A stretch of 64,000 nt of DNA from a virus: positions 22,656 through 86,655 of the IMG/VR virus record IMGVR_UViG_3300050119_000072. One strand, 5' to 3'. Below, one piece after another: positions 1 to 64,000 of this stretch. The position numbers and the translations under genes are program-made. The notes beneath the pieces are model-generated. The model made no database searches, was not told the origin of the DNA, and was given only the letters and a program-made list of their open reading frames with translations. Numbering within the stretch: position 1 is the stretch's first letter; the number at the start of each line of letters is the position of its first letter.

Positions 1-225
1 CGGCGTACTTTCGGCCACGAGCGCAAGCCGCCTCACCCACACCAGGCCGGCGGGTTGCCGCCGATGGCCGCGTCCGGCCCGATGCCCGGTCAATCCGAGT
101 TCGACGGCGGCGAGGAAGCCGCCCAGCGCCAGGGCATGCGCTCCGCCCGCGGCGCGCCGCCGACCGACGGCAGCAACGCGCCCGCGCCGCAGATGTCCGG
201 CGACGGCGATTTCGACGACCTGTAG
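1..225 (+). CDS. C-terminal part of a protein with an acidic tail (partial at window edge)
   Basis: An open frame runs from base 1 to a TAG at 223-225; the start lies outside the window. The visible 74 residues are low-complexity (Pro, Gly, Met, Gln, Ala rich) and end in the acidic stretch GDGDFDDL. A disordered Gly/Pro/Gln linker followed by an acidic tip is the layout of single-stranded DNA-binding proteins, but the usual hydrophobic final residues (Pro-Phe) are missing, so this is only a possibility. The next gene follows within 10 bases in the same direction. Confidence 0.6.
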   Translation, partial: RRTFGHERKPPHPHQAGGLPPMAASGPMPGQSEFDGGEEAAQRQGMRSARGAPPTDGSNAPAPQMSGDGDFDDL

Positions 226-231
226 GCGCTC

Positions 232-570
232 ATGCCGGACCCGCGCTGCCGCATTGTCAACGTGCGGCCGAAGGGCAATCTGCGGCTGTTCCCGGGCGTT
301 TCCAGGATCAACATGCCGCTGGCCTTACAGCCAGAGCCCAACGTGATCGCGATGGTCGAGCACCTGCTCGATCGCGCCAAACGCGGCGAGATCCAGGGCG
401 TTGCGGCCGCGCTCGTCACCGCCGACGGGCAGACCGCGTCGAATTGGGCTGGCGCCGGGCGGTTCTCCTGCGCGCTTCTGATCGGCTCGCTCCAGGTCCT
501 TGCGACTGAACTGGGGCTGGATTCTCTGCGGAAGCCTGCAATTTCACCATTTCCAGACGAGAGCGCCTGA
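232..570 (+). CDS. Small hypothetical phage protein
   Basis: 112 codons. The part from about residue 28 is the most protein-like: a helix with AMVEHLLDRAKRGEIQG followed by two short beta/helix elements and a LLIGSLQVLATELG helix. I do not recognise the family with certainty; similar small alpha/beta proteins with an Ala-rich start and a GxAAALV strand are common in phages of Alphaproteobacteria. The start is uncertain: an ATG at 313 has AGGA five bases upstream and may be the true one, whereas the ATG at 232 has no ribosome site. The stop TGA overlaps the next start (TGATG). Confidence 0.55.
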   Translation: MPDPRCRIVNVRPKGNLRLFPGVSRINMPLALQPEPNVIAMVEHLLDRAKRGEIQGVAAALVTADGQTASNWAGAGRFSCALLIGSLQVLATELGLDSLRKPAISPFPDESA

Positions 571-818
571 TGCGATACCTCGCGCCGCTTGCCGTTGCTG
601 CCGTCATGGCGGCGTCGTTCCCCGCGCGCGCCGGCGTCGAGGACACCATGCGCGGGGCAATCGATTCCGAATGGTCCGGCAACCACGAAGCGCAGGACCG
701 CGACTGGCAGCAGTTCAACGACCAGCGCAATGTGCCCCGCCCGCGCGCGCGCCATTTCGATCCGATCCCCGGCAAGCCCTGCGACAAGTGCAAGACCTTC
801 CGGAAGCCGCGGGATTGA
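570..818 (+). CDS. Small exported protein with signal peptide
   Basis: 82 residues. The N-terminus MRYLAPLAVAAVMAASFPARA is a good Sec signal peptide with a predicted signal peptidase I site after ARA (residues 19-21). The mature part is about 60 residues, hydrophilic, with an aromatic/acidic N-half and a C-terminal CDKC pair that could bind metal or form a disulfide. It is translationally coupled to the preceding gene (TGATG). A secreted protein just upstream of the terminase genes is unusual. The function is unknown; periplasmic action on the host is an inference from the signal peptide alone. Confidence 0.6.
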   Translation: MRYLAPLAVAAVMAASFPARAGVEDTMRGAIDSEWSGNHEAQDRDWQQFNDQRNVPRPRARHFDPIPGKPCDKCKTFRKPRD

Positions 819-821
819 AGC

Positions 822-1058
822 ATGCCGTGGGGCCCCGAAGACGCCAGCGCCAAGACCAAGAAGGCGAACACGCCGAAACGCCAGCGACAATGGAGCCACA
901 TCGCCAACGGCGTCCTCGCCAAGACCGGCGACGATAAGCGGGCGATCATGGAGGCAAACGGCGTGCTCGCGCGCGAGGCGCACATGCCGGGCAAGACGGA
1001 ATTCAGCGCCGACGAAGAGCGCGCCATGCGCCACGCCCGCCGCAAAAAGCGCAGGTAA
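822..1058 (+). CDS. Small basic hypothetical phage protein
   Basis: 78 residues, Lys/Arg rich. It starts MPWGPEDASAKTKKA, continues with a helical WSHIANGVLAKTG segment and ends in a polybasic RHARRKKRR tail. This looks like the small DUF found near terminases in many phages of Proteobacteria, in which a tryptophan-containing helix is followed by a basic tail; nucleic-acid binding is plausible but unproven. It sits between the exported protein and the terminase small subunit, with three-base gaps on both sides. Confidence 0.6.
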   Translation: MPWGPEDASAKTKKANTPKRQRQWSHIANGVLAKTGDDKRAIMEANGVLAREAHMPGKTEFSADEERAMRHARRKKRR

Positions 1059-1061
1059 CCC

Positions 1062-1706
1062 ATGGGCTTTACCCCGATCATCCCGTGGAAGTCCGCCTGC
1101 AACACGGACAGAGAGGCGCGCGCGGCGCTCGACGGCCATTCGCCGGACGTCCCAAAGATACCTGCGGTCATGGGTCCCCCGACCCTTTGGACCGAGGCGC
1201 TGGCCGACAAGATCATCGAGCACCTCGGCGCGGGCATGACCTTCGCCGCGATCGGGCGCTTGGAGGATTGCCCAAGCCGGCGCACGCTTTACCGCTGGTG
1301 CCGGGACGACCTCGAATTTGCCTTTGACTGCGCCCGCGCGGAGAGAGACCACAGCGCGGCCGAAGCCAAGCGCATGCTCGATGAAATGTTCCGCGCCTGC
1401 CGGGAGGGCGTCCAAGCCGGCACGCCGCAGTCGATAGGCGAGGGCGAGACCACGCTGATCCTCGAAGCCAACCCCAAGATGACGCAGACATACGCCGACA
1501 AGCTGCAATGGGCGATCGAGTGCGAGTATCCGGAGAAATACGCGCCGTTCCGATATCGGCAGGTCGTGGCGGCGCCGGTGGCCGCGATCGGTAACGGCGA
1601 CGGCGCCAAGCTCATCAACCCCACCATGCCGCCGCGCGTGATCGAGAGCGATCCGATGCACGAGGCCATCGCGGCGTGGGGCAAAGCCTTGGCCACATTC
1701 AAATAA
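1062..1706 (+). CDS. terS: Terminase small subunit
   Basis: 214 residues. Residues about 45-90 form a helix-turn-helix region (ADKIIEHLGAGMTFAAIG, then TLYRWCRDDLEFA) of the kind that recognises the packaging site in small terminases of the Sf6-like group. It is followed by a long helical segment (RDHSAAEAKRMLDEMFRAC) expected to oligomerise, and by an ADKLQWAIE/YPEKYA region typical of these proteins. Its place immediately before the large subunit (16-base gap) supports the call. It would bind the packaging initiation site and recruit TerL. Confidence 0.75.
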   Translation: MGFTPIIPWKSACNTDREARAALDGHSPDVPKIPAVMGPPTLWTEALADKIIEHLGAGMTFAAIGRLEDCPSRRTLYRWCRDDLEFAFDCARAERDHSAAEAKRMLDEMFRACREGVQAGTPQSIGEGETTLILEANPKMTQTYADKLQWAIECEYPEKYAPFRYRQVVAAPVAAIGNGDGAKLINPTMPPRVIESDPMHEAIAAWGKALATFK

Positions 1707-1722
1707 TGACGCGGTCTATACA

Positions 1723-3531
1723 ATGGCAACGAGGGAATTGCGCGGCAGTCGATATCTGACCGCGCGCAATGAGCCGCTCGCTAGGTTCATCCTCGACCAA
1801 CTGCCGTTCCTGGACTTTCAGGAGACCCTGGAGTTCTACCGGCGCATTGAGCCGACGCTCGACGACAGCGGACGGGCACTCCTAGGATGCAATGATCGCT
1901 ACTACCTTTTCACTGGACTGCTCGGCCGCATCGACGGGCTGCATCCGTGGCTATTCGATCGCTGCCGAGAGGTCGAGGCCGATCCCGACGGCCACATCGA
2001 TTTGTGGTCCCGGTTCCATTTTAAGTCTAGTTTGATTACTCTCGCCGGTGCCATTCAAGAGATCGTGGTCAATCCCGAGATCAAGATCGCCATCTTCTCG
2101 GTGGTCAAACCGATCGCCGCCGCCTTCCTTTCGCAAATCAAGGAAGAGTTCGAGAACAACGATCATCTCAAGGCCGTCTACCACGACGTTCTCTACGCCA
2201 ATCCGCGCACGCTTGGCTCCGATGGGCGCCCGGCAAAGTGGGGTGTCGCGCGCGGTATCACGGTCAAGCGCAAATCGCGGCCGAAGGAGGCGACGGTCGA
2301 GGCGCACGGCCTGATCGACGGGCAGCCGACCTCCCGCCACTTTGACCTGCAGATTTACGACGACGTTGTCACGCAGGACTATCTTTCAGAAGAGAGCATC
2401 CGCAAGACCACCGCGCGCTGGGAAATGGCCGATAACCTCGGCTCGCACCTTGGCGTGCGCAAATGGATGCCTGGCACGCGCTACCACTACGCCGACACTT
2501 ACGGCATTATCATCGAGCGCAAGTCGCTCAAGCCACGCATCTATCCGGCGACGGACGACGGCACGCTCGAAGGCAAGCCGGTCTTTTTGACGCAAGCCCG
2601 CTGGGACGAGATCAAGCGGGACCAGCGATCGACCGTCTCCGCGCAGTGCCTGCTCAACCCAATCGCCGGCAACGAGGCGACGTTCCGCTCGACCTGGCTC
2701 AGGTTCTACGATGTCATCCCGGCGTTGATGAACGTCTACGTCCTTGTCGACCCCTCGAAGGGCTCCGGCGATAGGTCTGACCGAACGGCGATCGCAGTGA
2801 TTGGCGTGGACGCTGGCTCGAACAAGTACCTGCTGGATGGCGTTCGCCACCGCATGAAGCTGTCAGAGCGATGGGAGTTCGTGAAGCAGCTCAAGCGCAA
2901 GTGGGAAAGCCACCCCGGCGTGCAGATGGTCAAGGTTGGCTATGAGCGCTACGGCATGCAGGTAGACCTCGAGGTGATCGAGGACAATATGCAGCGCGAG
3001 AACAACCACTTCGAGATCGAGGAAATGAACACGCCGCGGCAGGGCGGCCACTCCAAGGACGACCGCATCGGCCGGCTTGAGCCAGACCTAAAAGGAGGCC
3101 GCTTCTATATCCCCGGCATCGCGCACCACCCGGATTTCAACGACAAGGGCACCGGCGTCTGCATGGTTGGCGTCTGGACCGAGGAAATGGCCAAGATATC
3201 CAAGGAGCAAGGGCGCCCCTCGCCGAACAATGTCGGGCAGGTATTCTACCGGCCCATGCGCGGGCTGACCAAGCGCCAGCAGAATTGCGAGATCACGGCG
3301 CAGAAGCACCGCATCGTCACCGCCATCAAGCGCCGGGACGAGAACAACGACGTCTACGACGTGACGCGCGCCTTCCTGGAAGAGCTGCTCCGTCACCCCT
3401 TTGCCCAGTACGTCGACTTTATCGACGCGGCGAGCCGCATTTACGACCTTGATCCCCAACCGCCCGTCGCCTACGAAGCTCAGAGCACAGAGCCAATCGG
3501 CATGGAATCGGACCAGGTGGCGCAGCTATGA
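1723..3531 (+). CDS. terL: Terminase large subunit (packaging ATPase and nuclease)
   Basis: 602 residues, a normal length for TerL. The N-terminal ATPase half has a degenerate Walker A at R97-FHFKSSLI and a Walker B at IYDD (D213-D214). The C-terminal RNase H-like nuclease begins at VDPSKGSGDRSDRTA (D343) and has a late acidic cluster HSKDDRIGRLEPDL (D446-D447). The enzyme cuts concatemeric DNA and pumps it through the portal using ATP. The Walker A lacks the classic GKT and reads F-K-S-S, as in several phage terminases that share the R-x-H-x-K-S form. The stop overlaps the next start (ATGA). Confidence 0.92.
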   Translation: MATRELRGSRYLTARNEPLARFILDQLPFLDFQETLEFYRRIEPTLDDSGRALLGCNDRYYLFTGLLGRIDGLHPWLFDRCREVEADPDGHIDLWSRFHFKSSLITLAGAIQEIVVNPEIKIAIFSVVKPIAAAFLSQIKEEFENNDHLKAVYHDVLYANPRTLGSDGRPAKWGVARGITVKRKSRPKEATVEAHGLIDGQPTSRHFDLQIYDDVVTQDYLSEESIRKTTARWEMADNLGSHLGVRKWMPGTRYHYADTYGIIIERKSLKPRIYPATDDGTLEGKPVFLTQARWDEIKRDQRSTVSAQCLLNPIAGNEATFRSTWLRFYDVIPALMNVYVLVDPSKGSGDRSDRTAIAVIGVDAGSNKYLLDGVRHRMKLSERWEFVKQLKRKWESHPGVQMVKVGYERYGMQVDLEVIEDNMQRENNHFEIEEMNTPRQGGHSKDDRIGRLEPDLKGGRFYIPGIAHHPDFNDKGTGVCMVGVWTEEMAKISKEQGRPSPNNVGQVFYRPMRGLTKRQQNCEITAQKHRIVTAIKRRDENNDVYDVTRAFLEELLRHPFAQYVDFIDAASRIYDLDPQPPVAYEAQSTEPIGMESDQVAQL

Positions 3532-4004
3532 CGCGGGAATGGTCGGCGAACGGCATGCCCACGGCCGACGATATCGCCCTGGCGATCGTGCTCGCAGCAC
3601 GCGAATACGGCGAGGACCCGATCGAGGTGGCGTCCAGTGGGGGCTCCTGCTGCGGCGCGCGGGAGGCGGCCTTCGTGTCGCTTGAGTGCGTCTTCCCCTT
3701 GGCGCCGAAACCGATCCTTGCTCGCCTGGTCGGTGCCGGACCGAATTTTCTCGCCACCTTCCGCCGCGGATGGGGCAAGCCGGACCGCAAGAAGGCGTAT
3801 CAAATTCAGGTCAGCATTACTGACGCAATCTACGCGCAGCATTCCGAGGCGCGAATTATCAAGCCGGCACCGACGGTTAAGGCCCCGATGCGGCTCGGCA
3901 TGCGCCGCAGGGCCGTCGTCGATTGTCTCGACGTTACGGCCCATGTTATGGGTGATCCTGCGCCGGGCCGCTCTGCGCTCGCGCAACGAGGCAAGGATGG
4001 TTGA
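3528..4004 (+). CDS. Hypothetical protein next to terminase
   Basis: 158 residues, translationally coupled to the terminase gene (ATGA). The first 45 residues (REWSANGMPTADDIALAIVL) resemble the N-terminus of a family seen beside terminases in phages of Alphaproteobacteria that may contain a helix-turn-helix: AIVLAAREYGEDP is followed by AFVSLECVFP and ILARLVGAG, the last having a turn plus recognition-helix look. The C-terminal 40 residues are basic. DNA binding is possible; no catalytic motif is visible. Confidence 0.6.
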   Translation: MTREWSANGMPTADDIALAIVLAAREYGEDPIEVASSGGSCCGAREAAFVSLECVFPLAPKPILARLVGAGPNFLATFRRGWGKPDRKKAYQIQVSITDAIYAQHSEARIIKPAPTVKAPMRLGMRRRAVVDCLDVTAHVMGDPAPGRSALAQRGKDG

Positions 4005-4007
4005 ACT

Positions 4008-4238
4008 ATGCCGCCCAACATCGCCTACGCCCCAGTGAAGAGCGGGAACATCAAGGAAGTCGGCTACGATCCGGCTTCGCGAACGCTTGGCGTGCGCTTC
4101 CACTCCGGCGCGACGTACCACTATGCGGACGTGTCGGCAGAGAAGCATGCCGCCCTGATGGCGGCTCCGAGCGTTGGTTCTCACCTGCACTCCAATATCA
4201 AAGGCGCGCATGCCTCGACGAAAGTAGATGCTCGTTAA
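4008..4238 (+). CDS. KTSC domain protein
   Basis: 76 residues made almost entirely of a KTSC domain. The pattern IKEVGYDPASRTLGVRF (15-31), then SGATYHYADV and a helix HAALMAAPSVGSHLHSNI, is the family signature: a strand, a Tyr-x-Tyr-x-x-Val turn and a helix. KTSC domains occur as small stand-alone proteins in bacteria and phages and fused to lysyl-tRNA synthetase C-termini. The molecular role is unknown. It is four bases downstream of the preceding gene. Confidence 0.8.
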   Translation: MPPNIAYAPVKSGNIKEVGYDPASRTLGVRFHSGATYHYADVSAEKHAALMAAPSVGSHLHSNIKGAHASTKVDAR

Positions 4239-4263
4239 GCGCATCAACGAATAGGGGCTTCCC

Positions 4264-4572
4264 ATGGCGCCGCTCTATAAACCGCCAACCAAGGTGGTGA
4301 CCACGGAGGTGCCGTACCTCGCGCTGGTGACCCAGTACGATCCCGACTTCGAGCGACGCAAGCACCGCGAGGTGCAATACACATTTTCCGGCCAGATATT
4401 CTTTGCCGATCCGTACACCGCAAACACCTATGACCGGCGCTCCAACACGTACCCAGTCGGCCAACCGTACGGCGGACTCGATCCGCTCATCGAAGCTGCG
4501 CTCGCGCCGACCGTGGGCAACCCTGTGCCTGGCCTTTACGAAGGCGTCGACGACGGGATGGGCTGGGCCTGA
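4264..4572 (+). CDS. Hypothetical protein
   Basis: 102 residues with no recognised domain. It is rich in Tyr, Pro and Asp, with beta-strand-like stretches (VPYLALVTQYDPDF; HREVQYTFSGQIFFADPY) and a Gly/Pro-rich C-terminus. The composition and small size resemble minor virion or hypothetical genes in this operon. A GGGG-type ribosome site lies upstream of the ATG. Confidence 0.5.
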   Translation: MAPLYKPPTKVVTTEVPYLALVTQYDPDFERRKHREVQYTFSGQIFFADPYTANTYDRRSNTYPVGQPYGGLDPLIEAALAPTVGNPVPGLYEGVDDGMGWA

Positions 4573-4576
4573 CCGC

Positions 4577-4792
4577 ATGGCGAAGAAGTGCGACACGCCG
4601 CGCAAGGTCACTCTGCGTGGCGATCACTACGACGTGTGGGTCTGCGAGCACGGCCATGTCCACATCACTTTTTGCGAGGATGGCGTCTCGGTCATGATCG
4701 AGACGAGCATCGAGGCCTACGATTTGGGCAACGCGATCCTTCGCGGCTACGACGAGATTGAGGGCATTCCTCCCGCGTCGCGCCGCGCCTGA
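4577..4792 (+). CDS. Small hypothetical protein
   Basis: 71 residues from the ATG at 4577; the frame is open upstream but that part overlaps the previous gene. The sequence (VTLRGDHYDVWVCEHGHVH, then MIETSIEAYDLGNAI) looks like an antiparallel sheet with a Cys-x-x-x-x-His motif followed by a helix. The family is unknown. It is the last gene before a strong terminator. Confidence 0.55.
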   Translation: MAKKCDTPRKVTLRGDHYDVWVCEHGHVHITFCEDGVSVMIETSIEAYDLGNAILRGYDEIEGIPPASRRA

Positions 4793-4822
4793 CACCAATC
4801 CACCCTTATCCGTAACCTGATG

Positions 4823-4849
4823 AACCCGCCTTGGCGGGTTTCTTCTTTT
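4823..4849 (+). terminator. Rho-independent terminator
   Basis: An 8-bp perfect stem AACCCGCC / GGCGGGTT with a two-base TT apex is followed by TCTTCTTTT. It separates the terminase transcription unit from the virion-protein gene at 4865, whose ribosome site (GGAGAGAG) begins directly after the T-run. Confidence 0.9.
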
Positions 4850-4864
4850 GGAGAGAGAAACGCC

Positions 4865-5488
4865 ATGGCGCAACAGACAGTCAACAGCAATTCCGTGCAG
4901 CCCTTGGGCATCCCGAACACGGGCTCAAGCACAGAACAGGGCGATACCTGGGACGCGGCCGTCGTCAAAATCAATGCGATGTTCACCGACCTCTACACCG
5001 GCGCGAAGGCGATGATCGCCGGTCTGGGAACCGCAGTGTTCGGCGCGTCCGGCAATATCAGCACGCAGGTCGGCGTCATCGGTTCCTCGGCCACCAACAC
5101 CACGCAGACGCTTTTGAGCTATGTGCTGCCGGCGAAGACGCTCAATGCAGTCGGCAACGGCATCATGGTAACGGCCTTTGGCCAGAAGGCGGCGAACGCT
5201 GCCGGCTGCACGCTGGCTCTCACCGTCGGCGGCATGACGGTCAATACCGGCAACGTCACTTCGAGCGGCTCGAGCTGGATGATGGAGGCCATGTTCTTCA
5301 AGAGCGCCTCGAACGCCCAGGTCGGCAACCTCAACGCATTGACCGGTCTCACCCCGGTGAAGACGGTTTCCGGCACCGACACGTCCGTCGACACCGGCAC
5401 GATCAACATCGCGGTGACCATGCTGGACGCCTCCGCCGGCCAGTCGAATATCCTGCTCGACGGACTCATCGTCGAGTTCTTCAACTAA
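4865..5488 (+). CDS. Putative beta-sandwich virion protein
   Basis: 207 residues from the ATG at 4865, chosen because GGAGAGAG lies just upstream and an earlier in-frame ATG at 4820 falls inside the terminator. The protein is Gly/Thr/Ser/Ala rich with alternating strands. The segment TQTLLSYVLPAKTLNAVGNG followed by ITVTAFG-type strands and a final ILLDGLIVEFF strand is a layout I associate with jelly-roll head or fibre proteins of phages. It is directly upstream of a glycosyltransferase gene, the first of three such pairings in this window. Structural role inferred from composition and position. Confidence 0.6.
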   Translation: MAQQTVNSNSVQPLGIPNTGSSTEQGDTWDAAVVKINAMFTDLYTGAKAMIAGLGTAVFGASGNISTQVGVIGSSATNTTQTLLSYVLPAKTLNAVGNGIMVTAFGQKAANAAGCTLALTVGGMTVNTGNVTSSGSSWMMEAMFFKSASNAQVGNLNALTGLTPVKTVSGTDTSVDTGTINIAVTMLDASAGQSNILLDGLIVEFFN

Positions 5489-5506
5489 CCGCGCGGCGTT
5501 TACCTT

Positions 5507-5525
5507 CCCGCAAGGCAATTGCGGG
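5507..5525 (+). promoter_or_regulatory. Hairpin just before a glycosyltransferase start
   Basis: CCCGCAA and TTGCGGG form a perfect 7-bp stem with a GGCAA loop, ending three bases before the AAGGGG ribosome site of the gene at 5538. No T-run follows, so it is more likely an RNA-processing or translation-control hairpin than a terminator. Confidence 0.4.
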
Positions 5526-5537
5526 TAAGGGGACGCC

Positions 5538-6929
5538 ATGTGGTTCATGCCTTCCTACGGCCGCCCGGACGCTCTCCGACGCATGTTGGAGGCGCCCGGC
5601 GGCTGGCCGGATCATGTGGTTGTCCTTGTCAACGAGGACGATCCGGCGCTGAAAGAGTACGGGCGCGTATTCACAAGCGCACTCCCGCGCGATCCTCCGT
5701 GGCGCCTGCACTTCATCCCCGCCGGCTCCCGCTGCTCCGACGCCCACCGCTACATCACCACCAAATGGCCGGACGAAGCCTTCTACGGGCTGCTGTGCGA
5801 CGATCAGTGGCCGGTGACGCCAGGCTGGCATGAGGCGCTGGTCAGGGCGGCCGGCTCCAAGTTCATCTCGACGCCGGCGGGCGAGCCGAATTTCCCGCTG
5901 CTGCGCAACGCCCTCGTCCTGGGCGGCGACCTGGTGCGCGCCATGGGCACGCTGGTCCCGGCGCCCGTGAAGCACAACTTCGAGGACAATATCTGGGACC
6001 GCATCGCGGCCGACTTCAATATCCTGGTGCCGCTGCCGGACGTTATCGTCGAGCACCGCCATTGGGTGCACGGCACGGCAAAAAAAGACGCCACCTATGA
6101 GCGGGGTTCCGCCGACGCCATCGAGGACCGCAAAATCTTCGAGACGTGGCTGGCGAGCGCCGATCGCATGGAAATGTGCCGCCGCATCGGCAAACTGCTT
6201 GATGTGTCGGGCATAACGACCATTGACCCCAAAAAGGTCCGGCTTGCCATCGTGGTGCCGATCGGGGACGAAGTGGTCGATATCGCCTATCACAAGTCGC
6301 TCAACGCCACGATTATGCTGCTGGCGCAATGCGGTATCAGCCTCTCGATCATGGAGGCCGCCGGTGGGAGCCACATCGGCAAGGCGCGAGAGCGCGTGCT
6401 CTGGCTGGCAATGCACGACTACAAGCCCACGCATCTGCTGTTTATCGATGCCGACATGGGATGGGACGCCAAGCAGGTCACGCGGCTGCTGTGCGCCGAC
6501 CATGAATTCGCGGCGATCGCCGGCGTGCGCAAGACCGACGAGGTGAAGGTCTGCTGCAACTTCCTGCCGACCGAAGAGCGCCACCCGGTCACAAACTTCC
6601 TCAAGGTCCGTGACGTGGGCTTCGCCTTCGTTCTGCTCAAGACCTCCGTGGTCGACAAGCTGTGCAAGGCCTATCCGGATCTCGAATACAATTGCGGGGA
6701 CAAGCGCGAATGGGCGCTGTTCCTCGACATGATCGATAAAAAAGACAAGACCAACGGCCTCCGCGGCGAGCGGCTGTCGGAGGACTTTTCCTTCTGCCGG
6801 CGCTGGCGCGCCATAGGCGGCGACATCTTCCTCGACGACGAGGCCGCGATTATCCACGCCGGCCGCAAGGAATACACCGGCAGAGCCGCCGACAAGTTGC
6901 CCTACGCAAAACCGGCCGCCACCGCTTAA
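5538..6929 (+). CDS. Tandem GT-A-like glycosyltransferase
   Basis: 463 residues with two glycosyltransferase-like halves. The N-half begins WFMPSYGRPDALRRML and carries an acidic motif in CDDQWPVTPGW (about residues 87-97). The C-half starts near residue 232 (LAIVVPIGDEV), has FIDADMGWDAKQVTRLL (about 300-316), where DAD is a DxD-type metal/nucleotide-sugar site, and a late GERLSEDFSFCRRW segment near 410 that resembles the base-containing region of GT2-type enzymes. It would transfer a sugar from a nucleotide donor in the cytoplasm. The acceptor is unknown; its position after a beta-rich virion-type protein suggests virion glycosylation. Confidence 0.75.
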   Translation: MWFMPSYGRPDALRRMLEAPGGWPDHVVVLVNEDDPALKEYGRVFTSALPRDPPWRLHFIPAGSRCSDAHRYITTKWPDEAFYGLLCDDQWPVTPGWHEALVRAAGSKFISTPAGEPNFPLLRNALVLGGDLVRAMGTLVPAPVKHNFEDNIWDRIAADFNILVPLPDVIVEHRHWVHGTAKKDATYERGSADAIEDRKIFETWLASADRMEMCRRIGKLLDVSGITTIDPKKVRLAIVVPIGDEVVDIAYHKSLNATIMLLAQCGISLSIMEAAGGSHIGKARERVLWLAMHDYKPTHLLFIDADMGWDAKQVTRLLCADHEFAAIAGVRKTDEVKVCCNFLPTEERHPVTNFLKVRDVGFAFVLLKTSVVDKLCKAYPDLEYNCGDKREWALFLDMIDKKDKTNGLRGERLSEDFSFCRRWRAIGGDIFLDDEAAIIHAGRKEYTGRAADKLPYAKPAATA

Positions 6930-6941
6930 AGGCTTCCCATC

Positions 6942-7178
6942 ATGTCGCAGAGCGAAACCTCCGGCCCAAAGATAGGGCAGACGGTGATCTATTCGCCGTC
7001 GGCCGGCGTCACGTACCCCGCCATGCTGATCGCGGTCGCCGCAGGCACCGGGCTTGTGCGCCTCACCGTGTTTCAGCCAGGCGCGACCTTCCTCGACGCA
7101 CAAAACGTCCCCTACGACTACACGCGCAACATCGTGTTCCCGTCCTGGAGCTATCCAGGGCCGCAAAGCGGAATTTGA
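6942..7178 (+). CDS. Small hypothetical protein
   Basis: 78 residues. IGQTVIYSPSAGVTYPAMLI followed by GLVRLTVFQPG is a small SH3-like barrel pattern in which a short strand, a Gly-rich turn and a second strand repeat. I have seen similar short beta-barrel proteins in phage head regions, but no specific family is recognised. It follows the glycosyltransferase by 12 bases. Confidence 0.55.
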   Translation: MSQSETSGPKIGQTVIYSPSAGVTYPAMLIAVAAGTGLVRLTVFQPGATFLDAQNVPYDYTRNIVFPSWSYPGPQSGI

Positions 7179-7181
7179 CGC

Positions 7182-7631
7182 ATGCCGCATGATCCCGTGA
7201 TCGAGAGCCAAGAAGTCGTCTTTCGCACGGGCAAGGACACGCCCGATCGCGTGGTGCTCAACCGGTACGAGGCGCCGGCTACGCCGGACAGCGGCATTGC
7301 CGAGGACCCCTATAAGGCGTCCGACCTTGCCGCATGCGCGCAGGCCATGCGCACGCTGGAAAAGCACTACCCCGGCCACTGCTTCCGCGTCATCCACGAC
7401 AGCAAGCAAGGCATTTGCCTCATGTCGATCCCGATTCTCATGGGGATCAACAACTACATGGCGGTCAATCTCAAGACGCACGCGCTCGACGATAGCCGCG
7501 TGATGAAGGCCGGCGGCGAGATACTTGAGCGCTACGGGCTCAAGCGCGGCGGCTTCGAGCTGACGCCGTTCCTCGACGCGCGGGCCAAACACTCGGCTCT
7601 CGTCGTCCCCAGCCGCAAGGTGCCTGGGTGA
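7182..7631 (+). CDS. Hypothetical protein
   Basis: 149 residues, no family recognised. Alternating helices and strands are visible: DLAACAQAMRTLEKHYPGH is a helix, then HCFRVIHDSKQGICLMSIP, then a helix GGEILERYGLKRG. The balanced composition suggests a folded soluble protein. The last codon overlaps a GTG start for the next gene (GTGA). Confidence 0.55.
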   Translation: MPHDPVIESQEVVFRTGKDTPDRVVLNRYEAPATPDSGIAEDPYKASDLAACAQAMRTLEKHYPGHCFRVIHDSKQGICLMSIPILMGINNYMAVNLKTHALDDSRVMKAGGEILERYGLKRGGFELTPFLDARAKHSALVVPSRKVPG

Positions 7632-7840
7632 AAACCCGGGCCCCGCGCCTCGCGACCAACCAGCAACTCTATCGCTCGCTGCTGGTCCTGCGCCAAGACG
7701 CGATCGCCCGCGGCTTTCTCGGTCCCGGCACGCGCGTCTATGGCAACTCGCTGATCAGGCTCGGCACCGAACTGCTGGCGGCCGGAGTGACGTTCGATCA
7801 ACTGCCGCGCCTAACCGCAAAGGGACCGCATGAAACCTAA
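7628..7840 (+). CDS. Small hypothetical protein (GTG start)
   Basis: 70 residues, starting at a GTG that overlaps the previous stop (GTGA). It is largely helical and basic at the N-terminus (QQLYRSLLVLRQDAIARG, then LIRLGTELLAAG). No recognised domain. The end overlaps the start of the following gene by 11 bases, typical of coupled phage genes. Confidence 0.5.
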   Translation: MKTRAPRLATNQQLYRSLLVLRQDAIARGFLGPGTRVYGNSLIRLGTELLAAGVTFDQLPRLTAKGPHET

Positions 7841-8159
7841 GATGATCGCCGGAGCGAATGCCAACCCGGGCGCGCCGCGCGGCTGGGACCCGAAGAAAGA
7901 CGGCCACTGTGGCACGCTTCCGATCCGCTACACGGAAGACGCAGACGGCCGCATTGCACAATGCGAGAGCGCATGGGAGCCGAGCGCGGAAGAACTCGCC
8001 CTGTTGAACGCCGGCGGCTCCGTCATCCTTCGCGTAATCGGTTGGCAGGTTCCGGTCGCGCTGTATGTCGAGCCTGCGGACAAGGCGTTTCAAAACAGCA
8101 GAAGAAGCCCACGCGGCATATTGTGCCGCTGCTTCAAAATACTTCGGCAAATTCGCTAG
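7830..8159 (+). CDS. Hypothetical phage protein of a widespread small family
   Basis: 109 residues. The core GWDPKKDGHCGTLPIRY, then AWEPSAEELALLNAGGSVIL, then GWQVPVALYVE is a pattern I recall from many phage genomes near portal genes; its role is not known. The last 25 residues (basic, Cys-containing) do not look like the rest and may be a new tail created by a shifted stop. Confidence 0.6.
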   Translation: MKPKMIAGANANPGAPRGWDPKKDGHCGTLPIRYTEDADGRIAQCESAWEPSAEELALLNAGGSVILRVIGWQVPVALYVEPADKAFQNSRRSPRGILCRCFKILRQIR

Positions 8160-8228
8160 AGCCGCCTAACCAATCACTGCACGGATTGAGAACCGCGCGA
8201 TCGACGCGCAGCAATCCTGTATGCGGGA

Positions 8229-10784
8229 GTGCTCCCCATTCTTCGATCAAAACCAAGTGGCGAGGACGGCACCAATGGTGTCCGGGCGATGCCAATTACG
8301 ATAAACCAGAATGCCGTCCCACCGGGCGAGGACGGCTTGACCAATGGCGCCGGCTACGAGAACGACGCGGCCGCGCAGGCTGAGCATCCGGACGGCAACG
8401 ACACCACCACCTCGCGGCCCAGTATCGACTTCCTTCAATTGGTCCGCGAGGCCGAGGATCAGTCGTCGCTCTATCAGGCGCAGGTCAACCGCACAGCATG
8501 GTCGCAATCCCTGCGCGCCTTCCACAACGAGCATTACGTCGGCTCAAAATACACCAAGCCGGAATGGCGCGGCAGATCCCGCCTGTTTGTGCCAAAGACG
8601 CGCGCCGCAGTGCGCAAGGATGGCGCCGCGGTCGCGGCCTCGATGTTCAACAACATCGACGCCATCAACTGCCTGGCCGGCAATGACGGCGATCCCGTAC
8701 AGCGCGCATCGGCCGCGCTCATGGAGGAACTGGTCAACTACCGGACCAACCGGTCGTCGGGCAAAGCGGCGCTGCCGTGGTTCCTGGTCTCGATGGGCTG
8801 CCGGCAGGATTCGGTGCTCACCGGCGTTTGCCTATCAAAGCAAAGCTGGAAGCAGACATGGCGCAAGACCGGCGCCACCCGCGCGCACGAACTCAATCCC
8901 GCGACGAACGTCTATGAGGAACGCGAGCGCGCTCACTATTCGCTCGATATCGACCGGCCCGACATGCAGGGCATCCCGGCGGAGAACTATTGCATCGATC
9001 CGGCCGCGGACTGGACCAATCCGGCGCAAACAGCGGCCTATCTTCTCATCAAATGGCCGATGCAGATTGACGAAATTCGCGAGAAGCAGGACGCGCCGGT
9101 CAATCCATGGAACGAAGTCGACGAGTCGGTGCTGAAAAGCTCGGTCGAGAACACCAAGTTTGACGCCTCTGCAATCCGCCGCGCGCGAGAAATGGGCCTC
9201 GATCGATACGACGAAACCCAGACCGGCATGACCTTCCAAATCGTGTGGGTCTATGAAGTCTTTATGCGGGTCGAGGGCGAGGATTATACCTTCTACTCGG
9301 TCGGCGATAAGGACTTTCTGACCAACCCCAAGCCCGTCAGCGAGGTTTACCCGGAGCAATTCGGCGAGCGACCGCTTGCCTTGGGCTACGGCGCGCTCGA
9401 AGCGCACCGCATTTACCCCATGGCGCCGGTCGAGTCGTGGCAGCCATTGCAAATCGAGACCAACGATATCCGCAATCTGGCCTTGGACGCGACCAAGCAG
9501 AACGTAATGCCGATCTCGAAGGTGAGACGCGGTCGCCAGATCGACCTCGACCAGGTGCGCAGGCGCTCGGCGGGGGCCTCGATCATCGTCACGGACCCCA
9601 CCGACGTCACATGGGAGACGCCGCCGCAGCTAGGGCAGGCCCCGGTGGAAATGGGGCGCGAGCTTGGCCTCGAGTTTGACGACCTCTCCGGCCAGCAGAA
9701 CTACGGCACGGTCGAAAACAACAACGCCCTTGGCAAGACCTTGGGCGGCTTGAAGCTTGCGGCTGGTTCCGCCAACGCTGTGCAGGAATACGATATCCGG
9801 GTCTGGATCGAGACATGGGCGCAGCCAGCGCTGTCTCAAGTCGTGCGCCTCGAACAATACTACGAGAGCAGCGCCAAGGTGCTCGGCTTGTGCGGGCAGA
9901 AGGCAAAGCTCCTGCAAAAGTATGGCGTCAGCGCCATCACCAACGAACTGCTGGAAAACGAGATCACCGTCCGCGTTTCGGTCGGGCTTGGCGCCGGCGA
10001 TCCCCAGCAGCGCCTAGCCAAGTTTCAATCGGCGACGCAAGTCGTCGCCCCATTGCTGGCGCAGACCAAGGAATTCCAGTCAGGCCAAGTCGAACTCAAT
10101 TGGGAAGCTGTGGCAGAGGAAGTGTTTGGCGCGGCCGGCTATCACGACGGCGGCTCGCGCTTCTTCAAGGACAACGGCGCGCCGGCGCAGAACCCCACCG
10201 CCGCCCTCAATATCCAGAAGCTGCAATCGGAAATCGAGAAAAACGACCGGATGGGCAAGGGGTCATTGCTCACGGGCCTTGCCAACGTCGCGAAGGTCGC
10301 GCTGGGCAAGAAAGACTTGGAAGCGAGCACCGTCGATATGCTCATGGGGCACCAGGAGACGGCGCGGCAGATGGGTCAGGCGCACGGTCACCAGACTAAC
10401 CAGACGCGGCTTGCCGCCATGGAACACGGCCACCGTCACGGCATGGCCATCAACGAACATCGCCGCAGCTTGACCAACGACGCGCATTCGCGCGCCCAGG
10501 CCGAGCGCGAATTTCAGCAGAATCAGTCTGACGCTGCTGGTGGGGGTGCGGGGATGGATGGTGCCGAGGCGGGAAGCGGGCCTTCCGGCCCCGCTCCGGC
10601 CGCACCGTCTAGCGCGGGTGCTCCGGCCTCGCCCTCTGCATCCCCACCTCCCGACCATGCAATGCTCGCCCAACTACTTGCGGCCGGGCACCTGCAATTC
10701 ACGCGCGGCCCTGACGGTCGCATATCCGGCATAGCGATGCCGCCGCAGCGCGCGCTCCCGCCGCCGCAACCAGCACAGCAATAG
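8229..10784 (+). CDS. Portal protein
   Basis: 851 residues. Features fitting a podovirus portal are an aromatic/basic N-region (WSQSLRAFHNEHYVGSKY), FVPKTRAAVRKDGAAVAASMF, a long alpha/beta core with TYGTVENNNALGKTLGGL-like stem sequences, and a C-terminal helical then disordered Gly/Ala/Pro/Gln-rich tail from about residue 760. The portal forms the dodecameric gateway for DNA. The GTG at 8229 has no spaced ribosome site, so the ATG at 8289 may be the true start. It lies between the terminase and the scaffold/capsid genes, but about 10 kb of modification genes separate it from the capsid, which is unusual. Confidence 0.82.
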   Translation: MLPILRSKPSGEDGTNGVRAMPITINQNAVPPGEDGLTNGAGYENDAAAQAEHPDGNDTTTSRPSIDFLQLVREAEDQSSLYQAQVNRTAWSQSLRAFHNEHYVGSKYTKPEWRGRSRLFVPKTRAAVRKDGAAVAASMFNNIDAINCLAGNDGDPVQRASAALMEELVNYRTNRSSGKAALPWFLVSMGCRQDSVLTGVCLSKQSWKQTWRKTGATRAHELNPATNVYEERERAHYSLDIDRPDMQGIPAENYCIDPAADWTNPAQTAAYLLIKWPMQIDEIREKQDAPVNPWNEVDESVLKSSVENTKFDASAIRRAREMGLDRYDETQTGMTFQIVWVYEVFMRVEGEDYTFYSVGDKDFLTNPKPVSEVYPEQFGERPLALGYGALEAHRIYPMAPVESWQPLQIETNDIRNLALDATKQNVMPISKVRRGRQIDLDQVRRRSAGASIIVTDPTDVTWETPPQLGQAPVEMGRELGLEFDDLSGQQNYGTVENNNALGKTLGGLKLAAGSANAVQEYDIRVWIETWAQPALSQVVRLEQYYESSAKVLGLCGQKAKLLQKYGVSAITNELLENEITVRVSVGLGAGDPQQRLAKFQSATQVVAPLLAQTKEFQSGQVELNWEAVAEEVFGAAGYHDGGSRFFKDNGAPAQNPTAALNIQKLQSEIEKNDRMGKGSLLTGLANVAKVALGKKDLEASTVDMLMGHQETARQMGQAHGHQTNQTRLAAMEHGHRHGMAINEHRRSLTNDAHSRAQAEREFQQNQSDAAGGGAGMDGAEAGSGPSGPAPAAPSSAGAPASPSASPPPDHAMLAQLLAAGHLQFTRGPDGRISGIAMPPQRALPPPQPAQQ

Positions 10785-10792
10785 AGGACGAC

Positions 10793-11224
10793 ATGGCAGA
10801 TTTTGGCGTCGGCAATAACACATTGGCCCCGACGATTGGGCAGCCACAAACGGTCGTCGATAGCGGCGCGATTATCACGCTCACCAATGCCGGCGCTGGA
10901 ACGACCAATAGCGCTGACCAGGAAAACAATGGCGGCCGTGGTCTTGCCGTCGTGCTCGATATCACCGCCAATTCCGGGACTATCGACGTCACGCTCAACA
11001 TTCAGGTCAAGGACAAGGCGTCCGGCAAATATATCACGTTACTGTCGTCCGTCTCAAAAACGGCCACCGGGACATACCGGTACGTGGTCTATCCGACCAT
11101 TACCGCGTCAGCCAATTTGATTGCGCAAGACGTTCTGCCGGAAATCTGGCGCCTGCAAGTCGTATGCGGCGCCGGCTCATCCCCGCAGGTCACCTTGACC
11201 GCCGGCGCGTGCGTCATCCCCTAA
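10793..11224 (+). CDS. Putative beta-rich virion (decoration-like) protein
   Basis: 143 residues, Thr/Ser/Val/Gly rich with regular strands: NGGRGLAVVLDITANSGTID, TLNIQVKDKASGKY, TYRYVVYPTIT, then RLQVVCGAGSSPQVTLT. This is an immunoglobulin- or jelly-roll-like fold by pattern. AGAGGACGAC precedes the ATG. It directly follows the portal gene and directly precedes a TPR-glycosyltransferase. A decoration or minor capsid role is inferred. Confidence 0.6.
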   Translation: MADFGVGNNTLAPTIGQPQTVVDSGAIITLTNAGAGTTNSADQENNGGRGLAVVLDITANSGTIDVTLNIQVKDKASGKYITLLSSVSKTATGTYRYVVYPTITASANLIAQDVLPEIWRLQVVCGAGSSPQVTLTAGACVIP

Positions 11225-11239
11225 CGCTGGAAACGCTGA

Positions 11240-12769
11240 ATGCGAGAGGAAACCCGCGACCTCACCATCGGCGAAGCGCTCGACCTCGGCTGCCAGATGG
11301 CGCTGGCAGGCCGCAATCTCGATGCCATCGGGCTCTTCAAAGGCGTCCTCATCCATGAGCCGGAGAACTTTGAGGCGATGGAGCGGCTCGGCTCATCCCT
11401 CTTCGAGCTCAAGCGCTACCACGAAGCGCTGTATTATTTCTGGCGCGGCCGCAAGCTATGCCGCCGCCATCCGCTCGCCCTGACCAATTACGGGCTCACC
11501 GTCTCCCAGCTTGGGCACTGGGAGGAAGGGTTGGCCGAGCTTCAAAAAGCCGTTGCCATCATCGAGCGCGGCAAGCATGAGGTCGCGCCGGCGGTCAAGT
11601 CCTTGGTCTACAACAACCTGGGCAACGCCTTGCAGCGGGTCGAGAAATTCGCGGAAGCGCTCGCCTACCTCGACAAAGGCATTGCGCTCAACCCGCAGGA
11701 TCACTTCCCGCACTACAATCGCGGCGTCGCGCTCCTGCGACTCAACCGGCACAAGGAAGCGGTCGCGTCTCTAGATCGTTGCCTGACGCTCAAGCCAAAC
11801 GACCAGGAGGCGCTTTACAATCGGTCCATGGGGCGCCTGCTGCTCGGCGACATGCAAGGCGGCTTTGCCGACTACGATGCTCGGCTGCTGACCTCTGAGA
11901 ACACCGTCGTCAACCTTGGTCTGCCGGCGGACAAGAAGTGGGACGGTGGCGACCTCGCCGGCAAGACCATCCTTGTGCACTGCGAGCAAGGGCTTGGCGA
12001 CGATATCCAGTTTCTGCGGTTCCTGCCGGCGCTGCGCGAGAAGAACCCCGCGCGAATCCTGCTGGTGCCGCACTCAGCCATCACGCCAATGATCGCTCCG
12101 ATGGAGGGCATGACCATCCGGCCCTCTGGCGTCCCAATCGACTTCGGAGAATTCGATTGCTGGGTAGCGCTGATGTCGCTCCCGCACTACCTCGGGCTGG
12201 ATCAGGAGACATTGCTGCCGGCTTCGTGGCAGCCCGTTATCGAACCCTCGCGGATCGCCGCATGGCGCATGAAGCTGGACCTTGACGCGAAGCGCCTCAA
12301 GGTCGGGGTGTGCTGGGCCGGCAACTGGCTCCATAAAAACGACAAGCATCGCTCAATCCCCTTGGCCAAGTTTGCGCCATTGTTCGACGCGATGGGTGTC
12401 ACCTTCGTCAGCCTGCAACAGTTGCGCCCTGGCGAGAACAAGGAATTTGATACGCTGGTCGCGAACAACACGGACCTGCGCTCGTTCTACTTCGACGACT
12501 TTCGCGACACTGCGGCAGCCATGCTCAATCTCGACATGGTGATATCGGTAGATACGTCAGTGGCTCATCTTGCGGCGACGCTCGGCATCCCGACCAAAGT
12601 GCTGGTTCCTGCCTTCGGAACCGATTGGCGATGGGGACTGGGGCGCTCTGACTCGCCATGGTATCGGTCGGCCACCATTTATCGACAGCCGAAAGTCGGA
12701 GATTGGGTCTCCGTCATCGACAAGCTTCGCGCCGAATTGACGCGCCAAGCCATGATCTGGCCCGCATGA
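11240..12769 (+). CDS. TPR-glycosyltransferase (GT9/heptosyltransferase-like)
   Basis: 509 residues. Residues about 10-215 hold several tetratricopeptide repeats (for example NLGNALQRVEKFAEALAYLD and HYNRGVALLRLNRHKEAVAS). Residues about 230-505 form a GT-B fold of the glycosyltransferase-9-like type: VHCEQGLGDDIQFLRF (about 243), GVCWAGN, NDKHRSIPL, then VISVDTSVAHLAATLG (about 436) with its Asp-Thr-x-x-x-His donor-site motif. Such TPR-GT fusions occur in bacteria and resemble O-linked protein glycosyltransferases in layout. Here it is coupled to a DUF5672-like gene (ATGA), and its substrate may be the preceding virion protein. Confidence 0.82.
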   Translation: MREETRDLTIGEALDLGCQMALAGRNLDAIGLFKGVLIHEPENFEAMERLGSSLFELKRYHEALYYFWRGRKLCRRHPLALTNYGLTVSQLGHWEEGLAELQKAVAIIERGKHEVAPAVKSLVYNNLGNALQRVEKFAEALAYLDKGIALNPQDHFPHYNRGVALLRLNRHKEAVASLDRCLTLKPNDQEALYNRSMGRLLLGDMQGGFADYDARLLTSENTVVNLGLPADKKWDGGDLAGKTILVHCEQGLGDDIQFLRFLPALREKNPARILLVPHSAITPMIAPMEGMTIRPSGVPIDFGEFDCWVALMSLPHYLGLDQETLLPASWQPVIEPSRIAAWRMKLDLDAKRLKVGVCWAGNWLHKNDKHRSIPLAKFAPLFDAMGVTFVSLQQLRPGENKEFDTLVANNTDLRSFYFDDFRDTAAAMLNLDMVISVDTSVAHLAATLGIPTKVLVPAFGTDWRWGLGRSDSPWYRSATIYRQPKVGDWVSVIDKLRAELTRQAMIWPA

Positions 12770-13554
12770 TGGCAAAGCTCGATCTGCGGACGGTTACCCT
12801 CGTCGCCGTAGAAACAAGGGCGCATGAATTGATGCGCATGGCGATCGACGATTGCCTGGCGCTGGCCGACTTCGGCGGCATCCTGATCTGCTCGGATAAC
12901 TTCAAGCACCTCAATGTGCTCGGCGCGGACCTTGTGCAGGTCAAGGATTGGCCGGAGAAGGTCGGCTGGTCGCGCTATTTCTGGCAGGGCGTCGGGCAAC
13001 ACGTGCACACGCCGTACACGCTCAATATCCAATGGGATAGCTGGATCTGGTGTCCGGCGATGTGGTTCCCGGAATACCTCGATTACGACTACATCGGCGC
13101 GCCCTGGTGGCACGAAGATGGGCTCAACGTCGGCAACGGCGGGTTCTGCATCCGGTCGAAGCGGTTGCTCGACTACATGGCGAGGCACAGCGAGACCTTC
13201 CCGATCACCACCAGCAATGACGACGCTCTGGTTTGCCGCACCTATCGCAGGAAGCTAGAACAAGAGGGCTTCCGCTGGGCGCCGGAAGGCTTGGCCTTCC
13301 AGTTCTCGCTCGAATGTCCGCGCGACGTGCTCATCAACAACGAGCTAAAAACCTCGATCCCTCTGCCAGACCTGCCGCATTTCGGGTTTCACGGAATGCA
13401 CGCATGGCCGTTTGTGCTCAATGAGAACGCGCTGGTAAAGCGCACGCTGCTGGCGCTCTCGAACAAGTACATTCGCAATACCCGTATGCCGGGCCAACTC
13501 TTCAATATGGCCCCATGGCTCGCGCCGCTCGTCGGCGCTGAACTCGCCTCTTAA
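12766..13554 (+). CDS. DUF5672-like glycan enzyme
   Basis: 262 residues from the ATG at 12766, which overlaps the previous stop. The signature elements are LVAVETRAHELMRMAIDDCL, INIQWDSWIWCPAMW, YDYIGAPWW, GNGGFCIRSKRLLDYM and LPHFGFHGMH. This fits DUF5672, a GT-A-like family usually found in glycan clusters of bacteria, algae and giant viruses. WDSWI and YIGAPWW carry the probable donor and acceptor residues. It is coupled to a TPR-glycosyltransferase, supporting joint action in one sugar pathway. Confidence 0.75.
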   Translation: MMAKLDLRTVTLVAVETRAHELMRMAIDDCLALADFGGILICSDNFKHLNVLGADLVQVKDWPEKVGWSRYFWQGVGQHVHTPYTLNIQWDSWIWCPAMWFPEYLDYDYIGAPWWHEDGLNVGNGGFCIRSKRLLDYMARHSETFPITTSNDDALVCRTYRRKLEQEGFRWAPEGLAFQFSLECPRDVLINNELKTSIPLPDLPHFGFHGMHAWPFVLNENALVKRTLLALSNKYIRNTRMPGQLFNMAPWLAPLVGAELAS

Positions 13555-13669
13555 TCCGTCGTCGATAGAGCTTCGGGGAGATATCCCCCGTGAGAACGGC
13601 GCAGCGCGCCGCGTTACGCAGCATTGCGCTGCACCACCACACCCCAGACCAAACAAGAAGGAATATCGC
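13555..13669 (+). promoter_or_regulatory. Intergenic region with two hairpins
   Basis: 115 bases without a gene. CGGGG (13574-13578) pairs with CCCCG (13586-13590), and a GC-rich repeat of GCGC/GCAGC words follows (13600-13632). There is no T-run, so these are not obvious terminators. The block carries AAGAAGG upstream of the gene at 13670. It may be a processing or promoter site for the next transcription unit. Confidence 0.35.
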
Positions 13670-14140
13670 ATGGCCTATTATGCGCTCTCGGGCACTCAAG
13701 CTACCGTCACATCAGCCTACAAAGGCGTTGCTGCTACTTGGTGCCCGGCCACCGTGCGCCGTGCCAAATGGTACGAATTCACGCTTGGCGCGACCGCCAA
13801 TCCGAACGCGACCGACACCTATTTGCAGTTCGACATTTCACGCTTGTCCGGCACCACATCGCTCGCCGGCACCGCGCTCACGCCGAATCCGCTCGATCCG
13901 GCCGACCAGGCTGCGGCGACGCTCGCCGCCGGCAACCTGACCACGGAGGTCAATTCGGCCATCCTGGGTGTCTCGCTCTACAACACCGGCATCAACCAGC
14001 GCGCCACGACCCGCTGGATTGCGGCGCAGGAATCGCAATTCCTGATCTCGCCGGCGACGGCTCAGAACGGCCTGGAACTGCGGGTTCAGTCCTCGACGTT
14101 TGCTTCGACCTGCGATGGCCAAGTGAGTTTTGTGGAATAG
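13670..14140 (+). CDS. Putative beta-rich virion protein
   Basis: 156 residues, Thr/Ala/Ser/Asn rich, few charged residues, with strand-like segments KWYEFTLGATANPNATDTYL, SAILGVSLYNTG and SQFLISPATAQNGLELRV. The profile matches small head or decoration proteins and resembles the genes at 4865 and 10793 in style though not in visible sequence. It begins a unit that continues with an FkbM methyltransferase and a TPR-glycosyltransferase. Confidence 0.6.
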   Translation: MAYYALSGTQATVTSAYKGVAATWCPATVRRAKWYEFTLGATANPNATDTYLQFDISRLSGTTSLAGTALTPNPLDPADQAAATLAAGNLTTEVNSAILGVSLYNTGINQRATTRWIAAQESQFLISPATAQNGLELRVQSSTFASTCDGQVSFVE

Positions 14141-14195
14141 GCCGTAGCGATTCGGTAACCAAGTCTGGGTATCCCAATCAAAAGGAAGCCCAGAC

Positions 14196-14996
14196 ATGGC
14201 CCAGCGCGTCAAGACACCTTTTGTCCTCGCATCTACCGCGCATGGGCCGGTGATCTTAAACCACCTCGATTTTCGCCAGTTGGATAAGGGCGGCGTCGAG
14301 CTTGGCGTCGGTCTCGATATCCTCGTCCACGGCGAATTCGATCTGCCGCTAATCTCCATGACCTGCGGCGCGCTGGAAATACGCCGGCGCGAACGCGGGG
14401 CTGGCGTCGTCGCGCTCGATTGCGGCGCCAACATCGGGATTTACACGCTCGAATGGGCGCGAAGAATGGAAGGCTGGGGCCGCGTCCTAGCCTTTGAGCC
14501 GCAAGAGCGAATCTATTACGCCCTTGCCGGCAATATCGCGCTCAACAACCTGTTCAACGCCCAAGCGATCAATAGCGCTATCGGTGCCAAGCGTGACGTC
14601 ATCGATATGCGTGTGCCGGATTACTGTGTGCCGGGCCAGTTTGGCGGCCTATCGCTGAATGGCCGACTTGAAATTGGGCAAGAAGTTACGACGTTGGCTC
14701 CGCTTCAAGTCATCCCGATCGATGATCTTGGGCTGCGTCGCGTTGATTTCATCAAACTCGATATCGAGGGGATGGAGCCGGACGCGCTCGCCGGCGCCCG
14801 CAAGACCATCGAGACCAGCAAGCCATTTATGCTGGTAGAGTGGATCAAATGCGGCAAAGAGCCGATTGAGGCGTTCATGGCCTCTGTAAGCTTTGAGACC
14901 GTCACGCTCGGCATGAATTTGCTGTGCGGGCCGGCCGGCAATGAATTCACGGCGCGCATGCGGGAATTGTCCGAGCAGCGGGCAGTGCCGCAATGA
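14196..14996 (+). CDS. FkbM-family methyltransferase
   Basis: 266 residues. The SAM-binding motif I is LDCGANIGIYTLEWA (D75-C-G-A-N-I-G81), motif II ends in LAFEPQERIY, and the family-specific KLDIEGMEPDAL lies near 187-198, followed by MLVEW. FkbM enzymes O-methylate sugars or small molecules. It overlaps the next gene by ATGA and sits between a beta-rich protein and a TPR-glycosyltransferase, suggesting methylation of the transferred glycan. Confidence 0.88.
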   Translation: MAQRVKTPFVLASTAHGPVILNHLDFRQLDKGGVELGVGLDILVHGEFDLPLISMTCGALEIRRRERGAGVVALDCGANIGIYTLEWARRMEGWGRVLAFEPQERIYYALAGNIALNNLFNAQAINSAIGAKRDVIDMRVPDYCVPGQFGGLSLNGRLEIGQEVTTLAPLQVIPIDDLGLRRVDFIKLDIEGMEPDALAGARKTIETSKPFMLVEWIKCGKEPIEAFMASVSFETVTLGMNLLCGPAGNEFTARMRELSEQRAVPQ

Positions 14997-16417
14997 GCGA
15001 GTTAGCCGAACGCCTCTTTGAGCAGGCTTTGACCGCCATCCGCGGGCGCGCCACCGATCACGCCAAGGCGCTTCTGGTCGAGGTGATTAAGCTCAAGCCG
15101 GAAATGTACGAGGCCTGGTTGCTTCGCGGCAATCTGCTTCACTCGACCGAGCAGCCGTTCGAGGCGCTTTTACATTACGACCGCGCCATATCGATCAACG
15201 GCAAGCGCCACGATGCCTGGAACAATCGCGGGCTGGCGTTTGGCGATATCGGCATGTTTGCCGCTGCCGAAGATTGCTTCCGCAAGTCGCTTGCGATTGC
15301 GCCGTCGGTCGAGCCCCACATGGGCTTGGCCAATATGTTCTGCACGCTCATGCGGCTTGAGGACGCGGCTACCGAATATCGGGCCGCAATCTCCATCGAG
15401 CGAAACCCGGAAGCCAGTTTCAATCTGGGTGTCACGTTGCTTGGCCTTGGCCAATGGGACGAGGGCTTTGGCGAATACGAACAGCGCTGGCTCAATACGC
15501 CGATGCCGCCGCGGGCCTATCGGGATTATCCGAAATGGACTGGCGAGGATTTGACCGGCAAGCGCATTGTGCTTTACCCGGAGCAAGGGTACGGCGACGA
15601 GATCATGGCGCTGCGGTTTGCAGGTCTGCTTACACAGCGCTACCCCATCGCGGAAATCGTCGTTCAGGCGCGCGGGCCGATGCTGCGGCTGGTCAAAGGC
15701 AACAGTGCGTTTATCGAGTACGTGGTGCCGATGCACGCCGACGAACAGCCGGCAGCCGATTTTTCGTGCCCGCTGCTCGATGTTCCGATGGTGCTGGGCC
15801 TCACGCCCAAAGACGCTCCATTCATGGGGCAGTGGACGAAATATCTGCGAGCGCCGGATCAGCGCATGGTGGACACCTGGCGCAAGCGGCTCAAAGCCAA
15901 TTTGCCGCCGGGCCTCAATGTCGGGCTGTGCTGGTCGTCCGGTTCGCACATGAACACCGCCAAGGCTTCGGCCTTGATGAAATCCATTCCACTACCCCGG
16001 TTAAAAGGTCTCGCGTTGCCGGGTGTAAATCTAATCTCGCTGCAAAAGCCTGCCGAGACTATTCCTAACGGGTTTCCGATCACGGCAGATTGGATCGATG
16101 ATTGCCACGACTTTGCGGATACTGCGGCGCTAATCGAAGCGCTCGATCTGGTGATATCGGTCGATACCTCCGTCGCGCACCTGGCCGGGGCGCTGGGCAA
16201 GCCGGTCTGGAATTTCGTGCGCTTTAGCGGCTACTGGCCGTGGCTGGCGCCAAGCCTATTGCCAAATCCACATAATGCGATCTGGTATCCGTCAATGCGG
16301 CTTTTACGCCAACCGGGCCTGAGTAATTGGGTCGGACCGATCGAGACCGCGACCGCTTGGCTCAGGTCGGAAGTCGAGGCGTGGAAGCAACGCCCAGAGA
16401 GCAAAGCCTCCGCATGA
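14993..16417 (+). CDS. Second TPR-glycosyltransferase (GT9-like)
   Basis: 474 residues, the same architecture as the gene at 11240 but clearly diverged. TPR units fill about residues 1-165 (for example HYDRAISINGKRHDAWNNRG). The catalytic half holds LYPEQGYGDEIMALRF (about 195), GLCWSSGSHMNT, VNLISLQKPAET, and VISVDTSVAHLAGALGKPVW (about 385-404). Donor binding by the Asp-Thr-x-x-x-His loop is expected. It is coupled to the FkbM gene upstream and to a small gene downstream (both ATGA). The two copies probably act on different acceptors or add successive sugars. Confidence 0.82.
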   Translation: MSELAERLFEQALTAIRGRATDHAKALLVEVIKLKPEMYEAWLLRGNLLHSTEQPFEALLHYDRAISINGKRHDAWNNRGLAFGDIGMFAAAEDCFRKSLAIAPSVEPHMGLANMFCTLMRLEDAATEYRAAISIERNPEASFNLGVTLLGLGQWDEGFGEYEQRWLNTPMPPRAYRDYPKWTGEDLTGKRIVLYPEQGYGDEIMALRFAGLLTQRYPIAEIVVQARGPMLRLVKGNSAFIEYVVPMHADEQPAADFSCPLLDVPMVLGLTPKDAPFMGQWTKYLRAPDQRMVDTWRKRLKANLPPGLNVGLCWSSGSHMNTAKASALMKSIPLPRLKGLALPGVNLISLQKPAETIPNGFPITADWIDDCHDFADTAALIEALDLVISVDTSVAHLAGALGKPVWNFVRFSGYWPWLAPSLLPNPHNAIWYPSMRLLRQPGLSNWVGPIETATAWLRSEVEAWKQRPESKASA

Positions 16418-16782
16418 AAACCATGGTCATCACCATTGCCGATCCGGCCGACGGCGATCTGGTCATCGTGAACGCGGAAGCGCCGCGCGGCGGCAAAACC
16501 AGTGTTAAACACCGCGTCATTGGCGCTCGCCAGCGGCCAGTGCTCGACGAGCATGGCTTTGCTACGTCCGTCGAGGACGTGCCGGCACAGACCGCGCGCG
16601 ATATAGCCGTAATCATGGCCGAACTGCTCACCGGCGGCTGGTTGCCGGGGCAGATGGAAGCCAAGCCAAAAGGTGACAACGGCGCACTTGTCGTCCATTG
16701 CACACAGGATTTTAGCGACCTCAAATTCTCGACTGAGGTGCACGGCGACGGCGGGACGAAAGCAACCTTGGAAGAATTCTGA
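16414..16782 (+). CDS. Hypothetical protein
   Basis: 122 residues from the ATG at 16414, which overlaps the stop of the TPR-glycosyltransferase gene (ATGA). The N-terminus has strands MVITIADPADGDLVIVNAE, followed by a helix TARDIAVIMAELLTGG and further strands. No known family. The tight coupling suggests it belongs to the same functional unit; the next gene starts within its stop codon (TGATG). Confidence 0.55.
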   Translation: MKTMVITIADPADGDLVIVNAEAPRGGKTSVKHRVIGARQRPVLDEHGFATSVEDVPAQTARDIAVIMAELLTGGWLPGQMEAKPKGDNGALVVHCTQDFSDLKFSTEVHGDGGTKATLEEF

Positions 16783-17081
16783 TGCTGCGCGAAGGCGGCT
16801 ACATCGTCACGACCGATCCAGACCCTACCAAGAGCAAGGGGCAAAAGGCGGTCGTGGAAATGTCAACCGTTACCTGCGGCCACAACGGCGAACTGGTCGC
16901 GGTGCCGGCGATGTGCAAGCCGGAAAATATGCCATACGAGCTTTGCTGGGGCTGCCGGCGGTTTATCTGTCGCCGCTGCGCCGCCGAAATGCACCGCACA
17001 CTTAAGTGCGAAGTTATAGAGACCAAGCTTGAGCGCGAGGAAGAGCGGGCGCGGTTTGGGCGTAGTCTGGTGGGAGGATGA
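16782..17081 (+). CDS. Small cysteine-rich (zinc-ribbon-like) protein
   Basis: 99 residues. The cysteine pattern CGH near residue 31, then CWGCRRFICRRCAAEMHRTLKC (about 55-76; given here as the positions of two Cys-x-x-Cys pairs, a His and a final Cys) indicates bound zinc. The C-terminus is charged and helical (LEREEERARFG). It may bind nucleic acid or protein. Coupled to both neighbours (TGATG and ATGA). Confidence 0.6.
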   Translation: MLREGGYIVTTDPDPTKSKGQKAVVEMSTVTCGHNGELVAVPAMCKPENMPYELCWGCRRFICRRCAAEMHRTLKCEVIETKLEREEERARFGRSLVGG

Positions 17082-17377
17082 CCAAGATGAGCGCAGCAAG
17101 ACGACAGCGTAAGGGCGTTCCTCAACCGGCTCCCGCAGGTCCGCAAGCGCCACCGGAACGCCGTGTCCCGGCGGTCAACTGCGCTGGCTGCAAGTTCGTC
17201 GATGCACTCAATGTGCAGCAACCATTCTGCCGCCGCTTTCCGGCCCAGCTTGTTGTCGTACCCCGCGTCAACGACGCCGACACCGGCGTGCGCAAGTTCT
17301 TTCCTATCGTCGATCTGATCTACGATTGGTGCGGCGAGCACGTGCCACAATCAACGCCGGATAAAACCGTCGGCTAG
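17078..17377 (+). CDS. Small protein with four cysteines
   Basis: 99 residues. The first 32 residues are Pro/Arg/Ala rich and probably disordered. The rest has CAGCKF, FCRRF and YDWCGEH, four cysteines that could hold zinc. It resembles small phage proteins with a C-x-x-C-x-F start. It ends the transcription unit; a terminator follows 26 bases later. Confidence 0.55.
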   Translation: MTKMSAARRQRKGVPQPAPAGPQAPPERRVPAVNCAGCKFVDALNVQQPFCRRFPAQLVVVPRVNDADTGVRKFFPIVDLIYDWCGEHVPQSTPDKTVG

Positions 17378-17403
17378 TTTGTCGTTTCATTCCACTGCGA
17401 TCT

Positions 17404-17432
17404 AAGGCGCCTTTACCGGCGCCTTTTTCTTT
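17404..17432 (+). terminator. Rho-independent terminator
   Basis: An 8-bp stem AAGGCGCC / GGCGCCTT with a TTTACC loop runs into TTTTTCTTT. It separates the glycosylation block from the polyglycine fibre gene. Confidence 0.92.
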
Positions 17433-17447
17433 GGGCGGCCGCGATCA

Positions 17448-18935
17448 ATGACAGTCATCTATCTCACCGTCGGCACAAAATGGGTCGCGCCGCAAAATTG
17501 GAGCAACACCGGCGCGACGATTGAGTTGATTGGCGGAGGCGGTGGTGGCGTCTCAGTTGCCGGCGGCGTCGGTGGCGGCGGTGGCGGCGGCCAATATGTA
17601 GTCACGACGACGCCAAATATCGTAGCCGGCACAACCTACTCTTACGTGATCGGCCAAGGCGGCGCGGCCAACGCCAACGGCACAAATACAACCTTCACCG
17701 ATGGCGGCGGGACTTACACCGCACACGCCGGTCAGACCGGATCAACCATCACTGGCGGGGCAGGTGGCACCGGCGCAGGCGGTGGGACTGGCTCGAACGT
17801 CGGTGGCGCTGGCGGCAACGCATCGACGGATGCAGGCGGCGGCGGCGGCGCTGGTGGCGCGACCGGCGCAGGCACGGCGGGCGCAGCCGGCACAATCGGC
17901 GGCGATGGTGCTGGTGGTTCGGGCGACGCTGGCGCAGGCGGCGCTGGCGGTACGGCGGCAGGCGGCGTTGGCGGCGCAGGCTCCGAATGGACCGCGACAG
18001 GATTAAACGGCGGCGCGGCAGGCTCCGGCGGCGGCGGCGGCGGCAAGCAAGCTGGGACCGGCGGCGCCGGCGGATTGTATGGGGCGGGCGGCGGCGGCGG
18101 CGCGACGGGTGGTGCGGGCAAAAACGGCATCATCGTCATCACCTATACGCCGACATCGCAGCCAACGATTTACATTTTCAAAGACCTCACGGTCACGAAT
18201 TTTTCGACGCCATCCGATTGCATAGTCGCAAATTATCTTGTCGTCGCTGGCGGCGGCGGGGCCGGCTATTCGCAGGCCGGCGGCGGCGGCGGCGGCCAAG
18301 TATTGACCGGCGGCCAAACTCCGGTCGCCGGCGCGAATTACGCACTATCAATTGGCGCCGGCGGCACGGCTGGTACAGGCGCCGGCGTCGCAACGAATGG
18401 TTCCAACTCTGTCTTTACTGGGGTTTCCACTGTCACGGCGACGGGCGGCTTAAAATCTGGCGATAACGGCGCTAACAACGGCGCTAATTCAGGCTCGGGA
18501 AATGCCGGCGGCACCGGCGGCGGCGGTGGTGGCGGCGGCGGTGGTGGCGGTGGCAACGGCGGAGTCGGCTCAAATAATTCCGGTAATAACGGCGGCAATG
18601 GCGGCATCGGTACATCGAGCACCATATCGGGAGCCTCGGTTGGTTACGGCGGCGGTGGTGGCGGCGGCGGCCATGCGGGAGGGAGCGGCGGCACTGCGAC
18701 CTCTGGCGGTGGCAATGCTGGTCAAACGCCGGATTCGCCAGGGCTCAACGGCACTGCAAATACTGGCGGCGGTGGTGGCGGCGGCAGCAATAGCGCGGCA
18801 GCCCAAGCCGGCGGTGGCGGCGGTTCGGGCATCATCATTATCAGTTACTCGACCACGCCATCGCATGTGCCATACGATCAAAGCGCAGACGCCCTCATTC
18901 GTGAAATGAACCGCTCGCAGATGGTGGCATACTAA
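17448..18935 (+). CDS. Polyglycine-rich fibre or adhesin-like protein
   Basis: 495 residues, dominated by glycine. Two modules are visible, about 1-230 and 231-475. Each starts with a strand (ATIELIGGGGGG; YLVVAGGGGAG), then a Gly-rich patch, a typical YVIGQGG or LSIGAGG strand, a TFTDGG or SVFTGV turn, long Gly runs (up to about 13 in a row near residue 365), and a closing strand GIIVITYTP or GIIIISYS. This is the layout of Gly-rich adhesin domains that pack as polyglycine II helices in phage receptor-binding proteins. Binding to a surface glycan or protein is inferred. No ribosome site is obvious at the ATG. Confidence 0.7.
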   Translation: MTVIYLTVGTKWVAPQNWSNTGATIELIGGGGGGVSVAGGVGGGGGGGQYVVTTTPNIVAGTTYSYVIGQGGAANANGTNTTFTDGGGTYTAHAGQTGSTITGGAGGTGAGGGTGSNVGGAGGNASTDAGGGGGAGGATGAGTAGAAGTIGGDGAGGSGDAGAGGAGGTAAGGVGGAGSEWTATGLNGGAAGSGGGGGGKQAGTGGAGGLYGAGGGGGATGGAGKNGIIVITYTPTSQPTIYIFKDLTVTNFSTPSDCIVANYLVVAGGGGAGYSQAGGGGGGQVLTGGQTPVAGANYALSIGAGGTAGTGAGVATNGSNSVFTGVSTVTATGGLKSGDNGANNGANSGSGNAGGTGGGGGGGGGGGGGNGGVGSNNSGNNGGNGGIGTSSTISGASVGYGGGGGGGGHAGGSGGTATSGGGNAGQTPDSPGLNGTANTGGGGGGGSNSAAAQAGGGGGSGIIIISYSTTPSHVPYDQSADALIREMNRSQMVAY

Positions 18936-19999
18936 TGTCACGCAAAATTTTATACCCGGCGATTGCGCTCATAGCAGCGCAAAGCGCTGGCATGGGGCCG
19001 AACGACATTGTCGGCGGCTTTCACCCGGAATCGCCAGTCGTTTTTGTGCGGCCGTTCAACGCGGCATTGCAGCAGCACACCACGCAAGTGCTGCGGCCGA
19101 TTCCCAATCAGTTAAGCGTTGAAGGCGTCTACGCGCAGCCGCCTGATGTTTTTGCCAAGCCATTTCCGGCGAGCGAACAGCAATTCTCGGCGCATGATCC
19201 ACGCGCCGTACCAGACCAATTAAATGTTGAGGGCGTCTATTTTCAGTCGCCGGACGTTTTCGCAAAACCGTTCCCGGCGCACGAACAACAGTTCAACAGT
19301 TTCCAGCCGCAAGGGTTTGTCAAATCGACGTTCCCCGATGGCTGGCGCAGTTACCAGTGGGAATATCGGTTTGCCAAGCCGTTCCCCGTCGCTGAACAGC
19401 AATTCTCGACCTATTTCAAATTCCCGCCTGGCGTTGTCCCGCAGGGCTGGTATCCGCACGAACCGGAAGTATTTGCCAAACCGTTCCCGGTCACCGAGCA
19501 AAGCTTCCAGCCGGTCCGGGAACCGGTGCCACCACCGCCTCCTGGCTTTGGCTGGTGGGGTTATCAGTTCAATTATGCTTTCACCAAGCCGTTTAACGCG
19601 GCATTGCAGCAATTTCAGGCGTGGGATTTGGTCGGCGCTGTTCCGCCGAACCTGCCGCCTGGCGCCGGCAAGCGCTACAAAAAGCCCACCGATTATCTCC
19701 CCGAGCCGCCTTGGGACGTTAAGCCCAATAAGCCGTTCCGTCCGGTCTGGGATAAACCCAAGGGCGGCGAGATCGAGCAGCCGGCCAAGGTCGCCACGCC
19801 AGCCGGACCGCCGCCGCTGCCGCCGGCGAGCATCTTCGGCCCACCGGGATATGCACAGCGGCCGGCGCTCAATCTGCCGAATTTTAACAATTATGCGCCA
19901 CAAGACCCGCACGGACTCGCGCAGCGCATGAACGACGCGCAGGACTTGAGCGATGCCGTCGCCGTGCTCAAGGCATTAGGGCTGATATCGCAAGGGTAG
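18935..19999 (+). CDS. PF-x-x-x-QQF repeat protein (virion-type)
   Basis: 354 residues, its start overlapping the previous stop (TAATG). Six imperfect repeats carry the core FAKPFP-x-x-EQQF (for example VFAKPFPASEQQFS and VFAKPFPAHEQQFN; the first and last read RPFNAALQQ and KPFNAALQQ). Spacing is 35-50 residues. A Pro-rich C-half (about 200-310) ends in a short helix DLSDAVAVLKALG. It is acidic-poor, Gln/Phe/Pro rich and has no recognised domain. Adjacent to the glycine-rich fibre gene, it may be a fibre-associated or structural component. Confidence 0.6.
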   Translation: MSRKILYPAIALIAAQSAGMGPNDIVGGFHPESPVVFVRPFNAALQQHTTQVLRPIPNQLSVEGVYAQPPDVFAKPFPASEQQFSAHDPRAVPDQLNVEGVYFQSPDVFAKPFPAHEQQFNSFQPQGFVKSTFPDGWRSYQWEYRFAKPFPVAEQQFSTYFKFPPGVVPQGWYPHEPEVFAKPFPVTEQSFQPVREPVPPPPPGFGWWGYQFNYAFTKPFNAALQQFQAWDLVGAVPPNLPPGAGKRYKKPTDYLPEPPWDVKPNKPFRPVWDKPKGGEIEQPAKVATPAGPPPLPPASIFGPPGYAQRPALNLPNFNNYAPQDPHGLAQRMNDAQDLSDAVAVLKALGLISQG

Positions 20000-20002
20000 C
20001 GT

Positions 20003-20407
20003 ATGGCGGAAGACCCGGTCCAGCGGCTTGCAAAACTGCGGATCATCAAGGCCAGCGCCGACCTCGACGTCCAATTCTCGGTCAAGCGCGCCGATCGCCC
20101 CTCGATCGAGATATTGCGCTTGCTGCGCGATGCCGCGGCAACATCACTCGCCGCAATGGTCTTCCTCAACCTCGACGACCCGGCAGACCTTATCAAATGC
20201 AAGGTCATGCAGAATGAGGTCAAGCGCTACGACGAGTGGGTCGGCTGGCTGCGCCAGATCGTAAATGAAGGGCGCGAACTCGACCGCCAAATGAGCGACG
20301 ACGAGCGCAACGAAATGCTCGATATCCTCATGTCGACCGGCGAAGGCCAGGAAGAAGCGATCGCGCTCGGCCTGGTCGACCCCAATAAGCGCGGCGCCGA
20401 AGAATAA
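20003..20407 (+). CDS. Hypothetical protein with helical C-terminus
   Basis: 134 residues, almost all alpha-helical: QRLAKLRIIKASADL, IEILRLLRDAAATSLAAMV, WVGWLRQIVNEGRELDRQM and an acidic tail. Similar small helical proteins sit upstream of scaffolds in podoviruses, but I cannot name a family. Last gene before a terminator. Confidence 0.55.
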   Translation: MAEDPVQRLAKLRIIKASADLDVQFSVKRADRPSIEILRLLRDAAATSLAAMVFLNLDDPADLIKCKVMQNEVKRYDEWVGWLRQIVNEGRELDRQMSDDERNEMLDILMSTGEGQEEAIALGLVDPNKRGAEE

Positions 20408-20439
20408 GGCCGCCGGCTATCAAGCACTGATTTCGCAAG

Positions 20440-20461
20440 AGGCGCCACCCGGCGCCTTTTT
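20440..20461 (+). terminator. Rho-independent terminator
   Basis: AGGCGCC / GGCGCCT stem with ACCC loop followed by TTTTT. It isolates the scaffold and capsid genes from upstream genes. Confidence 0.88.
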
Positions 20462-20485
20462 GCATTTGAGGGAGCCAAGACCCGT

Positions 20486-21811
20486 ATGCCTGCACCGGAC
20501 AAGCAGACCCAAGAGAGAGAATCGGCGGACCGCGCCAAAGCGGGCGTAGTCCCCGGGGAGGGCGGCGAAGCCCTCAATGCCATCGACGACGGCGCGCCAG
20601 GCGCCGATCCCGCACCGGCAGCCCGGCAAGCGCCGGCAGCCGAACCCGCACCGAAGCCTGCGCCCGTCCCGCGCAGTCGGCAGGACGACGCGCGCAACGC
20701 CATCACGGCGCGCTTCCGCACCGATCGCGGGCAGGAAGCCGCAGACAACGCCGACGATGTGAGCGAATTCACCCGCAGCGGCATGCCTCCGGAATTCGCG
20801 GAGAACAACGCGGCTGTCGCCGAACCGCCGCCGCAAGAACCCGAGCCGGCCGCGCCAGAGCCCACTGCCGCTGAGCCCGTCGCACTGCCCAAGACCGTGA
20901 AGGTCAAGGTGCGCGGCCAGGAGCAGGAACTCCCGCTCGAAACCGTTATTGCCGAAGCGCAAAAGGCGCTCGCCGGCGAAAGCTATCTCAGCGAAGGCCG
21001 AAAAGCGCTCGAAGAGATCGAGCGCCGCCTTCGCGCGACCCCAGATCCGGCTGTACGTGGCCAGACGCAGCAACACCCCGCTGCGACGAACGACGTGCAG
21101 CCTACTGCCCCGGCTCCCGCCGATGGCGTCGATCCTCAGCACCCCGAGGACCTGATCCAGAAGCTTATGGAGACGATGCAATTTGGCGACCCCGCCGAAG
21201 CCCGCAACCTGCTCGAAAACACCCTTTCGGGAATGGTCGCAGCCAAAGTGGCGCCCGCCGTCAACGCGGCACTGCAATCCGATCGCCTTAAAGACGAAGG
21301 CGCCAAGACCGCAGCCGTCCTCGCTGACTTTGAGACCAAGCACGCCGACATTGCAGCCGATCCACGCGCTCGCGCGGTGATCGAGCAAGATGTCATCGGC
21401 CAACAGGTCGATGATCTCCGCAAGCTCGGCGTCGACCCCGCCAAGATCAGGCCAGACGGATTGTCCCCGACACCAGGGGACATTGCCGAGGCCCACAAAT
21501 GGTATCGCTCGCAAGGGCACAAGCTGACCACTCCGGCAGACATGCTCGAGACCGGCTTGAAAAATTACCTCGATTGGCGCGGGCCGAAAACGAACACGCC
21601 ACCGGCCAACCCGGCAACGCCGCCAACGCTCGACGTCACTGTCGATCGCACGGTGCGCCGCCAGGCCATCCCACAACAGCCCGGACGAGCCGCAGTACCC
21701 CGTCAGGACCCTCAACGCAGCCAGCCCGCGCCAGCGCGGGACCGCTCGAGGATCGTCCAAGACGAGATCGCACGGCGCAACGCCCCACGGGGAAAAGTCG
21801 CCGTCAGCTAA
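20486..21811 (+). CDS. Scaffolding protein (putative)
   Basis: 441 residues. The N-third is Ala/Pro/Glu-rich and disordered. A strand-like VKVKVRGQEQELPLETVIAEAQKALAGESYL segment near 140 (given here for position) marks the start of the folded part. Long helices follow (about 155-380), and the C-terminus is basic (RSRIVQDEIARRN). This is the standard look of scaffolds that guide capsid assembly and leave the shell. It is directly upstream of the capsid gene. GGAGCC precedes the ATG. Confidence 0.7.
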   Translation: MPAPDKQTQERESADRAKAGVVPGEGGEALNAIDDGAPGADPAPAARQAPAAEPAPKPAPVPRSRQDDARNAITARFRTDRGQEAADNADDVSEFTRSGMPPEFAENNAAVAEPPPQEPEPAAPEPTAAEPVALPKTVKVKVRGQEQELPLETVIAEAQKALAGESYLSEGRKALEEIERRLRATPDPAVRGQTQQHPAATNDVQPTAPAPADGVDPQHPEDLIQKLMETMQFGDPAEARNLLENTLSGMVAAKVAPAVNAALQSDRLKDEGAKTAAVLADFETKHADIAADPRARAVIEQDVIGQQVDDLRKLGVDPAKIRPDGLSPTPGDIAEAHKWYRSQGHKLTTPADMLETGLKNYLDWRGPKTNTPPANPATPPTLDVTVDRTVRRQAIPQQPGRAAVPRQDPQRSQPAPARDRSRIVQDEIARRNAPRGKVAVS

Positions 21812-21847
21812 AGCCGACGGGCTAAGTCACGAAAGGAAACTGCCACC

Positions 21848-24800
21848 ATGGCAGGGCAACTCTGGGTTAATGCCCCCATCTGATCGCAAGATCAGAATGT
21901 GCACCGGATGAATTGCTGGGATAGCCTTAGAGCCTTGATCGCTACAGCGTGGCCCGCAAGGGCGAGCGCGAACGCGAAAAAGATCAAGGATTGGCCAATC
22001 AGCAGCCAAGCGCCATAGGAATATGGCGAAGGTTCAACGACTAGGTAAAGTAATCCAGACCGGATGAAATGCCCAAGAGCCTCCGGGACTTCACTGCCAA
22101 TAATTGAGGTATACGCGGCGCTTTCTGCGAAGAGAGATAGTAGCGTCGCGGTAAATCCAGTGCAGCACCTTCGCGCTGCCACCATATCCTGACAACCTCC
22201 AGCATTCTTTTGCTCTGGCCTTCGTAAGGCTTATGCCAGTGTGAGTGTGGATGGCGTTCGCAACACCATCAATAAAAGCGGACGTACCAAGAAAATAGAA
22301 CGCCTTTTTCGGCAACGCGCGAATGTGCCCGTCGCCGTCTAAAGAACCTCTCAGAAAATGTCGTTCTAAATGCCATGGAATGTTGGGATATCGAAGCGTC
22401 ACCGACTTACCGGGAACGATGCCGTGTTTCGCTAGATCAGCTACGAGCTTCTTGCTGTCGAATGTAATCTGTTTTCGCGGGCCTGATCCTGGAAAACCAC
22501 CAGGGGCCTTATCGAAAACACGAGCATCCGATTGCATCGCTCGCCGCAGATCATAAAGAATGTGTTTGTCTCGCACCTGTAGGGCAATACTGACTTGCTT
22601 TCCAGACCGAGAGACAGACCCATCGGCTGAAAGAAGGCCAAGGGCGTAAGCCTTTTGCTCGGTGTTAATTACCGCAAAAAAGTCGTGATCGAGGGCGTAC
22701 CGATTGACCCTCGGCTTCGTTGGAATGCCGTAATGCCGTCTCCAATCGCCAACTGATCGGCCAGTAACGCCGAACATCTTGCCGATTTGCTCATCGTGCT
22801 TGGTCTCGTAAAGCGCCATGAGCTTTGTTTTGGATACGCGCATTCGTGGTAACCTCCGGTACATACGTGTATCGTACCAGCAGAAGAAGTCAAGATATAG
22901 TCTGTGCTGCATGGAGACATGCAGGAGCGCTTCATAAACAGGAGCGCGCGAACATCAGCGATACCCGCCGAGGGTGGATATATGTACAGCGACGAGCTGT
23001 CCGATGTCCTCCGTCAGCAGGTTCAGCCCCTGACCAAGATGAGGCAACTTTGCGATGCCGAGGACGGCACCAAAAAGGGTCTCAATCGCGGTGATAAATA
23101 CAACTGGGACGTCTATTCCAACGTCGGTACGCAAGGCCGGCGCTTGGACGAAAGCGCACCGATCCCGGAGACGGGCTTCACCATCATCCAACATCAGTTG
23201 ACTGTCTACGAAGCCGGCAATTCGGTTCTCTTAAACGGAGCCGCCTTGTCTCTTGCTGCCTAGCTTCTTGATGTAGAGCCTCACTTTTGGACCGTATGTC
23301 TCGGTCTTTTTGTGGCACTCAAAACATAATGTGCGCGCGTTTGTTGGGTCTAGCGCCCGATCTAGCGCGACGCAGATTGGCTCGATGTGATCGACGTTAA
23401 GAACGATCCTTGAACCTCTGCCTTTATGATTGCGGTCCCCGCATTCTTGGCAAGTCCAACGGTCACGCTTCAATATCGATCTACGAAACTCCTTGTATGC
23501 GGCGGTATCGCGAACTCCGCCGTCACCACCGAGCCAGTTACCGTGGTCCGGACCAGATGCAATGCCGTTCGGGTATTGCGCCTTAGTCAGACCAGCATTC
23601 CAGGCCACTTGGCCTTTCTTCGATTGAAGCCACCGTTTGCGAAGCTTCGGATCATTCCGAAGTCTCTCGTTGACCTTGGACCAATCGTTGAACGGCTCAT
23701 GCCCTGGTTGAAAGCCCATCCGTTCCAATGACGGGTGATCGGCCTTTGTCAGACCGTCGTTCCATGCCGGGATATTTCCGGTTTGGGTTTTACGGCAGTT
23801 TGGATGATGCCCGCGCTTGTAAATGGGGAATGTCGCTTTCCCATTTCGATCGCGATGGCGGTAGTTAAGACGCGCCTTAAAGCGCTCTTTGCAGCCGCAT
23901 TGGCAGACCTTGGTTTGATAGACGGCTTTCGTTGGCATACGGTACATTATACAGGAAAGCAGAAACAGAAGGCAAGGAAAATCGCGTGAAACGGGGAAAC
24001 TCTCTCTGAGACAATCCCGTAGGAAGCTACCGAGGGCCTTTGGTTCGGTAGAACCTCTAGAGACTAGGCTGTGAGTCCCAACAATAATCAGCCCACGAGC
24101 GCGCGACGCGAAAGCGAAAAGATAGTCCCATCAGCACGGCGACGTGTTGGAAGCCGCGGATAAAGAGCCGCAGCGAAGAAGAAATGTCCGTACACCGGCA
24201 AGCTAGTTGCGTTGGCGAAGCATCAAGTCGCCGCGATCATCGACAAGACGTTGAAGGACGACGCGCGCAAGTATTTTGACATCGAAGCGTATTTGCAGTT
24301 CAAGAACACTGCACTGCGCGCCGAACCGTCGAGCGGCACGTCCACCACCGCGATCAACCTCGACACCACGGGCACTGCCTCGGTGACGAACAACGTCGCG
24401 TTGGGCACCGGTCACATCAAGGCGATCGTCGACACGATGAAAGAACGCAACGTGCCGCCATTTACGGCGGACGATTACGTTGGCGTGTCGCACCCATCGA
24501 CCTGGCGTAACCTCAAGAACTCGCTCGAGACCATTCACCAATACACGGAGACTGGCCTCGCGCACATCTTCAACGGCGAGATTGGCCGTTACGAAAGCTG
24601 CCGCTTTGTCGAGCAGACCTTCATTCCGAAGGGCGGCGCGGCAAATGCGACGAGCTACGATCCGTGGGGCGGCGTTGCGCAGCCCTGGACTAACGGGCTC
24701 AGCTCGTGGGCTTTCATCATGGGCGGCGACACGGTGACGGAAGCCGTATGCGTGCCCGAAGAAATCCGCGCGAAAATCCCTGGTGACTTCGGCCGCTCAC

Positions 24801-24892
24801 GCGGCATCGCCTGGTATTACCTCGGCGGCTTTGGTCTGGTCCACACCGATGCGCTTAATGCGCGCGTCGTGATGTGGGACAGCGCAGCTTGA
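21848..24892 (+). CDS. Major capsid protein, split by two group I introns
   Basis: The capsid frame is in three exons: 21848-21867, 22951-23226 and 24187-24892 (1,002 bases, 333 residues after joining). Exon 1 encodes MAGQLWV, exon 2 continues through GGYMYSDELS, YNWDVYSNVG and NSV, and exon 3 starts PYTGKLVALAKHQV. The joined order MAGQ...GGYMYSD...NWDVYS...GNSVPYTGK is the typical sequence of HK97-like capsids of short-tailed phages. Without splicing, translation would stop at TGA 21881. The first junction is less certain than the second; the reasons are in the intron entries. Confidence 0.85.
21868..22950 (+). ncRNA. Group I intron 1 in the capsid gene
   Basis: 1,083 bases. Core elements are visible: GTTCAACGACTAGG (22032-22045) is the R element and AAGATATAGTC (22892-22902) is the classic S element; GACTA and TAGTC pair as P7. 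P1 is supported by exon GGGT paired to intron GCCC (21872-21875) with the expected U-G at the splice site, and CTGATC/GATCAG (21880-21895) makes a P2-like hairpin. The intron ends in G. A LAGLIDADG gene lies antisense between R and S. The exact 3-prime junction (22950/22951) is chosen to keep the frame and the terminal G; other G positions are possible. Confidence 0.85.
22091..22843 (-). CDS. LAGLIDADG homing endonuclease, antisense in intron 1
   Basis: 250 residues from the ATG at 22843, chosen because GGAGG lies nine bases upstream; longer starts would run into the intron S element. Residues 15-40 form a helix-turn-helix (DEQIGKMFGVTGRSVGDWRR). The two LAGLIDADG-type motifs are LGLLSADGS (68-76) and LRGSLDGDG (164-172), each with the acidic residue that binds metal, so it acts as a monomer that cuts an intronless capsid allele. 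It lies on the strand opposite to the capsid gene, inside the P8 region, which is less common than sense-strand intron ORFs. Confidence 0.85.
   Translation of the reverse strand: MRVSKTKLMALYETKHDEQIGKMFGVTGRSVGDWRRHYGIPTKPRVNRYALDHDFFAVINTEQKAYALGLLSADGSVSRSGKQVSIALQVRDKHILYDLRRAMQSDARVFDKAPGGFPGSGPRKQITFDSKKLVADLAKHGIVPGKSVTLRYPNIPWHLERHFLRGSLDGDGHIRALPKKAFYFLGTSAFIDGVANAIHTHTGISLTKARAKECWRLSGYGGSAKVLHWIYRDATISLRRKRRVYLNYWQ
23227..24186 (+). ncRNA. Group I intron 2 in the capsid gene
   Basis: 960 bases. Exon end CGGT (23223-23226) pairs with intron GCCG (23240-23243) with a U-G at the splice point. R element GACTAG (24062-24067) and S element AAAAGATAGTCC (24117-24128) can pair as P7. The intron ends in G at 24186, and GT plus T restores the valine codon so that NSV joins PYTGK exactly as in related capsids. 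The whole HNH gene lies upstream of R, in the P1-P6 part, so this intron has a different organisation from intron 1. Confidence 0.87.
23231..23947 (-). CDS. HNH homing endonuclease, antisense in intron 2
   Basis: 238 residues. A Cys-rich N-terminus (CQCGCKERF) is followed by repeated short modules (IPAWNDGLTKADHP, VAWNAGLTKAQYP) of the NUMOD3-like DNA-binding type and a C-terminal HNH nuclease: WTCQECG, LNVDHIEPI, TLCFECHKKT. No ribosome site precedes the start. TATAAT overlaps the first ATG and TTGCCT lies 18 bases before it (23970-23975), so the second ATG (23938) on a near-leaderless mRNA may be the real start. Confidence 0.85.
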   Translation of the reverse strand: MYRMPTKAVYQTKVCQCGCKERFKARLNYRHRDRNGKATFPIYKRGHHPNCRKTQTGNIPAWNDGLTKADHPSLERMGFQPGHEPFNDWSKVNERLRNDPKLRKRWLQSKKGQVAWNAGLTKAQYPNGIASGPDHGNWLGGDGGVRDTAAYKEFRRSILKRDRWTCQECGDRNHKGRGSRIVLNVDHIEPICVALDRALDPTNARTLCFECHKKTETYGPKVRLYIKKLGSKRQGGSV

Positions 24893-24907
24893 GGAGGGTC
24901 AGCACAC

Positions 24908-25660
24908 ATGGCATACGAACAGGCTGACATTCGCGAGTATAGCTGGGGTCTAGATCAGACCTTCGGCGCCACCACCGTCACGCATCAGATCGTCGGGCCC
25001 AAGGGCAAGGTCGGTTTTGTGCGCGATATCTCGGTCGATTGCGCCACGTCGTTCTCTGGAACGGTTATTCCGGAAATCGACATTGGCCTTTCCTCTGGCG
25101 ATTACACCTTTGGGCGCTATCGTCTTGGAACGACCGCGTCCTCCGGTTACGGCGTTGGCCCGCACAGCGCGAGCCAGGAGGCCATCACCGGCAACCCGCC
25201 GCGCACTCTTGCGGATTACACGGGCCACGTCGTTCTCGACGGCGGCCCGCTCACGTCGCAAGGCATCGCCGGCGGCTCGTACAGCACGCAAGTGCCGGCG
25301 GGCCGTATTCCGGCATCGGGCTGGACGATCACGAACGTCGTCAATGGCACTAGCAACGTCTGTCGCGTTTACGCGAACGGATTGTCGGCGGCGCCTGGTG
25401 GCATTCAGGTCGGACAGACCGTGACGGTGCAGGGCGTCAGTGGCGCTACCGGCGTCAACGGCATCGCCAAAGTGTCGGCGGTCGACACCACGAACTACCA
25501 GTGGTTCGAACTCGGCGGCACGACCTTCGGCGGCACTTACACCAACGGAGGTATCGCCTTCCTGAGCGTGTTCGTGACCTTGCTGCAGGGCACGGGTTCT
25601 GGCGCTGGCGGCGGTTACGTCCGCGTCAAGATCCAGTGGATCGGTCCGGATACGCCGTAA
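24908..25660 (+). CDS. Putative head-associated protein downstream of capsid
   Basis: 250 residues, beta-rich, Gly/Thr/Val heavy. The first 110 residues (QADIREYSWGLDQTFG, GFVRDISVDCAT, PEIDIGLSSGDYTFGRY) and last 40 (VFVTLLQGTGSGAGGGYVRV) look like one sandwich domain. A middle module from about 125-210 (IPASGWTITNV, VTVQGVSGATGVNG) resembles an Ig-like surface insertion. GGAGGG precedes the ATG. Capsid decoration or head-completion role inferred from position. Confidence 0.6.
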   Translation: MAYEQADIREYSWGLDQTFGATTVTHQIVGPKGKVGFVRDISVDCATSFSGTVIPEIDIGLSSGDYTFGRYRLGTTASSGYGVGPHSASQEAITGNPPRTLADYTGHVVLDGGPLTSQGIAGGSYSTQVPAGRIPASGWTITNVVNGTSNVCRVYANGLSAAPGGIQVGQTVTVQGVSGATGVNGIAKVSAVDTTNYQWFELGGTTFGGTYTNGGIAFLSVFVTLLQGTGSGAGGGYVRVKIQWIGPDTP

Positions 25661-25684
25661 TAGGCGGATTGCGAACACCAAAGA

Positions 25685-25712
25685 ACGGGGGGCCATCCGG
25701 CTCCCCGTTTTC
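25685..25712 (+). terminator. Rho-independent terminator
   Basis: AACGGGG / CCCCGTT stem with a 12-base loop that itself has GCC/GGC, then TTTT. It ends the capsid transcription unit. Confidence 0.85.
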
Positions 25713-25731
25713 ACCAAGAAGGAGCACGCGC

Positions 25732-25968
25732 ATGCGTGGCATCGGACTTTTCTTCGGCGGCATGAACGGCAAACGAAACGACCCGGTCAAAGTTGTTGAC
25801 CCTCATCCGGTCCATGACTACGGCGATGACGTCGAGAAAGGAAATGCTGGACTTGACGGCTATACTTGCCTCAGTCGGGCAAATCCAAATGCGCAGGGAT
25901 CACCACCGCCCGTCGCTGGCGTAATTGGTCCGGTCTACAACGGGCCAGCAAATGATTTTGAGCAATGA
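25732..25968 (+). CDS. Small hypothetical protein
   Basis: 78 residues from the ATG at 25732, with AAGGAG eight bases upstream. MRGIGLFFGGMNGKRNDP is followed by an Asp/Pro/Gly-rich, probably extended sequence. No family recognised. It is the last + strand gene before an antisense HNH gene. Confidence 0.55.
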   Translation: MRGIGLFFGGMNGKRNDPVKVVDPHPVHDYGDDVEKGNAGLDGYTCLSRANPNAQGSPPPVAGVIGPVYNGPANDFEQ

Positions 25969-25974
25969 CGGGAC

Positions 25975-26688
25975 CTACAGTAAGCGTCCGTTCCTTTGCG
26001 CAAAGACAAGCGGGTCTGTCGCGTGCTTTTCCCGATTGCATTTAATACAAAGTAACTGAATGTTCTCAATGTAATTTGAGCCGCCTTTTGCTAATGGAAC
26101 ATAATGGTCGACTTCGTACTTTCCATTTAGCCTGCGGAAACAGAACGCGCATTTGCCGGACTGTTTATCATATAGGGCGTTGACTTGTTTCTGCGTGTGG
26201 CGACCTGCTGCCCCTCTTTCTTTGGCGCGACGGTTGCGGCGTTTTTGTTTACGCACGTCAGGATGACGTTTCTCCCACGCGCGTTTGGTGGCGTTTATCC
26301 GTATTTTGTGGCGCTCTCGGATGCGCCTGTCTTGTTTTCTTACTTTCGCAGGGTGCGTTTGCCTTTCTTTCTTATGTTTCTCTCTAATCGTTTCCGCGTT
26401 CCGCGAATAATAATCTTCGCCACAAGCTCGCAGCCCTTTTTGATACGCCTTAGCGCGCGGTAGTTCTACGTCTCTATTCCTCTCGTAGTGCCTGCGCCTC
26501 GCAGCCTTTTTCTTCGACGGATTTGCTGCGCTCCATATACGATAGGCTTCTGCGCAACACTCAACACATTGATTTTGGTGAGTGTAGCGCTCGCATACAT
26601 GACCGTTCTTGCACGAGACGCCAGAGTAATAACGCTTTAGCCCAGCGGCTTTGGCGTCGCGTCTACGCAGAATCATGGTGGTGCCCAT
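25975..26688 (-). CDS. Free-standing HNH endonuclease
   Basis: 237 residues from the ATG at 26688 (26676 is also possible). The N-terminal module SCKNGHVCERYTHQNQCVEC is a zinc-finger-like DNA-binding unit. A long basic helical linker follows. The C-terminus is HNH: KCAFCFRRLNGKYEVDHYVP, then LLCIKCNREK. It is AT-richer than its neighbours, on the opposite strand, and fits between two + strand genes, which marks it as an inserted homing gene. It is a clear paralogue of the gene at 35457. Confidence 0.82.
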   Translation of the reverse strand: MGTTMILRRRDAKAAGLKRYYSGVSCKNGHVCERYTHQNQCVECCAEAYRIWSAANPSKKKAARRRHYERNRDVELPRAKAYQKGLRACGEDYYSRNAETIREKHKKERQTHPAKVRKQDRRIRERHKIRINATKRAWEKRHPDVRKQKRRNRRAKERGAAGRHTQKQVNALYDKQSGKCAFCFRRLNGKYEVDHYVPLAKGGSNYIENIQLLCIKCNREKHATDPLVFAQRNGRLL

Positions 26689-26738
26689 GACAAAAACTAG
26701 CACCGCCCCACGATAGCAATCAACCGAAAGGAAACACA

Positions 26739-27053
26739 ATGGCTAAAGATATGTCGAAGGGTCCCTACAAAAAGGATCACCCAGAAAATTTTATTGAAGG
26801 AGCCTTGACCGGTGGTCATGGTCCCTCGGAAGGCATCCACGAAACGCACGTCGATCGCCCGCACCAGACCATCAATACCGCGGTCGCAATGGACAACGTC
26901 AAGCTCGCAATGCCGATCAAGACCTCGATCCTCGACGATGAGTTCCCCGGCGGCGTGGACAACCTCAAGCATTCACTCAGCGGCGCGTCCGCGGTGAACG
27001 AGGAAGTCGGCGCGGCTGGACCGGTACGCCACATTATCGTACCTGGGCATTGA
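26739..27053 (+). CDS. Hypothetical virion-region protein
   Basis: 104 residues with AAAGGAAACACA before the ATG. Basic at the start (KDMSKGPYKKDHPENF), then a mixed extended segment with PHQTINTAVAMDNVKLAMP and a C-terminal GPVRHIIVPGH. No recognised domain. It is flanked by two antisense HNH genes, so it has been isolated from its operon by insertions. Confidence 0.55.
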   Translation: MAKDMSKGPYKKDHPENFIEGALTGGHGPSEGIHETHVDRPHQTINTAVAMDNVKLAMPIKTSILDDEFPGGVDNLKHSLSGASAVNEEVGAAGPVRHIIVPGH

Positions 27054-27054
27054 C

Positions 27055-27651
27055 CTACAAGTTGCTCCCGCCTGTCTCATCGATGGGCGGGGGCTTCTTG
27101 TGGTATCGTCGGTCTGCGCGTTTGGGTCGGCGGTTTAATGCCTGCTCGCTCCAAGTTGCCCATCGACAATTTGACGGCATGTAATTGCCGTCCCGGTCTG
27201 GGTATCTGTCGAGGGTTAGGTGTTCTGCGAAGCCGTTGGCTAATGCCCAATCACGGAAGCAGTGGACCGAATGCCATTCGGCGCACACGCGAATCCCGCG
27301 GCCGCCGTAGTATTCAAATTTCTCGGTCTTTGGATTCTCGCATCTATTCAGCATTGCCCTCCAAGCCCTGTATATCTTCGTGCCGTCCAATCCATGCTTC
27401 CGGTTAGCGCGGCCAGTCGCGGCAATAGCTTCGCGCTTTTGACACCCGCAACTCTTGGTATTGCCGCTTCTGACGCTTTCGAGGCGAGCGACCACCATTG
27501 TTCCGCAGTCGCATCGAAACCGCCAAAGTATCTTTCGACGTGTCCCCGCTTCGCGGCCCGCAGATTTAACCGCGGTCAATCTATTGAACCGCTGTCCAGG
27601 AGAGGTTTTTCGGCTATAGGGTGCGGCAGCCTTTGTCATGGGTCCATCCAT
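27055..27651 (-). CDS. Free-standing HNH-type endonuclease (AP2/NUMOD-like)
   Basis: 198 residues. N-terminal CDCGTMVVARLESVRSGNTK with a following CGC is the typical start of phage HNH genes, followed by KIYRAWRAMLNRCENPK, YYGGRGIRVCAEW, LTLDRYPD and CRWATWSEQ: the YGGRGI-W-F-D...NCRWAT pattern of an HNH family with a single conserved His-Asn pair. No ribosome site at either ATG. TTGCGT-17-TATAAA (27716-27745 on the minus strand) is a possible promoter upstream. Confidence 0.8.
   Translation of the reverse strand: MDGPMTKAAAPYSRKTSPGQRFNRLTAVKSAGREAGTRRKILWRFRCDCGTMVVARLESVRSGNTKSCGCQKREAIAATGRANRKHGLDGTKIYRAWRAMLNRCENPKTEKFEYYGGRGIRVCAEWHSVHCFRDWALANGFAEHLTLDRYPDRDGNYMPSNCRWATWSEQALNRRPKRADRRYHKKPPPIDETGGSNL
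27064..27099 (+). terminator. Terminator-like hairpin inside the end of an HNH gene
   Basis: GCTCCCGCC pairs with GGGCGGGGGC (one wobble) and is followed by TTCTTG on the + strand. It also encodes the last dozen codons of the antisense HNH gene, so it probably served as the + strand terminator into which the gene inserted. Confidence 0.55.
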
Positions 27652-27663
27652 CGACTGAGGTTA

Positions 27664-27704
27664 GGCCCCCACAAGCGCGTCAACGCGGTGGGGGCCGCAC
27701 TTTT
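27664..27704 (+). terminator. Long hairpin terminator
   Basis: GGCCCCCAC (27664-27672) pairs with GTGGGGGCC (27688-27696), with GCGCG TCAA CGCG nested inside, then GCACTTTTATA. It is the last strong hairpin before the gene at 27757 and would stop any + strand transcript. Confidence 0.75.
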
Positions 27705-27756
27705 ATAGAACTGAGTCGTACTCTACGCAACGCTTACCAACCAAAGGAACCTCTCT

Positions 27757-28329
27757 ATGAGCGATACCGTACCCGTCATCCGTCTCGACCGATCAAAAGT
27801 TTTCTCCGAGGTGCACGGCGAGCGCACCCCGGAAGATCCGCACTACCACGTACATTATTGGCAAGGCGGCAAGGTCGGCAACGCCATCGTGCTCTTGCCA
27901 TTCGACGCCAACGGTCTGCTCGTCCCCGACGATGGCCGCAAAGAGCCTTTCATGGGCATGGGGTCGGACAGCAAGCCGGTCGAATATCGACCGCTCTATA
28001 ACCAGGCCATGCGCGACATGCTTGAGCGCAGGATGAAGCGGCTGGCTGTGCCGGCGGCGGCCGCCGACGCGGAAACCGACGAAACGCCTGGCGAAGGCGA
28101 GCCGGGAGATATGCCGGGCAATGATGGCGTGAACCTGGAGTCGTGGCTGCGCGGCGAAGCGCAATATCAGCCGCACCAGATCAAATCGGCGTTCAAAGAA
28201 CGCTACCACCGCAATGTGCAGAAGGTGTCGGAGATCGTCGTCGAGTTGGTCCTCGACGAAAAGCTGGTCGGGGAAGATGAAGTTTGCCCTGCTCTGGCCA
28301 AGCACCTGCCGGCGAAAGTCGCAGCCTAA
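27757..28329 (+). CDS. Hypothetical protein with acidic linker
   Basis: 190 residues. An N-terminal domain (VIRLDRSKVFSEVHGERTP, HYHVHYWQGGKVGNAI) is followed by an Ala/Glu/Gly linker and a C-terminal helical part (AFKERYHRNVQKVSEIVVEL). I cannot assign a family; phages often place such proteins between capsid and connector genes. A ribosome site AAAGGA lies upstream. Confidence 0.55.
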   Translation: MSDTVPVIRLDRSKVFSEVHGERTPEDPHYHVHYWQGGKVGNAIVLLPFDANGLLVPDDGRKEPFMGMGSDSKPVEYRPLYNQAMRDMLERRMKRLAVPAAAADAETDETPGEGEPGDMPGNDGVNLESWLRGEAQYQPHQIKSAFKERYHRNVQKVSEIVVELVLDEKLVGEDEVCPALAKHLPAKVAA

Positions 28330-28349
28330 AACCACAGGCGATTTGTTGA

Positions 28350-28383
28350 AACGGCCGCTCCATCGGGGCGGCCGTTGTCGTTT
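28350..28383 (+). terminator. Rho-independent terminator
   Basis: AACGGCCGC (28350-28358) pairs with GCGGCCGTT (28368-28376), then GTCGTTTCTCT. The T-run is interrupted, so efficiency may be moderate. Confidence 0.7.
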
Positions 28384-28406
28384 CTCTCGCGTGATCGAGT
28401 TTTGCC

Positions 28407-29306
28407 ATGGCGATGACGTATTCAAGCTTAATCGCCAGCAAAGGCAGTTCCGGCTCGATCGCCACGTGGGTGGCCTACTCGCTTCTGGATTTGCCGCCGA
28501 TCGTCGATGAGGCACAATCGCTGGTGTACGGCTTGTTGCGCTGCCGGGAAATGATGACGGAGTTAAGCTTCTCCGTTCCGGTCAACGGCTCATATATCGA
28601 CCTCCCGGACCGCTTTCTCGACCCTATCGGGCGCATGAAGCTAACGAGCTTCAACACGCCAATTCGCCACAAGGATTCCGGCTCGCTCCAACAAAACCGC
28701 AATTACGACGAGCTGTCCGGCACGCTCGGCGCCAATCCGTTCACAACCGTAGCGTCCTCCAATCTGGTGACAGTCGCGCTCGATGGCAGCGGGTTCACCC
28801 AGGACTCGGTGTTCAATACGTCGGGCGCCACGGCCTTTAACGGCGCCGCAATCAACGGCACGTTTCCGATCACGGATATTGCCGCCGATGGTAATAGCTT
28901 CACCATCGATATCTCCATTCTCGGCACCACGCCAAGCGCGTCTGGCGCAGGCGGCGGATCGGCTGTGGATTATATCTGCGACCAGCTTATCGCTGGCATA
29001 CCGCAGTGGTGGGCAATCTGGAACGAGCAACTCAAGTTTGACGTGGCGTTTAGCCAACAATCGCTCGGCAAGTTGCAATACTACCGCAGCCTCCCGTTGC
29101 TCTCGACCAGCAACCAAAGCAATTTTCTCACCAATCGATACCCGCAGTTAATGCGAACGGCCTGCGTCACCGCAGCCGCCGATTTTATGAAAGACGACGC
29201 CGAATATCAAAAGGGGCTCACGCGCCTCGAAACCCTCGTGCAGACCATCAGCATCGAAAATGATGGCCAGTTGCGCGGGATGGAATTGGACCCGTTCATC
29301 CCATGA
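28407..29306 (+). CDS. Head-tail connector (adaptor) protein, putative
   Basis: 299 residues. It starts with a helical SLVYGLLRCREMMTELSFSV, then FLDPIGRMKL, typical of short-tailed phage adaptors that bind the portal. A Ser/Thr/Gly beta insertion lies at about 115-190. The C-half has PQWWAIWNEQLKFDVAFSQ and MRTACVTAAADFMKDDAEY, the kind of helices seen in gp4/tube-A-like proteins. It is coupled to the following fibre gene (ATGA). Confidence 0.7.
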   Translation: MAMTYSSLIASKGSSGSIATWVAYSLLDLPPIVDEAQSLVYGLLRCREMMTELSFSVPVNGSYIDLPDRFLDPIGRMKLTSFNTPIRHKDSGSLQQNRNYDELSGTLGANPFTTVASSNLVTVALDGSGFTQDSVFNTSGATAFNGAAINGTFPITDIAADGNSFTIDISILGTTPSASGAGGGSAVDYICDQLIAGIPQWWAIWNEQLKFDVAFSQQSLGKLQYYRSLPLLSTSNQSNFLTNRYPQLMRTACVTAAADFMKDDAEYQKGLTRLETLVQTISIENDGQLRGMELDPFIP

Positions 29307-31540
29307 CGTCCGATACATATTCCAGCACACTTGGCGTCCTCTTCATGGGGACAGGAAACGACAACAATACGTGGGGCACCAACGCCAACGCGGCCGTCTT
29401 TCAGATATTGGAAGATGCGATTGCCAATGTGCTCACATCGTCCGTCACCGGCGGCACGCTCGATCTTTCCGGTAGTCCGCCCCCGGCTGCGGCCTCACAA
29501 GTGCGCTTTGCTGCACTCGTGTTCACCGGTACGCTTGCCAGCGCGCAGACGATCCGCGTTCCGAACCTGCCAAAATTCTGGTGGGTCCAGAATGCGACCA
29601 GCGGCGCCTTCGCGCTGCAAATAGAAACTTATGCCAGTTCCACTGCCGGCACGCCGCAGACAATTCCGCAGAACTCTGGGTGGCAGCTTGTCTATTGCGA
29701 TGGGGCCGGCGATATCGTGGTATTCCCGTTCAATTCCATCCAGGTTCAAATGCCGGACGGCTCAAAGCTGCTGCCGAGCTATGCCTTTATAAACGACAGC
29801 ACGAGCGGCTTGTTTCTCCCGAGTGTAACGGTCACCGACGGCGCCATGGATGGCAGTACGTCGGCATTGCAATGCACGACGTCAAACCCGTTCCAGCCTT
29901 CCGATGTAGGGCGGCGTATTGTGGTGGCGGGCGCTGGCGCAGCCGGTGCCAATCTAGTTACTACGATTGCCGCGTATACGAGCCCAAGCGAGGTCTCCAC
30001 AACCGCCAACTCGCAGACTTTAGTGAGCGGCGCAACCGTCGCCTACGACGGCTTCAAAGTTGGCATCACTGCCGAGGGTGGCACATTCGGCATCATCATC
30101 AATCCATTGGGGATGAAGGCGTCTACAATTGGCTCAATAGTCGCCGGCGGCACAAATTACGCAATTGGCGACACCGTCGTTCCAACGGGCGGCACTGCAC
30201 TACGGAATTTCTTGCTCACTGTAGAGAGCGTGTCCGGCGGAGTGGTGACCGGGCTCACGATCACGGACGCCGGTCTCTATCATGCGGTGCCACCAAATCC
30301 TGTGGCTCAAGGGTCGACGTCTGGGTCCGGTTCAGGATTGACGGTCGATATTACTTGGGTGAATGCTAACCTTCTCTCCGCGCCAACGGGAACGTCGTTG
30401 CTGCCTGCGCTTGGTCTTTCAAGTTTTATGCAGGCGTTTGTCATTTTGGAAAGCGCGGTGGCGGCCGGCACCGCGCTAATCGCTGGCGGCGGCTTCGGCG
30501 CTCTTGCTGCCGCAAACACTGTTACGCAGCCGCTTCTTGCGCCTGGCGCAGCGCCGCTTCCTTACGTCGCCGCACAAATCAACGACAATCTGCACATCTT
30601 AAACGACGCCACAAACGCGACCCGCGATATTAACGTCACGCCTGGTCGCGTGCGCGATGACAGCGACGCCACAAATATCCAAGTCGCCGCGACTATGTAT
30701 AAGCGGCTCGATACCTCGTGGGTAGCCGGCGGCATTAGCGGGACGCCACAAGGCGCGTGCGATAGCGGCAGCAAAGGCACCAACCAAACTTGGCATGTTT
30801 TTGCTATAGGCTCATTGGCCAATTCGCCGGCAACCTACTCCCGCTCTGGCAGTACGGTGACGTTGAAGTTTGCCACAACGCCGCCAGGCGGAATTGGCAG
30901 CACTCTCCGTGTTATCGGGATTGGCGCAGGCTTCGACGGCATCTATCCTGTCACCGGCACCGGCACAGACGCGCTAACCTATACCAGTGGGACGTCCGGG
31001 ACCGTAAACACCACTTCGGTCCCCGCTGGAACTACAGCCGACCTATTCGATATTCTAGCGTCGCAAAGCTATAGCTCGCCAACCCTTCCGTCGGGCTGGA
31101 CGGTTAAACAATGCTTGGGCTCGATCCTTACGGACGTCGCAGACGCCAACATCATGCAGTTCACACAAGTCGGGGACGAATTCCGGCTGAGTGTGATGGT
31201 GCCAACGACCGCATCAATGTCGACCACTGCGTCTCTGGTCACGCTGGCAGCGTTGCCATTGGGTGTGAAGGTATATGCGGAACTGCGAATCTATTTCAGT
31301 CCCGGTGCAGCCGGCACTCAAATTGGTTTTATGCTGCAATCGCCGGATGAAACAGGCGTCAACGCCGCTCTCACCATTCCTGGTACGTGGCAGAGCATCG
31401 TACAGCAGGCGAGCGAATTTGAAGCGGTAGAGCGCACGAATACGTCCGCTCAAGTTCTTACGTCTCTTTCGGGCACTGGCGGCACCGTTGTCACGTTCGC
31501 GGTCAAAGGCTGGCGCGATCCACGACGCCGATTGTTCTAA
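29303..31540 (+). CDS. Tail fibre-like protein
   Basis: 745 residues. The N-terminus NTWGTNANAAVFQILEDAI is the recurring fibre-attachment signature (N-x-W-G-x-N-x-N). The rest is Gly/Thr/Ser/Ala-rich beta structure, with repeats of the type GSTVTLKF and TGLTITDAGLYH, and a C-terminal strand-rich domain. It probably binds the host surface. The start overlaps the connector gene (ATGA) and the next gene follows three bases later. Confidence 0.75.
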   Translation: MTSDTYSSTLGVLFMGTGNDNNTWGTNANAAVFQILEDAIANVLTSSVTGGTLDLSGSPPPAAASQVRFAALVFTGTLASAQTIRVPNLPKFWWVQNATSGAFALQIETYASSTAGTPQTIPQNSGWQLVYCDGAGDIVVFPFNSIQVQMPDGSKLLPSYAFINDSTSGLFLPSVTVTDGAMDGSTSALQCTTSNPFQPSDVGRRIVVAGAGAAGANLVTTIAAYTSPSEVSTTANSQTLVSGATVAYDGFKVGITAEGGTFGIIINPLGMKASTIGSIVAGGTNYAIGDTVVPTGGTALRNFLLTVESVSGGVVTGLTITDAGLYHAVPPNPVAQGSTSGSGSGLTVDITWVNANLLSAPTGTSLLPALGLSSFMQAFVILESAVAAGTALIAGGGFGALAAANTVTQPLLAPGAAPLPYVAAQINDNLHILNDATNATRDINVTPGRVRDDSDATNIQVAATMYKRLDTSWVAGGISGTPQGACDSGSKGTNQTWHVFAIGSLANSPATYSRSGSTVTLKFATTPPGGIGSTLRVIGIGAGFDGIYPVTGTGTDALTYTSGTSGTVNTTSVPAGTTADLFDILASQSYSSPTLPSGWTVKQCLGSILTDVADANIMQFTQVGDEFRLSVMVPTTASMSTTASLVTLAALPLGVKVYAELRIYFSPGAAGTQIGFMLQSPDETGVNAALTIPGTWQSIVQQASEFEAVERTNTSAQVLTSLSGTGGTVVTFAVKGWRDPRRRLF

Positions 31541-31543
31541 GCC

Positions 31544-33634
31544 ATGTCGCAGGTTTCCCCGCTTCCGATTGCACCACCGCCAGGCGTGGTGGTTACGGAG
31601 ACTGATCGTGTGGCAGAGGGGCGCTGGATTGCGCCGTTCGATAAAATACGATTTGTAAAAGCGCGCGCGCAGAAGATTGGCGGCAATATCCGCGTTACTT
31701 CGACGCCTATGTCTGGCACCCCGCGCGCAATGTTGGCGTGGCGCGACTTTCTGCAAAATCAATACGTTGCGTCCGGGACGTATCGAAAGCTCTACGCCTT
31801 CGATAGCGGATACAATCTCACCGATATCACGCCGTTTTCCTCGACCGGTTCGCTTAATCAAGGCGGCATCGTCGCTCGCGGCGCGATTACGGGTGGCAGC
31901 CTCTATACCAACGGCACCTATACGAATGTGCCTCTTACTGGTGGGTCTGGCTCCGGGGCCAAGGCAACAGTCGTCGTCTCCGGCGGTGTCGTAAGCGCGG
32001 TCACGATTACAGCACCGGGCGACCTTTACAAAACATCGGATAGCCTTTCGGCAGTGGCTGCCAATATAGGTGGCACCGGTTCAGGTTTTGCCCTTGCAAT
32101 CAGTACGATTGGGCCGTTTTTTACGACGTCATCGTCGACCTCGGTGCAGGTGACGAACAAGGCCCATGGACGCAATGTCGGAGATACCGCAATTTACGCG
32201 GCCGCTGCGACATTTAATGGCGTGTCGATGGTCGGCAGCTTTATTGTCCAGACAGTTGTCGATGCAAACCACTACACTGTAACCGCGACGGCCACCGCGA
32301 CTGGCACCGGGTTCGGCGGCGGCAACTCCGTCACTTACAGTGACGAGATCCCGGTCGGGACAGAATTAGGTGCATACGGTCTTGGCTGGGGCGTTGGTCC
32401 GTGGGGCCTGGGAGAATGGGGCAACGCGCGCGGCGCATCAACTATCTTCACAGAGCCCCGCGTTTGGTCTCTCGATTATTTCGGTGACATTCTGGTCGCC
32501 ACCTATAACGGCGGCTCGCTCTGGTTTTTTGATCCAACCCAAGACGAGCCATGGCCGCGCGCCGTGGCTACCTTCGAAAGCCAAAGTGTCGTCAGCGCCC
32601 CGACTAATTTCCGCGCCATGTTTATTACGCCGGAGCGGTTTATCTTCGGATTGTGCGACGCGATGGTGGTCAACGTCTGTTCGCAGGGCGATCCGACCAT
32701 ATGGACGCCGGCAACGACAAACACGGCCTTCGCACGCACCTTGCAGAACGGCACCAAGCTCGTCAGCGGACGAGTGCTGGCACCGTTCATTTCGTTGGTA
32801 TGGTCGGACTCAGCGGTCTACCTGTTCCAATATACTGGCTCGCAATTCATCTATAATTCCAGCGTGGCCGGTCTCGATTGCGGCCTGATTGCGCCCGGCG
32901 CGGCTGTGACCGTAGATGGCGTCGCCTATTGGATGGGAGCCGATAATTTCTACTCCTACAACGGCTCGGTCTCCCGCATGCCGAATGTGGAAGATATCCG
33001 CCAATACGTATTCGACGCGGTTCCCGACACATTGGCCTTCCAGTGCACGGCAATCTACGTCGCCAAGTACCACGAAATATGGTGGTTCTATCCGACGGCC
33101 GGCGCGACCAATCCGACCAACTACGTCATCTTTCACATCAACGATCAATGCTGGTCGATTGGCACCGCGGATTTCTATTCGAGCGCTGGCGTTACCGCGG
33201 CGCGCGCCTCCGGCACGCATTTCACGCAAGGTGATACATCGCCTTTGATGGCCGGGACGGATGGGTACATATACAACCACGACCCGATTGGCGACACATT
33301 CAACGACAACGGCAATCCGCTGACGTGGACGCTGACGCTCGCTCCCTACGCGTTGCAAGAGGGCATTCAAAATATCGACGTGGAAGGCATCCTGTTCGAT
33401 TTCTTCGAGCAAAGCGGCAATATATCGGCAACGGTCAATATGTGGGACCGGCTCACCGACCTAGCGCCGATCGATACGCAGACCTCAATTATCCCAGACG
33501 CGCAGGCCGGGTTAACGGATTTTAGAGTGGGCGGCCGCTATCTTGCCATGACACTCACCTCGTCCGATCTCGGCAACTACATGCGCTACGGAAAGCCGGT
33601 CGCTTACCCAAAGACCGCTGGGCGCCGTCGCTGA
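31544..33634 (+). CDS. Tail nozzle/stabilisation protein (tube-B-like)
   Basis: 696 residues. It opens with PIAPPPGVVVTETDRVAEGRW and a WIAPFDKIRF region, then long beta stretches. A GWGVGPWGLGEWG motif near 285 and the series WSLDYFGDILVATYNGGSLW, VDGVAYWMGADNFY, YIYNHDPIGD are typical of the beta-propeller nozzle proteins that extend the portal in short-tailed phages. It is placed between fibre and ejection genes, as in other podoviruses. Confidence 0.75.
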   Translation: MSQVSPLPIAPPPGVVVTETDRVAEGRWIAPFDKIRFVKARAQKIGGNIRVTSTPMSGTPRAMLAWRDFLQNQYVASGTYRKLYAFDSGYNLTDITPFSSTGSLNQGGIVARGAITGGSLYTNGTYTNVPLTGGSGSGAKATVVVSGGVVSAVTITAPGDLYKTSDSLSAVAANIGGTGSGFALAISTIGPFFTTSSSTSVQVTNKAHGRNVGDTAIYAAAATFNGVSMVGSFIVQTVVDANHYTVTATATATGTGFGGGNSVTYSDEIPVGTELGAYGLGWGVGPWGLGEWGNARGASTIFTEPRVWSLDYFGDILVATYNGGSLWFFDPTQDEPWPRAVATFESQSVVSAPTNFRAMFITPERFIFGLCDAMVVNVCSQGDPTIWTPATTNTAFARTLQNGTKLVSGRVLAPFISLVWSDSAVYLFQYTGSQFIYNSSVAGLDCGLIAPGAAVTVDGVAYWMGADNFYSYNGSVSRMPNVEDIRQYVFDAVPDTLAFQCTAIYVAKYHEIWWFYPTAGATNPTNYVIFHINDQCWSIGTADFYSSAGVTAARASGTHFTQGDTSPLMAGTDGYIYNHDPIGDTFNDNGNPLTWTLTLAPYALQEGIQNIDVEGILFDFFEQSGNISATVNMWDRLTDLAPIDTQTSIIPDAQAGLTDFRVGGRYLAMTLTSSDLGNYMRYGKPVAYPKTAGRRR

Positions 33635-33650
33635 TGTTAAGGAATACACA

Positions 33651-33881
33651 ATGAGACCCGTGACCATTGATCCAAATAATGTCCCGGCGGCCCTCACAGA
33701 AATTCAGCGGGCGTCACATGAAAATGACGTTTGCGAAATGGCGCAGAACTTCGATTTTGACGCGGCGGTGACGCAGACAACGACGCTCGCGGTCGGGACG
33801 CCTTCGCTCGACAACGTGGTCAATGTGCTCGGCACGCTTCTGCAAATCCATCAGCGCGGCGGCTTGAACCGCACAACCTGA
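33651..33881 (+). CDS. Small hypothetical protein
   Basis: 76 residues, largely helical: PAALTEIQRASHENDVCEMAQNF then LDNVVNVLGTLLQIHQRGG. No known family; it is coupled to the next gene by a shared base (TGATG). Confidence 0.55.
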   Translation: MRPVTIDPNNVPAALTEIQRASHENDVCEMAQNFDFDAAVTQTTTLAVGTPSLDNVVNVLGTLLQIHQRGGLNRTT

Positions 33882-34291
33882 TGGATGCACTTGGCCCCGT
33901 CGAAATTCGCTACGCGAAGTCGGATGAGGATATCGTCGCTATCCACAAGTTCCTATGCCATGTGGCTGGCCCGACCTTGCCAGGACCGATCGCGGCCAAA
34001 GAAAGCATCGAGGAAATCTGGCGCTGCGTAAATCACGACGTCGCGCTGATGGCAATTCGCGGGCCACTTTTGGTGGGCACCTTTGGCATCATCAACCCCG
34101 CGTTCTGGTGGAACAACAAAATAAAGTTTCTAGCTAATCGCTGGCTTTTCGTCATCCCAGACTCGCACGCGCTTTTGCCGCTGGTGCGCGAAGGGGTGGC
34201 AATAGCCAAAGCGTCCGACCTCGAGCTGCACGTCTATGACGAGGCCAAAGGTCGCCTCCTGATATTCAACAAAAGCAAAAACAGGAACTAA
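33881..34291 (+). CDS. GNAT-like acyltransferase fold protein
   Basis: 136 residues. The beginning VEIRYAKSDEDIVAIHKFL and later WRCVNHDVALMAIRGPLLVG, followed by FLANRWLFVIPD, match the strand-helix-strand order of GNAT acetyltransferases found beside internal virion genes of short-tailed phages. The acetyl-CoA loop (R/Q-x-x-G-x-G/A) is not evident, so it may be a structural relative instead of an active enzyme. Confidence 0.6.
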   Translation: MDALGPVEIRYAKSDEDIVAIHKFLCHVAGPTLPGPIAAKESIEEIWRCVNHDVALMAIRGPLLVGTFGIINPAFWWNNKIKFLANRWLFVIPDSHALLPLVREGVAIAKASDLELHVYDEAKGRLLIFNKSKNRN

Positions 34292-34295
34292 AGCC

Positions 34296-35453
34296 ATGTG
34301 CTTTGGATCATCCCAGCAATCAACCACCAATACCTCGTCCTCCGGGCCGTCGTGGCTGACCGGTGCCGCGCAAAGCAATCTTACGTCGGCGCAAAATCTG
34401 CAATCGGCTGGCTTCCAGCCTTTCACGGGACAGATGGTTGCGCCGGCCAGCGGTCAGCAGCAAACCTCGTTCGGGCTCGCTAACAATCTTTCCAATTCGG
34501 TCAATGGTGGCCCGATTGGATCGGAAGTGTCGAACGTCGCCAATGCGGCGCCTGGCTCCGTGACGCCGTCCACAATCTCGTCGGCCATGTCGCCCTACAT
34601 GAACGCCTATGTTGGCGACGCGCTGGCACCCCAAATCCAAAACCTGAATAATCAGGAGGCGTTGCAAAGCCAGTTAACGCAAGGGGCCGCGACGTCCGCC
34701 GGCGCCTTCGGCGATCCGCGCGCCACGATGTTACAGCAAAACCAGAACGCCAATAACAGCCTTCAAGAACAAGGCCTTGTTGGCAACGCCTATACCTCGG
34801 CGTTTAATACCGCGATCGGCGCCGGCGCGCAGGACGTATCGAACAACCTCAATGCGCAGACGACAAACGCCAATCTCGCCAACACCCAGAAGCAAACCGA
34901 CCTCGCGGCAGCAAATTTGCAGTATGGGCTTTCGAGCGGCGCGGCCAATCTGGAAAACACTTACGGCGGCCAGCAAACCGCGATCTCGCAGGCAGGTGAT
35001 ACCGCCAACTACAATCAATATCTTTTGGCGCAGCAATATCCCTTCCTCACCAGCCAGAACCTTAACCAGACGATTCAGGCGGCCACGCCAGGCGCCGGGC
35101 AAACCGGGACGTCGACCACATCGACGCCGAACAATTCGGGGTGGGGATTGCTCGGCACGCTGGCGGGCGTGGCGGCCGCGCCGTTCACAGGCGGACTGTC
35201 CCTCGCCGGATCGACGGCTCTCAATTTGGGCAACGCCGGCGGCACAGGCGGCGGACTCGGTGGCCTATACGCAGACGGCGGCCGCCCACCTGTCGGGAAG
35301 CCTTCAATCGTCGGCGAGCGCGGTCCGGAACTGTTCGTGCCCGATCGTCCCGGCACCATCATCCCGCATGAAGTGCTGCAAGCCGCGCGCAACAAGCGCG
35401 AGGCCAAGCACGGCAAGCCGAAGAAGAACATCAAACTCGGCATCGCGGCGTAA
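34296..35453 (+). CDS. Internal virion (ejection-type) protein
   Basis: 385 residues. MCFGSSQQSTTNTSSSGPSW opens like internal virion proteins. The middle is Asn/Gln/Ala-rich helix (EALQSQLTQGAATSAGAFGD, TNANLANTQKQTDLAAANLQ). Near residue 275-310 is a hydrophobic Gly/Ala stretch (GWGLLGTLAGVAAAPFTGG) that may cross membranes. The end KPSIVGERGPELFVPDRPG is a tag also seen at the C-termini of tape-measure and ejection proteins. It probably enters the host with the DNA. Confidence 0.65.
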   Translation: MCFGSSQQSTTNTSSSGPSWLTGAAQSNLTSAQNLQSAGFQPFTGQMVAPASGQQQTSFGLANNLSNSVNGGPIGSEVSNVANAAPGSVTPSTISSAMSPYMNAYVGDALAPQIQNLNNQEALQSQLTQGAATSAGAFGDPRATMLQQNQNANNSLQEQGLVGNAYTSAFNTAIGAGAQDVSNNLNAQTTNANLANTQKQTDLAAANLQYGLSSGAANLENTYGGQQTAISQAGDTANYNQYLLAQQYPFLTSQNLNQTIQAATPGAGQTGTSTTSTPNNSGWGLLGTLAGVAAAPFTGGLSLAGSTALNLGNAGGTGGGLGGLYADGGRPPVGKPSIVGERGPELFVPDRPGTIIPHEVLQAARNKREAKHGKPKKNIKLGIAA

Positions 35454-35456
35454 GGA

Positions 35457-36122
35457 CTATATCAGGCGTCCGGTCTCGCGTGCATAGTCGATGGGGTCCT
35501 TGCGGCCCTTCGCCATGTTGCATGCGGGACAAAGGACTTGAATGTTCTTTGGCCAATTTGAGCCGCCCTTAGATAAGGGAATGATGTGGTCGACGTGATA
35601 TTGTCTGCCCAGTTTCTTTGGGCAATAAGCGCACTGGCCGGATTGGCGCTTTATGATGCTTGCCACGTCTGAGGCGGTATGAACGCCTTCGGCATGCTTC
35701 TCTCGTGCGCGGCGCGCGCGTGAAGCGTTCGCGCGTTGCGTCGGATATCTCTTCGCGTATTCGCGCCATAACGCGCGGCGAACGGATGGCGGCCTGTTCT
35801 TTGACTTTGCCACCAACGCAGCCCATTTTTCTGGGTTGCGGCGTTTCCAATCTCTTAGTTTCTCACGGCGGACTGCCTTGTCTTTTTTGTTAACGTGCTT
35901 TCTCCAATAAGCTCTGCACCGCTCTCTATTGTTTTCCTGCCATATTTTTCCATAGTTTTTGTCTCTTGGTTTTTTGCATTTGATACAGGCGACACATCTT
36001 CCTTCGTAAACGTATCGCTCAGAAACGTGTCCATTCGGACATGGCTCGCCCGTAAAATATCGCTTTGCGCCGATAGCGCGAGCTTCGCTCTTAGACAGAA
36101 TCGGGTGCTGCGGATCGGCCAT
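35457..36122 (-). CDS. Free-standing HNH endonuclease (paralogue of 25975)
   Basis: 221 residues. N-terminal PCPNGHVSERYVYEGRCVAC mirrors the N-module of the gene at 25975, as does the C-terminal nuclease: QCAYCPKKLGRQYHVDHIIP, KGGSNWPKNIQVLCPAC. The linker is highly basic. It lies antisense between two + strand internal-virion genes with only a few bases to spare. No ribosome site; TTGGAT-16-TAAGAT (36128-36155, minus strand) is a weak candidate promoter that would give a near-leaderless mRNA. Confidence 0.83.
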   Translation of the reverse strand: MADPQHPILSKSEARAIGAKRYFTGEPCPNGHVSERYVYEGRCVACIKCKKPRDKNYGKIWQENNRERCRAYWRKHVNKKDKAVRREKLRDWKRRNPEKWAALVAKSKNRPPSVRRALWREYAKRYPTQRANASRARRAREKHAEGVHTASDVASIIKRQSGQCAYCPKKLGRQYHVDHIIPLSKGGSNWPKNIQVLCPACNMAKGRKDPIDYARETGRLI

Positions 36123-36193
36123 TTGCTATCTTAGCGGCGCGTAATCTGAATCCAACATCAAAAAGCTTCGTCGGAATACGACGGGAGGATATC

Positions 36194-37630
36194 TTGGGCG
36201 GCTTGCTTGATTTCTTAGATGATCCAAACGCGCTGTCGAACATTCTCGGCATTTCGCCGTCGACGCCAGCCGGGCCAATGAACAACATGAACGGCCCGGC
36301 TGCGGCCGCTATGTCCGGTCCCGTTCCGATGCCGCCGCCGCGGCCTGCGCAAGCGCCACAAATGCCGCCGCCCCAGGCAGCACCAGGCGGCAATGGCGCG
36401 CCCATGGCCACCAGCGACATGCTCGCCGGTGCCGATCCCATGCAAGGCCCTCCCGGCATGTATTTGGGCCTGAGCACGCAAACGCCTGACTTTGGCCCGA
36501 ACGGTCCGCCGATGCCGCCGCCAAACCCGAACGCGCCGAACGGCAATGTTGCCGGGGCCGGGGCGATCGCGGCCGGTGGCGATCAGGTGCCATTGCCGAC
36601 GCCAGCGCCGGGACTCGCGCAAGGTCTGCCGCAGGCGGCCGCTTTCAACGTCAATCGGCCGCCGGGCATGGAGCCTCCGATACCTCCGGCAGTCGGCGGG
36701 GGGGGCCTTCCGCCAGCCGCGCGCACGGCCATGGCGCCGGGTGGCTCGCCTCCCGGTGGGATGGCCGCATTCCCAGGTGGGCCGGCTGCGCTGGTGCCGG
36801 GGGCTACGCCCGGCGGCGCGGTGCCGAGCACGACCAGTGGCGGTCTCGCGGCGGCGCTCGGCCTCAATAATCCGAACACTGTCCGCAACATGATCGCAGC
36901 GGCTGGCAAGGGCCTCTCGGCCGTCGGTGCTCAACGTCCTGGTGCCAATGCCGGACAGGCATTTGCAGCCGGAGCCGGCGGATCGTTGCAGGGCCTGGCG
37001 CAATCGCAGCAGCAGCAATTCAACAACACGTCGACCGCCTTCAAGGACATGCTGGCGGCGAAGGCGCAGGGGAACAGCGTTGCTTTCAACACCGCGCGCA
37101 TGAACTACCTCAACGCGCGGGCGCAGAGCCTCACCACGAATGGCGGCACAGGCTCGAAGGCGTGGCAGAACACGCCGCTCGGTCAGGTCAATGTCATCGA
37201 GCAACGCGCGCAAGCCTATGACTCGCCGCGCCGCAAGTCGATCGACGCCGCGGTGCGCAGCGGCCAGATGGATGCCGATGCGGCGAAGGCGGCCTACGCC
37301 GACCTCGATACAAAGACCGAGCAGTTCAAGCAGAATATGTACAAGGCCGCGAAGATCGACCCCGCGCAGGCGGAGAAGATTAAGTCGGCTGGCGAGAACG
37401 CCACCAACCCGATCTCCACGAAGGGCATGTCGATCGATCAGTTCCACGCGCAGGTGCCGATGGGCGCTTGGTACGATAGCGGGAAGACCGACGACAAAGG
37501 CAAGCCAATCATCATGCAGCGCACGGTGCCCCCGCCTGGCGCGCAGGGTCCTAACGCCCAGGCACCGCAGCAGGGCAATCCCATGCAGACTTTCTACGAC
37601 GATCAAGAAGCCCTGCAACCGGCGGCGTAA
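36194..37630 (+). CDS. Internal virion protein with Pro/Gly/Ala-rich half (TTG start)
   Basis: 478 residues from a TTG at 36194, chosen because GGGAGG lies five bases upstream and no ATG is better placed. Residues about 20-240 are Pro/Gly/Ala rich and disordered; residues 245-400 are helical and Gln-rich (GGSLQGLAQSQQQQFNNTST, AKAAYADLDTKTEQFKQNMY). The position just before the giant polyvalent gene, with a three-base gap, suggests co-packaging. Confidence 0.65.
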   Translation: MGGLLDFLDDPNALSNILGISPSTPAGPMNNMNGPAAAAMSGPVPMPPPRPAQAPQMPPPQAAPGGNGAPMATSDMLAGADPMQGPPGMYLGLSTQTPDFGPNGPPMPPPNPNAPNGNVAGAGAIAAGGDQVPLPTPAPGLAQGLPQAAAFNVNRPPGMEPPIPPAVGGGGLPPAARTAMAPGGSPPGGMAAFPGGPAALVPGATPGGAVPSTTSGGLAAALGLNNPNTVRNMIAAAGKGLSAVGAQRPGANAGQAFAAGAGGSLQGLAQSQQQQFNNTSTAFKDMLAAKAQGNSVAFNTARMNYLNARAQSLTTNGGTGSKAWQNTPLGQVNVIEQRAQAYDSPRRKSIDAAVRSGQMDADAAKAAYADLDTKTEQFKQNMYKAAKIDPAQAEKIKSAGENATNPISTKGMSIDQFHAQVPMGAWYDSGKTDDKGKPIIMQRTVPPPGAQGPNAQAPQQGNPMQTFYDDQEALQPAA

Positions 37631-37633
37631 AGT

Positions 37634-40600
37634 ATGGCACTCGCTGACCAGTTGGGCGCGGTTGATCCGCAAGGCATTGTCACCGGCTTGGTTGCCGACC
37701 AAGCGCCCGACCTTGTCCAAAACGATGGCAGCGTAGACCCGCAGTCCGTTCTCGATCGACTGATCCGCAAGGGTCTCAGTTCGGACCAGCAGAAAGCGCT
37801 TTCCGACGCGAAAACAAATGCGGCGCCAGACGGGATCGACCAGTTCGGCAAGACCAAGGAACAGGTCGACGCCGAGCCGCAGCCGGATTTCACCCAGTTC
37901 GGATCGGCGACGCCGCAATCCGCTCAACCGATACCAGGTGGTGGCACCGTCGCTGGTGGCGCTTGGGCAGGAGCGAAGTCTCTCGCGCAAGCGCCGATCA
38001 CGGCAACTGGCAAAGCCATTCAGGCGGCGGCGAGGACGGTCAACGATATCACCCCGACAATGGTGCAGACGGCCGGCGGCGAAGGTTCGCCGTTGTCCGT
38101 GGAGGATTTGACGCCGCCACCGGCTGAGCCGGTCCAGAAAAATCCGGTTCTGAGCAAAGTCTATAACGCCGGACAGGCGGTGCGAAACTTTGGCGAGCAA
38201 CAGATCCCGGTCTCCGAGGCGGAGAAGAAAACCTACCCGATATGGACCGGAGTCGGCTCTGCGGTCGGGACCCTTGCGCCGCTCGTCGCGCTTGGTGCGC
38301 TAAACCCCGAAGCGGCGATCGCTGGTGGCGCGGCCCTGTTCGGTGGCTCCGGATCGCAGGATACCTATGAGGCCGCGATCGCGCACGGCGCAGATCAAGA
38401 AACCGCCAGCGCGGCGGCCAATCTCTCAGGGTTAGCAAACGCCGCACTCGGTTCTGCGCCGATCGGCCTCGTCCTGCGGCCGTTCCAGAAGTTCATGCCC
38501 GCTGCGTCAGGCTATGCCGTGCGCATGCTCGCGCAGGCAGCGCAGAACGGCGTTGTTTTCGCCGGCATCGGCGAGGCGCAGGAATACATCGGCGAGCAAA
38601 TCGCCAAGGCCTATGACCCGAAAGCTGGTTATTCGCTCGATGCGAACCGCCTGATTGTGAGCCTCCTGTCCGGCGGATTGCTCGGCGCGGGCCACGCGGC
38701 CTACGACCGATATGCCACGGGGAAGGCCGTCTCCGACCTCTACAAGCTGAACCAACCGGCGGCGGGTGGCGAGGCTGATGATACCGCCCCCGGCGCGCTT
38801 CCGCGCCCCGATGCTGGCCCCGGTCCCGGACCTGGTCCTGGACAAGGGCCCGGGCCTGATACCGGCACAGGCGCAGGTGCTGGTGCCGGGCCTGGCGAAG
38901 CCGAGCCAGAATTCCAGCCGGACTTTTCTCCGGCAAAGCGCAGCACGCTCGAAAAGGTGGCTGCCGCCTACAGCACAAACCTCAAAGACGGTCACTCGGC
39001 AAAGGATATCTCGTCGTGGAGCGACGCCCAGTTGATGGCGTATCTCAATGATGCGGATAAAAGATCAAATCCGGCGAAAGCTGACGCGCCCGTCGCGACA
39101 CCCGGCACTCCCGACAACCCGATCAACCTGCAAACACCGCAGGACCTTGCGCATGCCGTTTCGGTCGCCGATGAGACATCGAGCCACGCGCAGGGCGAAG
39201 CCAATAACGCTCCGCGCGTGCACGCGGTCTGGAACGATCTGCCGATTACTTTGGAAACCGCCGGCGCCAACAATGTGCGACGCGGTGTGGCCGAGGACGG
39301 AACGCCATGGGAACAATCCATGGGCGGCCCGTCAGGATATTTCAAAGGAACGATCGGCGCTGACGGCGATCATGTCGATGTGACCGTAGGACCGCAGCCG
39401 GGGTCCAAGCAGGTCTACGTCATCGACGAGAAGGCGGCCGACACCGGAGACTTCCGCCAGCACAAGGTCATGATCGGGTTTGGAAACCAGATCGACGCTC
39501 TCAATGCCTATACGCAGCGCACGCAAGGCAAATCGGCAAAGATGGTCGGCGGCGTGCGCCTGTTCACGCCAGAACAGTTGAAGGACTGGCTCAAGACCGG
39601 AGACACCAAAGCGCCTCTCTCCGACACGATGACCGCCGCGGCGAAAGCCAAGGACGAGAGCATCCTGCCGGAAGATGCCGTACCAACGTCGCAGCACACA
39701 GACGCTGTTGATGGCGCGCTGCGAGCCGCCGGCGTCAATCCAGATGCCGTCCGCCCTGCCGACAAGGCCCGCGCCGCCGAGATCCACGCCGAAGGCGCGC
39801 CGGCAGATCAGGCTTTCCCCGTCGCCGTCGTGCGCGGGCTGGTCGATAGCGGCCACATCACACCGGACCAAGTTAGAGAGGCGATAGGCGATGAAGCAGC
39901 CGAAGGGGTATTGGGCACCGGCGGCCGGGCTCAACGCGGCGCACGCGCTGAGACACATGGCGCCGGCCCTGGTGGGGAGGCTGCCGCGCCCGCAAATGGC
40001 GTCGGTCCACGCGGCAATGAAGGTGGGAATGCCGAAGCTGCCAGCGGCGGCGAAAGTGGCGAGCCCGCTGTCGGCCAAAAGCCCGCTGGCAGTGCCGCGG
40101 GCGGGGAGCAACGTCGGGAAAACAATGGCGGGGCCGGCAACGGCGCTGCCGCAGGGGTCGCCAATGACCACAACGTCGCTGGGAGCGAACCCGGCGAGCG
40201 CGCTGAGCAAGCCCATCCTGAGCACAAAGCTACCGAAACTCCCGCCGCTGCCCTGATCGGCGCGCGCGTCAAATCGATGCCCGAGCACAAGGTCGTCGCC
40301 GCCGATGGAAAGTCGGTGCGCGTCGTCCCGGTGGTGACCGAGGCATCGAAGCTCATTGCGTCGTCAGATCCCGGATACGACAAGGACATTCAGCCGCGCG
40401 AGCGCGACCGCGCCGCGGCTCAAGCGCAGGTGCGCGAGATCGCGACCCGCCTTGATCCGGAACGTCTTGGATATTCCGCAGAAGCCGACCGTGGGGCGCC
40501 GATCGTCGGCCCCGACGGCATGGTCGAAAGCGGCAACGGCCGAGTAGCCGCCCTTCGTGCGCTCTACCGCACGAAGTCACCCAATGCCGAGCACTACCGC

Positions 40601-43600
40601 GCTTGGCTGGCTGTGCAGGGCGTTGACCTCTCAAAATACAAAGAGCCGGTGCTGGTGCGCCAGCGCGTGACAGAACTCGACGCCGCCGGCCGGCGCGGCT
40701 TTGCGATCGCCGCCAACCAGGCAGCCACCCTGTCAATGTCCGCGCCCGAGCGCGCTTTGGCCGACGCCGACCACCTCTCGTCGAACGTCCTCGGCCTCAT
40801 CAGAAACGGCGCCAACCTCGGTGCCGCCGAAAACCGTCCCTTCGTGCGCGCCTTTATTGCAGCGCTGCCTGCCTCCGAGCGCAGCGCGCTTGCAAACAAA
40901 GCCGGCGCCCTGAGCCAAGAGGGTCTCACGCGGGTTAAAAACGCCGTTCTGGCAAAGGCTTATGGCGACGCCGATGTGATCTCCCGGATCACGGAAGCCA
41001 CCGACGACGAAACGCGATCGGTGTCGAACGGCCTGGTTATGAGTGCTCCCATTTGGGCAAAATTCCGCGGCGAGGTCGAGGACGGCCGCGTGCGCCGGGA
41101 ATTCGACTTGACGCCCGATCTTATGGAGGCGGTCAAGCGCGTCACCGATATCCGCTCGCGCGGAGAAAATCTGGCTGGCTTCCTTGCGCAACATGATGGC
41201 TTTGACCAATTAAAGTCAGAGGTCGAGACCTGGATGCGGATGATGTACGATCCGCATGGCAAGCGGGTCGCGTCCGCCGCTGACATCGCGAAGGCCATCA
41301 GTTTCTACGCCGAAGAGGCAGGCAAGGTAACGACCGACCCGCGCTTGGGTCTCGATATCCCAGAGATAGAACCCGATGAAATCCAACGTGGTGCACATGC
41401 GAAAGCCCAAGACGTTCCGACCGGGGCCCGGGTTGGCAATGGGCCGAGCGGCAATGCGGCTCGGCAGGCACCGGGGCGACGTGGGGCTGGCGAAGGCGGG
41501 GAAGAACCTGGTCGACCAGAGCAACGCAGCGCTGACGGCGGGCGACTCCGCGACCAGCCCAGCCTCTTCGACGAGCCAGGACCCGACGGCAAGCGACAGT
41601 CCGTCCTCCCCGGCACCGAGCCTATCAGCGATGCCCGGCTTGCCCAGCGACGCGCCCTCGAGCGACTGAGGCCGAAGGCTGAGCAGAAGCCTGCGTACGA
41701 AGGGCTATTTTCACCACGCGAAAAGCAGGTCGACCTCGAAGAGGCGATCGCCAAGGCCAAGCCGGAAGGCATCGAAGCCGTCGCCGTGCGCGACCCGCAG
41801 AGCGGCCGCGTCTGGTCGGCCAAGGCGGTTCTCCACCCCGATCTGATCGAGCGGGCGGCACAAGACCTTGGCGTGCCAGAGGACAAGGCAGCGGACCGCC
41901 TAGAGCTTGGTTTCAAGAGCGACCGGGGCAGATTCCTCACGCGCGCCGAGGCGAGCGCCCTGGTGGGCGCCGGCGAGCTCCACGCGACCGAACTGAGTTG
42001 GACCCAGCGGGAATTGGCGGAAGCCGGGGTCGAGTCGTATCCCGGGGCTGCCAAAGCCAAGGCGCCTGTTACGCCAGCCGTAAGGGCGCCTATTGCAAAA
42101 GCGGCCGCCGCACCCAAAATTAAGAAGCAAGGCGCACCTGCTGCCCCCTCACTCTTCGATTGGGAAGAACGCAACAATGAGCGTCCAAGAACTCAAGGCG
42201 ATGGCGAGAAAACACTGGGAGGAATGGCTCCCGGACCGGGTGAAGGACCTCAAGTCACAAGGGCGCCTGAACGAGTCCTTGCAGGGAGCGGCGGACAGCG
42301 CGCAGACGGAGATCGAGCACCTGATGAAGCTGGGCTACCAGGAATTCGAGGCCAAGGAAGTCGCCCTGCCGAAGTTCATCCTGCTGCCGCCGGAGCCGGA
42401 TCAGGACGGCCTGGACGAGGAAATGCGGCAGGAACTGGCGGAGAAAGAAAGCCAGTACCGGAAGTTCCCACCGGTCCAAACGTAAAGCCGGCCGAGCGCC
42501 CGACACTTCCGGCAATCAATTACCGCATTACGGACGAGACCGAACTCGGCAAGGGCTCGGAAGGCGTCAAATTCCGCGACAACATCGCGGCCATCCAGGC
42601 GCTCAAAAACATCGAGCGCGAGGACCGCCGCGCGACGCCCGAAGAGCAGCGCCAGCTTGCGCGCTATGTCGGGTGGGGCGGACTGGCCAATGCCTTCCCC
42701 GATCTCAAGGGCGCATTCAAACCCGACTGGAAAGATCGTGGCGAGCAGCTCCAAGGTCTGCTGAACAAGGACGAGCACAGGGCCGCGCAGCATTCGACGC
42801 TCGCCGCGCACTACACGTCCAAGACCGTTATCGACGCCATGTGGAAGGCGGCGCAGCGGCTTGGCTTCAAAGGCGGCCTCTCGCTCGAAACGTCGCTCGG
42901 CACCGGCAATTTCATCGGCTTGGTGCCTGACGCGATCGCCGGCAAGACGCGCTTTGTCGGCGTCGAACTCGATGGCGTCACCGCGCGTATAGCAAAATTG
43001 CTATATCCGCAGGAAACGGTACTGCACTCCGGCTTCCAACGGGTGCCGATGCCGGACGGCGAATTCGTACTGAGCATCGGCAATCCGCCGTTTGGCTCCG
43101 AATCCCTGCGCTTCCAGCATAAGCCGGCGCTGCAGGGCTACTCGATCCACAATCAGTTCTTCCTGGCTGCGCTCGATGCTCTACAGCCGGGCGGTCTGCA
43201 TATCGGCGTTGTCTCTCATTTCTTGATGGATGCGCAGGATCAGTCCGCACGCCAGGCAATGGCGGTGAAGGCCAACCTGCTCGGCGCCATCCGCCTGCCT
43301 GATACCGCGTTCAAGGAAAACGCGCGGACAGAGGTGGTGACCGATATCGTGCTGATGCAGCGGCGCACGCCGGCTGATGAGAGCCAGATGGCCGAGTTGG
43401 TGCGGCTCGCGAACACGCCTGGGCACGGCAAGGAAGCGCAGGACGCCCGCGCGGTAGCGCGCAAAAAATTGACCGACGAAGCGCCATGGATTGAGACCGA
43501 CAAGGTCCGTGACCCGCTCGGCGGCGAGCCGATGACGGTCAACCAATACTTTGCAAAGCGACCGAAGATGATTGTCGGTCGGTTGGAGCGCTCTGGCACG

Positions 43601-46600
43601 ATGCGGGGCAAAGAGGAAGTCAACGTCAAGCTGGCTAAGGACGCCGATTTTGCCGGCATGCTAGACGCCGCTGTCGAGAACCTTCCCAAGAACAAGATCA
43701 ATCTCGACAACGAGGCGATCGACAACACGCTAGAGCGCTACAAGACGCTCGCCGATAGCATCCAGATTGCGCTCGCCGGCCATGAAGTCGGCCATGTCGA
43801 ATTCAACGACCGGGGGCAACTGACCCAGATCAGCGAGCGCGAAACTCCGTCCGGCGATTACGAGCCGACGCGCCGCGTGCTCAACGCGCAGTCGCCGTGG
43901 TCCCGCAAACTGCTGATGGACCCCAACGGGCAATGGTACACGCTGGAACCAAAGCTCAACGCCAAGGGCGAAAAGGTAAAGACCGGATTGCGCCTGGTCT
44001 ATGAGCGCAAGACGTTCCCCGATAACAAGGTCCCGGAAAACCTGCGGCTCGGCCAGCAGCGCTATGACCGGCTGGCCGATCTCGCTCGCCTGCGCGATCT
44101 CACCCGCAAACAGATCGTTTTAGAAACGCAGGACGCGCCGCCTGCGGATATGGAGAATAATCGCGGGCAGCTTGCGGCGTCCTACCGCGCGTTCACAGGC
44201 AAGCACGGCTTGCTGCATGAGCCGAGCAATATGCGGCTGCTCAACGAAATGCCGGACGGTCCGCTGCTCATGTCGCTGGAAAGCGGCTACCGCCCGGCCG
44301 TGACGACGGCCAAAGCCGCGCGCACCGGACAGCCGGTGCAGAAGCCATCGGCCAAGCCATCTGCCATCTTGTCTCGCCGCGTCGTGCCTAAATATGAGCC
44401 GCCGACCAAGGCCGAAACGGTTGGCGACGCCATCGGCATTGTCCTGTCCGAACGCGGGCGCATGGACCTCGCGCGCATCGGCGACTTGCTCGGCATCCCG
44501 GAGGACAAGGTTCCCGAGAAACTGAGCGAGGGGGACAAGCCGCTTGCCTTCCTCAATCCGGAAACAAAGGATTGGGAAGCGCGCCACGATTATCTCACCG
44601 GACCCGTGCGGCAGAAACTCATTGCCGCGCGCGAGGCTGGCCTCGCCAAGAACGTCAGCGAACTCGAAGCGGTACAGCCCGAGCGATGGGGGGCCGATAA
44701 GGTCACGCCCTATGTAGGGTCTAATTGGATACCGCCGAAGGTTTACGAGGATTTTGCCAAGCAACTGCTTGGCGTCGACGGTGCGGCGGTCAATTACTCG
44801 AAGGCCACCAATTCGTTCAACATGCTCACCGACGAATACGGGGGGGATAAGCAGGCGGAGTGGGGCACCCCAGACATGCCAGCGGATGCGATCCTCCGTG
44901 GCATGATGAATTCGCGTATTCCAAAGGTGATGCGCGAAGTGAGCGACGGCAACGGTGGCACACGGCGCTACGAGGACAAAGAGGCGTCATCCCTCGTCGT
45001 GCTCAAGGCGAACGAGATCGCGAGCGCCTTCGCCGATTGGGTCTTCCGTGACGCCGATAGGCGCAACCAGCTTGTCGACATCTTCAACGACAAGTTCAAT
45101 ACGCGCGTGCAGCGCCAGCATGACGGCGCTTTCCTAGCCCTCCCCGGCAAAAACCCGGAATATGGTTTGCGCCGCCATACCCGCAACGCCATCCGCCGCG
45201 GCATTTACGAACGCAATATGCTGGTCGACCATTGCGTCGGATCGGGCAAGACGTTCCTGGCGATCGCCCGCGCCATGGAGCGCAGGCGCATGGGGCTGTC
45301 GCGCAAGCCCATGGTGGCCGTCCCCAACCACCTGGTCGAGCAATGGGCTGCCGAGGCGCACCGGCTCTATCCAGGCGCCAAGGTGCTCGCCGCCGGCAAA
45401 AACCAATTCAATCGCCAGAACCGCCGCAAGCTCTTCGCCAAGATCGCTACGGGGGACCATGACCTTGTCATCGTTCCGCATTCCTCTTTCGGCTTTATCG
45501 GGATCTCGCCGGAGACCGAACTGCGCTTCCTCGAGGATCAATTGCGGGTGGCGCACGAGGCGGTACAGGCCGCGGCGGAGGAAGCAGCCGCTTCCGGCAT
45601 CGGCGGCTTCCGCAAGCCGTTCACGGTCAAGGAAGCCGAGCGCCTGGTTACCAATATTGAGACCCGCATGGATGCGCTCCGGTCCGCGCGCCGAGACAAT
45701 ATGCTTAGTTTCGAGCAGATGGGCGTCGATGACCTGACGGTCGACGAGGCGCACGAATTTAAGAACCTGTTCTATTCCTCGCGCATGACCGGCGTGCGCG
45801 GCATGGGAGACAAGACCGGCTCGCAAAAATCGTTTGACCTTTACAACAAGGTCCGGGTGCTCAACGAAAGCCCGACGGGCACGGTTACGTTTTTGACGGG
45901 CACGCCGATATCTAACAGCGCCGTCGAAATGTATACGATGATGCGCTATCTCGCGGCGAAGGAACTGCGCGAGCTTGGCATTGAGCATTTCGACGCATGG
46001 CGCTCGCAATTCGTGTCTGCCGAGCCGAAATGGGAGCCAACGGAATCGGGTGGCTTGAAGGAAGTCACGCGCTTGGGCCGCAACTGGTCGAACATGCGCG
46101 CGCTGATGGACCTGTATTATTCCTTCACCGACTCGGTCACTCAGGAAGACATCAACAAGTGGTACGCCGAGGATAACGACGGCGCCGATTTCCCCATTCC
46201 GAAGGTCGTTGGCGGCGGCCGGCAGACGACCGTCGTGCAGCCGACCCCGGCGCAGCAAAGCATCCTGCACCAGGTCATCGACGGCTTTAACGACCTGCCG
46301 AACGAGCCTGACCCCGATGTGCGCAACGCCGAGCGCCTGCGGCTTATGGACCGGGCGCGCAAGGTGTCGCTCGACGCCAGAGCCGTCGACCCCCGCAATC
46401 CCAGCAAGGAAGAGGGCGGCAAGCTCGAGGCGATATCGGACCAGGCCGCGCGCATCTATCACAAGTGGACGAAAGACCTCGGCGCCCAACTCATCTTCCT
46501 CGATCGCAGCGTGCCGAAGGCCAAGGGCGACGACAAGATCATCAAGCAATACGATGATTTGATTGCGCGGCGCGATAAGGCCGTCGCCGACAAGGACGAG

Positions 46601-49600
46601 GGCGCGTTTCGCGCGGTCATTGACGACCTGGACAAATTCAACGCCAACGAGATCGAGGCTCTGCGGTCGGCCCAGAACGGCGGCTGGAACGCTTACGACC
46701 AGATCAAGAAAAACCTCATCGCGCGCGGTGTCCCGGCTGACGAAGTCCGCTTTATCCAAGAGGCCAATAACGACGCCGAAAAGCAGGCCCTGTTCGATGC
46801 TGTCAATGACGGCCGTATCCGGGTGCTGATTGGCTCTACCCAGCGCATGGGCGCCGGCACCAACGTCCAGGAGCGCCTTGTCGGGCTGCACCATGGCGAT
46901 GTGACCTGGAAGCCGTCAGATATCGAACAGCGGGAAGGCCGCATTATCCGGCAGCTCAACAAATTGCTGGACAAGTACGGCAAGGATTTTGCCGTCGAAA
47001 TTCACAACTACGTCACCGAGCGCACGGTCGACGCCAAAATGTGGGATTTGAACTCCGAAAAACTGCGCATGATTAACGGCATCCGTAAGTACGACGGCGC
47101 CTTCAACATGGAGTTTGAGGACGAGGACGCCGTAGGCATGGCCGAGATCGCGGCCTTGGCCTCCGGTGATCCATTGCTCATGGAGCGCGTGAAGCTCGGC
47201 GGCGAAATTGAAAAACTGGAAATGCAGGAACGCGGCTTCCGCCGCAAAATGTTCGGCATTGAGGACGCGGTGGCTGGGGCACAGCGCGCCATCACCGACT
47301 ACCCCGCCAAGATCGTGGAAGAGAAAGCGGCGTCCGACGATATGTATCGGCGGGTCGACGCGCTCAAAAAGGCAGTCGACGCCCGCAGCGTCACGATCGA
47401 TGGCAAAACGTACAAGTCGCGCATGGAAGCGACGGTCGCCGCGACCGACCGCATTGCGGAGATCAGGGGCGCTGACGAGGGCGCGAAATACTCGATCAAT
47501 GTCGACGGCGCCGACCTCACCAACAAGGAGACGATCCACGCAGCGATCGCCAGCGCCTTGGGAGATCAGGAGCCGTTCGAGGCCAAGATCGGCGGGGAGA
47601 CGGTCCGCGGTCGCTACGCCGCGGCCCACGCCATCCTCGAAAAGGTTCGTCCGATTATTTCGGAGATCACGGTCGAAAACCCGGAGCACACGGTAAAGCT
47701 GGGGACCATGCTGGGTGCTGATTTGGAAGCGACCGCGCGCCGCTCGGCTGCCGACGACTTCTACGTGACGCTGGCCCTGCGCCAGGACGGCCGCACCCTA
47801 GCTGCCGCGCAGACGTCGGGCCCGGTCAGCCGAAAAGAGCCGGCGCCGGCGACAATAGCCAGCGGCATCCGCAACCTCGAAAAGGACATCAACAATATCC
47901 TGCTTTCGCGCGGCGCGCTGATGCAGTCCCGCGTGGACGCCGCGAAAAAGGATCTCCCGGGATTGACCGCCCAGCTTGGGCAGACCTTCCCGCAGGCCGA
48001 AAAGCTGGTGGCCTTGCGCGATCGCCAGCGCGATCTCATCAATGAGCTCGATAGGCGGACCAAAGAGGCCGAAGGCAAAGGTGGGCCGCTCCCGACGCCG
48101 CCGAAACTCATTGGCGCCGGCGGCCGCCCCGTCGACGCCAAACTGACGGGCGTCGATGCGGAACAAGACGCGTTTCTCAAATCCAAGGGGATGACCTGGG
48201 AAGAAGCCGCGGCTCTGAGCAACAACCACCTGCGCCAGCTAGATCGCCAGTGGAGCGACGAGCACCCTGGCGAGCATGTGCCGCTGGTGCGCGTTGAGCG
48301 CTTTGATCCGGCTGATATCGAGGCCGATCCGGCGCGCTTCCAATACAGGGACAACGTGGTCAACGCGGAGACCGGCGTTACCGACAAGCCGATGCAATCC
48401 GGGTGGCAGCAAACCGCGCCGATGGTCGTCTGGCAGGATAAGGCAGGAGGAAATTTCGTCGTCGACGGGCACCATCGCCTTGAGCGCGCGAAGGCGCTTG
48501 AAGCGGCCGGCGAGAAGGTGCCGCTCGATGCCATCACCTTGCGCGAGAAAGACGGCATTACGCCGCAAATTGCCAAGGATTTTGGCCAGCGCCGCAATGA
48601 GCATCGCGAGGCCAACCGAGACCTGCGCGCAATCCCGGACGTCGACGATTATTTCGCGGCGGTGAAAGAGCGTCAGGAAGCCAATTCGGAAGCTGGAATA
48701 CCCATTCGCGCCGCCAATTCGGCCGAGACTGGAGTGCAAGCGGTTGGCATGAATTCGTCGGCGGACGCACCGCCCTCGACCCAGCCTTTACCCGGCTCCC
48801 ATGTCTCGACCTTTAGCGAGCCGCCGGCCATTTTCAGCAGCCGCGAGACGCCGCCATCGATCTTTGAAGGACCGACCAGGACGGTGAAGTTCTCGGATTT
48901 CTCGTTGGGTGCCATCGATCCAGCCTCTAAGAAAAATATAGTACAAGGGTCGAGCGATTTCAACGCTTTGCACGCCGAGGCGCAAAAAAACAAGGCCAGC
49001 CTTCTCAATAGGTTAGAAGAAATTGCGCGGGACGTACCAGGCGCAAAGGTCTATGGCGCCCGAGTCAAGGACTTGCCGGGCCTCGTCGAGAAGATCACGG
49101 CCAAGGGTCGCGCTCCCAATACGATCTCGGACTATCTCGGCGCGCGCGTCATCGTTGACAGCCCGGAGGCCATGCACGCCTTCATCGATCGCCTCGATCG
49201 GACCGGCGCCATTATTGAGGCCGAGAATTTCATCCGGTCGAGCAAGTTCGGATACCGCGCCTATCACCTGCAAGTCGGGCTTGGCGACGGCATGTCGGCG
49301 GAGCTGCAACTGGTGCCGCGTCCGCTTGCCGATGTCATGAGCGCTTCGCACGCGCGGCGACAGCCTGTGAAGCGGCTTGTCGCCGGAAAATCTCCGGCAG
49401 ACGACGCGCGCATCGAGCGCGCGTTGGCCGCGTCAACCAAGATACTGGACACCGCCTGGGCAAAGGCACCGGAGGCGTGGCGCACCTATGATGAGGATCA
49501 GCACCAGCAGCCGGCGGCGTTCGCAGAAGAAGCGCCGCAGGGCTGGACCGGCGCCGACACCCTTCCCGACTACACCCGCGCCTATACCGATCTTGGGCCG

Positions 49601-52600
49601 TTCCGCGCCGAGCCGGGACAGCCCTTGGGGCGCCAGGCGCAGGCCCACGTCATTGAGCGCGGGCGCCGCACCGGGCTCGAGCACATGGTCGCCTTTGACG
49701 AGGGCGGCAACGTCCTCGCCAATGGCCATGGTTCGCACCACGATATCGAAGTGCCGGCAAACCTGATTGCCGCGCTGGACAATCCGAAGTCCAGGATTGT
49801 GGTGCACCATAACCATCCGTCCGACGGCTCATTGAGCACGGTCGATATTTCGCAGCTCGCTAGGCCCGGCTTGGCGGCGATCTGGGCGCATGGCCACAAC
49901 GGCATGGTCAGCCGCGCCTCACTCACGGAGTACGCACGCCAGCGGTTTGCCAATGACAGCACCGACAATTTTCGCAAAGCGCTTTATCGCCTGAGCGATA
50001 TTGTCGGCGACTCCTTCCTGGCGCCGCTGCGCAAGGCAGTCGATGGCGGACTCATTACCCCTAAACGCGGCGATCACCTTTACGGCTATATGCTCGGGCT
50101 GGCGCTGCACCGCGCCGGCGTCATCGACTACAGCACCAACCACGCGGAATTCGCCTCCGATCTCGACCGCCTCGCCCTCGGCCCATATATCGATAAAGCG
50201 GCCACGGCCACCGCAGGAGTTCTTTTCAATGACCCACGCTCCATCCTCACTACGGCTGATCGACGAGCCGACACCACTCGCCACATTGCCGATCTGGGAA
50301 CGTCATTTGACCGCACTGAGGCTCTTGCCGGCCGATACCGACCTCAAGCCGGAAATGATCTCGCGCGCCGAGCAAGTTATCGCCCGCAAGAAGGCGGACC
50401 GGGCCAACTAAGACTGCCGGGATTTGCGGAGAGCGCGTCCAAGTTTGGCGGCGGCAAAAAACCGCCGCGGCCGCCAGGCGCTACACCGGACGATCCGCAG
50501 CATCCGGCATCGCGGAGCATCCGCAGCAAGATTGCCGATGCGCTCGGCTCTGAGTTTGCCTTGGCCGCCAAGGAGAAATTGCAGGACTACAACGCCCGCG
50601 TGGAAAAGCTGCAAAAAGAGGGCGAGCGCCTACAGAACATGACGGAGGCGCGCGCCCACGGATGGGTATCGGACAACCCGGAGAGCCCGCTGCCGGACAA
50701 CCAGCAATTCTACACGCTCAAGCGTCTCTTCCCAGGCAAGCGCGACAACGTGCGCCGGGCCTTTTACTCCAAGCACTTTTTGCCGCTGCGCGACCTGATC
50801 CGCAAGTCAGGCATGACGAAGGAACAAGCCGGGGACTATCTCTATTACAAGCACGCGCCGGAGCGGAACTTAAACGTCGGCAAGCTCTATCCCGGCAAGA
50901 CGTTCTCGCATGGCCAGGGCGATCCGATCAGCGGCACCATCAAGCCGGCGCACCCCTTCAACGAAGCCATGCGCGATGAAACCGTTGTCGGGGCCTCCGG
51001 CATGTCGACGAAGGCCGCGCGCGAGGGCGCTGCGGCGATGGAGAACGGGCCCAAGGGTGCGGCGTTCAAAGAGCTTGGGCGGCGGGCTGCCGCCATCCGC
51101 CAGTTCATCCATGAGCAATATCTGCGCGGCCATCTGGAAAGCGCAAAGACGCTCGCCGAATGGCACCGCACAAGCCCCAATTATGTCCCCCTGCGCGGCT
51201 GGGAAGATACTGCCGATGCAAAGCCCTTCGCCGATCAATTCAGCGGGCGCGGCGGCGGTGATATCCGCGGTGGCGAGTCCAAGCGCGCGCTCGGGCGGCG
51301 CACCAAAGCCGATAACCCACTTGTCGGCCTGATCGACCAGGCCTATCGCGCTGTCGATCGGGCGGAGAAAAACCTTGCCCTGATCGGCATGGGGCGCCTG
51401 CTGCAGGGCATCGGCCCGGAGGGGCGCAAAGAGATCGGCGTTGCCTTTGAACGCGGGCGCCCGAAGTCGGTCGTCGATCCCGGCACTGGGTTGGTTAAGA
51501 CTGTTGACGACGCCTTCGACGCCATGCGCGAGAACGCCGTCCACTTCAAGCACAACGGCAATGACCATTACGCCGTGTTCGACGACCTCAAGCTTGCCCG
51601 CGCCATCAAGCGCTGGTCGCCGTGGTCGGTTGCGCCGATCGAGTTGGCAAACCGGATCATGGGCAAATGGAAGAGCGCCCTGACGCATTACAACCCGCTC
51701 TTTATGCCGCGGCACATGGCGCGGTACTACATCGAGGGCCTCGCCAACTCATTCGAGCAGATGGAACACGGCTCGTTTAAGCCGATGAAATACGCGATCG
51801 ACGCGTTCCCGCTCATCGGTCCGGCGACGCGGGCGATCATCGCGCGGGAGCGCGGGCAGCCGGCCGGCGAACTCGGCCAGCATTGGGACGAAATGAAAGC
51901 CGGCGGCGGCGCGTCATCGCTCTTTTCAATGCGCGATTACGACGAGCTGCTAACGCGCCTGAGCAAAGAAGCAAAGGCGATAGGCCGCAAGGGGTACGAC
52001 CCGCGCGAGATTATGTCGATGGTGACGGAAGCCGTCGATAAGTTCACGTCCATGATCGACAACTCGACGCGCCTCGCCGCCTTTAGCCAGGCGCGGAAGG
52101 CTGGAAAGACAATTCAGCAGGCTTCCCTTGTCGCCAGGGAGGCGACAGTCGATTACAACCTCAAGGGCGATTGGGCAAAGGTGCTCGGCACCTGGGAGCC
52201 ATTCCAGAACGTCGCTACGCAAACCGGCTACCGCATGGGGGCGTCGCAAGGGCGCTCCCGCGTCATGCGCAAGGTGTTCCTTGGCATGACCGCCATCGGC
52301 TTTTTGTTGGGCATGTGGAACTACTACTTCGCCGGCGAGGACAAGGACAAAGTCCCATTCTTCGACAAAATACCGGAATGGACGAAGAGCAAGGAGCTTG
52401 CGCTTTATGTCGGCCTCACCGATTCCAAGGGGCGCCCGCAGCCAATCAGTTGGCCGGCGCCGTTTAACTATGCCTTCCCGGTCACCGCCGGATACGGCCT
52501 CGCCAGTCTATTCTTCAACCCGCATAGCTGGCCGCGCCAACTGGCGATGGTCGTTAAATCCTTTCTGTCCTCGTTCTCGCAAATTGGCGAAGATGGGCTC

Positions 52601-53062
52601 TCCTGGCACAATCTAGCGCCGGCGCTCATCCGGCCGATCATGGATCTCGGTTTGAACAAGTCGTGGACCGGCGGAATGATCCACACCCAACCGGAATGGC
52701 AAAAGGGTCCGAACGCTCAATCCGGTTTCCGGTTTACCGATCCGGTATGGAAAGAGGTCGCGCAATTCATCAATAATCACTCAGGCGGTACAGCAAGCCG
52801 TTCTGGGCTTTTGGATTTCTACCCGGAGGATATCCATTACCTCATCAATTCGTTCTTCGGCGGTCAAATGCGGGTGGGCGAAGATATCGCCGCTGTCTCG
52901 AGTGCTGTAGCAAAAGGTCAGCCAATTCCGCTTACAAAGGTCCCGATCGGCAGTATTTTCTACGGGACCGACTACGATAAATCTGACCAGGCAGCACAGC
53001 GCGAACGAGTGCACCAAGGCAACCATCCTTGGGAGCGGCCGATTTTCGGCATCGCCAGATAA
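37634..53062 (+). CDS. Giant virion polyvalent protein (DarB/DdrB-like, 5,142 codons)
   Basis: One open frame of 5,142 codons. Segments in order: hydrophobic Gly/Ala region (about 200-360); InPase-like GPSGYFKGTIGADGDHVDV (about 560-660); DdrB/ParB-like with ESGNGRVAALRAL (about 885-1250); N6-adenine methyltransferase with ETSLGTGNF (1752-1760) and NPPF (1817-1820); SNF2-type helicase with GSGKT (2536-2540), DEAH (2704-2707) and a late QREGRIIRQ; coiled coil (about 3190-3480); ParB-like DGHHR (3611-3615); RelA/SpoT-like (about 3780-3910); JAB-like HHNHP (4058-4062); LPD38-like C-terminus with a membrane helix near 4878-4899. Known relatives are injected with phage DNA to block restriction; the role here is inferred. 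Confidence 0.88.
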   Translation: MALADQLGAVDPQGIVTGLVADQAPDLVQNDGSVDPQSVLDRLIRKGLSSDQQKALSDAKTNAAPDGIDQFGKTKEQVDAEPQPDFTQFGSATPQSAQPIPGGGTVAGGAWAGAKSLAQAPITATGKAIQAAARTVNDITPTMVQTAGGEGSPLSVEDLTPPPAEPVQKNPVLSKVYNAGQAVRNFGEQQIPVSEAEKKTYPIWTGVGSAVGTLAPLVALGALNPEAAIAGGAALFGGSGSQDTYEAAIAHGADQETASAAANLSGLANAALGSAPIGLVLRPFQKFMPAASGYAVRMLAQAAQNGVVFAGIGEAQEYIGEQIAKAYDPKAGYSLDANRLIVSLLSGGLLGAGHAAYDRYATGKAVSDLYKLNQPAAGGEADDTAPGALPRPDAGPGPGPGPGQGPGPDTGTGAGAGAGPGEAEPEFQPDFSPAKRSTLEKVAAAYSTNLKDGHSAKDISSWSDAQLMAYLNDADKRSNPAKADAPVATPGTPDNPINLQTPQDLAHAVSVADETSSHAQGEANNAPRVHAVWNDLPITLETAGANNVRRGVAEDGTPWEQSMGGPSGYFKGTIGADGDHVDVTVGPQPGSKQVYVIDEKAADTGDFRQHKVMIGFGNQIDALNAYTQRTQGKSAKMVGGVRLFTPEQLKDWLKTGDTKAPLSDTMTAAAKAKDESILPEDAVPTSQHTDAVDGALRAAGVNPDAVRPADKARAAEIHAEGAPADQAFPVAVVRGLVDSGHITPDQVREAIGDEAAEGVLGTGGRAQRGARAETHGAGPGGEAAAPANGVGPRGNEGGNAEAASGGESGEPAVGQKPAGSAAGGEQRRENNGGAGNGAAAGVANDHNVAGSEPGERAEQAHPEHKATETPAAALIGARVKSMPEHKVVAADGKSVRVVPVVTEASKLIASSDPGYDKDIQPRERDRAAAQAQVREIATRLDPERLGYSAEADRGAPIVGPDGMVESGNGRVAALRALYRTKSPNAEHYRAWLAVQGVDLSKYKEPVLVRQRVTELDAAGRRGFAIAANQAATLSMSAPERALADADHLSSNVLGLIRNGANLGAAENRPFVRAFIAALPASERSALANKAGALSQEGLTRVKNAVLAKAYGDADVISRITEATDDETRSVSNGLVMSAPIWAKFRGEVEDGRVRREFDLTPDLMEAVKRVTDIRSRGENLAGFLAQHDGFDQLKSEVETWMRMMYDPHGKRVASAADIAKAISFYAEEAGKVTTDPRLGLDIPEIEPDEIQRGAHAKAQDVPTGARVGNGPSGNAARQAPGRRGAGEGGEEPGRPEQRSADGGRLRDQPSLFDEPGPDGKRQSVLPGTEPISDARLAQRRALERLRPKAEQKPAYEGLFSPREKQVDLEEAIAKAKPEGIEAVAVRDPQSGRVWSAKAVLHPDLIERAAQDLGVPEDKAADRLELGFKSDRGRFLTRAEASALVGAGELHATELSWTQRELAEAGVESYPGAAKAKAPVTPAVRAPIAKAAAAPKIKKQGAPAAPSLFDWEERNNERPRTQGDGEKTLGGMAPGPGEGPQVTRAPERVLAGSGGQRADGDRAPDEAGLPGIRGQGSRPAEVHPAAAGAGSGRPGRGNAAGTGGERKPVPEVPTGPNVKPAERPTLPAINYRITDETELGKGSEGVKFRDNIAAIQALKNIEREDRRATPEEQRQLARYVGWGGLANAFPDLKGAFKPDWKDRGEQLQGLLNKDEHRAAQHSTLAAHYTSKTVIDAMWKAAQRLGFKGGLSLETSLGTGNFIGLVPDAIAGKTRFVGVELDGVTARIAKLLYPQETVLHSGFQRVPMPDGEFVLSIGNPPFGSESLRFQHKPALQGYSIHNQFFLAALDALQPGGLHIGVVSHFLMDAQDQSARQAMAVKANLLGAIRLPDTAFKENARTEVVTDIVLMQRRTPADESQMAELVRLANTPGHGKEAQDARAVARKKLTDEAPWIETDKVRDPLGGEPMTVNQYFAKRPKMIVGRLERSGTMRGKEEVNVKLAKDADFAGMLDAAVENLPKNKINLDNEAIDNTLERYKTLADSIQIALAGHEVGHVEFNDRGQLTQISERETPSGDYEPTRRVLNAQSPWSRKLLMDPNGQWYTLEPKLNAKGEKVKTGLRLVYERKTFPDNKVPENLRLGQQRYDRLADLARLRDLTRKQIVLETQDAPPADMENNRGQLAASYRAFTGKHGLLHEPSNMRLLNEMPDGPLLMSLESGYRPAVTTAKAARTGQPVQKPSAKPSAILSRRVVPKYEPPTKAETVGDAIGIVLSERGRMDLARIGDLLGIPEDKVPEKLSEGDKPLAFLNPETKDWEARHDYLTGPVRQKLIAAREAGLAKNVSELEAVQPERWGADKVTPYVGSNWIPPKVYEDFAKQLLGVDGAAVNYSKATNSFNMLTDEYGGDKQAEWGTPDMPADAILRGMMNSRIPKVMREVSDGNGGTRRYEDKEASSLVVLKANEIASAFADWVFRDADRRNQLVDIFNDKFNTRVQRQHDGAFLALPGKNPEYGLRRHTRNAIRRGIYERNMLVDHCVGSGKTFLAIARAMERRRMGLSRKPMVAVPNHLVEQWAAEAHRLYPGAKVLAAGKNQFNRQNRRKLFAKIATGDHDLVIVPHSSFGFIGISPETELRFLEDQLRVAHEAVQAAAEEAAASGIGGFRKPFTVKEAERLVTNIETRMDALRSARRDNMLSFEQMGVDDLTVDEAHEFKNLFYSSRMTGVRGMGDKTGSQKSFDLYNKVRVLNESPTGTVTFLTGTPISNSAVEMYTMMRYLAAKELRELGIEHFDAWRSQFVSAEPKWEPTESGGLKEVTRLGRNWSNMRALMDLYYSFTDSVTQEDINKWYAEDNDGADFPIPKVVGGGRQTTVVQPTPAQQSILHQVIDGFNDLPNEPDPDVRNAERLRLMDRARKVSLDARAVDPRNPSKEEGGKLEAISDQAARIYHKWTKDLGAQLIFLDRSVPKAKGDDKIIKQYDDLIARRDKAVADKDEGAFRAVIDDLDKFNANEIEALRSAQNGGWNAYDQIKKNLIARGVPADEVRFIQEANNDAEKQALFDAVNDGRIRVLIGSTQRMGAGTNVQERLVGLHHGDVTWKPSDIEQREGRIIRQLNKLLDKYGKDFAVEIHNYVTERTVDAKMWDLNSEKLRMINGIRKYDGAFNMEFEDEDAVGMAEIAALASGDPLLMERVKLGGEIEKLEMQERGFRRKMFGIEDAVAGAQRAITDYPAKIVEEKAASDDMYRRVDALKKAVDARSVTIDGKTYKSRMEATVAATDRIAEIRGADEGAKYSINVDGADLTNKETIHAAIASALGDQEPFEAKIGGETVRGRYAAAHAILEKVRPIISEITVENPEHTVKLGTMLGADLEATARRSAADDFYVTLALRQDGRTLAAAQTSGPVSRKEPAPATIASGIRNLEKDINNILLSRGALMQSRVDAAKKDLPGLTAQLGQTFPQAEKLVALRDRQRDLINELDRRTKEAEGKGGPLPTPPKLIGAGGRPVDAKLTGVDAEQDAFLKSKGMTWEEAAALSNNHLRQLDRQWSDEHPGEHVPLVRVERFDPADIEADPARFQYRDNVVNAETGVTDKPMQSGWQQTAPMVVWQDKAGGNFVVDGHHRLERAKALEAAGEKVPLDAITLREKDGITPQIAKDFGQRRNEHREANRDLRAIPDVDDYFAAVKERQEANSEAGIPIRAANSAETGVQAVGMNSSADAPPSTQPLPGSHVSTFSEPPAIFSSRETPPSIFEGPTRTVKFSDFSLGAIDPASKKNIVQGSSDFNALHAEAQKNKASLLNRLEEIARDVPGAKVYGARVKDLPGLVEKITAKGRAPNTISDYLGARVIVDSPEAMHAFIDRLDRTGAIIEAENFIRSSKFGYRAYHLQVGLGDGMSAELQLVPRPLADVMSASHARRQPVKRLVAGKSPADDARIERALAASTKILDTAWAKAPEAWRTYDEDQHQQPAAFAEEAPQGWTGADTLPDYTRAYTDLGPFRAEPGQPLGRQAQAHVIERGRRTGLEHMVAFDEGGNVLANGHGSHHDIEVPANLIAALDNPKSRIVVHHNHPSDGSLSTVDISQLARPGLAAIWAHGHNGMVSRASLTEYARQRFANDSTDNFRKALYRLSDIVGDSFLAPLRKAVDGGLITPKRGDHLYGYMLGLALHRAGVIDYSTNHAEFASDLDRLALGPYIDKAATATAGVLFNDPRSILTTADRRADTTRHIADLGTSFDRTEALAGRYRPQAGNDLARRASYRPQEGGPGQLRLPGFAESASKFGGGKKPPRPPGATPDDPQHPASRSIRSKIADALGSEFALAAKEKLQDYNARVEKLQKEGERLQNMTEARAHGWVSDNPESPLPDNQQFYTLKRLFPGKRDNVRRAFYSKHFLPLRDLIRKSGMTKEQAGDYLYYKHAPERNLNVGKLYPGKTFSHGQGDPISGTIKPAHPFNEAMRDETVVGASGMSTKAAREGAAAMENGPKGAAFKELGRRAAAIRQFIHEQYLRGHLESAKTLAEWHRTSPNYVPLRGWEDTADAKPFADQFSGRGGGDIRGGESKRALGRRTKADNPLVGLIDQAYRAVDRAEKNLALIGMGRLLQGIGPEGRKEIGVAFERGRPKSVVDPGTGLVKTVDDAFDAMRENAVHFKHNGNDHYAVFDDLKLARAIKRWSPWSVAPIELANRIMGKWKSALTHYNPLFMPRHMARYYIEGLANSFEQMEHGSFKPMKYAIDAFPLIGPATRAIIARERGQPAGELGQHWDEMKAGGGASSLFSMRDYDELLTRLSKEAKAIGRKGYDPREIMSMVTEAVDKFTSMIDNSTRLAAFSQARKAGKTIQQASLVAREATVDYNLKGDWAKVLGTWEPFQNVATQTGYRMGASQGRSRVMRKVFLGMTAIGFLLGMWNYYFAGEDKDKVPFFDKIPEWTKSKELALYVGLTDSKGRPQPISWPAPFNYAFPVTAGYGLASLFFNPHSWPRQLAMVVKSFLSSFSQIGEDGLSWHNLAPALIRPIMDLGLNKSWTGGMIHTQPEWQKGPNAQSGFRFTDPVWKEVAQFINNHSGGTASRSGLLDFYPEDIHYLINSFFGGQMRVGEDIAAVSSAVAKGQPIPLTKVPIGSIFYGTDYDKSDQAAQRERVHQGNHPWERPIFGIAR
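39891..40256 (+). CDS. Overprinted small gene in the giant ORF (+1 frame), copy 1
   Basis: 121 codons, +1 relative to the giant frame. It starts MKQPKGYWAPAAGLNAAHAL, with an AGAGAGG-type ribosome site upstream, and runs to a TGA. Almost all third codon positions are G or C, as in real genes here, while the giant frame over the same bases gives a Gly/Ala/Glu-rich linker with mixed third positions. The product is basic, Ala/Pro rich, with no known domain. Confidence 0.5.
   Translation: MKQPKGYWAPAAGLNAAHALRHMAPALVGRLPRPQMASVHAAMKVGMPKLPAAAKVASPLSAKSPLAVPRAGSNVGKTMAGPATALPQGSPMTTTSLGANPASALSKPILSTKLPKLPPLP
41376..41669 (+). CDS. Overprinted small gene in the giant ORF (+1 frame), copy 2
   Basis: 97 codons in the same +1 frame. 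MKSNVVHMRKPKTFRPGPGL is basic and followed by a helix LGRHRGDVGLAKAGKNLVDQ, then a Ser/Pro tail. High G/C at third positions supports coding. The giant frame there encodes a Gly/Arg/Glu linker (QDVPTGARVGNGPSGNAARQ). No ribosome site is obvious, so expression is less sure than for the gene at 42177. Confidence 0.42.
   Translation: MKSNVVHMRKPKTFRPGPGLAMGRAAMRLGRHRGDVGLAKAGKNLVDQSNAALTAGDSATSPASSTSQDPTASDSPSSPAPSLSAMPGLPSDAPSSD
42177..42485 (+). CDS. Overprinted small gene in the giant ORF (+1 frame), copy 3
   Basis: 102 codons, the most convincing of the nested genes. MSVQELKAMARKHWEEWLPD, a helical middle (AQTEIEHLMKLGYQEFEAKE) and a conserved-looking VALPKFILLPPEP segment form a normal soluble protein. 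GGGAAGAA lies upstream of the ATG. Third positions are overwhelmingly G/C, while the giant frame over the same bases uses many A/T third positions and reads as a low-complexity Gly/Pro/Arg linker. I recall similar small proteins in phages, but the function is unknown. Confidence 0.62.
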   Translation: MSVQELKAMARKHWEEWLPDRVKDLKSQGRLNESLQGAADSAQTEIEHLMKLGYQEFEAKEVALPKFILLPPEPDQDGLDEEMRQELAEKESQYRKFPPVQT

Positions 53063-53077
53063 CTCAGAGGAACAGAT

Positions 53078-53500
53078 ATGGCTTCGATAGGTCCGCGCCG
53101 GGCATCGCCGGCGCTTGTCTGGTTGGTCGCTGTTCTGAGCGCGGCCGTACTTGTCATATACCTATGCCGCTGGTCGCCGGCGCAGGCACGCGACTACGGG
53201 CAATATGCCGACGCCGCGCCGGCAGTGCGCGATTGGTACAAGGCGCAGGAATTAACGCCGGCAGCGCAACAGCGATTTGCCTTCAAATCTTGCTGCGATA
53301 ATTCGGACGTTGTCCGAACCCAGTTCCGCGTCAACTCTGGCTCCGGCGCCGACGAATGGTTCTGGCTGCACGACGGTAAGTGGGAGCGCATACCGGACGA
53401 CGTAATCCATTGGGGCGAAGTCGCACCGGGGGGCCAAGCCGTCATGTTTGCGCTCGATGGGCGCCCGACGTGTTTCTACCCGGCCGAAAGCGGCAATTAA
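53078..53500 (+). CDS. Membrane-anchored or exported small protein
   Basis: 140 residues with AGAGGAACAG before the ATG. A basic N-terminus and a hydrophobic segment ALVWLVAVLSAAVLVIYLC (about residues 12-30) form a signal anchor. The outside part (YADAAPAVRDWYKAQELT, FAFKSCCDNSDVV, WFWLHDGKWERIPDDVIHWG) resembles exported proteins of Rhizobiales with a Cys-Cys pair and a D-G-x-W-x-x-I-P segment. It lies between the giant gene and the lysis genes; a lysis or superinfection role is possible. Confidence 0.6.
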   Translation: MASIGPRRASPALVWLVAVLSAAVLVIYLCRWSPAQARDYGQYADAAPAVRDWYKAQELTPAAQQRFAFKSCCDNSDVVRTQFRVNSGSGADEWFWLHDGKWERIPDDVIHWGEVAPGGQAVMFALDGRPTCFYPAESGN

Positions 53501-53510
53501 GGCATCCACC

Positions 53511-53726
53511 ATGTTCTCCAATCTTCTAATCCCAGAATGGCGTACCGCCCATCAACTATGGAGCGTCCGCGTAGCGATCTTCTGGACGCTGGTAAAGGCG
53601 ATCGCTTCGATCTGGTTTGCCTTCGCCGGCTATATTCCGCTGTCGTGGCTGGTAGCAGGCTCGATCTTCATTGAATTGTCCCTGCTCGCCGCGCGCCTCA
53701 CCAAACAGCCAGGGATCGACGAATGA
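53511..53726 (+). CDS. Holin candidate (DUF7940-like)
   Basis: 71 residues with two membrane segments (VAIFWTLVKAIASIWFAF and PLSWLVAGSIFIELSLLA) and an N-terminal WRTAHQLWSVR, a feature of the small DUF7940-type proteins next to lysins. It is placed directly before the endolysin, with an ATGA overlap. Pore-forming holin function is inferred from position and topology. Confidence 0.6.
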   Translation: MFSNLLIPEWRTAHQLWSVRVAIFWTLVKAIASIWFAFAGYIPLSWLVAGSIFIELSLLAARLTKQPGIDE

Positions 53727-54226
53727 CCGATACGACAGTATCGATTCCCGCCGCCGCGCGCGGTCGCGCTCCGGCTGGCGCCGTCGCCATAACCGTCGCC
53801 TTTTTAGGTGTCTGGGAGGGCTGCGATCATGTTGCACGCCACCAGGCGATCGACCCGTCTGGCGTCATCACCTATTGCAACGGACTGACCAACTACGACG
53901 ACAAGAACGTGCGTCCGGGGCAGGTGTTCTCCGACGCCGATTGCGCGAGGCTCCTGGCCGGCGCGCTCCCGCGCTACATCAAAATGGTCGATCGGCAGAT
54001 CAAGGTGAAGATGCCGCCACACCGCTATGCCGCGGTCCTGTCGTTCACCTTTAACGAGGGCGAAGGCACGCTGCACAAGTCGAGCATCCGCGTTGACCTC
54101 AACGCCGGCCGCGTTCCGCAGGCTTGCGAGGACTTCCTCAAATACGACATAGCCAACCACAAGGTCTTGGTTGGCTTGGAAAATCGGCGCCGCGCCGAGC
54201 GCCTCTACTGCCTCCGAGAGGATTGA
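53723..54226 (+). CDS. SAR-type endolysin (GH24 lysozyme)
   Basis: 167 residues. A hydrophobic N-terminus AGAVAITVAFLGVWEG (about 18-33) is a signal-anchor-release type segment, with the catalytic Glu in WEG right after it. DPSGVITYCNGLTN supplies the Asp and Thr of the GH24 active site, although the usual A-Y-x-D spacing is altered. PHRYAAVLSFTFNEGEGTL and a later LENRRRAERLYC match the C-lobe. It cleaves peptidoglycan glycan chains. Confidence 0.82.
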   Translation: MTDTTVSIPAAARGRAPAGAVAITVAFLGVWEGCDHVARHQAIDPSGVITYCNGLTNYDDKNVRPGQVFSDADCARLLAGALPRYIKMVDRQIKVKMPPHRYAAVLSFTFNEGEGTLHKSSIRVDLNAGRVPQACEDFLKYDIANHKVLVGLENRRRAERLYCLRED

Positions 54227-54227
54227 A

Positions 54228-54551
54228 ATGTTCGACCATCTCACAATCAAGCTCGCCTTTGCCGGCATCGGGCACCTGCTCGCCGACTATTCCATTGCCT
54301 CGCTCGTTGCCGGCGCCCTGCTCGTCGGCTCGTTCTTCGTCGACGAGGTGCCGCTGTTGGGCAAGGTGAGTGCCGACATGCGGTGGGCTGCGGTGTTCAT
54401 CATTGGGTGCCTAGTCTGGGGCGCGCATATCCAGCACGACGACGACCTGCGGTGGATGGCCAAGCAGACCGTCATCAATGGTGCCGTGTCACACGCAACC
54501 ACGAAGCCAAACGTCGATCCGAATAAGGACAAGTTCGACAGCCCGGAGTAA
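54228..54551 (+). CDS. Small inner-membrane protein (lysis region)
   Basis: 107 residues from the ATG at 54228 (AGAGGATTGAA upstream). Two hydrophobic segments (SIASLVAGALLVGSFFV; MRWAAVFIIGCLVWG) are followed by a charged C-terminus (KPNVDPNKDKFDSPE). It may be a second holin, antiholin or inner-membrane spanin partner of the lipoprotein at 54559. Confidence 0.5.
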   Translation: MFDHLTIKLAFAGIGHLLADYSIASLVAGALLVGSFFVDEVPLLGKVSADMRWAAVFIIGCLVWGAHIQHDDDLRWMAKQTVINGAVSHATTKPNVDPNKDKFDSPE

Positions 54552-54558
54552 TGCCGCC

Positions 54559-54783
54559 ATGAGAACATTTCTGCTTCTGCTGCCGCTTGGCCTGTTACTG
54601 GGCGGCTGTGCCACTACCGATGGAGCGCTCTCGATCATGGCTCCGGTCTGCCAAGCGCTGATCGGCCCAATCCATTACACGTCGCACAACGCCAAGAGCC
54701 CACGCTATGCGGCGGCGGCTCTTGCGCCGGATCTGGCGGCGAGGAACAGCGTCGGCGAACGCCTACACTGCCCTGGCTATTGA
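54559..54783 (+). CDS. Rz1-like outer-membrane lipoprotein spanin
   Basis: 74 residues. The signal MRTFLLLLPLGLLLGGC ends in a lipobox (LGGC), so Cys17 would be lipidated. The mature part has C-x8-GPIHYTSHN and a final RLHC, close to the GP-I-x-Y...H-N...C pattern of short phage Rz1 proteins. It would fuse outer and inner membranes during lysis. Confidence 0.68.
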   Translation: MRTFLLLLPLGLLLGGCATTDGALSIMAPVCQALIGPIHYTSHNAKSPRYAAAALAPDLAARNSVGERLHCPGY

Positions 54784-54797
54784 TCTAGGGTAACGCC

Positions 54798-55094
54798 ATG
54801 ACAAACCTCAAAAAAGGACGCACCGCCGACAGGCGATGCGATGGAGACCAGACCATGTCTATGACAACGCAAGAGGTCGAGCACATCGCCGTAACCGCCG
54901 CAAAAGTCGCGGTCAACGAGACACTCAGGGTTCTCGGCATCGACGTGAGTAACCCGTTTGAGGTGCAGCAGGACATGGCGCATTTGCGGTTCTGGCGCAC
55001 GGCGTTTAACGGCGCCATCGGCCGCTTGACGATGATTGGCCTCATCGGCATGTTCGCCGTATCCGCATTCATCGCGGTAATCAAGTTTCGCTAA
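54798..55094 (+). CDS. Small membrane protein with VNETLRVLGID motif
   Basis: 98 residues; the ATG at 54855 (MSMTTQEVEHI) may be the real start. EVEHIAVTAAKVAVNETLRV, then DVSNPFEVQQDMAHLRFWR, then a C-terminal membrane helix LTMIGLIGMFAVSAFIAV is a widespread phage family of unknown function near lysis genes. It is the last + strand gene before a strong terminator. Confidence 0.62.
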   Translation: MTNLKKGRTADRRCDGDQTMSMTTQEVEHIAVTAAKVAVNETLRVLGIDVSNPFEVQQDMAHLRFWRTAFNGAIGRLTMIGLIGMFAVSAFIAVIKFR

Positions 55095-55153
55095 TCCCGG
55101 CTAACATGCCGGCTTAGGTGGCCCACACCCACCTGTCTGAGAGCGACCACTCA

Positions 55154-55187
55154 AGCGCCCTGGCTTCGGCCGGGGCGCTCTTTTTTT
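55154..55187 (+). terminator. Strong rho-independent terminator
   Basis: An 11-bp stem (55154-55164 with 55169-55179, one G-T pair) with a TTCG tetraloop is followed by C and seven T. It ends the late + strand operon at the point where minus-strand genes converge. Confidence 0.95.
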
Positions 55188-55189
55188 AT

Positions 55190-55288
55190 TCAGTTGTGAT
55201 TGTCTTGCGGGTCATATCTGGCGATGACTATCGCCAAGGCAAAGACAAAAAACCCTGCTGCGAGGGGGATCGCGGTGATCAGCCACAT
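55190..55288 (-). CDS. Tiny membrane protein
   Basis: 32 residues, MWLITAIPLAAGFFVFALAI and then a short charged end. Its start overlaps the end of the 69-residue gene upstream, and ATAGGGGCCAAGTC before the ATG matches the translation cassette of this operon. Probably a single-pass membrane peptide. It abuts the terminator. Confidence 0.45.
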   Translation of the reverse strand: MWLITAIPLAAGFFVFALAIVIARYDPQDNHN

Positions 55289-55488
55289 GACTTGGCCCCT
55301 ATGTTCAACAAAGCCGTAGGCAGCAACATTGCTGCCAGCGGCGTGGTTAGTAGGAAGATTGCCAGCGACGAAGCGAAGCCAATGAAGCAACGCAATATGC
55401 CGTCGCCATTTGAGTTGGCAACAAAGCCGATGCTCCCTGAAAACCAAATCAGGGAAATAAAAGAGATAACCTGAATAGCCATCATCAT
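55279..55488 (-). CDS. Small membrane protein
   Basis: 69 residues with two hydrophobic segments (VISFISLIWFSGSIGFV; CFIGFASSLAIFLLTTPLAA). ATAGGCCCGCCG precedes the first of three consecutive ATG codons and its TAG is the stop of the gene upstream. Function unknown. Confidence 0.55.
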   Translation of the reverse strand: MMMAIQVISFISLIWFSGSIGFVANSNGDGILRCFIGFASSLAIFLLTTPLAAMLLPTALLNIGAKSCG

Positions 55489-55496
55489 CGGCGGGC

Positions 55497-55694
55497 CTAT
55501 TTCGCCAACGCGGCGACCTTCTGTTCGTGGTAATAGTCCTGAGCCTCTTTCGCGGCCTCGGTCGCAATGCGTTCCAAAAGATCGCCAGATAAAACTTGCC
55601 CCAGGCCGGACGGCGCGACTGAGATATAGCCGCCGTTTGATGCGGGTATTTTTCGGATGCGGCGCTCGATGCGCGTATGAAGCGGGGTGTTCAT
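55497..55694 (-). CDS. Small hypothetical protein
   Basis: 65 residues from the ATG at 55694, chosen because TAGAGGCCGCCCCA lies upstream as in neighbouring genes. RIERRIRKIPASNGGYISVA is followed by a helical LLERIATEAAKEAQDYYHEQ. No known domain. Confidence 0.52.
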   Translation of the reverse strand: MNTPLHTRIERRIRKIPASNGGYISVAPSGLGQVLSGDLLERIATEAAKEAQDYYHEQKVAALAK

Positions 55695-55716
55695 TGGGGC
55701 GGCCTCTATATCCAAG

Positions 55717-56046
55717 TTAGAGTTCAAGGGCAGCGCGAGCGAGCGCAGGGCCTTTATGGCCCATGCACTTCTCAGTGAAGTAGACGCCGCTCACGCTAAA
55801 ATTCTCCGCTTCGTCAAGTAGCTTTTCGAGAGCGTTGGTTAGCTGCTCAATCTTGTAGTCTCGGCTCATCAACTTGGTGCCGATTTCGGAAAACTCGTCA
55901 TAGCCGAGCGTGACGGTTTCCGGCTTCTCGCGCGAGAATAAAGCAATACCCGGCTCGCAGCAGTTGACCGCTACAGCCTCCATGCCGATCCCGTTATCGA
56001 CGTAGTGGTAAGGGTCATGGCCGCAGAATGGGCATCGTTCAGACAT
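55717..56046 (-). CDS. Lar-like zinc-binding protein
   Basis: 109 residues. The start CPFCGHDPYHY...VNCCEPG resembles the restriction-alleviation Lar family (Cys-Pro-x-Cys-Gly then a Cys pair). A second half is helical (LTNALEKLLDEAENF). Lar proteins modulate type I restriction; here that activity is inferred from the zinc knuckle only. Confidence 0.62.
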   Translation of the reverse strand: MSERCPFCGHDPYHYVDNGIGMEAVAVNCCEPGIALFSREKPETVTLGYDEFSEIGTKLMSRDYKIEQLTNALEKLLDEAENFSVSGVYFTEKCMGHKGPALARAALEL

Positions 56047-56058
56047 TCGGGGGTCTTT

Positions 56059-56238
56059 CTACAGGATGAACAAGAGACTGGCGTAGGCGGCGAGGGCGAG
56101 TAGTCCGACCCACCCCGGCACCGTGCCAGACACGTCAACCAATCCGACGAGCAGCGCGACCGAAAACAGCGTCAGGCCAAGGAGGGCGATCAATATCCAC
56201 GCTGGCGTCTTGCTGATTTGGCTTAGGTCGTGTCGCAT
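56059..56238 (-). CDS. Small membrane protein
   Basis: 59 residues: MRHDLSQISKTPAWILIALL begins the first of two hydrophobic segments; the second is GWVGLLALAAYASLLFIL at the C-terminus. AAGGA lies nine bases before the ATG. Two-pass inner-membrane protein, function unknown. Confidence 0.58.
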   Translation of the reverse strand: MRHDLSQISKTPAWILIALLGLTLFSVALLVGLVDVSGTVPGWVGLLALAAYASLLFIL

Positions 56239-56251
56239 CGGGGGAAATCCT

Positions 56252-56353
56252 TCAAGTCTTGTCTCGTTTCAGTTTGCCACAGTGTGGGCAGCGCCGATCA
56301 TAGACCTCTATCGCGCAAGGCTCGCAGTACCAGCTTTTCGGCTTGCGCGGCAT
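56252..56353 (-). CDS. Tiny zinc-ribbon protein
   Basis: 33 residues: YCEPC near residue 9 and CPHCG near residue 22 make two C-x-x-C pairs of a zinc ribbon, followed by a basic end. TAGAGGCCG precedes the ATG, the cassette used by its neighbours. It overlaps the end of the gene at 56298 in another frame. Confidence 0.55.
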   Translation of the reverse strand: MPRKPKSWYCEPCAIEVYDRRCPHCGKLKRDKT

Positions 56354-56600
56354 CGGCCTCTACTGACTGGCGTATTGCATCGGCGATGTGCTTGCCAGTT
56401 GAAGGCACCATCGCATTACCCGGTGGACTGCCGGGGCGCTCGTAAATGTAGAGAAACTGTGCAGGAAATTCCTCTGCAATCTTGGCGCACCGCTCGCGCT
56501 CGGCGGCAATCGCGAAGGCTATATCCTCGCGCAGAATTGCATGCCGGTTCATAATGTCGCTGGCTTGGTTTAGATCACTATCGAATATGGCGATTGGCAT
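56298..56600 (-). CDS. Hypothetical protein with duplicated C-terminal module
   Basis: 100 residues. The stretch AAERERCAKIAEEFPAQFLY, then ERPGSPPGNAMVPSTGKHIA and DAIRQ recurs, almost residue for residue, in the separate gene at 57161. An extra C-terminal helix (LVLRALRDRGL) is unique. It is a paralogous pair made by internal duplication. Function unknown. Confidence 0.55.
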   Translation of the reverse strand: MPIAIFDSDLNQASDIMNRHAILREDIAFAIAAERERCAKIAEEFPAQFLYIYERPGSPPGNAMVPSTGKHIADAIRQSVEADAAQAEKLVLRALRDRGL

Positions 56601-56616
56601 GGGTGGGGTTCCACAT

Positions 56617-56955
56617 TCAGATTTTGTTGACGGTTTCTGGCATAAGGAGTTTTTTCATATAGGCTCGATGTTCTGCCCATCCTATTTGCCGCCCTATATC
56701 GTGCCCGCGCTGGTAAGCAGCGGCTACCGCCGCTTCAAGTTCTGACCGATACCGGCACCACGCCGCCTTGAAGGCAACGGCCTCCGCGCCGTCGATCCAA
56801 ATTGCGTTGGCCCAACTATCAACCTCGTGATCCCATTTGGTGTGCTTGGTCACGACCACGAGGCCAAGAGAATTGTCGGTTTCGATGTGTTGCACATCGG
56901 CCAGCGGGACGATCACGTTCTTGCCGCTGTAGATGCTTTCGGTCACAGTCTGCAT
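56617..56955 (-). CDS. Hypothetical protein
   Basis: 112 residues. A strand-rich first half (VIVPLADVQHIETDNSLGLV, WANAIWIDGAEA) and a helical second half (LEAAVAAAYQRGHDIGRQIG). ATAGGCCCCGAA precedes the ATG. No recognised domain. Confidence 0.55.
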   Translation of the reverse strand: MQTVTESIYSGKNVIVPLADVQHIETDNSLGLVVVTKHTKWDHEVDSWANAIWIDGAEAVAFKAAWCRYRSELEAAVAAAYQRGHDIGRQIGWAEHRAYMKKLLMPETVNKI

Positions 56956-56963
56956 TTCGGGGC

Positions 56964-57152
56964 CTATTCCTTCAAGGCTGTGGTGGCTGCGCCATAGCAG
57001 AGTGAAATGTCTAGCAGCATTTGATCCCGGCTTCGTTCTCTGGGGGAAAGTCCCCTGGCGATAGTTTCAAGCGCCGCACACAGCCGTTTTATTTTGGCGT
57101 CCTTGTTGTCTTGGTCCTGGGCAGCTTTGCACGCTTCTGTAAATTCACCCAT
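56964..57152 (-). CDS. Small helical protein
   Basis: 62 residues, helical and charged at the start (EFTEACKAAQDQDNKDAKIK), with IARGLSPRERSRDQMLLDIS after. TTAGGCCCGATC precedes the ATG. Function unknown. Confidence 0.5.
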   Translation of the reverse strand: MGEFTEACKAAQDQDNKDAKIKRLCAALETIARGLSPRERSRDQMLLDISLCYGAATTALKE

Positions 57153-57160
57153 GATCGGGC

Positions 57161-57370
57161 CTAACTTGTCTGGCGGATTGCATCCGCGATGTGCTTGCCA
57201 GTTGAAGGCACCATCGCGTTACCCGGAGGACTGCCGGGGCGGTCATAGATATGAAGAACCTGCGCCGGGAAATCTTCCGCGATCTTGGCACATCGCTCGC
57301 GCTCGGCGGCGACGGCCAGCGTAATAACTTCCACCTTCTTGGCGTAGGGTTCGTTTTCGGTTGTTGGCAT
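57161..57370 (-). CDS. Paralogue of the gene at 56298
   Basis: 69 residues. AAERERCAKIAEDFPAQVLH followed by YDRPGSPPGNAMVPSTGKHI is nearly the same as in the 56298 product; the N-terminus is different. ATAGGTCCAAA precedes the ATG. A duplicated module in one operon. Confidence 0.55.
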   Translation of the reverse strand: MPTTENEPYAKKVEVITLAVAAERERCAKIAEDFPAQVLHIYDRPGSPPGNAMVPSTGKHIADAIRQTS

Positions 57371-57377
57371 TTTGGAC

Positions 57378-57578
57378 CTATTCCTTCAAATTTGCGAGCG
57401 CGTTGATTGCGGCCAAGCGGGCGGAACGGAGGCCCTGCACAAAAGCCTGCTGTGCGGCGTGGACGTGTTCCGAGTAAAAGCCCTCGGCGCTGATGCCGTC
57501 CCTCGGCTCAGCGTCAATTCGTTCCTCGATGCGGTCGAAGATTGCGCGCTGCTGTGGCGTTTTGCAGATCATGGGCAT
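57378..57578 (-). CDS. Small helical protein
   Basis: 66 residues from the ATG at 57578 (ATAGGTCCG upstream). QQRAIFDRIEERIDAEPRDG and AAQQAFVQGLRSARLAAINA are helices. No family known. Confidence 0.5.
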   Translation of the reverse strand: MPMICKTPQQRAIFDRIEERIDAEPRDGISAEGFYSEHVHAAQQAFVQGLRSARLAAINALANLKE

Positions 57579-57583
57579 CGGAC

Positions 57584-57769
57584 CTATCGTGACAAGTTGC
57601 GGATTGCCTGCCCGCGACTGATGAGAGATAACTGCATCAGGCAATGGCGGCACGGTTGCGTGTAGGGGCTGTAACCTTCGTCCCGGCAGGTATGCGAGTC
57701 AGTATCTGCGGCAACTGCGCTGATGCGGCTTTCGATTGCCTTTAATTCCGTTCGGTGTGCTGCGTTCAT
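57584..57769 (-). CDS. Small protein with Cys/His pair
   Basis: 61 residues from the ATG at 57769, with TAGAGCCCCCGAAA upstream. HRTELKAIESRISAVAADTD is followed by SHTCRDEGYSPYTQPCRHCL, in which the cysteines and histidines may bind zinc. Confidence 0.5.
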   Translation of the reverse strand: MNAAHRTELKAIESRISAVAADTDSHTCRDEGYSPYTQPCRHCLMQLSLISRGQAIRNLSR

Positions 57770-57783
57770 TTTCGGGGGCTCTA

Positions 57784-58125
57784 TTAACTGCCAGCCCACA
57801 GGCCGACAACGCGCCCGTGAACTGTGATGTATCGCTTGTAAATGTTGTCGCTAAATTCGATCCCTTGGCAGGGAATTTTGCGCCCGAAAATCTCGACGGT
57901 CGTTTGGCCGTGTACGGGTGAGAGCGCCGGGTGGAGTAGAAGTTCGCTGCCGCGATTGACACACCGCTTCACCACCGGGTCGCGGTCCTTGATCTGCACA
58001 AGGTAAATGCCGTTGTCTTCGACTTCGGTTTGAGCGGCGTCGATTACCACTTCCATGTCGGGAAAGTTATGACCGCCGGGGCGGCGTTCCAAAGCGCCTG
58101 AAAGCTCGGTGATTCCTTGCAGCAT
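57784..58125 (-). CDS. Hypothetical protein, first gene of the minus operon
   Basis: 113 residues from the ATG at 58125 (TAGAGGACGCCCCGAAA upstream), which also places it about 40 bases from the divergent promoter. A beta-rich second half (GIYLVQIKDRDPVVKRCVNR, GQTTVEIFGRKIPCQGIEF) hints at a small barrel. Family unknown; as the first gene after the operator it may be produced in the greatest amount of this operon. Confidence 0.55.
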   Translation of the reverse strand: MLQGITELSGALERRPGGHNFPDMEVVIDAAQTEVEDNGIYLVQIKDRDPVVKRCVNRGSELLLHPALSPVHGQTTVEIFGRKIPCQGIEFSDNIYKRYITVHGRVVGLWAGS

Positions 58126-58168
58126 TTTCGGGGCGTCCTCTAACAGTCGGTGTCCAATTCTCACGACC

Positions 58169-58222
58169 TATATACGCCCTTGCTATTGACTTGTCCAGAC
58201 CCAAACTGTATTATCTGGACAA
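58169..58222. promoter_or_regulatory. Divergent promoters with inverted-repeat operator
   Basis: Plus strand: TTGACT (58186-58191), 17 bases, TATTAT (58209-58214), ATG at 58222. Minus strand: TGGACA (58192-58197), 17 bases, TATATA (58169-58174). TTGTCCAGA (58191-58199) and TCTGGACAA (58214-58222) are exact reverse complements 14 bases apart; one covers the minus -35 and part of the plus -35, the other the plus -10 edge and the start codon. A dimeric repressor bound there would control both operons. Confidence 0.85.
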
Positions 58223-58779
58223 TGGCAAAAACAGTCCACATGAACCGCCGCGCCTACATCAACCCGCTGCCCGGCTATTCGGAAGCGGCGCAGCGTGCCG
58301 ATATTCTAAACAGCGGCCCGATTGACGAATGGTACGTCGAAAGCCAGCGCGTTACCCGCGCCGACTTCATCAAGCACCTGCGGGCCGGGGATCGCGCCGT
58401 AGTTGCCAACTTTGCCTGCTTGGCGAAGGCGCACGGCAGAATCGACAGCAGGTTGTCTGACCTACTGGAAGCTGCCGGGGATATCAGGGCCAAGTGCTGC
58501 ATCCTGATGGCACAGACCGATTTATGGGTCAGTAAGGCGTCATTGGCTGCGGCCCGCGCCTTCCTGCTCAAAGAGCGCAACGTCAAGAACGGGTCGGCCA
58601 AGAAGATCAATCTAACCGACGCACAAGTGAAGCGGGTGTTGGAGGTCTGCGACAGCAAGCGGTACACCAACGACCGGCAGCGCCTCACTGCCCTCAAGAA
58701 AGAGGGCATAGACATTGGCCGCACGTTCATGGTGACGACCATACCACAGATTGCCCGCGAGCGCGGGATAACGATTTAG
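58222..58779 (+). CDS. Resolvase-like regulator candidate
   Basis: 185 residues from the ATG at 58222, only seven bases after the -10 box, so the mRNA is probably leaderless. The first part (EWYVESQRVTRADFIKHLRA, GDRAVVANFACLAKAHGRID) resembles the non-catalytic side of serine-resolvase domains, but the catalytic Ser of that family is not visible. A helical C-terminus (NLTDAQVKRVLEVCDSKRYT, then IPQIARERGIT) could bind DNA. As the first gene after the operator, it may be the autoregulator; this is an inference. Confidence 0.55.
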   Translation: MAKTVHMNRRAYINPLPGYSEAAQRADILNSGPIDEWYVESQRVTRADFIKHLRAGDRAVVANFACLAKAHGRIDSRLSDLLEAAGDIRAKCCILMAQTDLWVSKASLAAARAFLLKERNVKNGSAKKINLTDAQVKRVLEVCDSKRYTNDRQRLTALKKEGIDIGRTFMVTTIPQIARERGITI

Positions 58780-58787
58780 GAGCGACC

Positions 58788-59255
58788 GTGAGTGTTCACT
58801 TTAGCAGCAAGACCGACCTGTGGGAAACGCCGCAAGCGTTCTTCGACAAGTACCATGCTCGCTACAAGTTCACGTTCGACGTTTGCGCCACTTACGAGAA
58901 CGCCAAGTGCGAAAGATTTTATACCGAAAAAGAAAATGCCCTCACTCAGCCGTGGGAGGGCATCTGCTGGATGAATCCGCCCTATGGTCGGACAATCGGA
59001 TTGTGGATGCGAAAGGCGTTTGACAGTTTCAAGGAAGGCGCAACGGTCGTCTGTCTTGTCCCGGCTCGCACTGATACGAATTGGTGGCACGACTACGCGA
59101 TGAAAGGCGAGATTGAGTTTATCAAAGGCCGTCTAAAGTTCGGCGGCCACAAAAACTCAGCGCCGTTTCCTTCTGCGGTTGTCGCCTTCGATGATCGCGT
59201 GAGAATGTGGAAACATAATTATTGGGATGCCCGTCAAGCATCCCAGTCAAAATAG
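58788..59255 (+). CDS. DNA N6-adenine methyltransferase (phage Dam-type), copy A
   Basis: 155 residues from a GTG at 58788 with TTAGGAG upstream. SSKTDLWETPQAFFDKYHAR opens the family; FTFDVCAT, then WMNPPYGRTIGLW carry the NPPY catalytic motif (residues about 63-66), and FIKGRLKFGGHKNSAPFPSA ends the core. This matches the short phage enzyme (PF05869 type) that methylates adenine in DNA, usually to protect it from restriction. An identical second copy, disrupted, lies at 62331-63997. Confidence 0.88.
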   Translation: MSVHFSSKTDLWETPQAFFDKYHARYKFTFDVCATYENAKCERFYTEKENALTQPWEGICWMNPPYGRTIGLWMRKAFDSFKEGATVVCLVPARTDTNWWHDYAMKGEIEFIKGRLKFGGHKNSAPFPSAVVAFDDRVRMWKHNYWDARQASQSK

Positions 59256-59264
59256 GAGAATTTA

Positions 59265-59642
59265 ATGCTCAAAGAACTTCGCGGGGCGAACGCTGCACGG
59301 CAAGCAGAGTGGGACCCGGACGACAAGATCACGCTCGCCTATCGCGGCAATGAATTGGCTGGCGAGGTTGGTGAGGCCTGCAACGTCATCAAGAAGCTTG
59401 CCCGCGAGCGTCTTGGCATACGCGGTAGCCGGTCCACGGTTGGCGATCTTGCCGACGAATTGGCCGATGTAATTATTTGCGTCGATTTGATCGCCATGTC
59501 CGAAGGCATCGACCTAGACGCGGCAGTGTCGCGCAAGTTCAACTGGGCCTCAGAAAAATATGGCTTGAAAACTCGGCTCGCCAGCGAGCATGACCGACGC
59601 TTGGATATGGAACGGCGAAATCGTTCGCTGCTCGAACAATAA
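59265..59642 (+). CDS. MazG-like nucleotide pyrophosphohydrolase
   Basis: 125 residues. RGNELAGEVGEACNVIKKLA holds the ExxE of the all-alpha NTP pyrophosphatase fold, and DLADELADVIICVDLIAMSE the second ExxD pair. It hydrolyses NTPs or related nucleotides; phage MazG proteins may alter host alarmone or nucleotide pools. ATAGGAGAATTTA precedes the ATG. Confidence 0.82.
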   Translation: MLKELRGANAARQAEWDPDDKITLAYRGNELAGEVGEACNVIKKLARERLGIRGSRSTVGDLADELADVIICVDLIAMSEGIDLDAAVSRKFNWASEKYGLKTRLASEHDRRLDMERRNRSLLEQ

Positions 59643-59655
59643 TTAGGAGCCGAGC

Positions 59656-60105
59656 GTGAAAGAGCCGGTCGATCACATCTTGCGCCCGCAGCTTCCTTGG
59701 CGCGATGGCGCGAACGCTATCACTGAGTGCGGCTATGACGGCACCAAGGTAAAGACAATTACACGCGATGAGTTTCAGCAGCGTCTAAAAGACTTCGGGC
59801 GGCAGCGAACGGCAATGATTAGCTGCATGACTTGTTCGGACACCGCTGGACGTTACGGTACTTGGGACGATGACCCGCGCCGCGCTATCCAGCGCGAGGT
59901 CGAATGGGAATGTCGCTGGCGAAACACTAACGAACATGGCCTGCGCTTGAGGGATGAACTAACCGCTATCGCCACCTTGATCGAAGCGCACCGCGACGAG
60001 TTTGATGCCCTTGTCTCCGGTAACGAACAGCGCCGCGAGTGGCTTGAGAAAAAGGCGGCGATGCAGAGCAAGCCGAAAGAGTCCACAAAACCACGTTTGA
60101 TATAG
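59656..60105 (+). CDS. Hypothetical protein (GTG start)
   Basis: 149 residues from a GTG with TTAGGAG upstream. PWRDGANAITECGYDGTKVK, then SCMTCSDTAGRYGTWDDDPR with a CxxC, and a long charged helix (RDELTAIATLIEAHRDEFDA). I do not recognise a family. Confidence 0.6.
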   Translation: MKEPVDHILRPQLPWRDGANAITECGYDGTKVKTITRDEFQQRLKDFGRQRTAMISCMTCSDTAGRYGTWDDDPRRAIQREVEWECRWRNTNEHGLRLRDELTAIATLIEAHRDEFDALVSGNEQRREWLEKKAAMQSKPKESTKPRLI

Positions 60106-60116
60106 AGGAGTTTGAA

Positions 60117-60284
60117 ATGGCCGGCCTACTCGCTTTAGGACTCCTCGGTATGATTATCTCGTGCGTATGCGCGCTACTGGCGCTCGGAGATATGAACGAC
60201 CGTTTCAGGGTCATCGTATGTCTGCTCGGCATGGCGTTCGGTGCCGCGCTCTTGTTCGGTGCCATATCTCAGTCGCCGGTTTGA
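60117..60284 (+). CDS. Small membrane protein
   Basis: 55 residues, missed by length-limited searches: two hydrophobic segments (MAGLLALGLLGMIISCVCAL; VIVCLLGMAFGAALLFGAI) around a short charged loop. TAGAGGAG lies upstream of the ATG. Function unknown. Confidence 0.58.
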   Translation: MAGLLALGLLGMIISCVCALLALGDMNDRFRVIVCLLGMAFGAALLFGAISQSPV

Positions 60285-60304
60285 ATTAAGAGGAGCCGAC
60301 CGGC

Positions 60305-60490
60305 ATGTGCAGCACTTTTCTCGGCCCCGGTGAAAGCGGTCCTTGGGCGCGGCTTGGCTGGCGCAAGGCTCGCGCTGGTGATCGGGCGGCGGTCTATACT
60401 TCTAGCTGCGTGACTTGTCGCCGCGTTTGGATTTGGCCGCACAGTACAACGCCAAAAATTCCTGCCGTGTTTTATATCGGCACAAGGTAG
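60305..60490 (+). CDS. Small hypothetical protein
   Basis: 61 residues starting MCSTFLGPGESGPWARLGWR; SSCVTCRRVWIW has a C-x-x-C. AGAGGAG is upstream. Probably metal-binding; function unknown. Confidence 0.5.
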   Translation: MCSTFLGPGESGPWARLGWRKARAGDRAAVYTSSCVTCRRVWIWPHSTTPKIPAVFYIGTR

Positions 60491-60499
60491 AGGAGCGAC

Positions 60500-61282
60500 A
60501 TGCGCGTTCTCGATCTTTTCAGCGGCATAGGCGGCTTTAGCCTTGGCCTAGAGCGCGCGGGGATGCAGACCGTGGCTTTCTGTGAGAGCGAGCCTTTTGC
60601 GCGCAAAGTCTTAGCTAAACACTGGCCGGAGATTCCGATTTATGACGATGTTCGCAGCCTTACCGCAGAGCGACTTGTTTGCGACGGCGTTAGCGCCGAA
60701 ATCATCTGCGGAGGATTCCCGTGCCAAGGAATCTCAACTGCCGGCCAACACAAAGGTCTCGGCGACGACCGATCCGGTCTGTGGTCTGAGTTCGCCCGTC
60801 TTATTGGCGAAGTACGACCGCGCTACGCGATTGTGGAAAACGTTGGCACCCTCACGCGGAACGGGCTCGGCCGCGTTCTCGGAGACTTGGCCGAGATCGG
60901 GTTCGATGCGGAATGGGATCGCATACCAGCGTCAGCCGTTGGCGCGCCACACCGCCGGGATAGAACCTGGATCGTGGCCTACCCCCAAGGCGCAGGAGGA
61001 CGGCCGATCTCCTGCGGCGTGGGAGAAGGCACGGATGCGTGGCTACGAAGTCAGGAAAGCGAAGGGCATTTCTTCGGGTGGTCCGGCGAGTTCGCGCGGC
61101 TCCTTGTCGGTCGCGGTGCAAATCGCCGAGGGACGCCGTGGGAAGTTGAACCCCGACTGGAGAGAATGGCTAATGGGGTTCCCGATCAAATGGACAGAAC
61201 TCGCGTGACCGGATTGGCCGTTGTCCCGCAAGTTGTCGAACTAATCGGGCGCGCGATTGTGTGCGCCGAAGGTCTGAATTAA
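60500..61282 (+). CDS. C5-cytosine DNA methyltransferase
   Basis: 260 residues. Motif I DLFSGIGGFSLG (residues 5-16), motif IV GGFPCQG with the catalytic Cys near 76, motif VI ENV near 114, and motif VIII HRRDRTWIVAY near 153 are all present; the C-terminus has RMANGVPDQMDR and VVPQVVELIG. It methylates cytosine in DNA. The target-recognition region is short. A second + strand frame over 60642-61208 encodes another protein (next entry). TAGAGGAG is upstream. Confidence 0.9.
   Translation: MRVLDLFSGIGGFSLGLERAGMQTVAFCESEPFARKVLAKHWPEIPIYDDVRSLTAERLVCDGVSAEIICGGFPCQGISTAGQHKGLGDDRSGLWSEFARLIGEVRPRYAIVENVGTLTRNGLGRVLGDLAEIGFDAEWDRIPASAVGAPHRRDRTWIVAYPQGAGGRPISCGVGEGTDAWLRSQESEGHFFGWSGEFARLLVGRGANRRGTPWEVEPRLERMANGVPDQMDRTRVTGLAVVPQVVELIGRAIVCAEGLN
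60642..61208 (+). CDS. Methyltransferase-associated protein overprinted on the C5 methylase gene
   Basis: 188 codons in another + frame inside the methylase gene. LLAKYDRATRLWKTL, then FSETWPRSGSMRNGIAYQRQ, WPTPKAQEDG and LNPDWREWLMGFPIKWTELA match a family I recall as separate phage proteins (S-E-T-W-P-x-S-G-x-x-R, W-P-T-P and L-N-P-x-W-x-E-W-L-M-G-F-P). That both frames carry family-typical motifs suggests true dual coding. No ribosome site is clear at the ATG; a shorter start further on is possible. Confidence 0.6.
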   Translation: MTMFAALPQSDLFATALAPKSSAEDSRAKESQLPANTKVSATTDPVCGLSSPVLLAKYDRATRLWKTLAPSRGTGSAAFSETWPRSGSMRNGIAYQRQPLARHTAGIEPGSWPTPKAQEDGRSPAAWEKARMRGYEVRKAKGISSGGPASSRGSLSVAVQIAEGRRGKLNPDWREWLMGFPIKWTELA

Positions 61283-61294
61283 GAGGAGAATTTG

Positions 61295-61486
61295 ATGAGC
61301 GCAAAAATAGATGCTCGCACAATGGCGGTTGCTAAAATCATTAGCAACAAAAACGGCCATGCCGATAACTATGCTTGGGAGATTGAAGGCGGTGGCTTCA
61401 TTCCCGCATGGGCCATGTACGTCAGCGAAGCGACGAAGGCAATTGCTCAAGCTGATCTAATTGTCCAAGTCGGCAAGACGAAATAG
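61295..61486 (+). CDS. Small hypothetical protein
   Basis: 63 residues with AAGAGGAG upstream. IDARTMAVAKIISNKNGHAD, then YAWEIEGGGFIPAWAMYVSE: a helix followed by a sheet. Family unknown. Confidence 0.55.
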   Translation: MSAKIDARTMAVAKIISNKNGHADNYAWEIEGGGFIPAWAMYVSEATKAIAQADLIVQVGKTK

Positions 61487-61494
61487 GAGCGACC

Positions 61495-62322
61495 GTGCAG
61501 CCGTTGGCGATTGATCTGTTTTGTGGCCTTGGCGGCTGGACTGACGGCCTCCTGGCCGAAGGCTATGACGTGATCGGCTTCGACATTGAGCGGCACGAAT
61601 ACGGCGAGCATCGCTACCCGGCCCAACTCGTCATTCAGGACGTTTGCACGCTCCACGGCTCGCAGTTCAAGGATGCCGCCTTGATCGTCGCCTCACCGCC
61701 ATGCCAAGCCTACAGCTATATGGCGATGCCGTGGAAGCTTGCGAAGGCTAAGGCTAAGGCGATCAGAGCAGACACTACTGGCGAAAAGCTCGCAGCCCTC
61801 AATAAACTGTTTAACGAATGCTTCCGCATTCAGCGCGAGGCGTCCCTTGCCGCGGGACAGCACATTCCTATGCTGGTCGAGAATGTGCGCGGTGCTCAGC
61901 CTTGGGTGGGTCGCGCTCAAGGAAACTACGGGTCGTTCTATTTGTGGGGTGACGTGCCGGCATCAATGCCGCCGACTTTGAAAGCTGCCAAGGTTCCCGG
62001 CTTTCGGTTTGACGGGTCTGGAAAGTCTTTCCAGACCGCCTCCGTGAAACACCACAACGATGCGGTGAAGGTGCCGAGCGACAGCGGGCGCCGTACTGAC
62101 AAAGGCAAAGGTGCGAGGTTCGCGTCACGCGATTGTGGGATTGAAGGCGCTGGCATAAAAAACGGAAACGATTGGTTTGGCGCTGGCGAGAATTGTTCTG
62201 CTCAGCGTCGGCACGGGTCGAAGTCAATCGGTCGCAAGATGGCGTCAGCGATGATCGCCAAGATACCGCTTCCGCTCAGTCGCCACATCGCGGCTGTGTA
62301 CGCAATCCCTCACGATATTTAG
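61495..62322 (+). CDS. Second C5-cytosine DNA methyltransferase
   Basis: 275 residues from a GTG with ATAGGAGCGACC upstream. Motif I DLFCGLGGWTDGL (about 7-19), then SPPCQAYSYM with the catalytic Cys (about 70), and MLVENVRGAQPWV (about 126) with the ENV motif. The rest, from about residue 170, differs from the first methylase and probably sets a different target. Together they would modify cytosines in two contexts. Confidence 0.85.
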   Translation: MQPLAIDLFCGLGGWTDGLLAEGYDVIGFDIERHEYGEHRYPAQLVIQDVCTLHGSQFKDAALIVASPPCQAYSYMAMPWKLAKAKAKAIRADTTGEKLAALNKLFNECFRIQREASLAAGQHIPMLVENVRGAQPWVGRAQGNYGSFYLWGDVPASMPPTLKAAKVPGFRFDGSGKSFQTASVKHHNDAVKVPSDSGRRTDKGKGARFASRDCGIEGAGIKNGNDWFGAGENCSAQRRHGSKSIGRKMASAMIAKIPLPLSRHIAAVYAIPHDI

Positions 62323-62330
62323 GAGCGACC

Positions 62331-62579
62331 GTGAGTGTTCACTTTAGCAGCAAGACCGACCTGTGGGAAACGCCGCAAGCGTTCTTCGACAAGTACCATG
62401 CTCGCTACAAGTTCACGTTCGACGTTTGCGCCACTTACGAGAACGCCAAGTGCGAAAGATTTTATACCGAAAAAGAAAATGCCCTCACTCAGCCGTGGGA
62501 GGGCATCTGCTGGATGAATCCGCCCTATGGTCGGACCATGCTTATCCGGTTGACACCCAAGAACTGTGAGACCCACTAG
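62331..62579 (+). pseudogene. 5-prime half of Dam copy B
   Basis: GTG start as in copy A, identical through NPPYGR, then the frame runs into the inserted element and ends after MLIRLTPKNCETH. It keeps the catalytic NPPY but lacks the C-terminal half, so methylation is unlikely. Confidence 0.85.
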
Positions 62580-62590
62580 GGCTAGATGAC

Positions 62591-62965
62591 ATGAACGAAG
62601 CATTCTTGATCGGCGGCGGTCAGATTCACCGGATCATCGGCGAGCGCGGCGAGACGCCCCCTTGTCCGGAGGCCAAGTTCAAACGCGGCGACGTGGTGAA
62701 GGTCCGCCGTAATCAGGCGGTAGGCCATTTCCCGCCCGAATTGATCGTGCTTGTCGCAATCCCACCCGGCTTTTCGCCGGATGACGCGATGGCCGATTTG
62801 TTCGGGGAAGCGCGCCCGCTGATGAAGCAGGTTGGCCGCCGCGTCGTCTCCTACATCCTCTGCCGTGAGGGCGACCCTACGGCCTACACCTGCCGAGAGC
62901 GCGATTTGCTGCCGAGCGGAAAAGAGGCGGTCGAAATCGGCACAGTTTCGAGGGGCGCGCCATGA
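62591..62965 (+). CDS. Cassette gene 1, unknown
   Basis: 124 residues. Strand-rich start (FLIGGGQIHRIIGERG; FKRGDVVKVRRNQAVGHF) with a KRGDVV barrel-like turn, then ELIVLVAIPPGFSPDD and a C-half with YILCREGDPTAYTCRERDLL. No family recognised. Its stop overlaps the next start (ATGA). The leader differs from the cassette-type leader used by neighbouring genes, consistent with a foreign origin. Confidence 0.6.
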   Translation: MNEAFLIGGGQIHRIIGERGETPPCPEAKFKRGDVVKVRRNQAVGHFPPELIVLVAIPPGFSPDDAMADLFGEARPLMKQVGRRVVSYILCREGDPTAYTCRERDLLPSGKEAVEIGTVSRGAP

Positions 62966-63396
62966 CGGACGCCGCAAAACGACGTTTCGGGCCGACACCG
63001 TGGACTTGCACGGTTTGCGGCGGTGAAAACGAGATGTTCCGCTCGGAGTGCAAACACTGTGAACGCGAGCCGCGCCGGACACTCACTGACGGAACGCAGA
63101 TTTATCCGGGGCATCGCAGCATCCTGAAGGAAGGCCCGCGCGCGGGCCAGCAAGAGGGGTATGTGGTGCTGGCGGACGAAGAGCGCGCCAAAGGCTTTGT
63201 GAGGCCCGTGCGGAGCTCCTATAGGCACCTAAAGTGCGGGACCGTCACGACAATGGGCCAAACGCTGGCGGAAACCTACGCCCGCGACCCCAAATTCTAC
63301 AGCGGCACGTTCTGCTGCGGTTGCGGCACGCATTTCCCTGTGGGGGAGGCTGGCGAGTTTGTCTGGGATGGGACTAACGAAAAGGTCGGGACATGA
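62962..63396 (+). CDS. Cassette gene 2, double zinc-finger protein
   Basis: 144 residues. WTCTVCGGENEMFRSECKHC (about 14-33) is a zinc ribbon like the RanBP2/rubredoxin type; a second C-G-C-G site occurs at FCCGCGTHF (about 120-128). The middle is mixed. It may bind nucleic acid or partner proteins. Coupled to both neighbours by ATGA. Confidence 0.6.
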   Translation: MTDAAKRRFGPTPWTCTVCGGENEMFRSECKHCEREPRRTLTDGTQIYPGHRSILKEGPRAGQQEGYVVLADEERAKGFVRPVRSSYRHLKCGTVTTMGQTLAETYARDPKFYSGTFCCGCGTHFPVGEAGEFVWDGTNEKVGT

Positions 63397-63671
63397 CGAC
63401 CAAGCATTCCCCGCTCAGCGCCCTCAAAGCGCAGGCCGACAAGATCGCGGCAACACTAAAGGCAGCCGATCGCGGCGAGAAAATCGACGTGCGGTTTGCC
63501 GAAAAGATCGACGCGGCGCGCGGTAAGGACGTTTTCAAGGTCGGAATCGTCATGGATGACAAGGTCATCATGATCGACATGCCGTGGGCGACAATCCGCA
63601 GCGCCAGCGAAGCCGGGTTGTCCGAATACATCGTGCGGCAGATGCGGGAGGCGCGCGATGCCGTCAACTGA
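63393..63671 (+). CDS. Cassette gene 3, unknown
   Basis: 92 residues, charged. SALKAQADKIAATLKAADRG is a helix; KIDAARGKDVFKVGIVMDDK and VIMIDMPWATIR are strand-like, then a C-terminal helix LSEYIVRQMREARDAV. No family recognised. Last gene in the cassette. Confidence 0.58.
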   Translation: MTTKHSPLSALKAQADKIAATLKAADRGEKIDVRFAEKIDAARGKDVFKVGIVMDDKVIMIDMPWATIRSASEAGLSEYIVRQMREARDAVN

Positions 63672-63697
63672 GCAAACACAACATGTAGGGGGCTCCA

Positions 63698-63997
63698 ATG
63701 CCGTTGGGTGTCAACCGGATAAGCATGGGTCGGACAATCGGATTGTGGATGCGAAAGGCGTTTGACAGTTTCAAGGAAGGCGCAACGGTCGTCTGTCTTG
63801 TCCCGGCTCGCACTGATACGAATTGGTGGCACGACTACGCGATGAAAGGCGAGATTGAGTTTATCAAAGGCCGTCTAAAGTTCGGCGGCCACAAAAACTC
63901 AGCGCCGTTTCCTTCTGCGGTTGTCGCCTTCGATGATCGCGTGAGAATGTGGAAACATAATTATTGGGATGCCCGTCAAGCATCCCAGTCAAAATAG
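63698..63997 (+). pseudogene. 3-prime half of Dam copy B with a new start from the element
   Basis: An ATG in the right end of the element (AGGGGG upstream) opens a frame that reads MPLGVNRISMGRT and then joins the Dam frame exactly at IGLWMRKAFDS, to the normal stop. It lacks the N-terminal part including NPPY. A 99-residue product could be made but should not be catalytic. Confidence 0.75.
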
Positions 63998-64000
63998 GAG

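What the first reader, a model, noticed from the sequence alone, without database searches (positions are those of the whole stretch)
62537..63727. Transposase-less cassette with 24-bp inverted repeats and 8-bp target duplication
A perfect inverted repeat, a target-site copy in the intact paralogue, and three tightly coupled genes (one zinc-finger) with no recombinase. The leaders differ from those of all neighbouring genes. This may be a non-autonomous element carrying phage accessory genes, a type of mobile moron not well described.
Basis: seen in the sequence. Interest (0 to 1): 0.85.

Follow-up and report, generated by a model that had tools for sequence, protein, structure and literature searches.

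The report
Phage gene cassette moved by IS1595
A 1.19-kb piece of DNA carrying three phage genes but no transposase has jumped into a duplicated DNA-methylase gene of a bacterial virus, and its ends match a widespread family of IS1595-type insertion sequences that carry assorted phage genes, so it is a known kind of mobile cassette in a setting where such elements are thought to be rare.

Summary
Window 62537-63727 is a 1,191-bp insertion with perfect 24-bp terminal inverted repeats (TIRs). An 8-bp duplication (GGTCGGAC) flanks it, and the intact Dam paralogue shows the empty site. The three genes overlap by ATGA and no IS1595 transposase lies in the record. The TIR 20-mer occurs at 59 places in viral contigs and 20 in bacterial genomes. 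Correctly facing TIR pairs have a perfect 8-bp duplication in 45 of 62 cases; outward-facing control pairs in 0 of 17. Elements longer than 1.5 kb encode an IS1595-family transposase (NCBIfam NF033547, E about 1e-54), often with passenger genes; shorter ones lack it. Plasmid ISAcr1 has the same end type. The element is therefore an IS1595-type mobile insertion cassette (MIC), presumably moved in trans. Homologues of its cargo are ordinary phage genes elsewhere, with low dN/dS. New here: these cassettes are common in phages, carry different phage genes, and some share an inner end motif at a fixed position 36 followed by a ribosome site. The contig closes on itself through the 127-bp end of the Dam repeat, so both Dam copies are probably real, but which one is interrupted is uncertain. 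Verdict: new variant of a known kind. Transposition itself was not shown.

The parts
62529..62536 (.). Left copy of the 8-bp target duplication GGTCGGAC
   Evidence: Sequence; present once in the intact paralogue at 58986-58993
62537..62560 (+). Left terminal inverted repeat CATGCTTATCCGGTTGACACCCAA
   Evidence: same 24-mer at ends of transposase-bearing elements L006, L026, L027, L045, L073
62550..62555 (+). TTGACA inside the TIR, a possible -35 box reading into the cassette (inferred; no convincing -10 at 17 bp in this element)
   Evidence: 14 of 52 ends with TTGACA have TAnnnT at 17 bp, at most 1 at the other spacings; by inspection these are mainly transposase-bearing elements
62571..62585 (+). 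Left inner end motif ACCCACTAGGGCTAG (CCC at position 36 of the element)
   Evidence: same motif at position 36 in other transposase-less cassettes; similar motif in ISAcr1 and Tardibacter IS ends
62591..62965 (+). Cargo gene A, 124 aa, unknown function (weak SH3-like match only)
   Evidence: dN/dS about 0.10-0.14
62962..63396 (+). Cargo gene B, 144 aa, zinc-ribbon-like N-terminus plus a conserved phage domain with invariant H89, C92, C118, C121
   Evidence: (337 viral relatives); dN/dS about 0.06-0.09
63393..63671 (+). Cargo gene C, 92 aa, unknown function, usually next to B in phages
   Evidence: dN/dS about 0.09-0.19
63679..63693 (-). Right inner end motif (GCCCCCTACATGTTG on the - strand), also at position 36
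   Evidence: shared with the right end of L012 over 47 bp at 94%
63704..63727 (-). Right terminal inverted repeat
63728..63735 (.). Right copy of the 8-bp target duplication GGTCGGAC
62331..62536 (+). N-terminal half of the interrupted Dam-type N6-adenine methyltransferase, broken after ...NPPYGRT
   Evidence: family PF05869
63728..63997 (+). C-terminal half of the interrupted methyltransferase
58774..59258 (+). Intact identical paralogue (gene 58788-59255) with the empty target site

Best explanation
The element is a mobile insertion cassette (MIC) of the IS1595 family, ISAcr1-like in its ends. Two transposon ends enclose three phage accessory genes in place of a transposase. An IS1595 transposase made elsewhere (by the host, a prophage or a co-infecting phage) recognised the 24-bp ends and inserted the cassette into one of two identical Dam methylase genes of this phage, duplicating 8 bp. 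The cargo reads inward from the left end and is probably expressed from the end or from the phage operon. The intact second Dam copy would make the insertion harmless. Shown: ends, duplication, empty site, family of ends, linked transposases, phage origin and low dN/dS of the cargo. Inferred: mobilisation in trans, expression, benefit of the cargo.
For: Perfect TIRs, 8-bp duplication and empty site. The same ends with 8-bp duplications bound many elements; 18 of 50 distinct ones hold a transposase and 32 do not (strict control test 45 of 62 against 0 of 17). The transposases are IS1595 family by PF12762/PF12760 and NF033547. The exact 24-bp TIR is an end of transposase-bearing elements in phages and of one beside a full-length IS1595 transposase in a Hyphomicrobiales MAG contig with bacterial-type genes, L073. 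Plasmid ISAcr1 has CCTTGCCTATCCGGTTGACTCCC ends, an 8-bp duplication and the inner motif. Other cassettes carry PAPS-reductase-like, methyltransferase-like and ASCH-like phage genes. Flanking genes are phage genes, among them terminase, portal and head proteins. A, B and C homologues occur without TIRs in other phages. dN/dS is low.
Against: No transposase was found in this genome, and no second copy of this exact A-B-C cargo between two TIRs was found, so movement of this cassette as a unit is inferred from the ends, duplication and empty site. The contig is a metagenome assembly closed through a repeat. Which transposase moves it is unknown.
Confidence: 0.9

Rival explanations
1. The element is a decayed transporter IS that carried A, B and C as passengers beside its transposase and later lost the transposase, rather than a cassette formed by capturing phage genes between two ends.
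For: Transposase-bearing relatives have the order end, passengers, transposase, end, so deletion of the transposase would give this layout.
Against: No transposase remnant is left and the cargo ends close to the right TIR. The inner motif at position 36 was found only in transposase-less phage elements in this set. The solo TIR after gene C in L093 suggests that ends can sit beside B-C in a phage genome.
Confidence: 0.35
2. Assembly artefact: the interrupted and intact Dam copies are variants from different genomes joined by the assembler, so the element may not lie in this genome or at this site.
For: The copies are 100% identical, the contig end lies exactly at the repeat end and the contig closes through a 127-bp repeat of assembler k-mer size.
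Against: The two copies have different flanks on both sides (upstream 58773 against 62316; downstream MazG gene against contig start), so the graph needs two copies. The element itself has all hallmarks of transposition and relatives elsewhere. Even if the pairing of flanks is swapped, the element remains.
Confidence: 0.07
3. The cassette is inert hitch-hiking DNA: the ends are mobile but the cargo gives no advantage to the phage.
For: The functions of A, B and C are unknown.
Against: Intact, overlapping reading frames and dN/dS of 0.06-0.19 against phage relatives, though this mostly reflects selection in the donor lineages.
Confidence: 0.3

Closest known systems
Mobile insertion cassettes (MIC231 of Bacillus cereus, mic-qnrD, mic-qnrS2; PMC3913671, PMC3129680)
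   Same: Inverted repeats, target duplication, passenger genes, no transposase, movement in trans proposed or shown
   Different: Described examples are in bacteria and plasmids, with other IS families or unknown ones and with resistance or other bacterial genes; here IS1595 ends, a phage genome and phage genes
IS1595 family transporter IS (tISCpe8, MTnSag1; reviewed in PMC5704250, after Siguier 2009)
   Same: IS1595 transposase, passenger genes beside it in the autonomous relatives (8-bp duplications seen for our elements; 8 bp reported for ISApl4, PMC12561309)
   Different: The window element has no transposase; relatives sit in phages and carry methyltransferase-like and unknown genes
ISAcr1 (Acidiphilium plasmids, IS1595 family)
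   Same: End type TGCCTATCCGGTTGAC, inner motif ACCCACTAAATGTAG or similar, 8-bp duplication; about 64% identical to the L036 transposase
   Different: Simple IS without cargo; outermost bases CCTTG instead of CATG
IS1595-related MITE of ISHwa6 in Haloquadratum walsbyi (PMC3852290)
   Same: 25-bp inverted repeats, 8-bp duplication, no transposase
   Different: 165 bp and too short for cargo; in an archaeon

Membership tests
Mobile insertion cassette | Two transposon inverted repeats with target duplication | tested here: met
Mobile insertion cassette | Passenger genes and no transposase between the ends | tested here: met
Mobile insertion cassette | A cognate IS with the same ends exists | tested here: met
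   The exact 24-mer is an end of transposase-bearing elements L006, L026, L027, L045, L073
Mobile insertion cassette | Moved in trans by that transposase | not testable with these tools
   Needs a transposition assay
IS1595 family (end type of the window element) | 8-bp target duplication | tested here: met
IS1595 family (end type of the window element) | Ends similar to those of a named IS1595 member | tested here: met
   ISAcr1 and Tardibacter IS ends
IS1595 family (autonomous element) | IS1595 DDE transposase with zinc ribbon inside the element | tested here: not met
   Absent from the window element and its record; present in relatives. So it is a derivative, not an autonomous IS
MITE | Short, without coding capacity | tested here: not met
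   1,191 bp with three genes

The most novel reading that the evidence does not exclude
Phages share a dedicated cassette format: IS1595 ends with an inner motif at fixed position 36 followed by a ribosome site and a start codon, into which different phage accessory genes are swapped and which is spread between phages by transposases supplied by hosts or other phages. This would be a transposition-based route for moron genes, comparable in logic to integron cassettes.
Probability: 0.3. Interest if true: 0.8.

Novelty: new variant of a known kind. Interest (0 to 1): 0.6.

Why it matters
Transposable elements are said to be few in phages (PMC9600943, citing Leclercq and Cordaux 2011), and how morons enter phage genomes is mostly put down to recombination. 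A family of IS1595 cassettes with phage cargo, found in dozens of viral contigs, offers a concrete and testable second route. The defined ends, an empty site in the same genome and candidate transposases make a direct transposition test possible.

Tried and rejected
Transposase in the phage's own genome: none found. Function of A, B, C by Pfam, PHROGs, NCBIfam, PADLOC, PDB sequence and fold searches: nothing beyond weak zinc-ribbon and SH3 hints, and a fold match of B to an uncharacterised HHTV-1 protein. A direct -35/-10 promoter for the cassette: TTGACA lies in the TIR but no clear -10 sits at 17 bp here; that pairing is seen mainly in transposase-bearing elements. The inner motif as a general phage leader: a stricter form occurs at 21 places in viral contigs, 7 of them with a recognisable TIR variant upstream (4 known cassettes and 3 new ones, L221, L226, L231) and the rest in a few repeated unrelated contexts. 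Paper searches for phage MICs or phage IS1595 found no direct description; the paper library lacks most subscription journals.

Full report
What is there. The window is bases 22,656-86,655 of an 86,655-base IMG/VR record. At 62537-63727 lies a 1,191-bp segment with perfect 24-bp inverted repeats, flanked by GGTCGGAC on both sides. It interrupts a Dam-type N6-adenine methyltransferase gene (PF05869). A second, intact copy lies at 58774-59258, 100% identical over 220 and 273 bp on the two sides of the insertion, and has GGTCGGAC once. The segment holds three genes with ATGA overlaps and no transposase.

Assembly. The window end is the contig end. The first 127 bases of the contig equal the last 127, and both equal the end of the Dam repeat. 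127 is a usual assembler k-mer size, so the contig most likely represents a circular map closed through this repeat. The two Dam units have different sequence on both sides: downstream of copy 1 comes the MazG-like gene, downstream of copy 2 the contig start. The duplication is therefore probably real. The assembly cannot decide which copy carries the element, because each shared half (220 and 273 bp) is longer than k.

The ends belong to a family. The 20-mer CATGCTTATCCGGTTGACAC occurs at 59 places in viral contigs and 20 in bacterial genome contigs, at least nine of the latter from Desulfobacteraceae MAGs. Inward-facing pairs of the 15-bp core have an exact 8-bp duplication in 45 of 62 distinct cases; outward-facing neighbours, a control, in 0 of 17. 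With a slightly looser criterion 50 distinct elements were listed: 18 with a transposase (1,567-2,563 bp) and 32 without (168-1,191 bp). The window element is the longest without. One pair of identical short elements has different duplications within one viral contig (L056), as expected of recent jumps. Target sites lean to GTTCGAAC (that listing was selected for duplications, so only its base pattern is informative).

Transposase. The long elements encode 337-350-residue proteins with DDE_Tnp_IS1595 and its zinc ribbon, over the NCBIfam cut-off for IS1595 transposases (NF033547). Plasmid relatives at about 64-65% identity include ISAcr1. ISAcr1 ends read CCTTGCCTATCCGGTTGAC, with an 8-bp duplication and the inner motif described below. 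The exact 24-bp TIR of the window is an end of transposase-bearing elements L006, L026, L027, L045 and of an element in a Hyphomicrobiales MAG contig with bacterial-type genes, L073; L073's other end was not recognised.

Architecture. In transposase-bearing elements the end with TTGACA is the upstream end, followed by passenger genes and then the transposase. TAnnnT follows TTGACA at 17 bp in 14 of 52 ends, at most once at the neighbouring spacings tested, which suggests an inward promoter. Twelve ends of transposase-less elements, the window's two included, have CCCNCTA at position 36 (one at 37), none of the transposase-bearing ones do, and the pattern was seen once in 100 flanks. Where it leads into a gene, the motif reads ACCCACTAGATGTAGGAG followed by a start codon. 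Searching viral contigs for a stricter form of the motif alone found three further cassettes with diverged TIRs, the motif again at 36 and a far TIR 0.4 kb away; two of them show an 8-bp duplication by inspection (L226, L231). Plasmid ISAcr1-type elements carry a similar motif nearer the end, so it may be an inner transposase site that doubles as a leader. That role is inference.

Cargo. Gene B has 337 relatives in viral contigs. In the 80 examined, B sits in phage genomes without a TIR next to it, except L093; C often follows B; A stands in the same group in L082 and L091/L092 in other orders. Cultured Synechococcus phages hold B-C too. L093 has a solo TIR just after C and the inner motif before B but no left TIR in its record, as if a related element had lost its left end. 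dN/dS for A, B and C against relatives is about 0.06-0.19, with synonymous sites near saturation in most pairs. B has an invariant H-C...C-C set and a confident predicted fold, with no solved relative found. Other cassettes carry a PAPS-reductase-like protein (phrog_424), a methyltransferase-like protein (phrog_56, weak) and an ASCH-like protein (phrog_3193). Genes flanking the elements include terminase, portal, head, DNA polymerase and integrase, so the carriers are phages or prophages.

Mechanism. Most likely an IS1595 transposase acting in trans moved a cassette of phage genes into one of two Dam genes. Harmlessness thanks to the intact copy, expression and benefit are inferred.

Known or new. 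Mobile insertion cassettes and IS1595 transporter elements are known (PMC3129680, PMC3913671, PMC5704250), as is an IS1595 MITE with 25-bp repeats and 8-bp duplication (PMC3852290). Transposable elements are reported to be few in phages (PMC9600943). I found no description of IS1595 cassettes with phage cargo in phages, but the paper library lacks most subscription journals. I file it as a new variant of a known kind.

Noticed in passing
window 58774-59258 and 62317-64000: A 485-bp unit (leader plus Dam gene) is duplicated at 100% identity 3.5 kb apart, with borders at the TAGGAG leader sequences, as if gene units in this phage recombine at their leaders.
   Followed up: partly
G000:C1:1-127 and 86529-86655: Identical contig ends of 127 bp that coincide with the end of the Dam repeat; the record is probably a circular map of about 86.5 kb.
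   Followed up: partly
window 37634-53062: A single open reading frame of 5,142 residues, about a quarter of the window.
   Followed up: no
window 58788-62322 and L209:1796-2707: The phage carries several DNA methyltransferase genes: Dam type, two C5 type (one weak) and a D12-class N6 type.
   Followed up: no
L016 5624-13112; L056 3377-6454: Viral contigs with several IS1595-type elements within a few kilobases, including identical 235-bp copies at different sites in L056.
   Followed up: partly
L064-L080 (Desulfobacteraceae MAGs): Many 195-223 bp MITE-like copies with the same TIR core in Eth-SRB2 and related genomes.
   Followed up: no
L093 4950-5650: B and C genes with a solo right TIR and a left inner motif but no left TIR: apparently a one-ended remnant.
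   Followed up: partly
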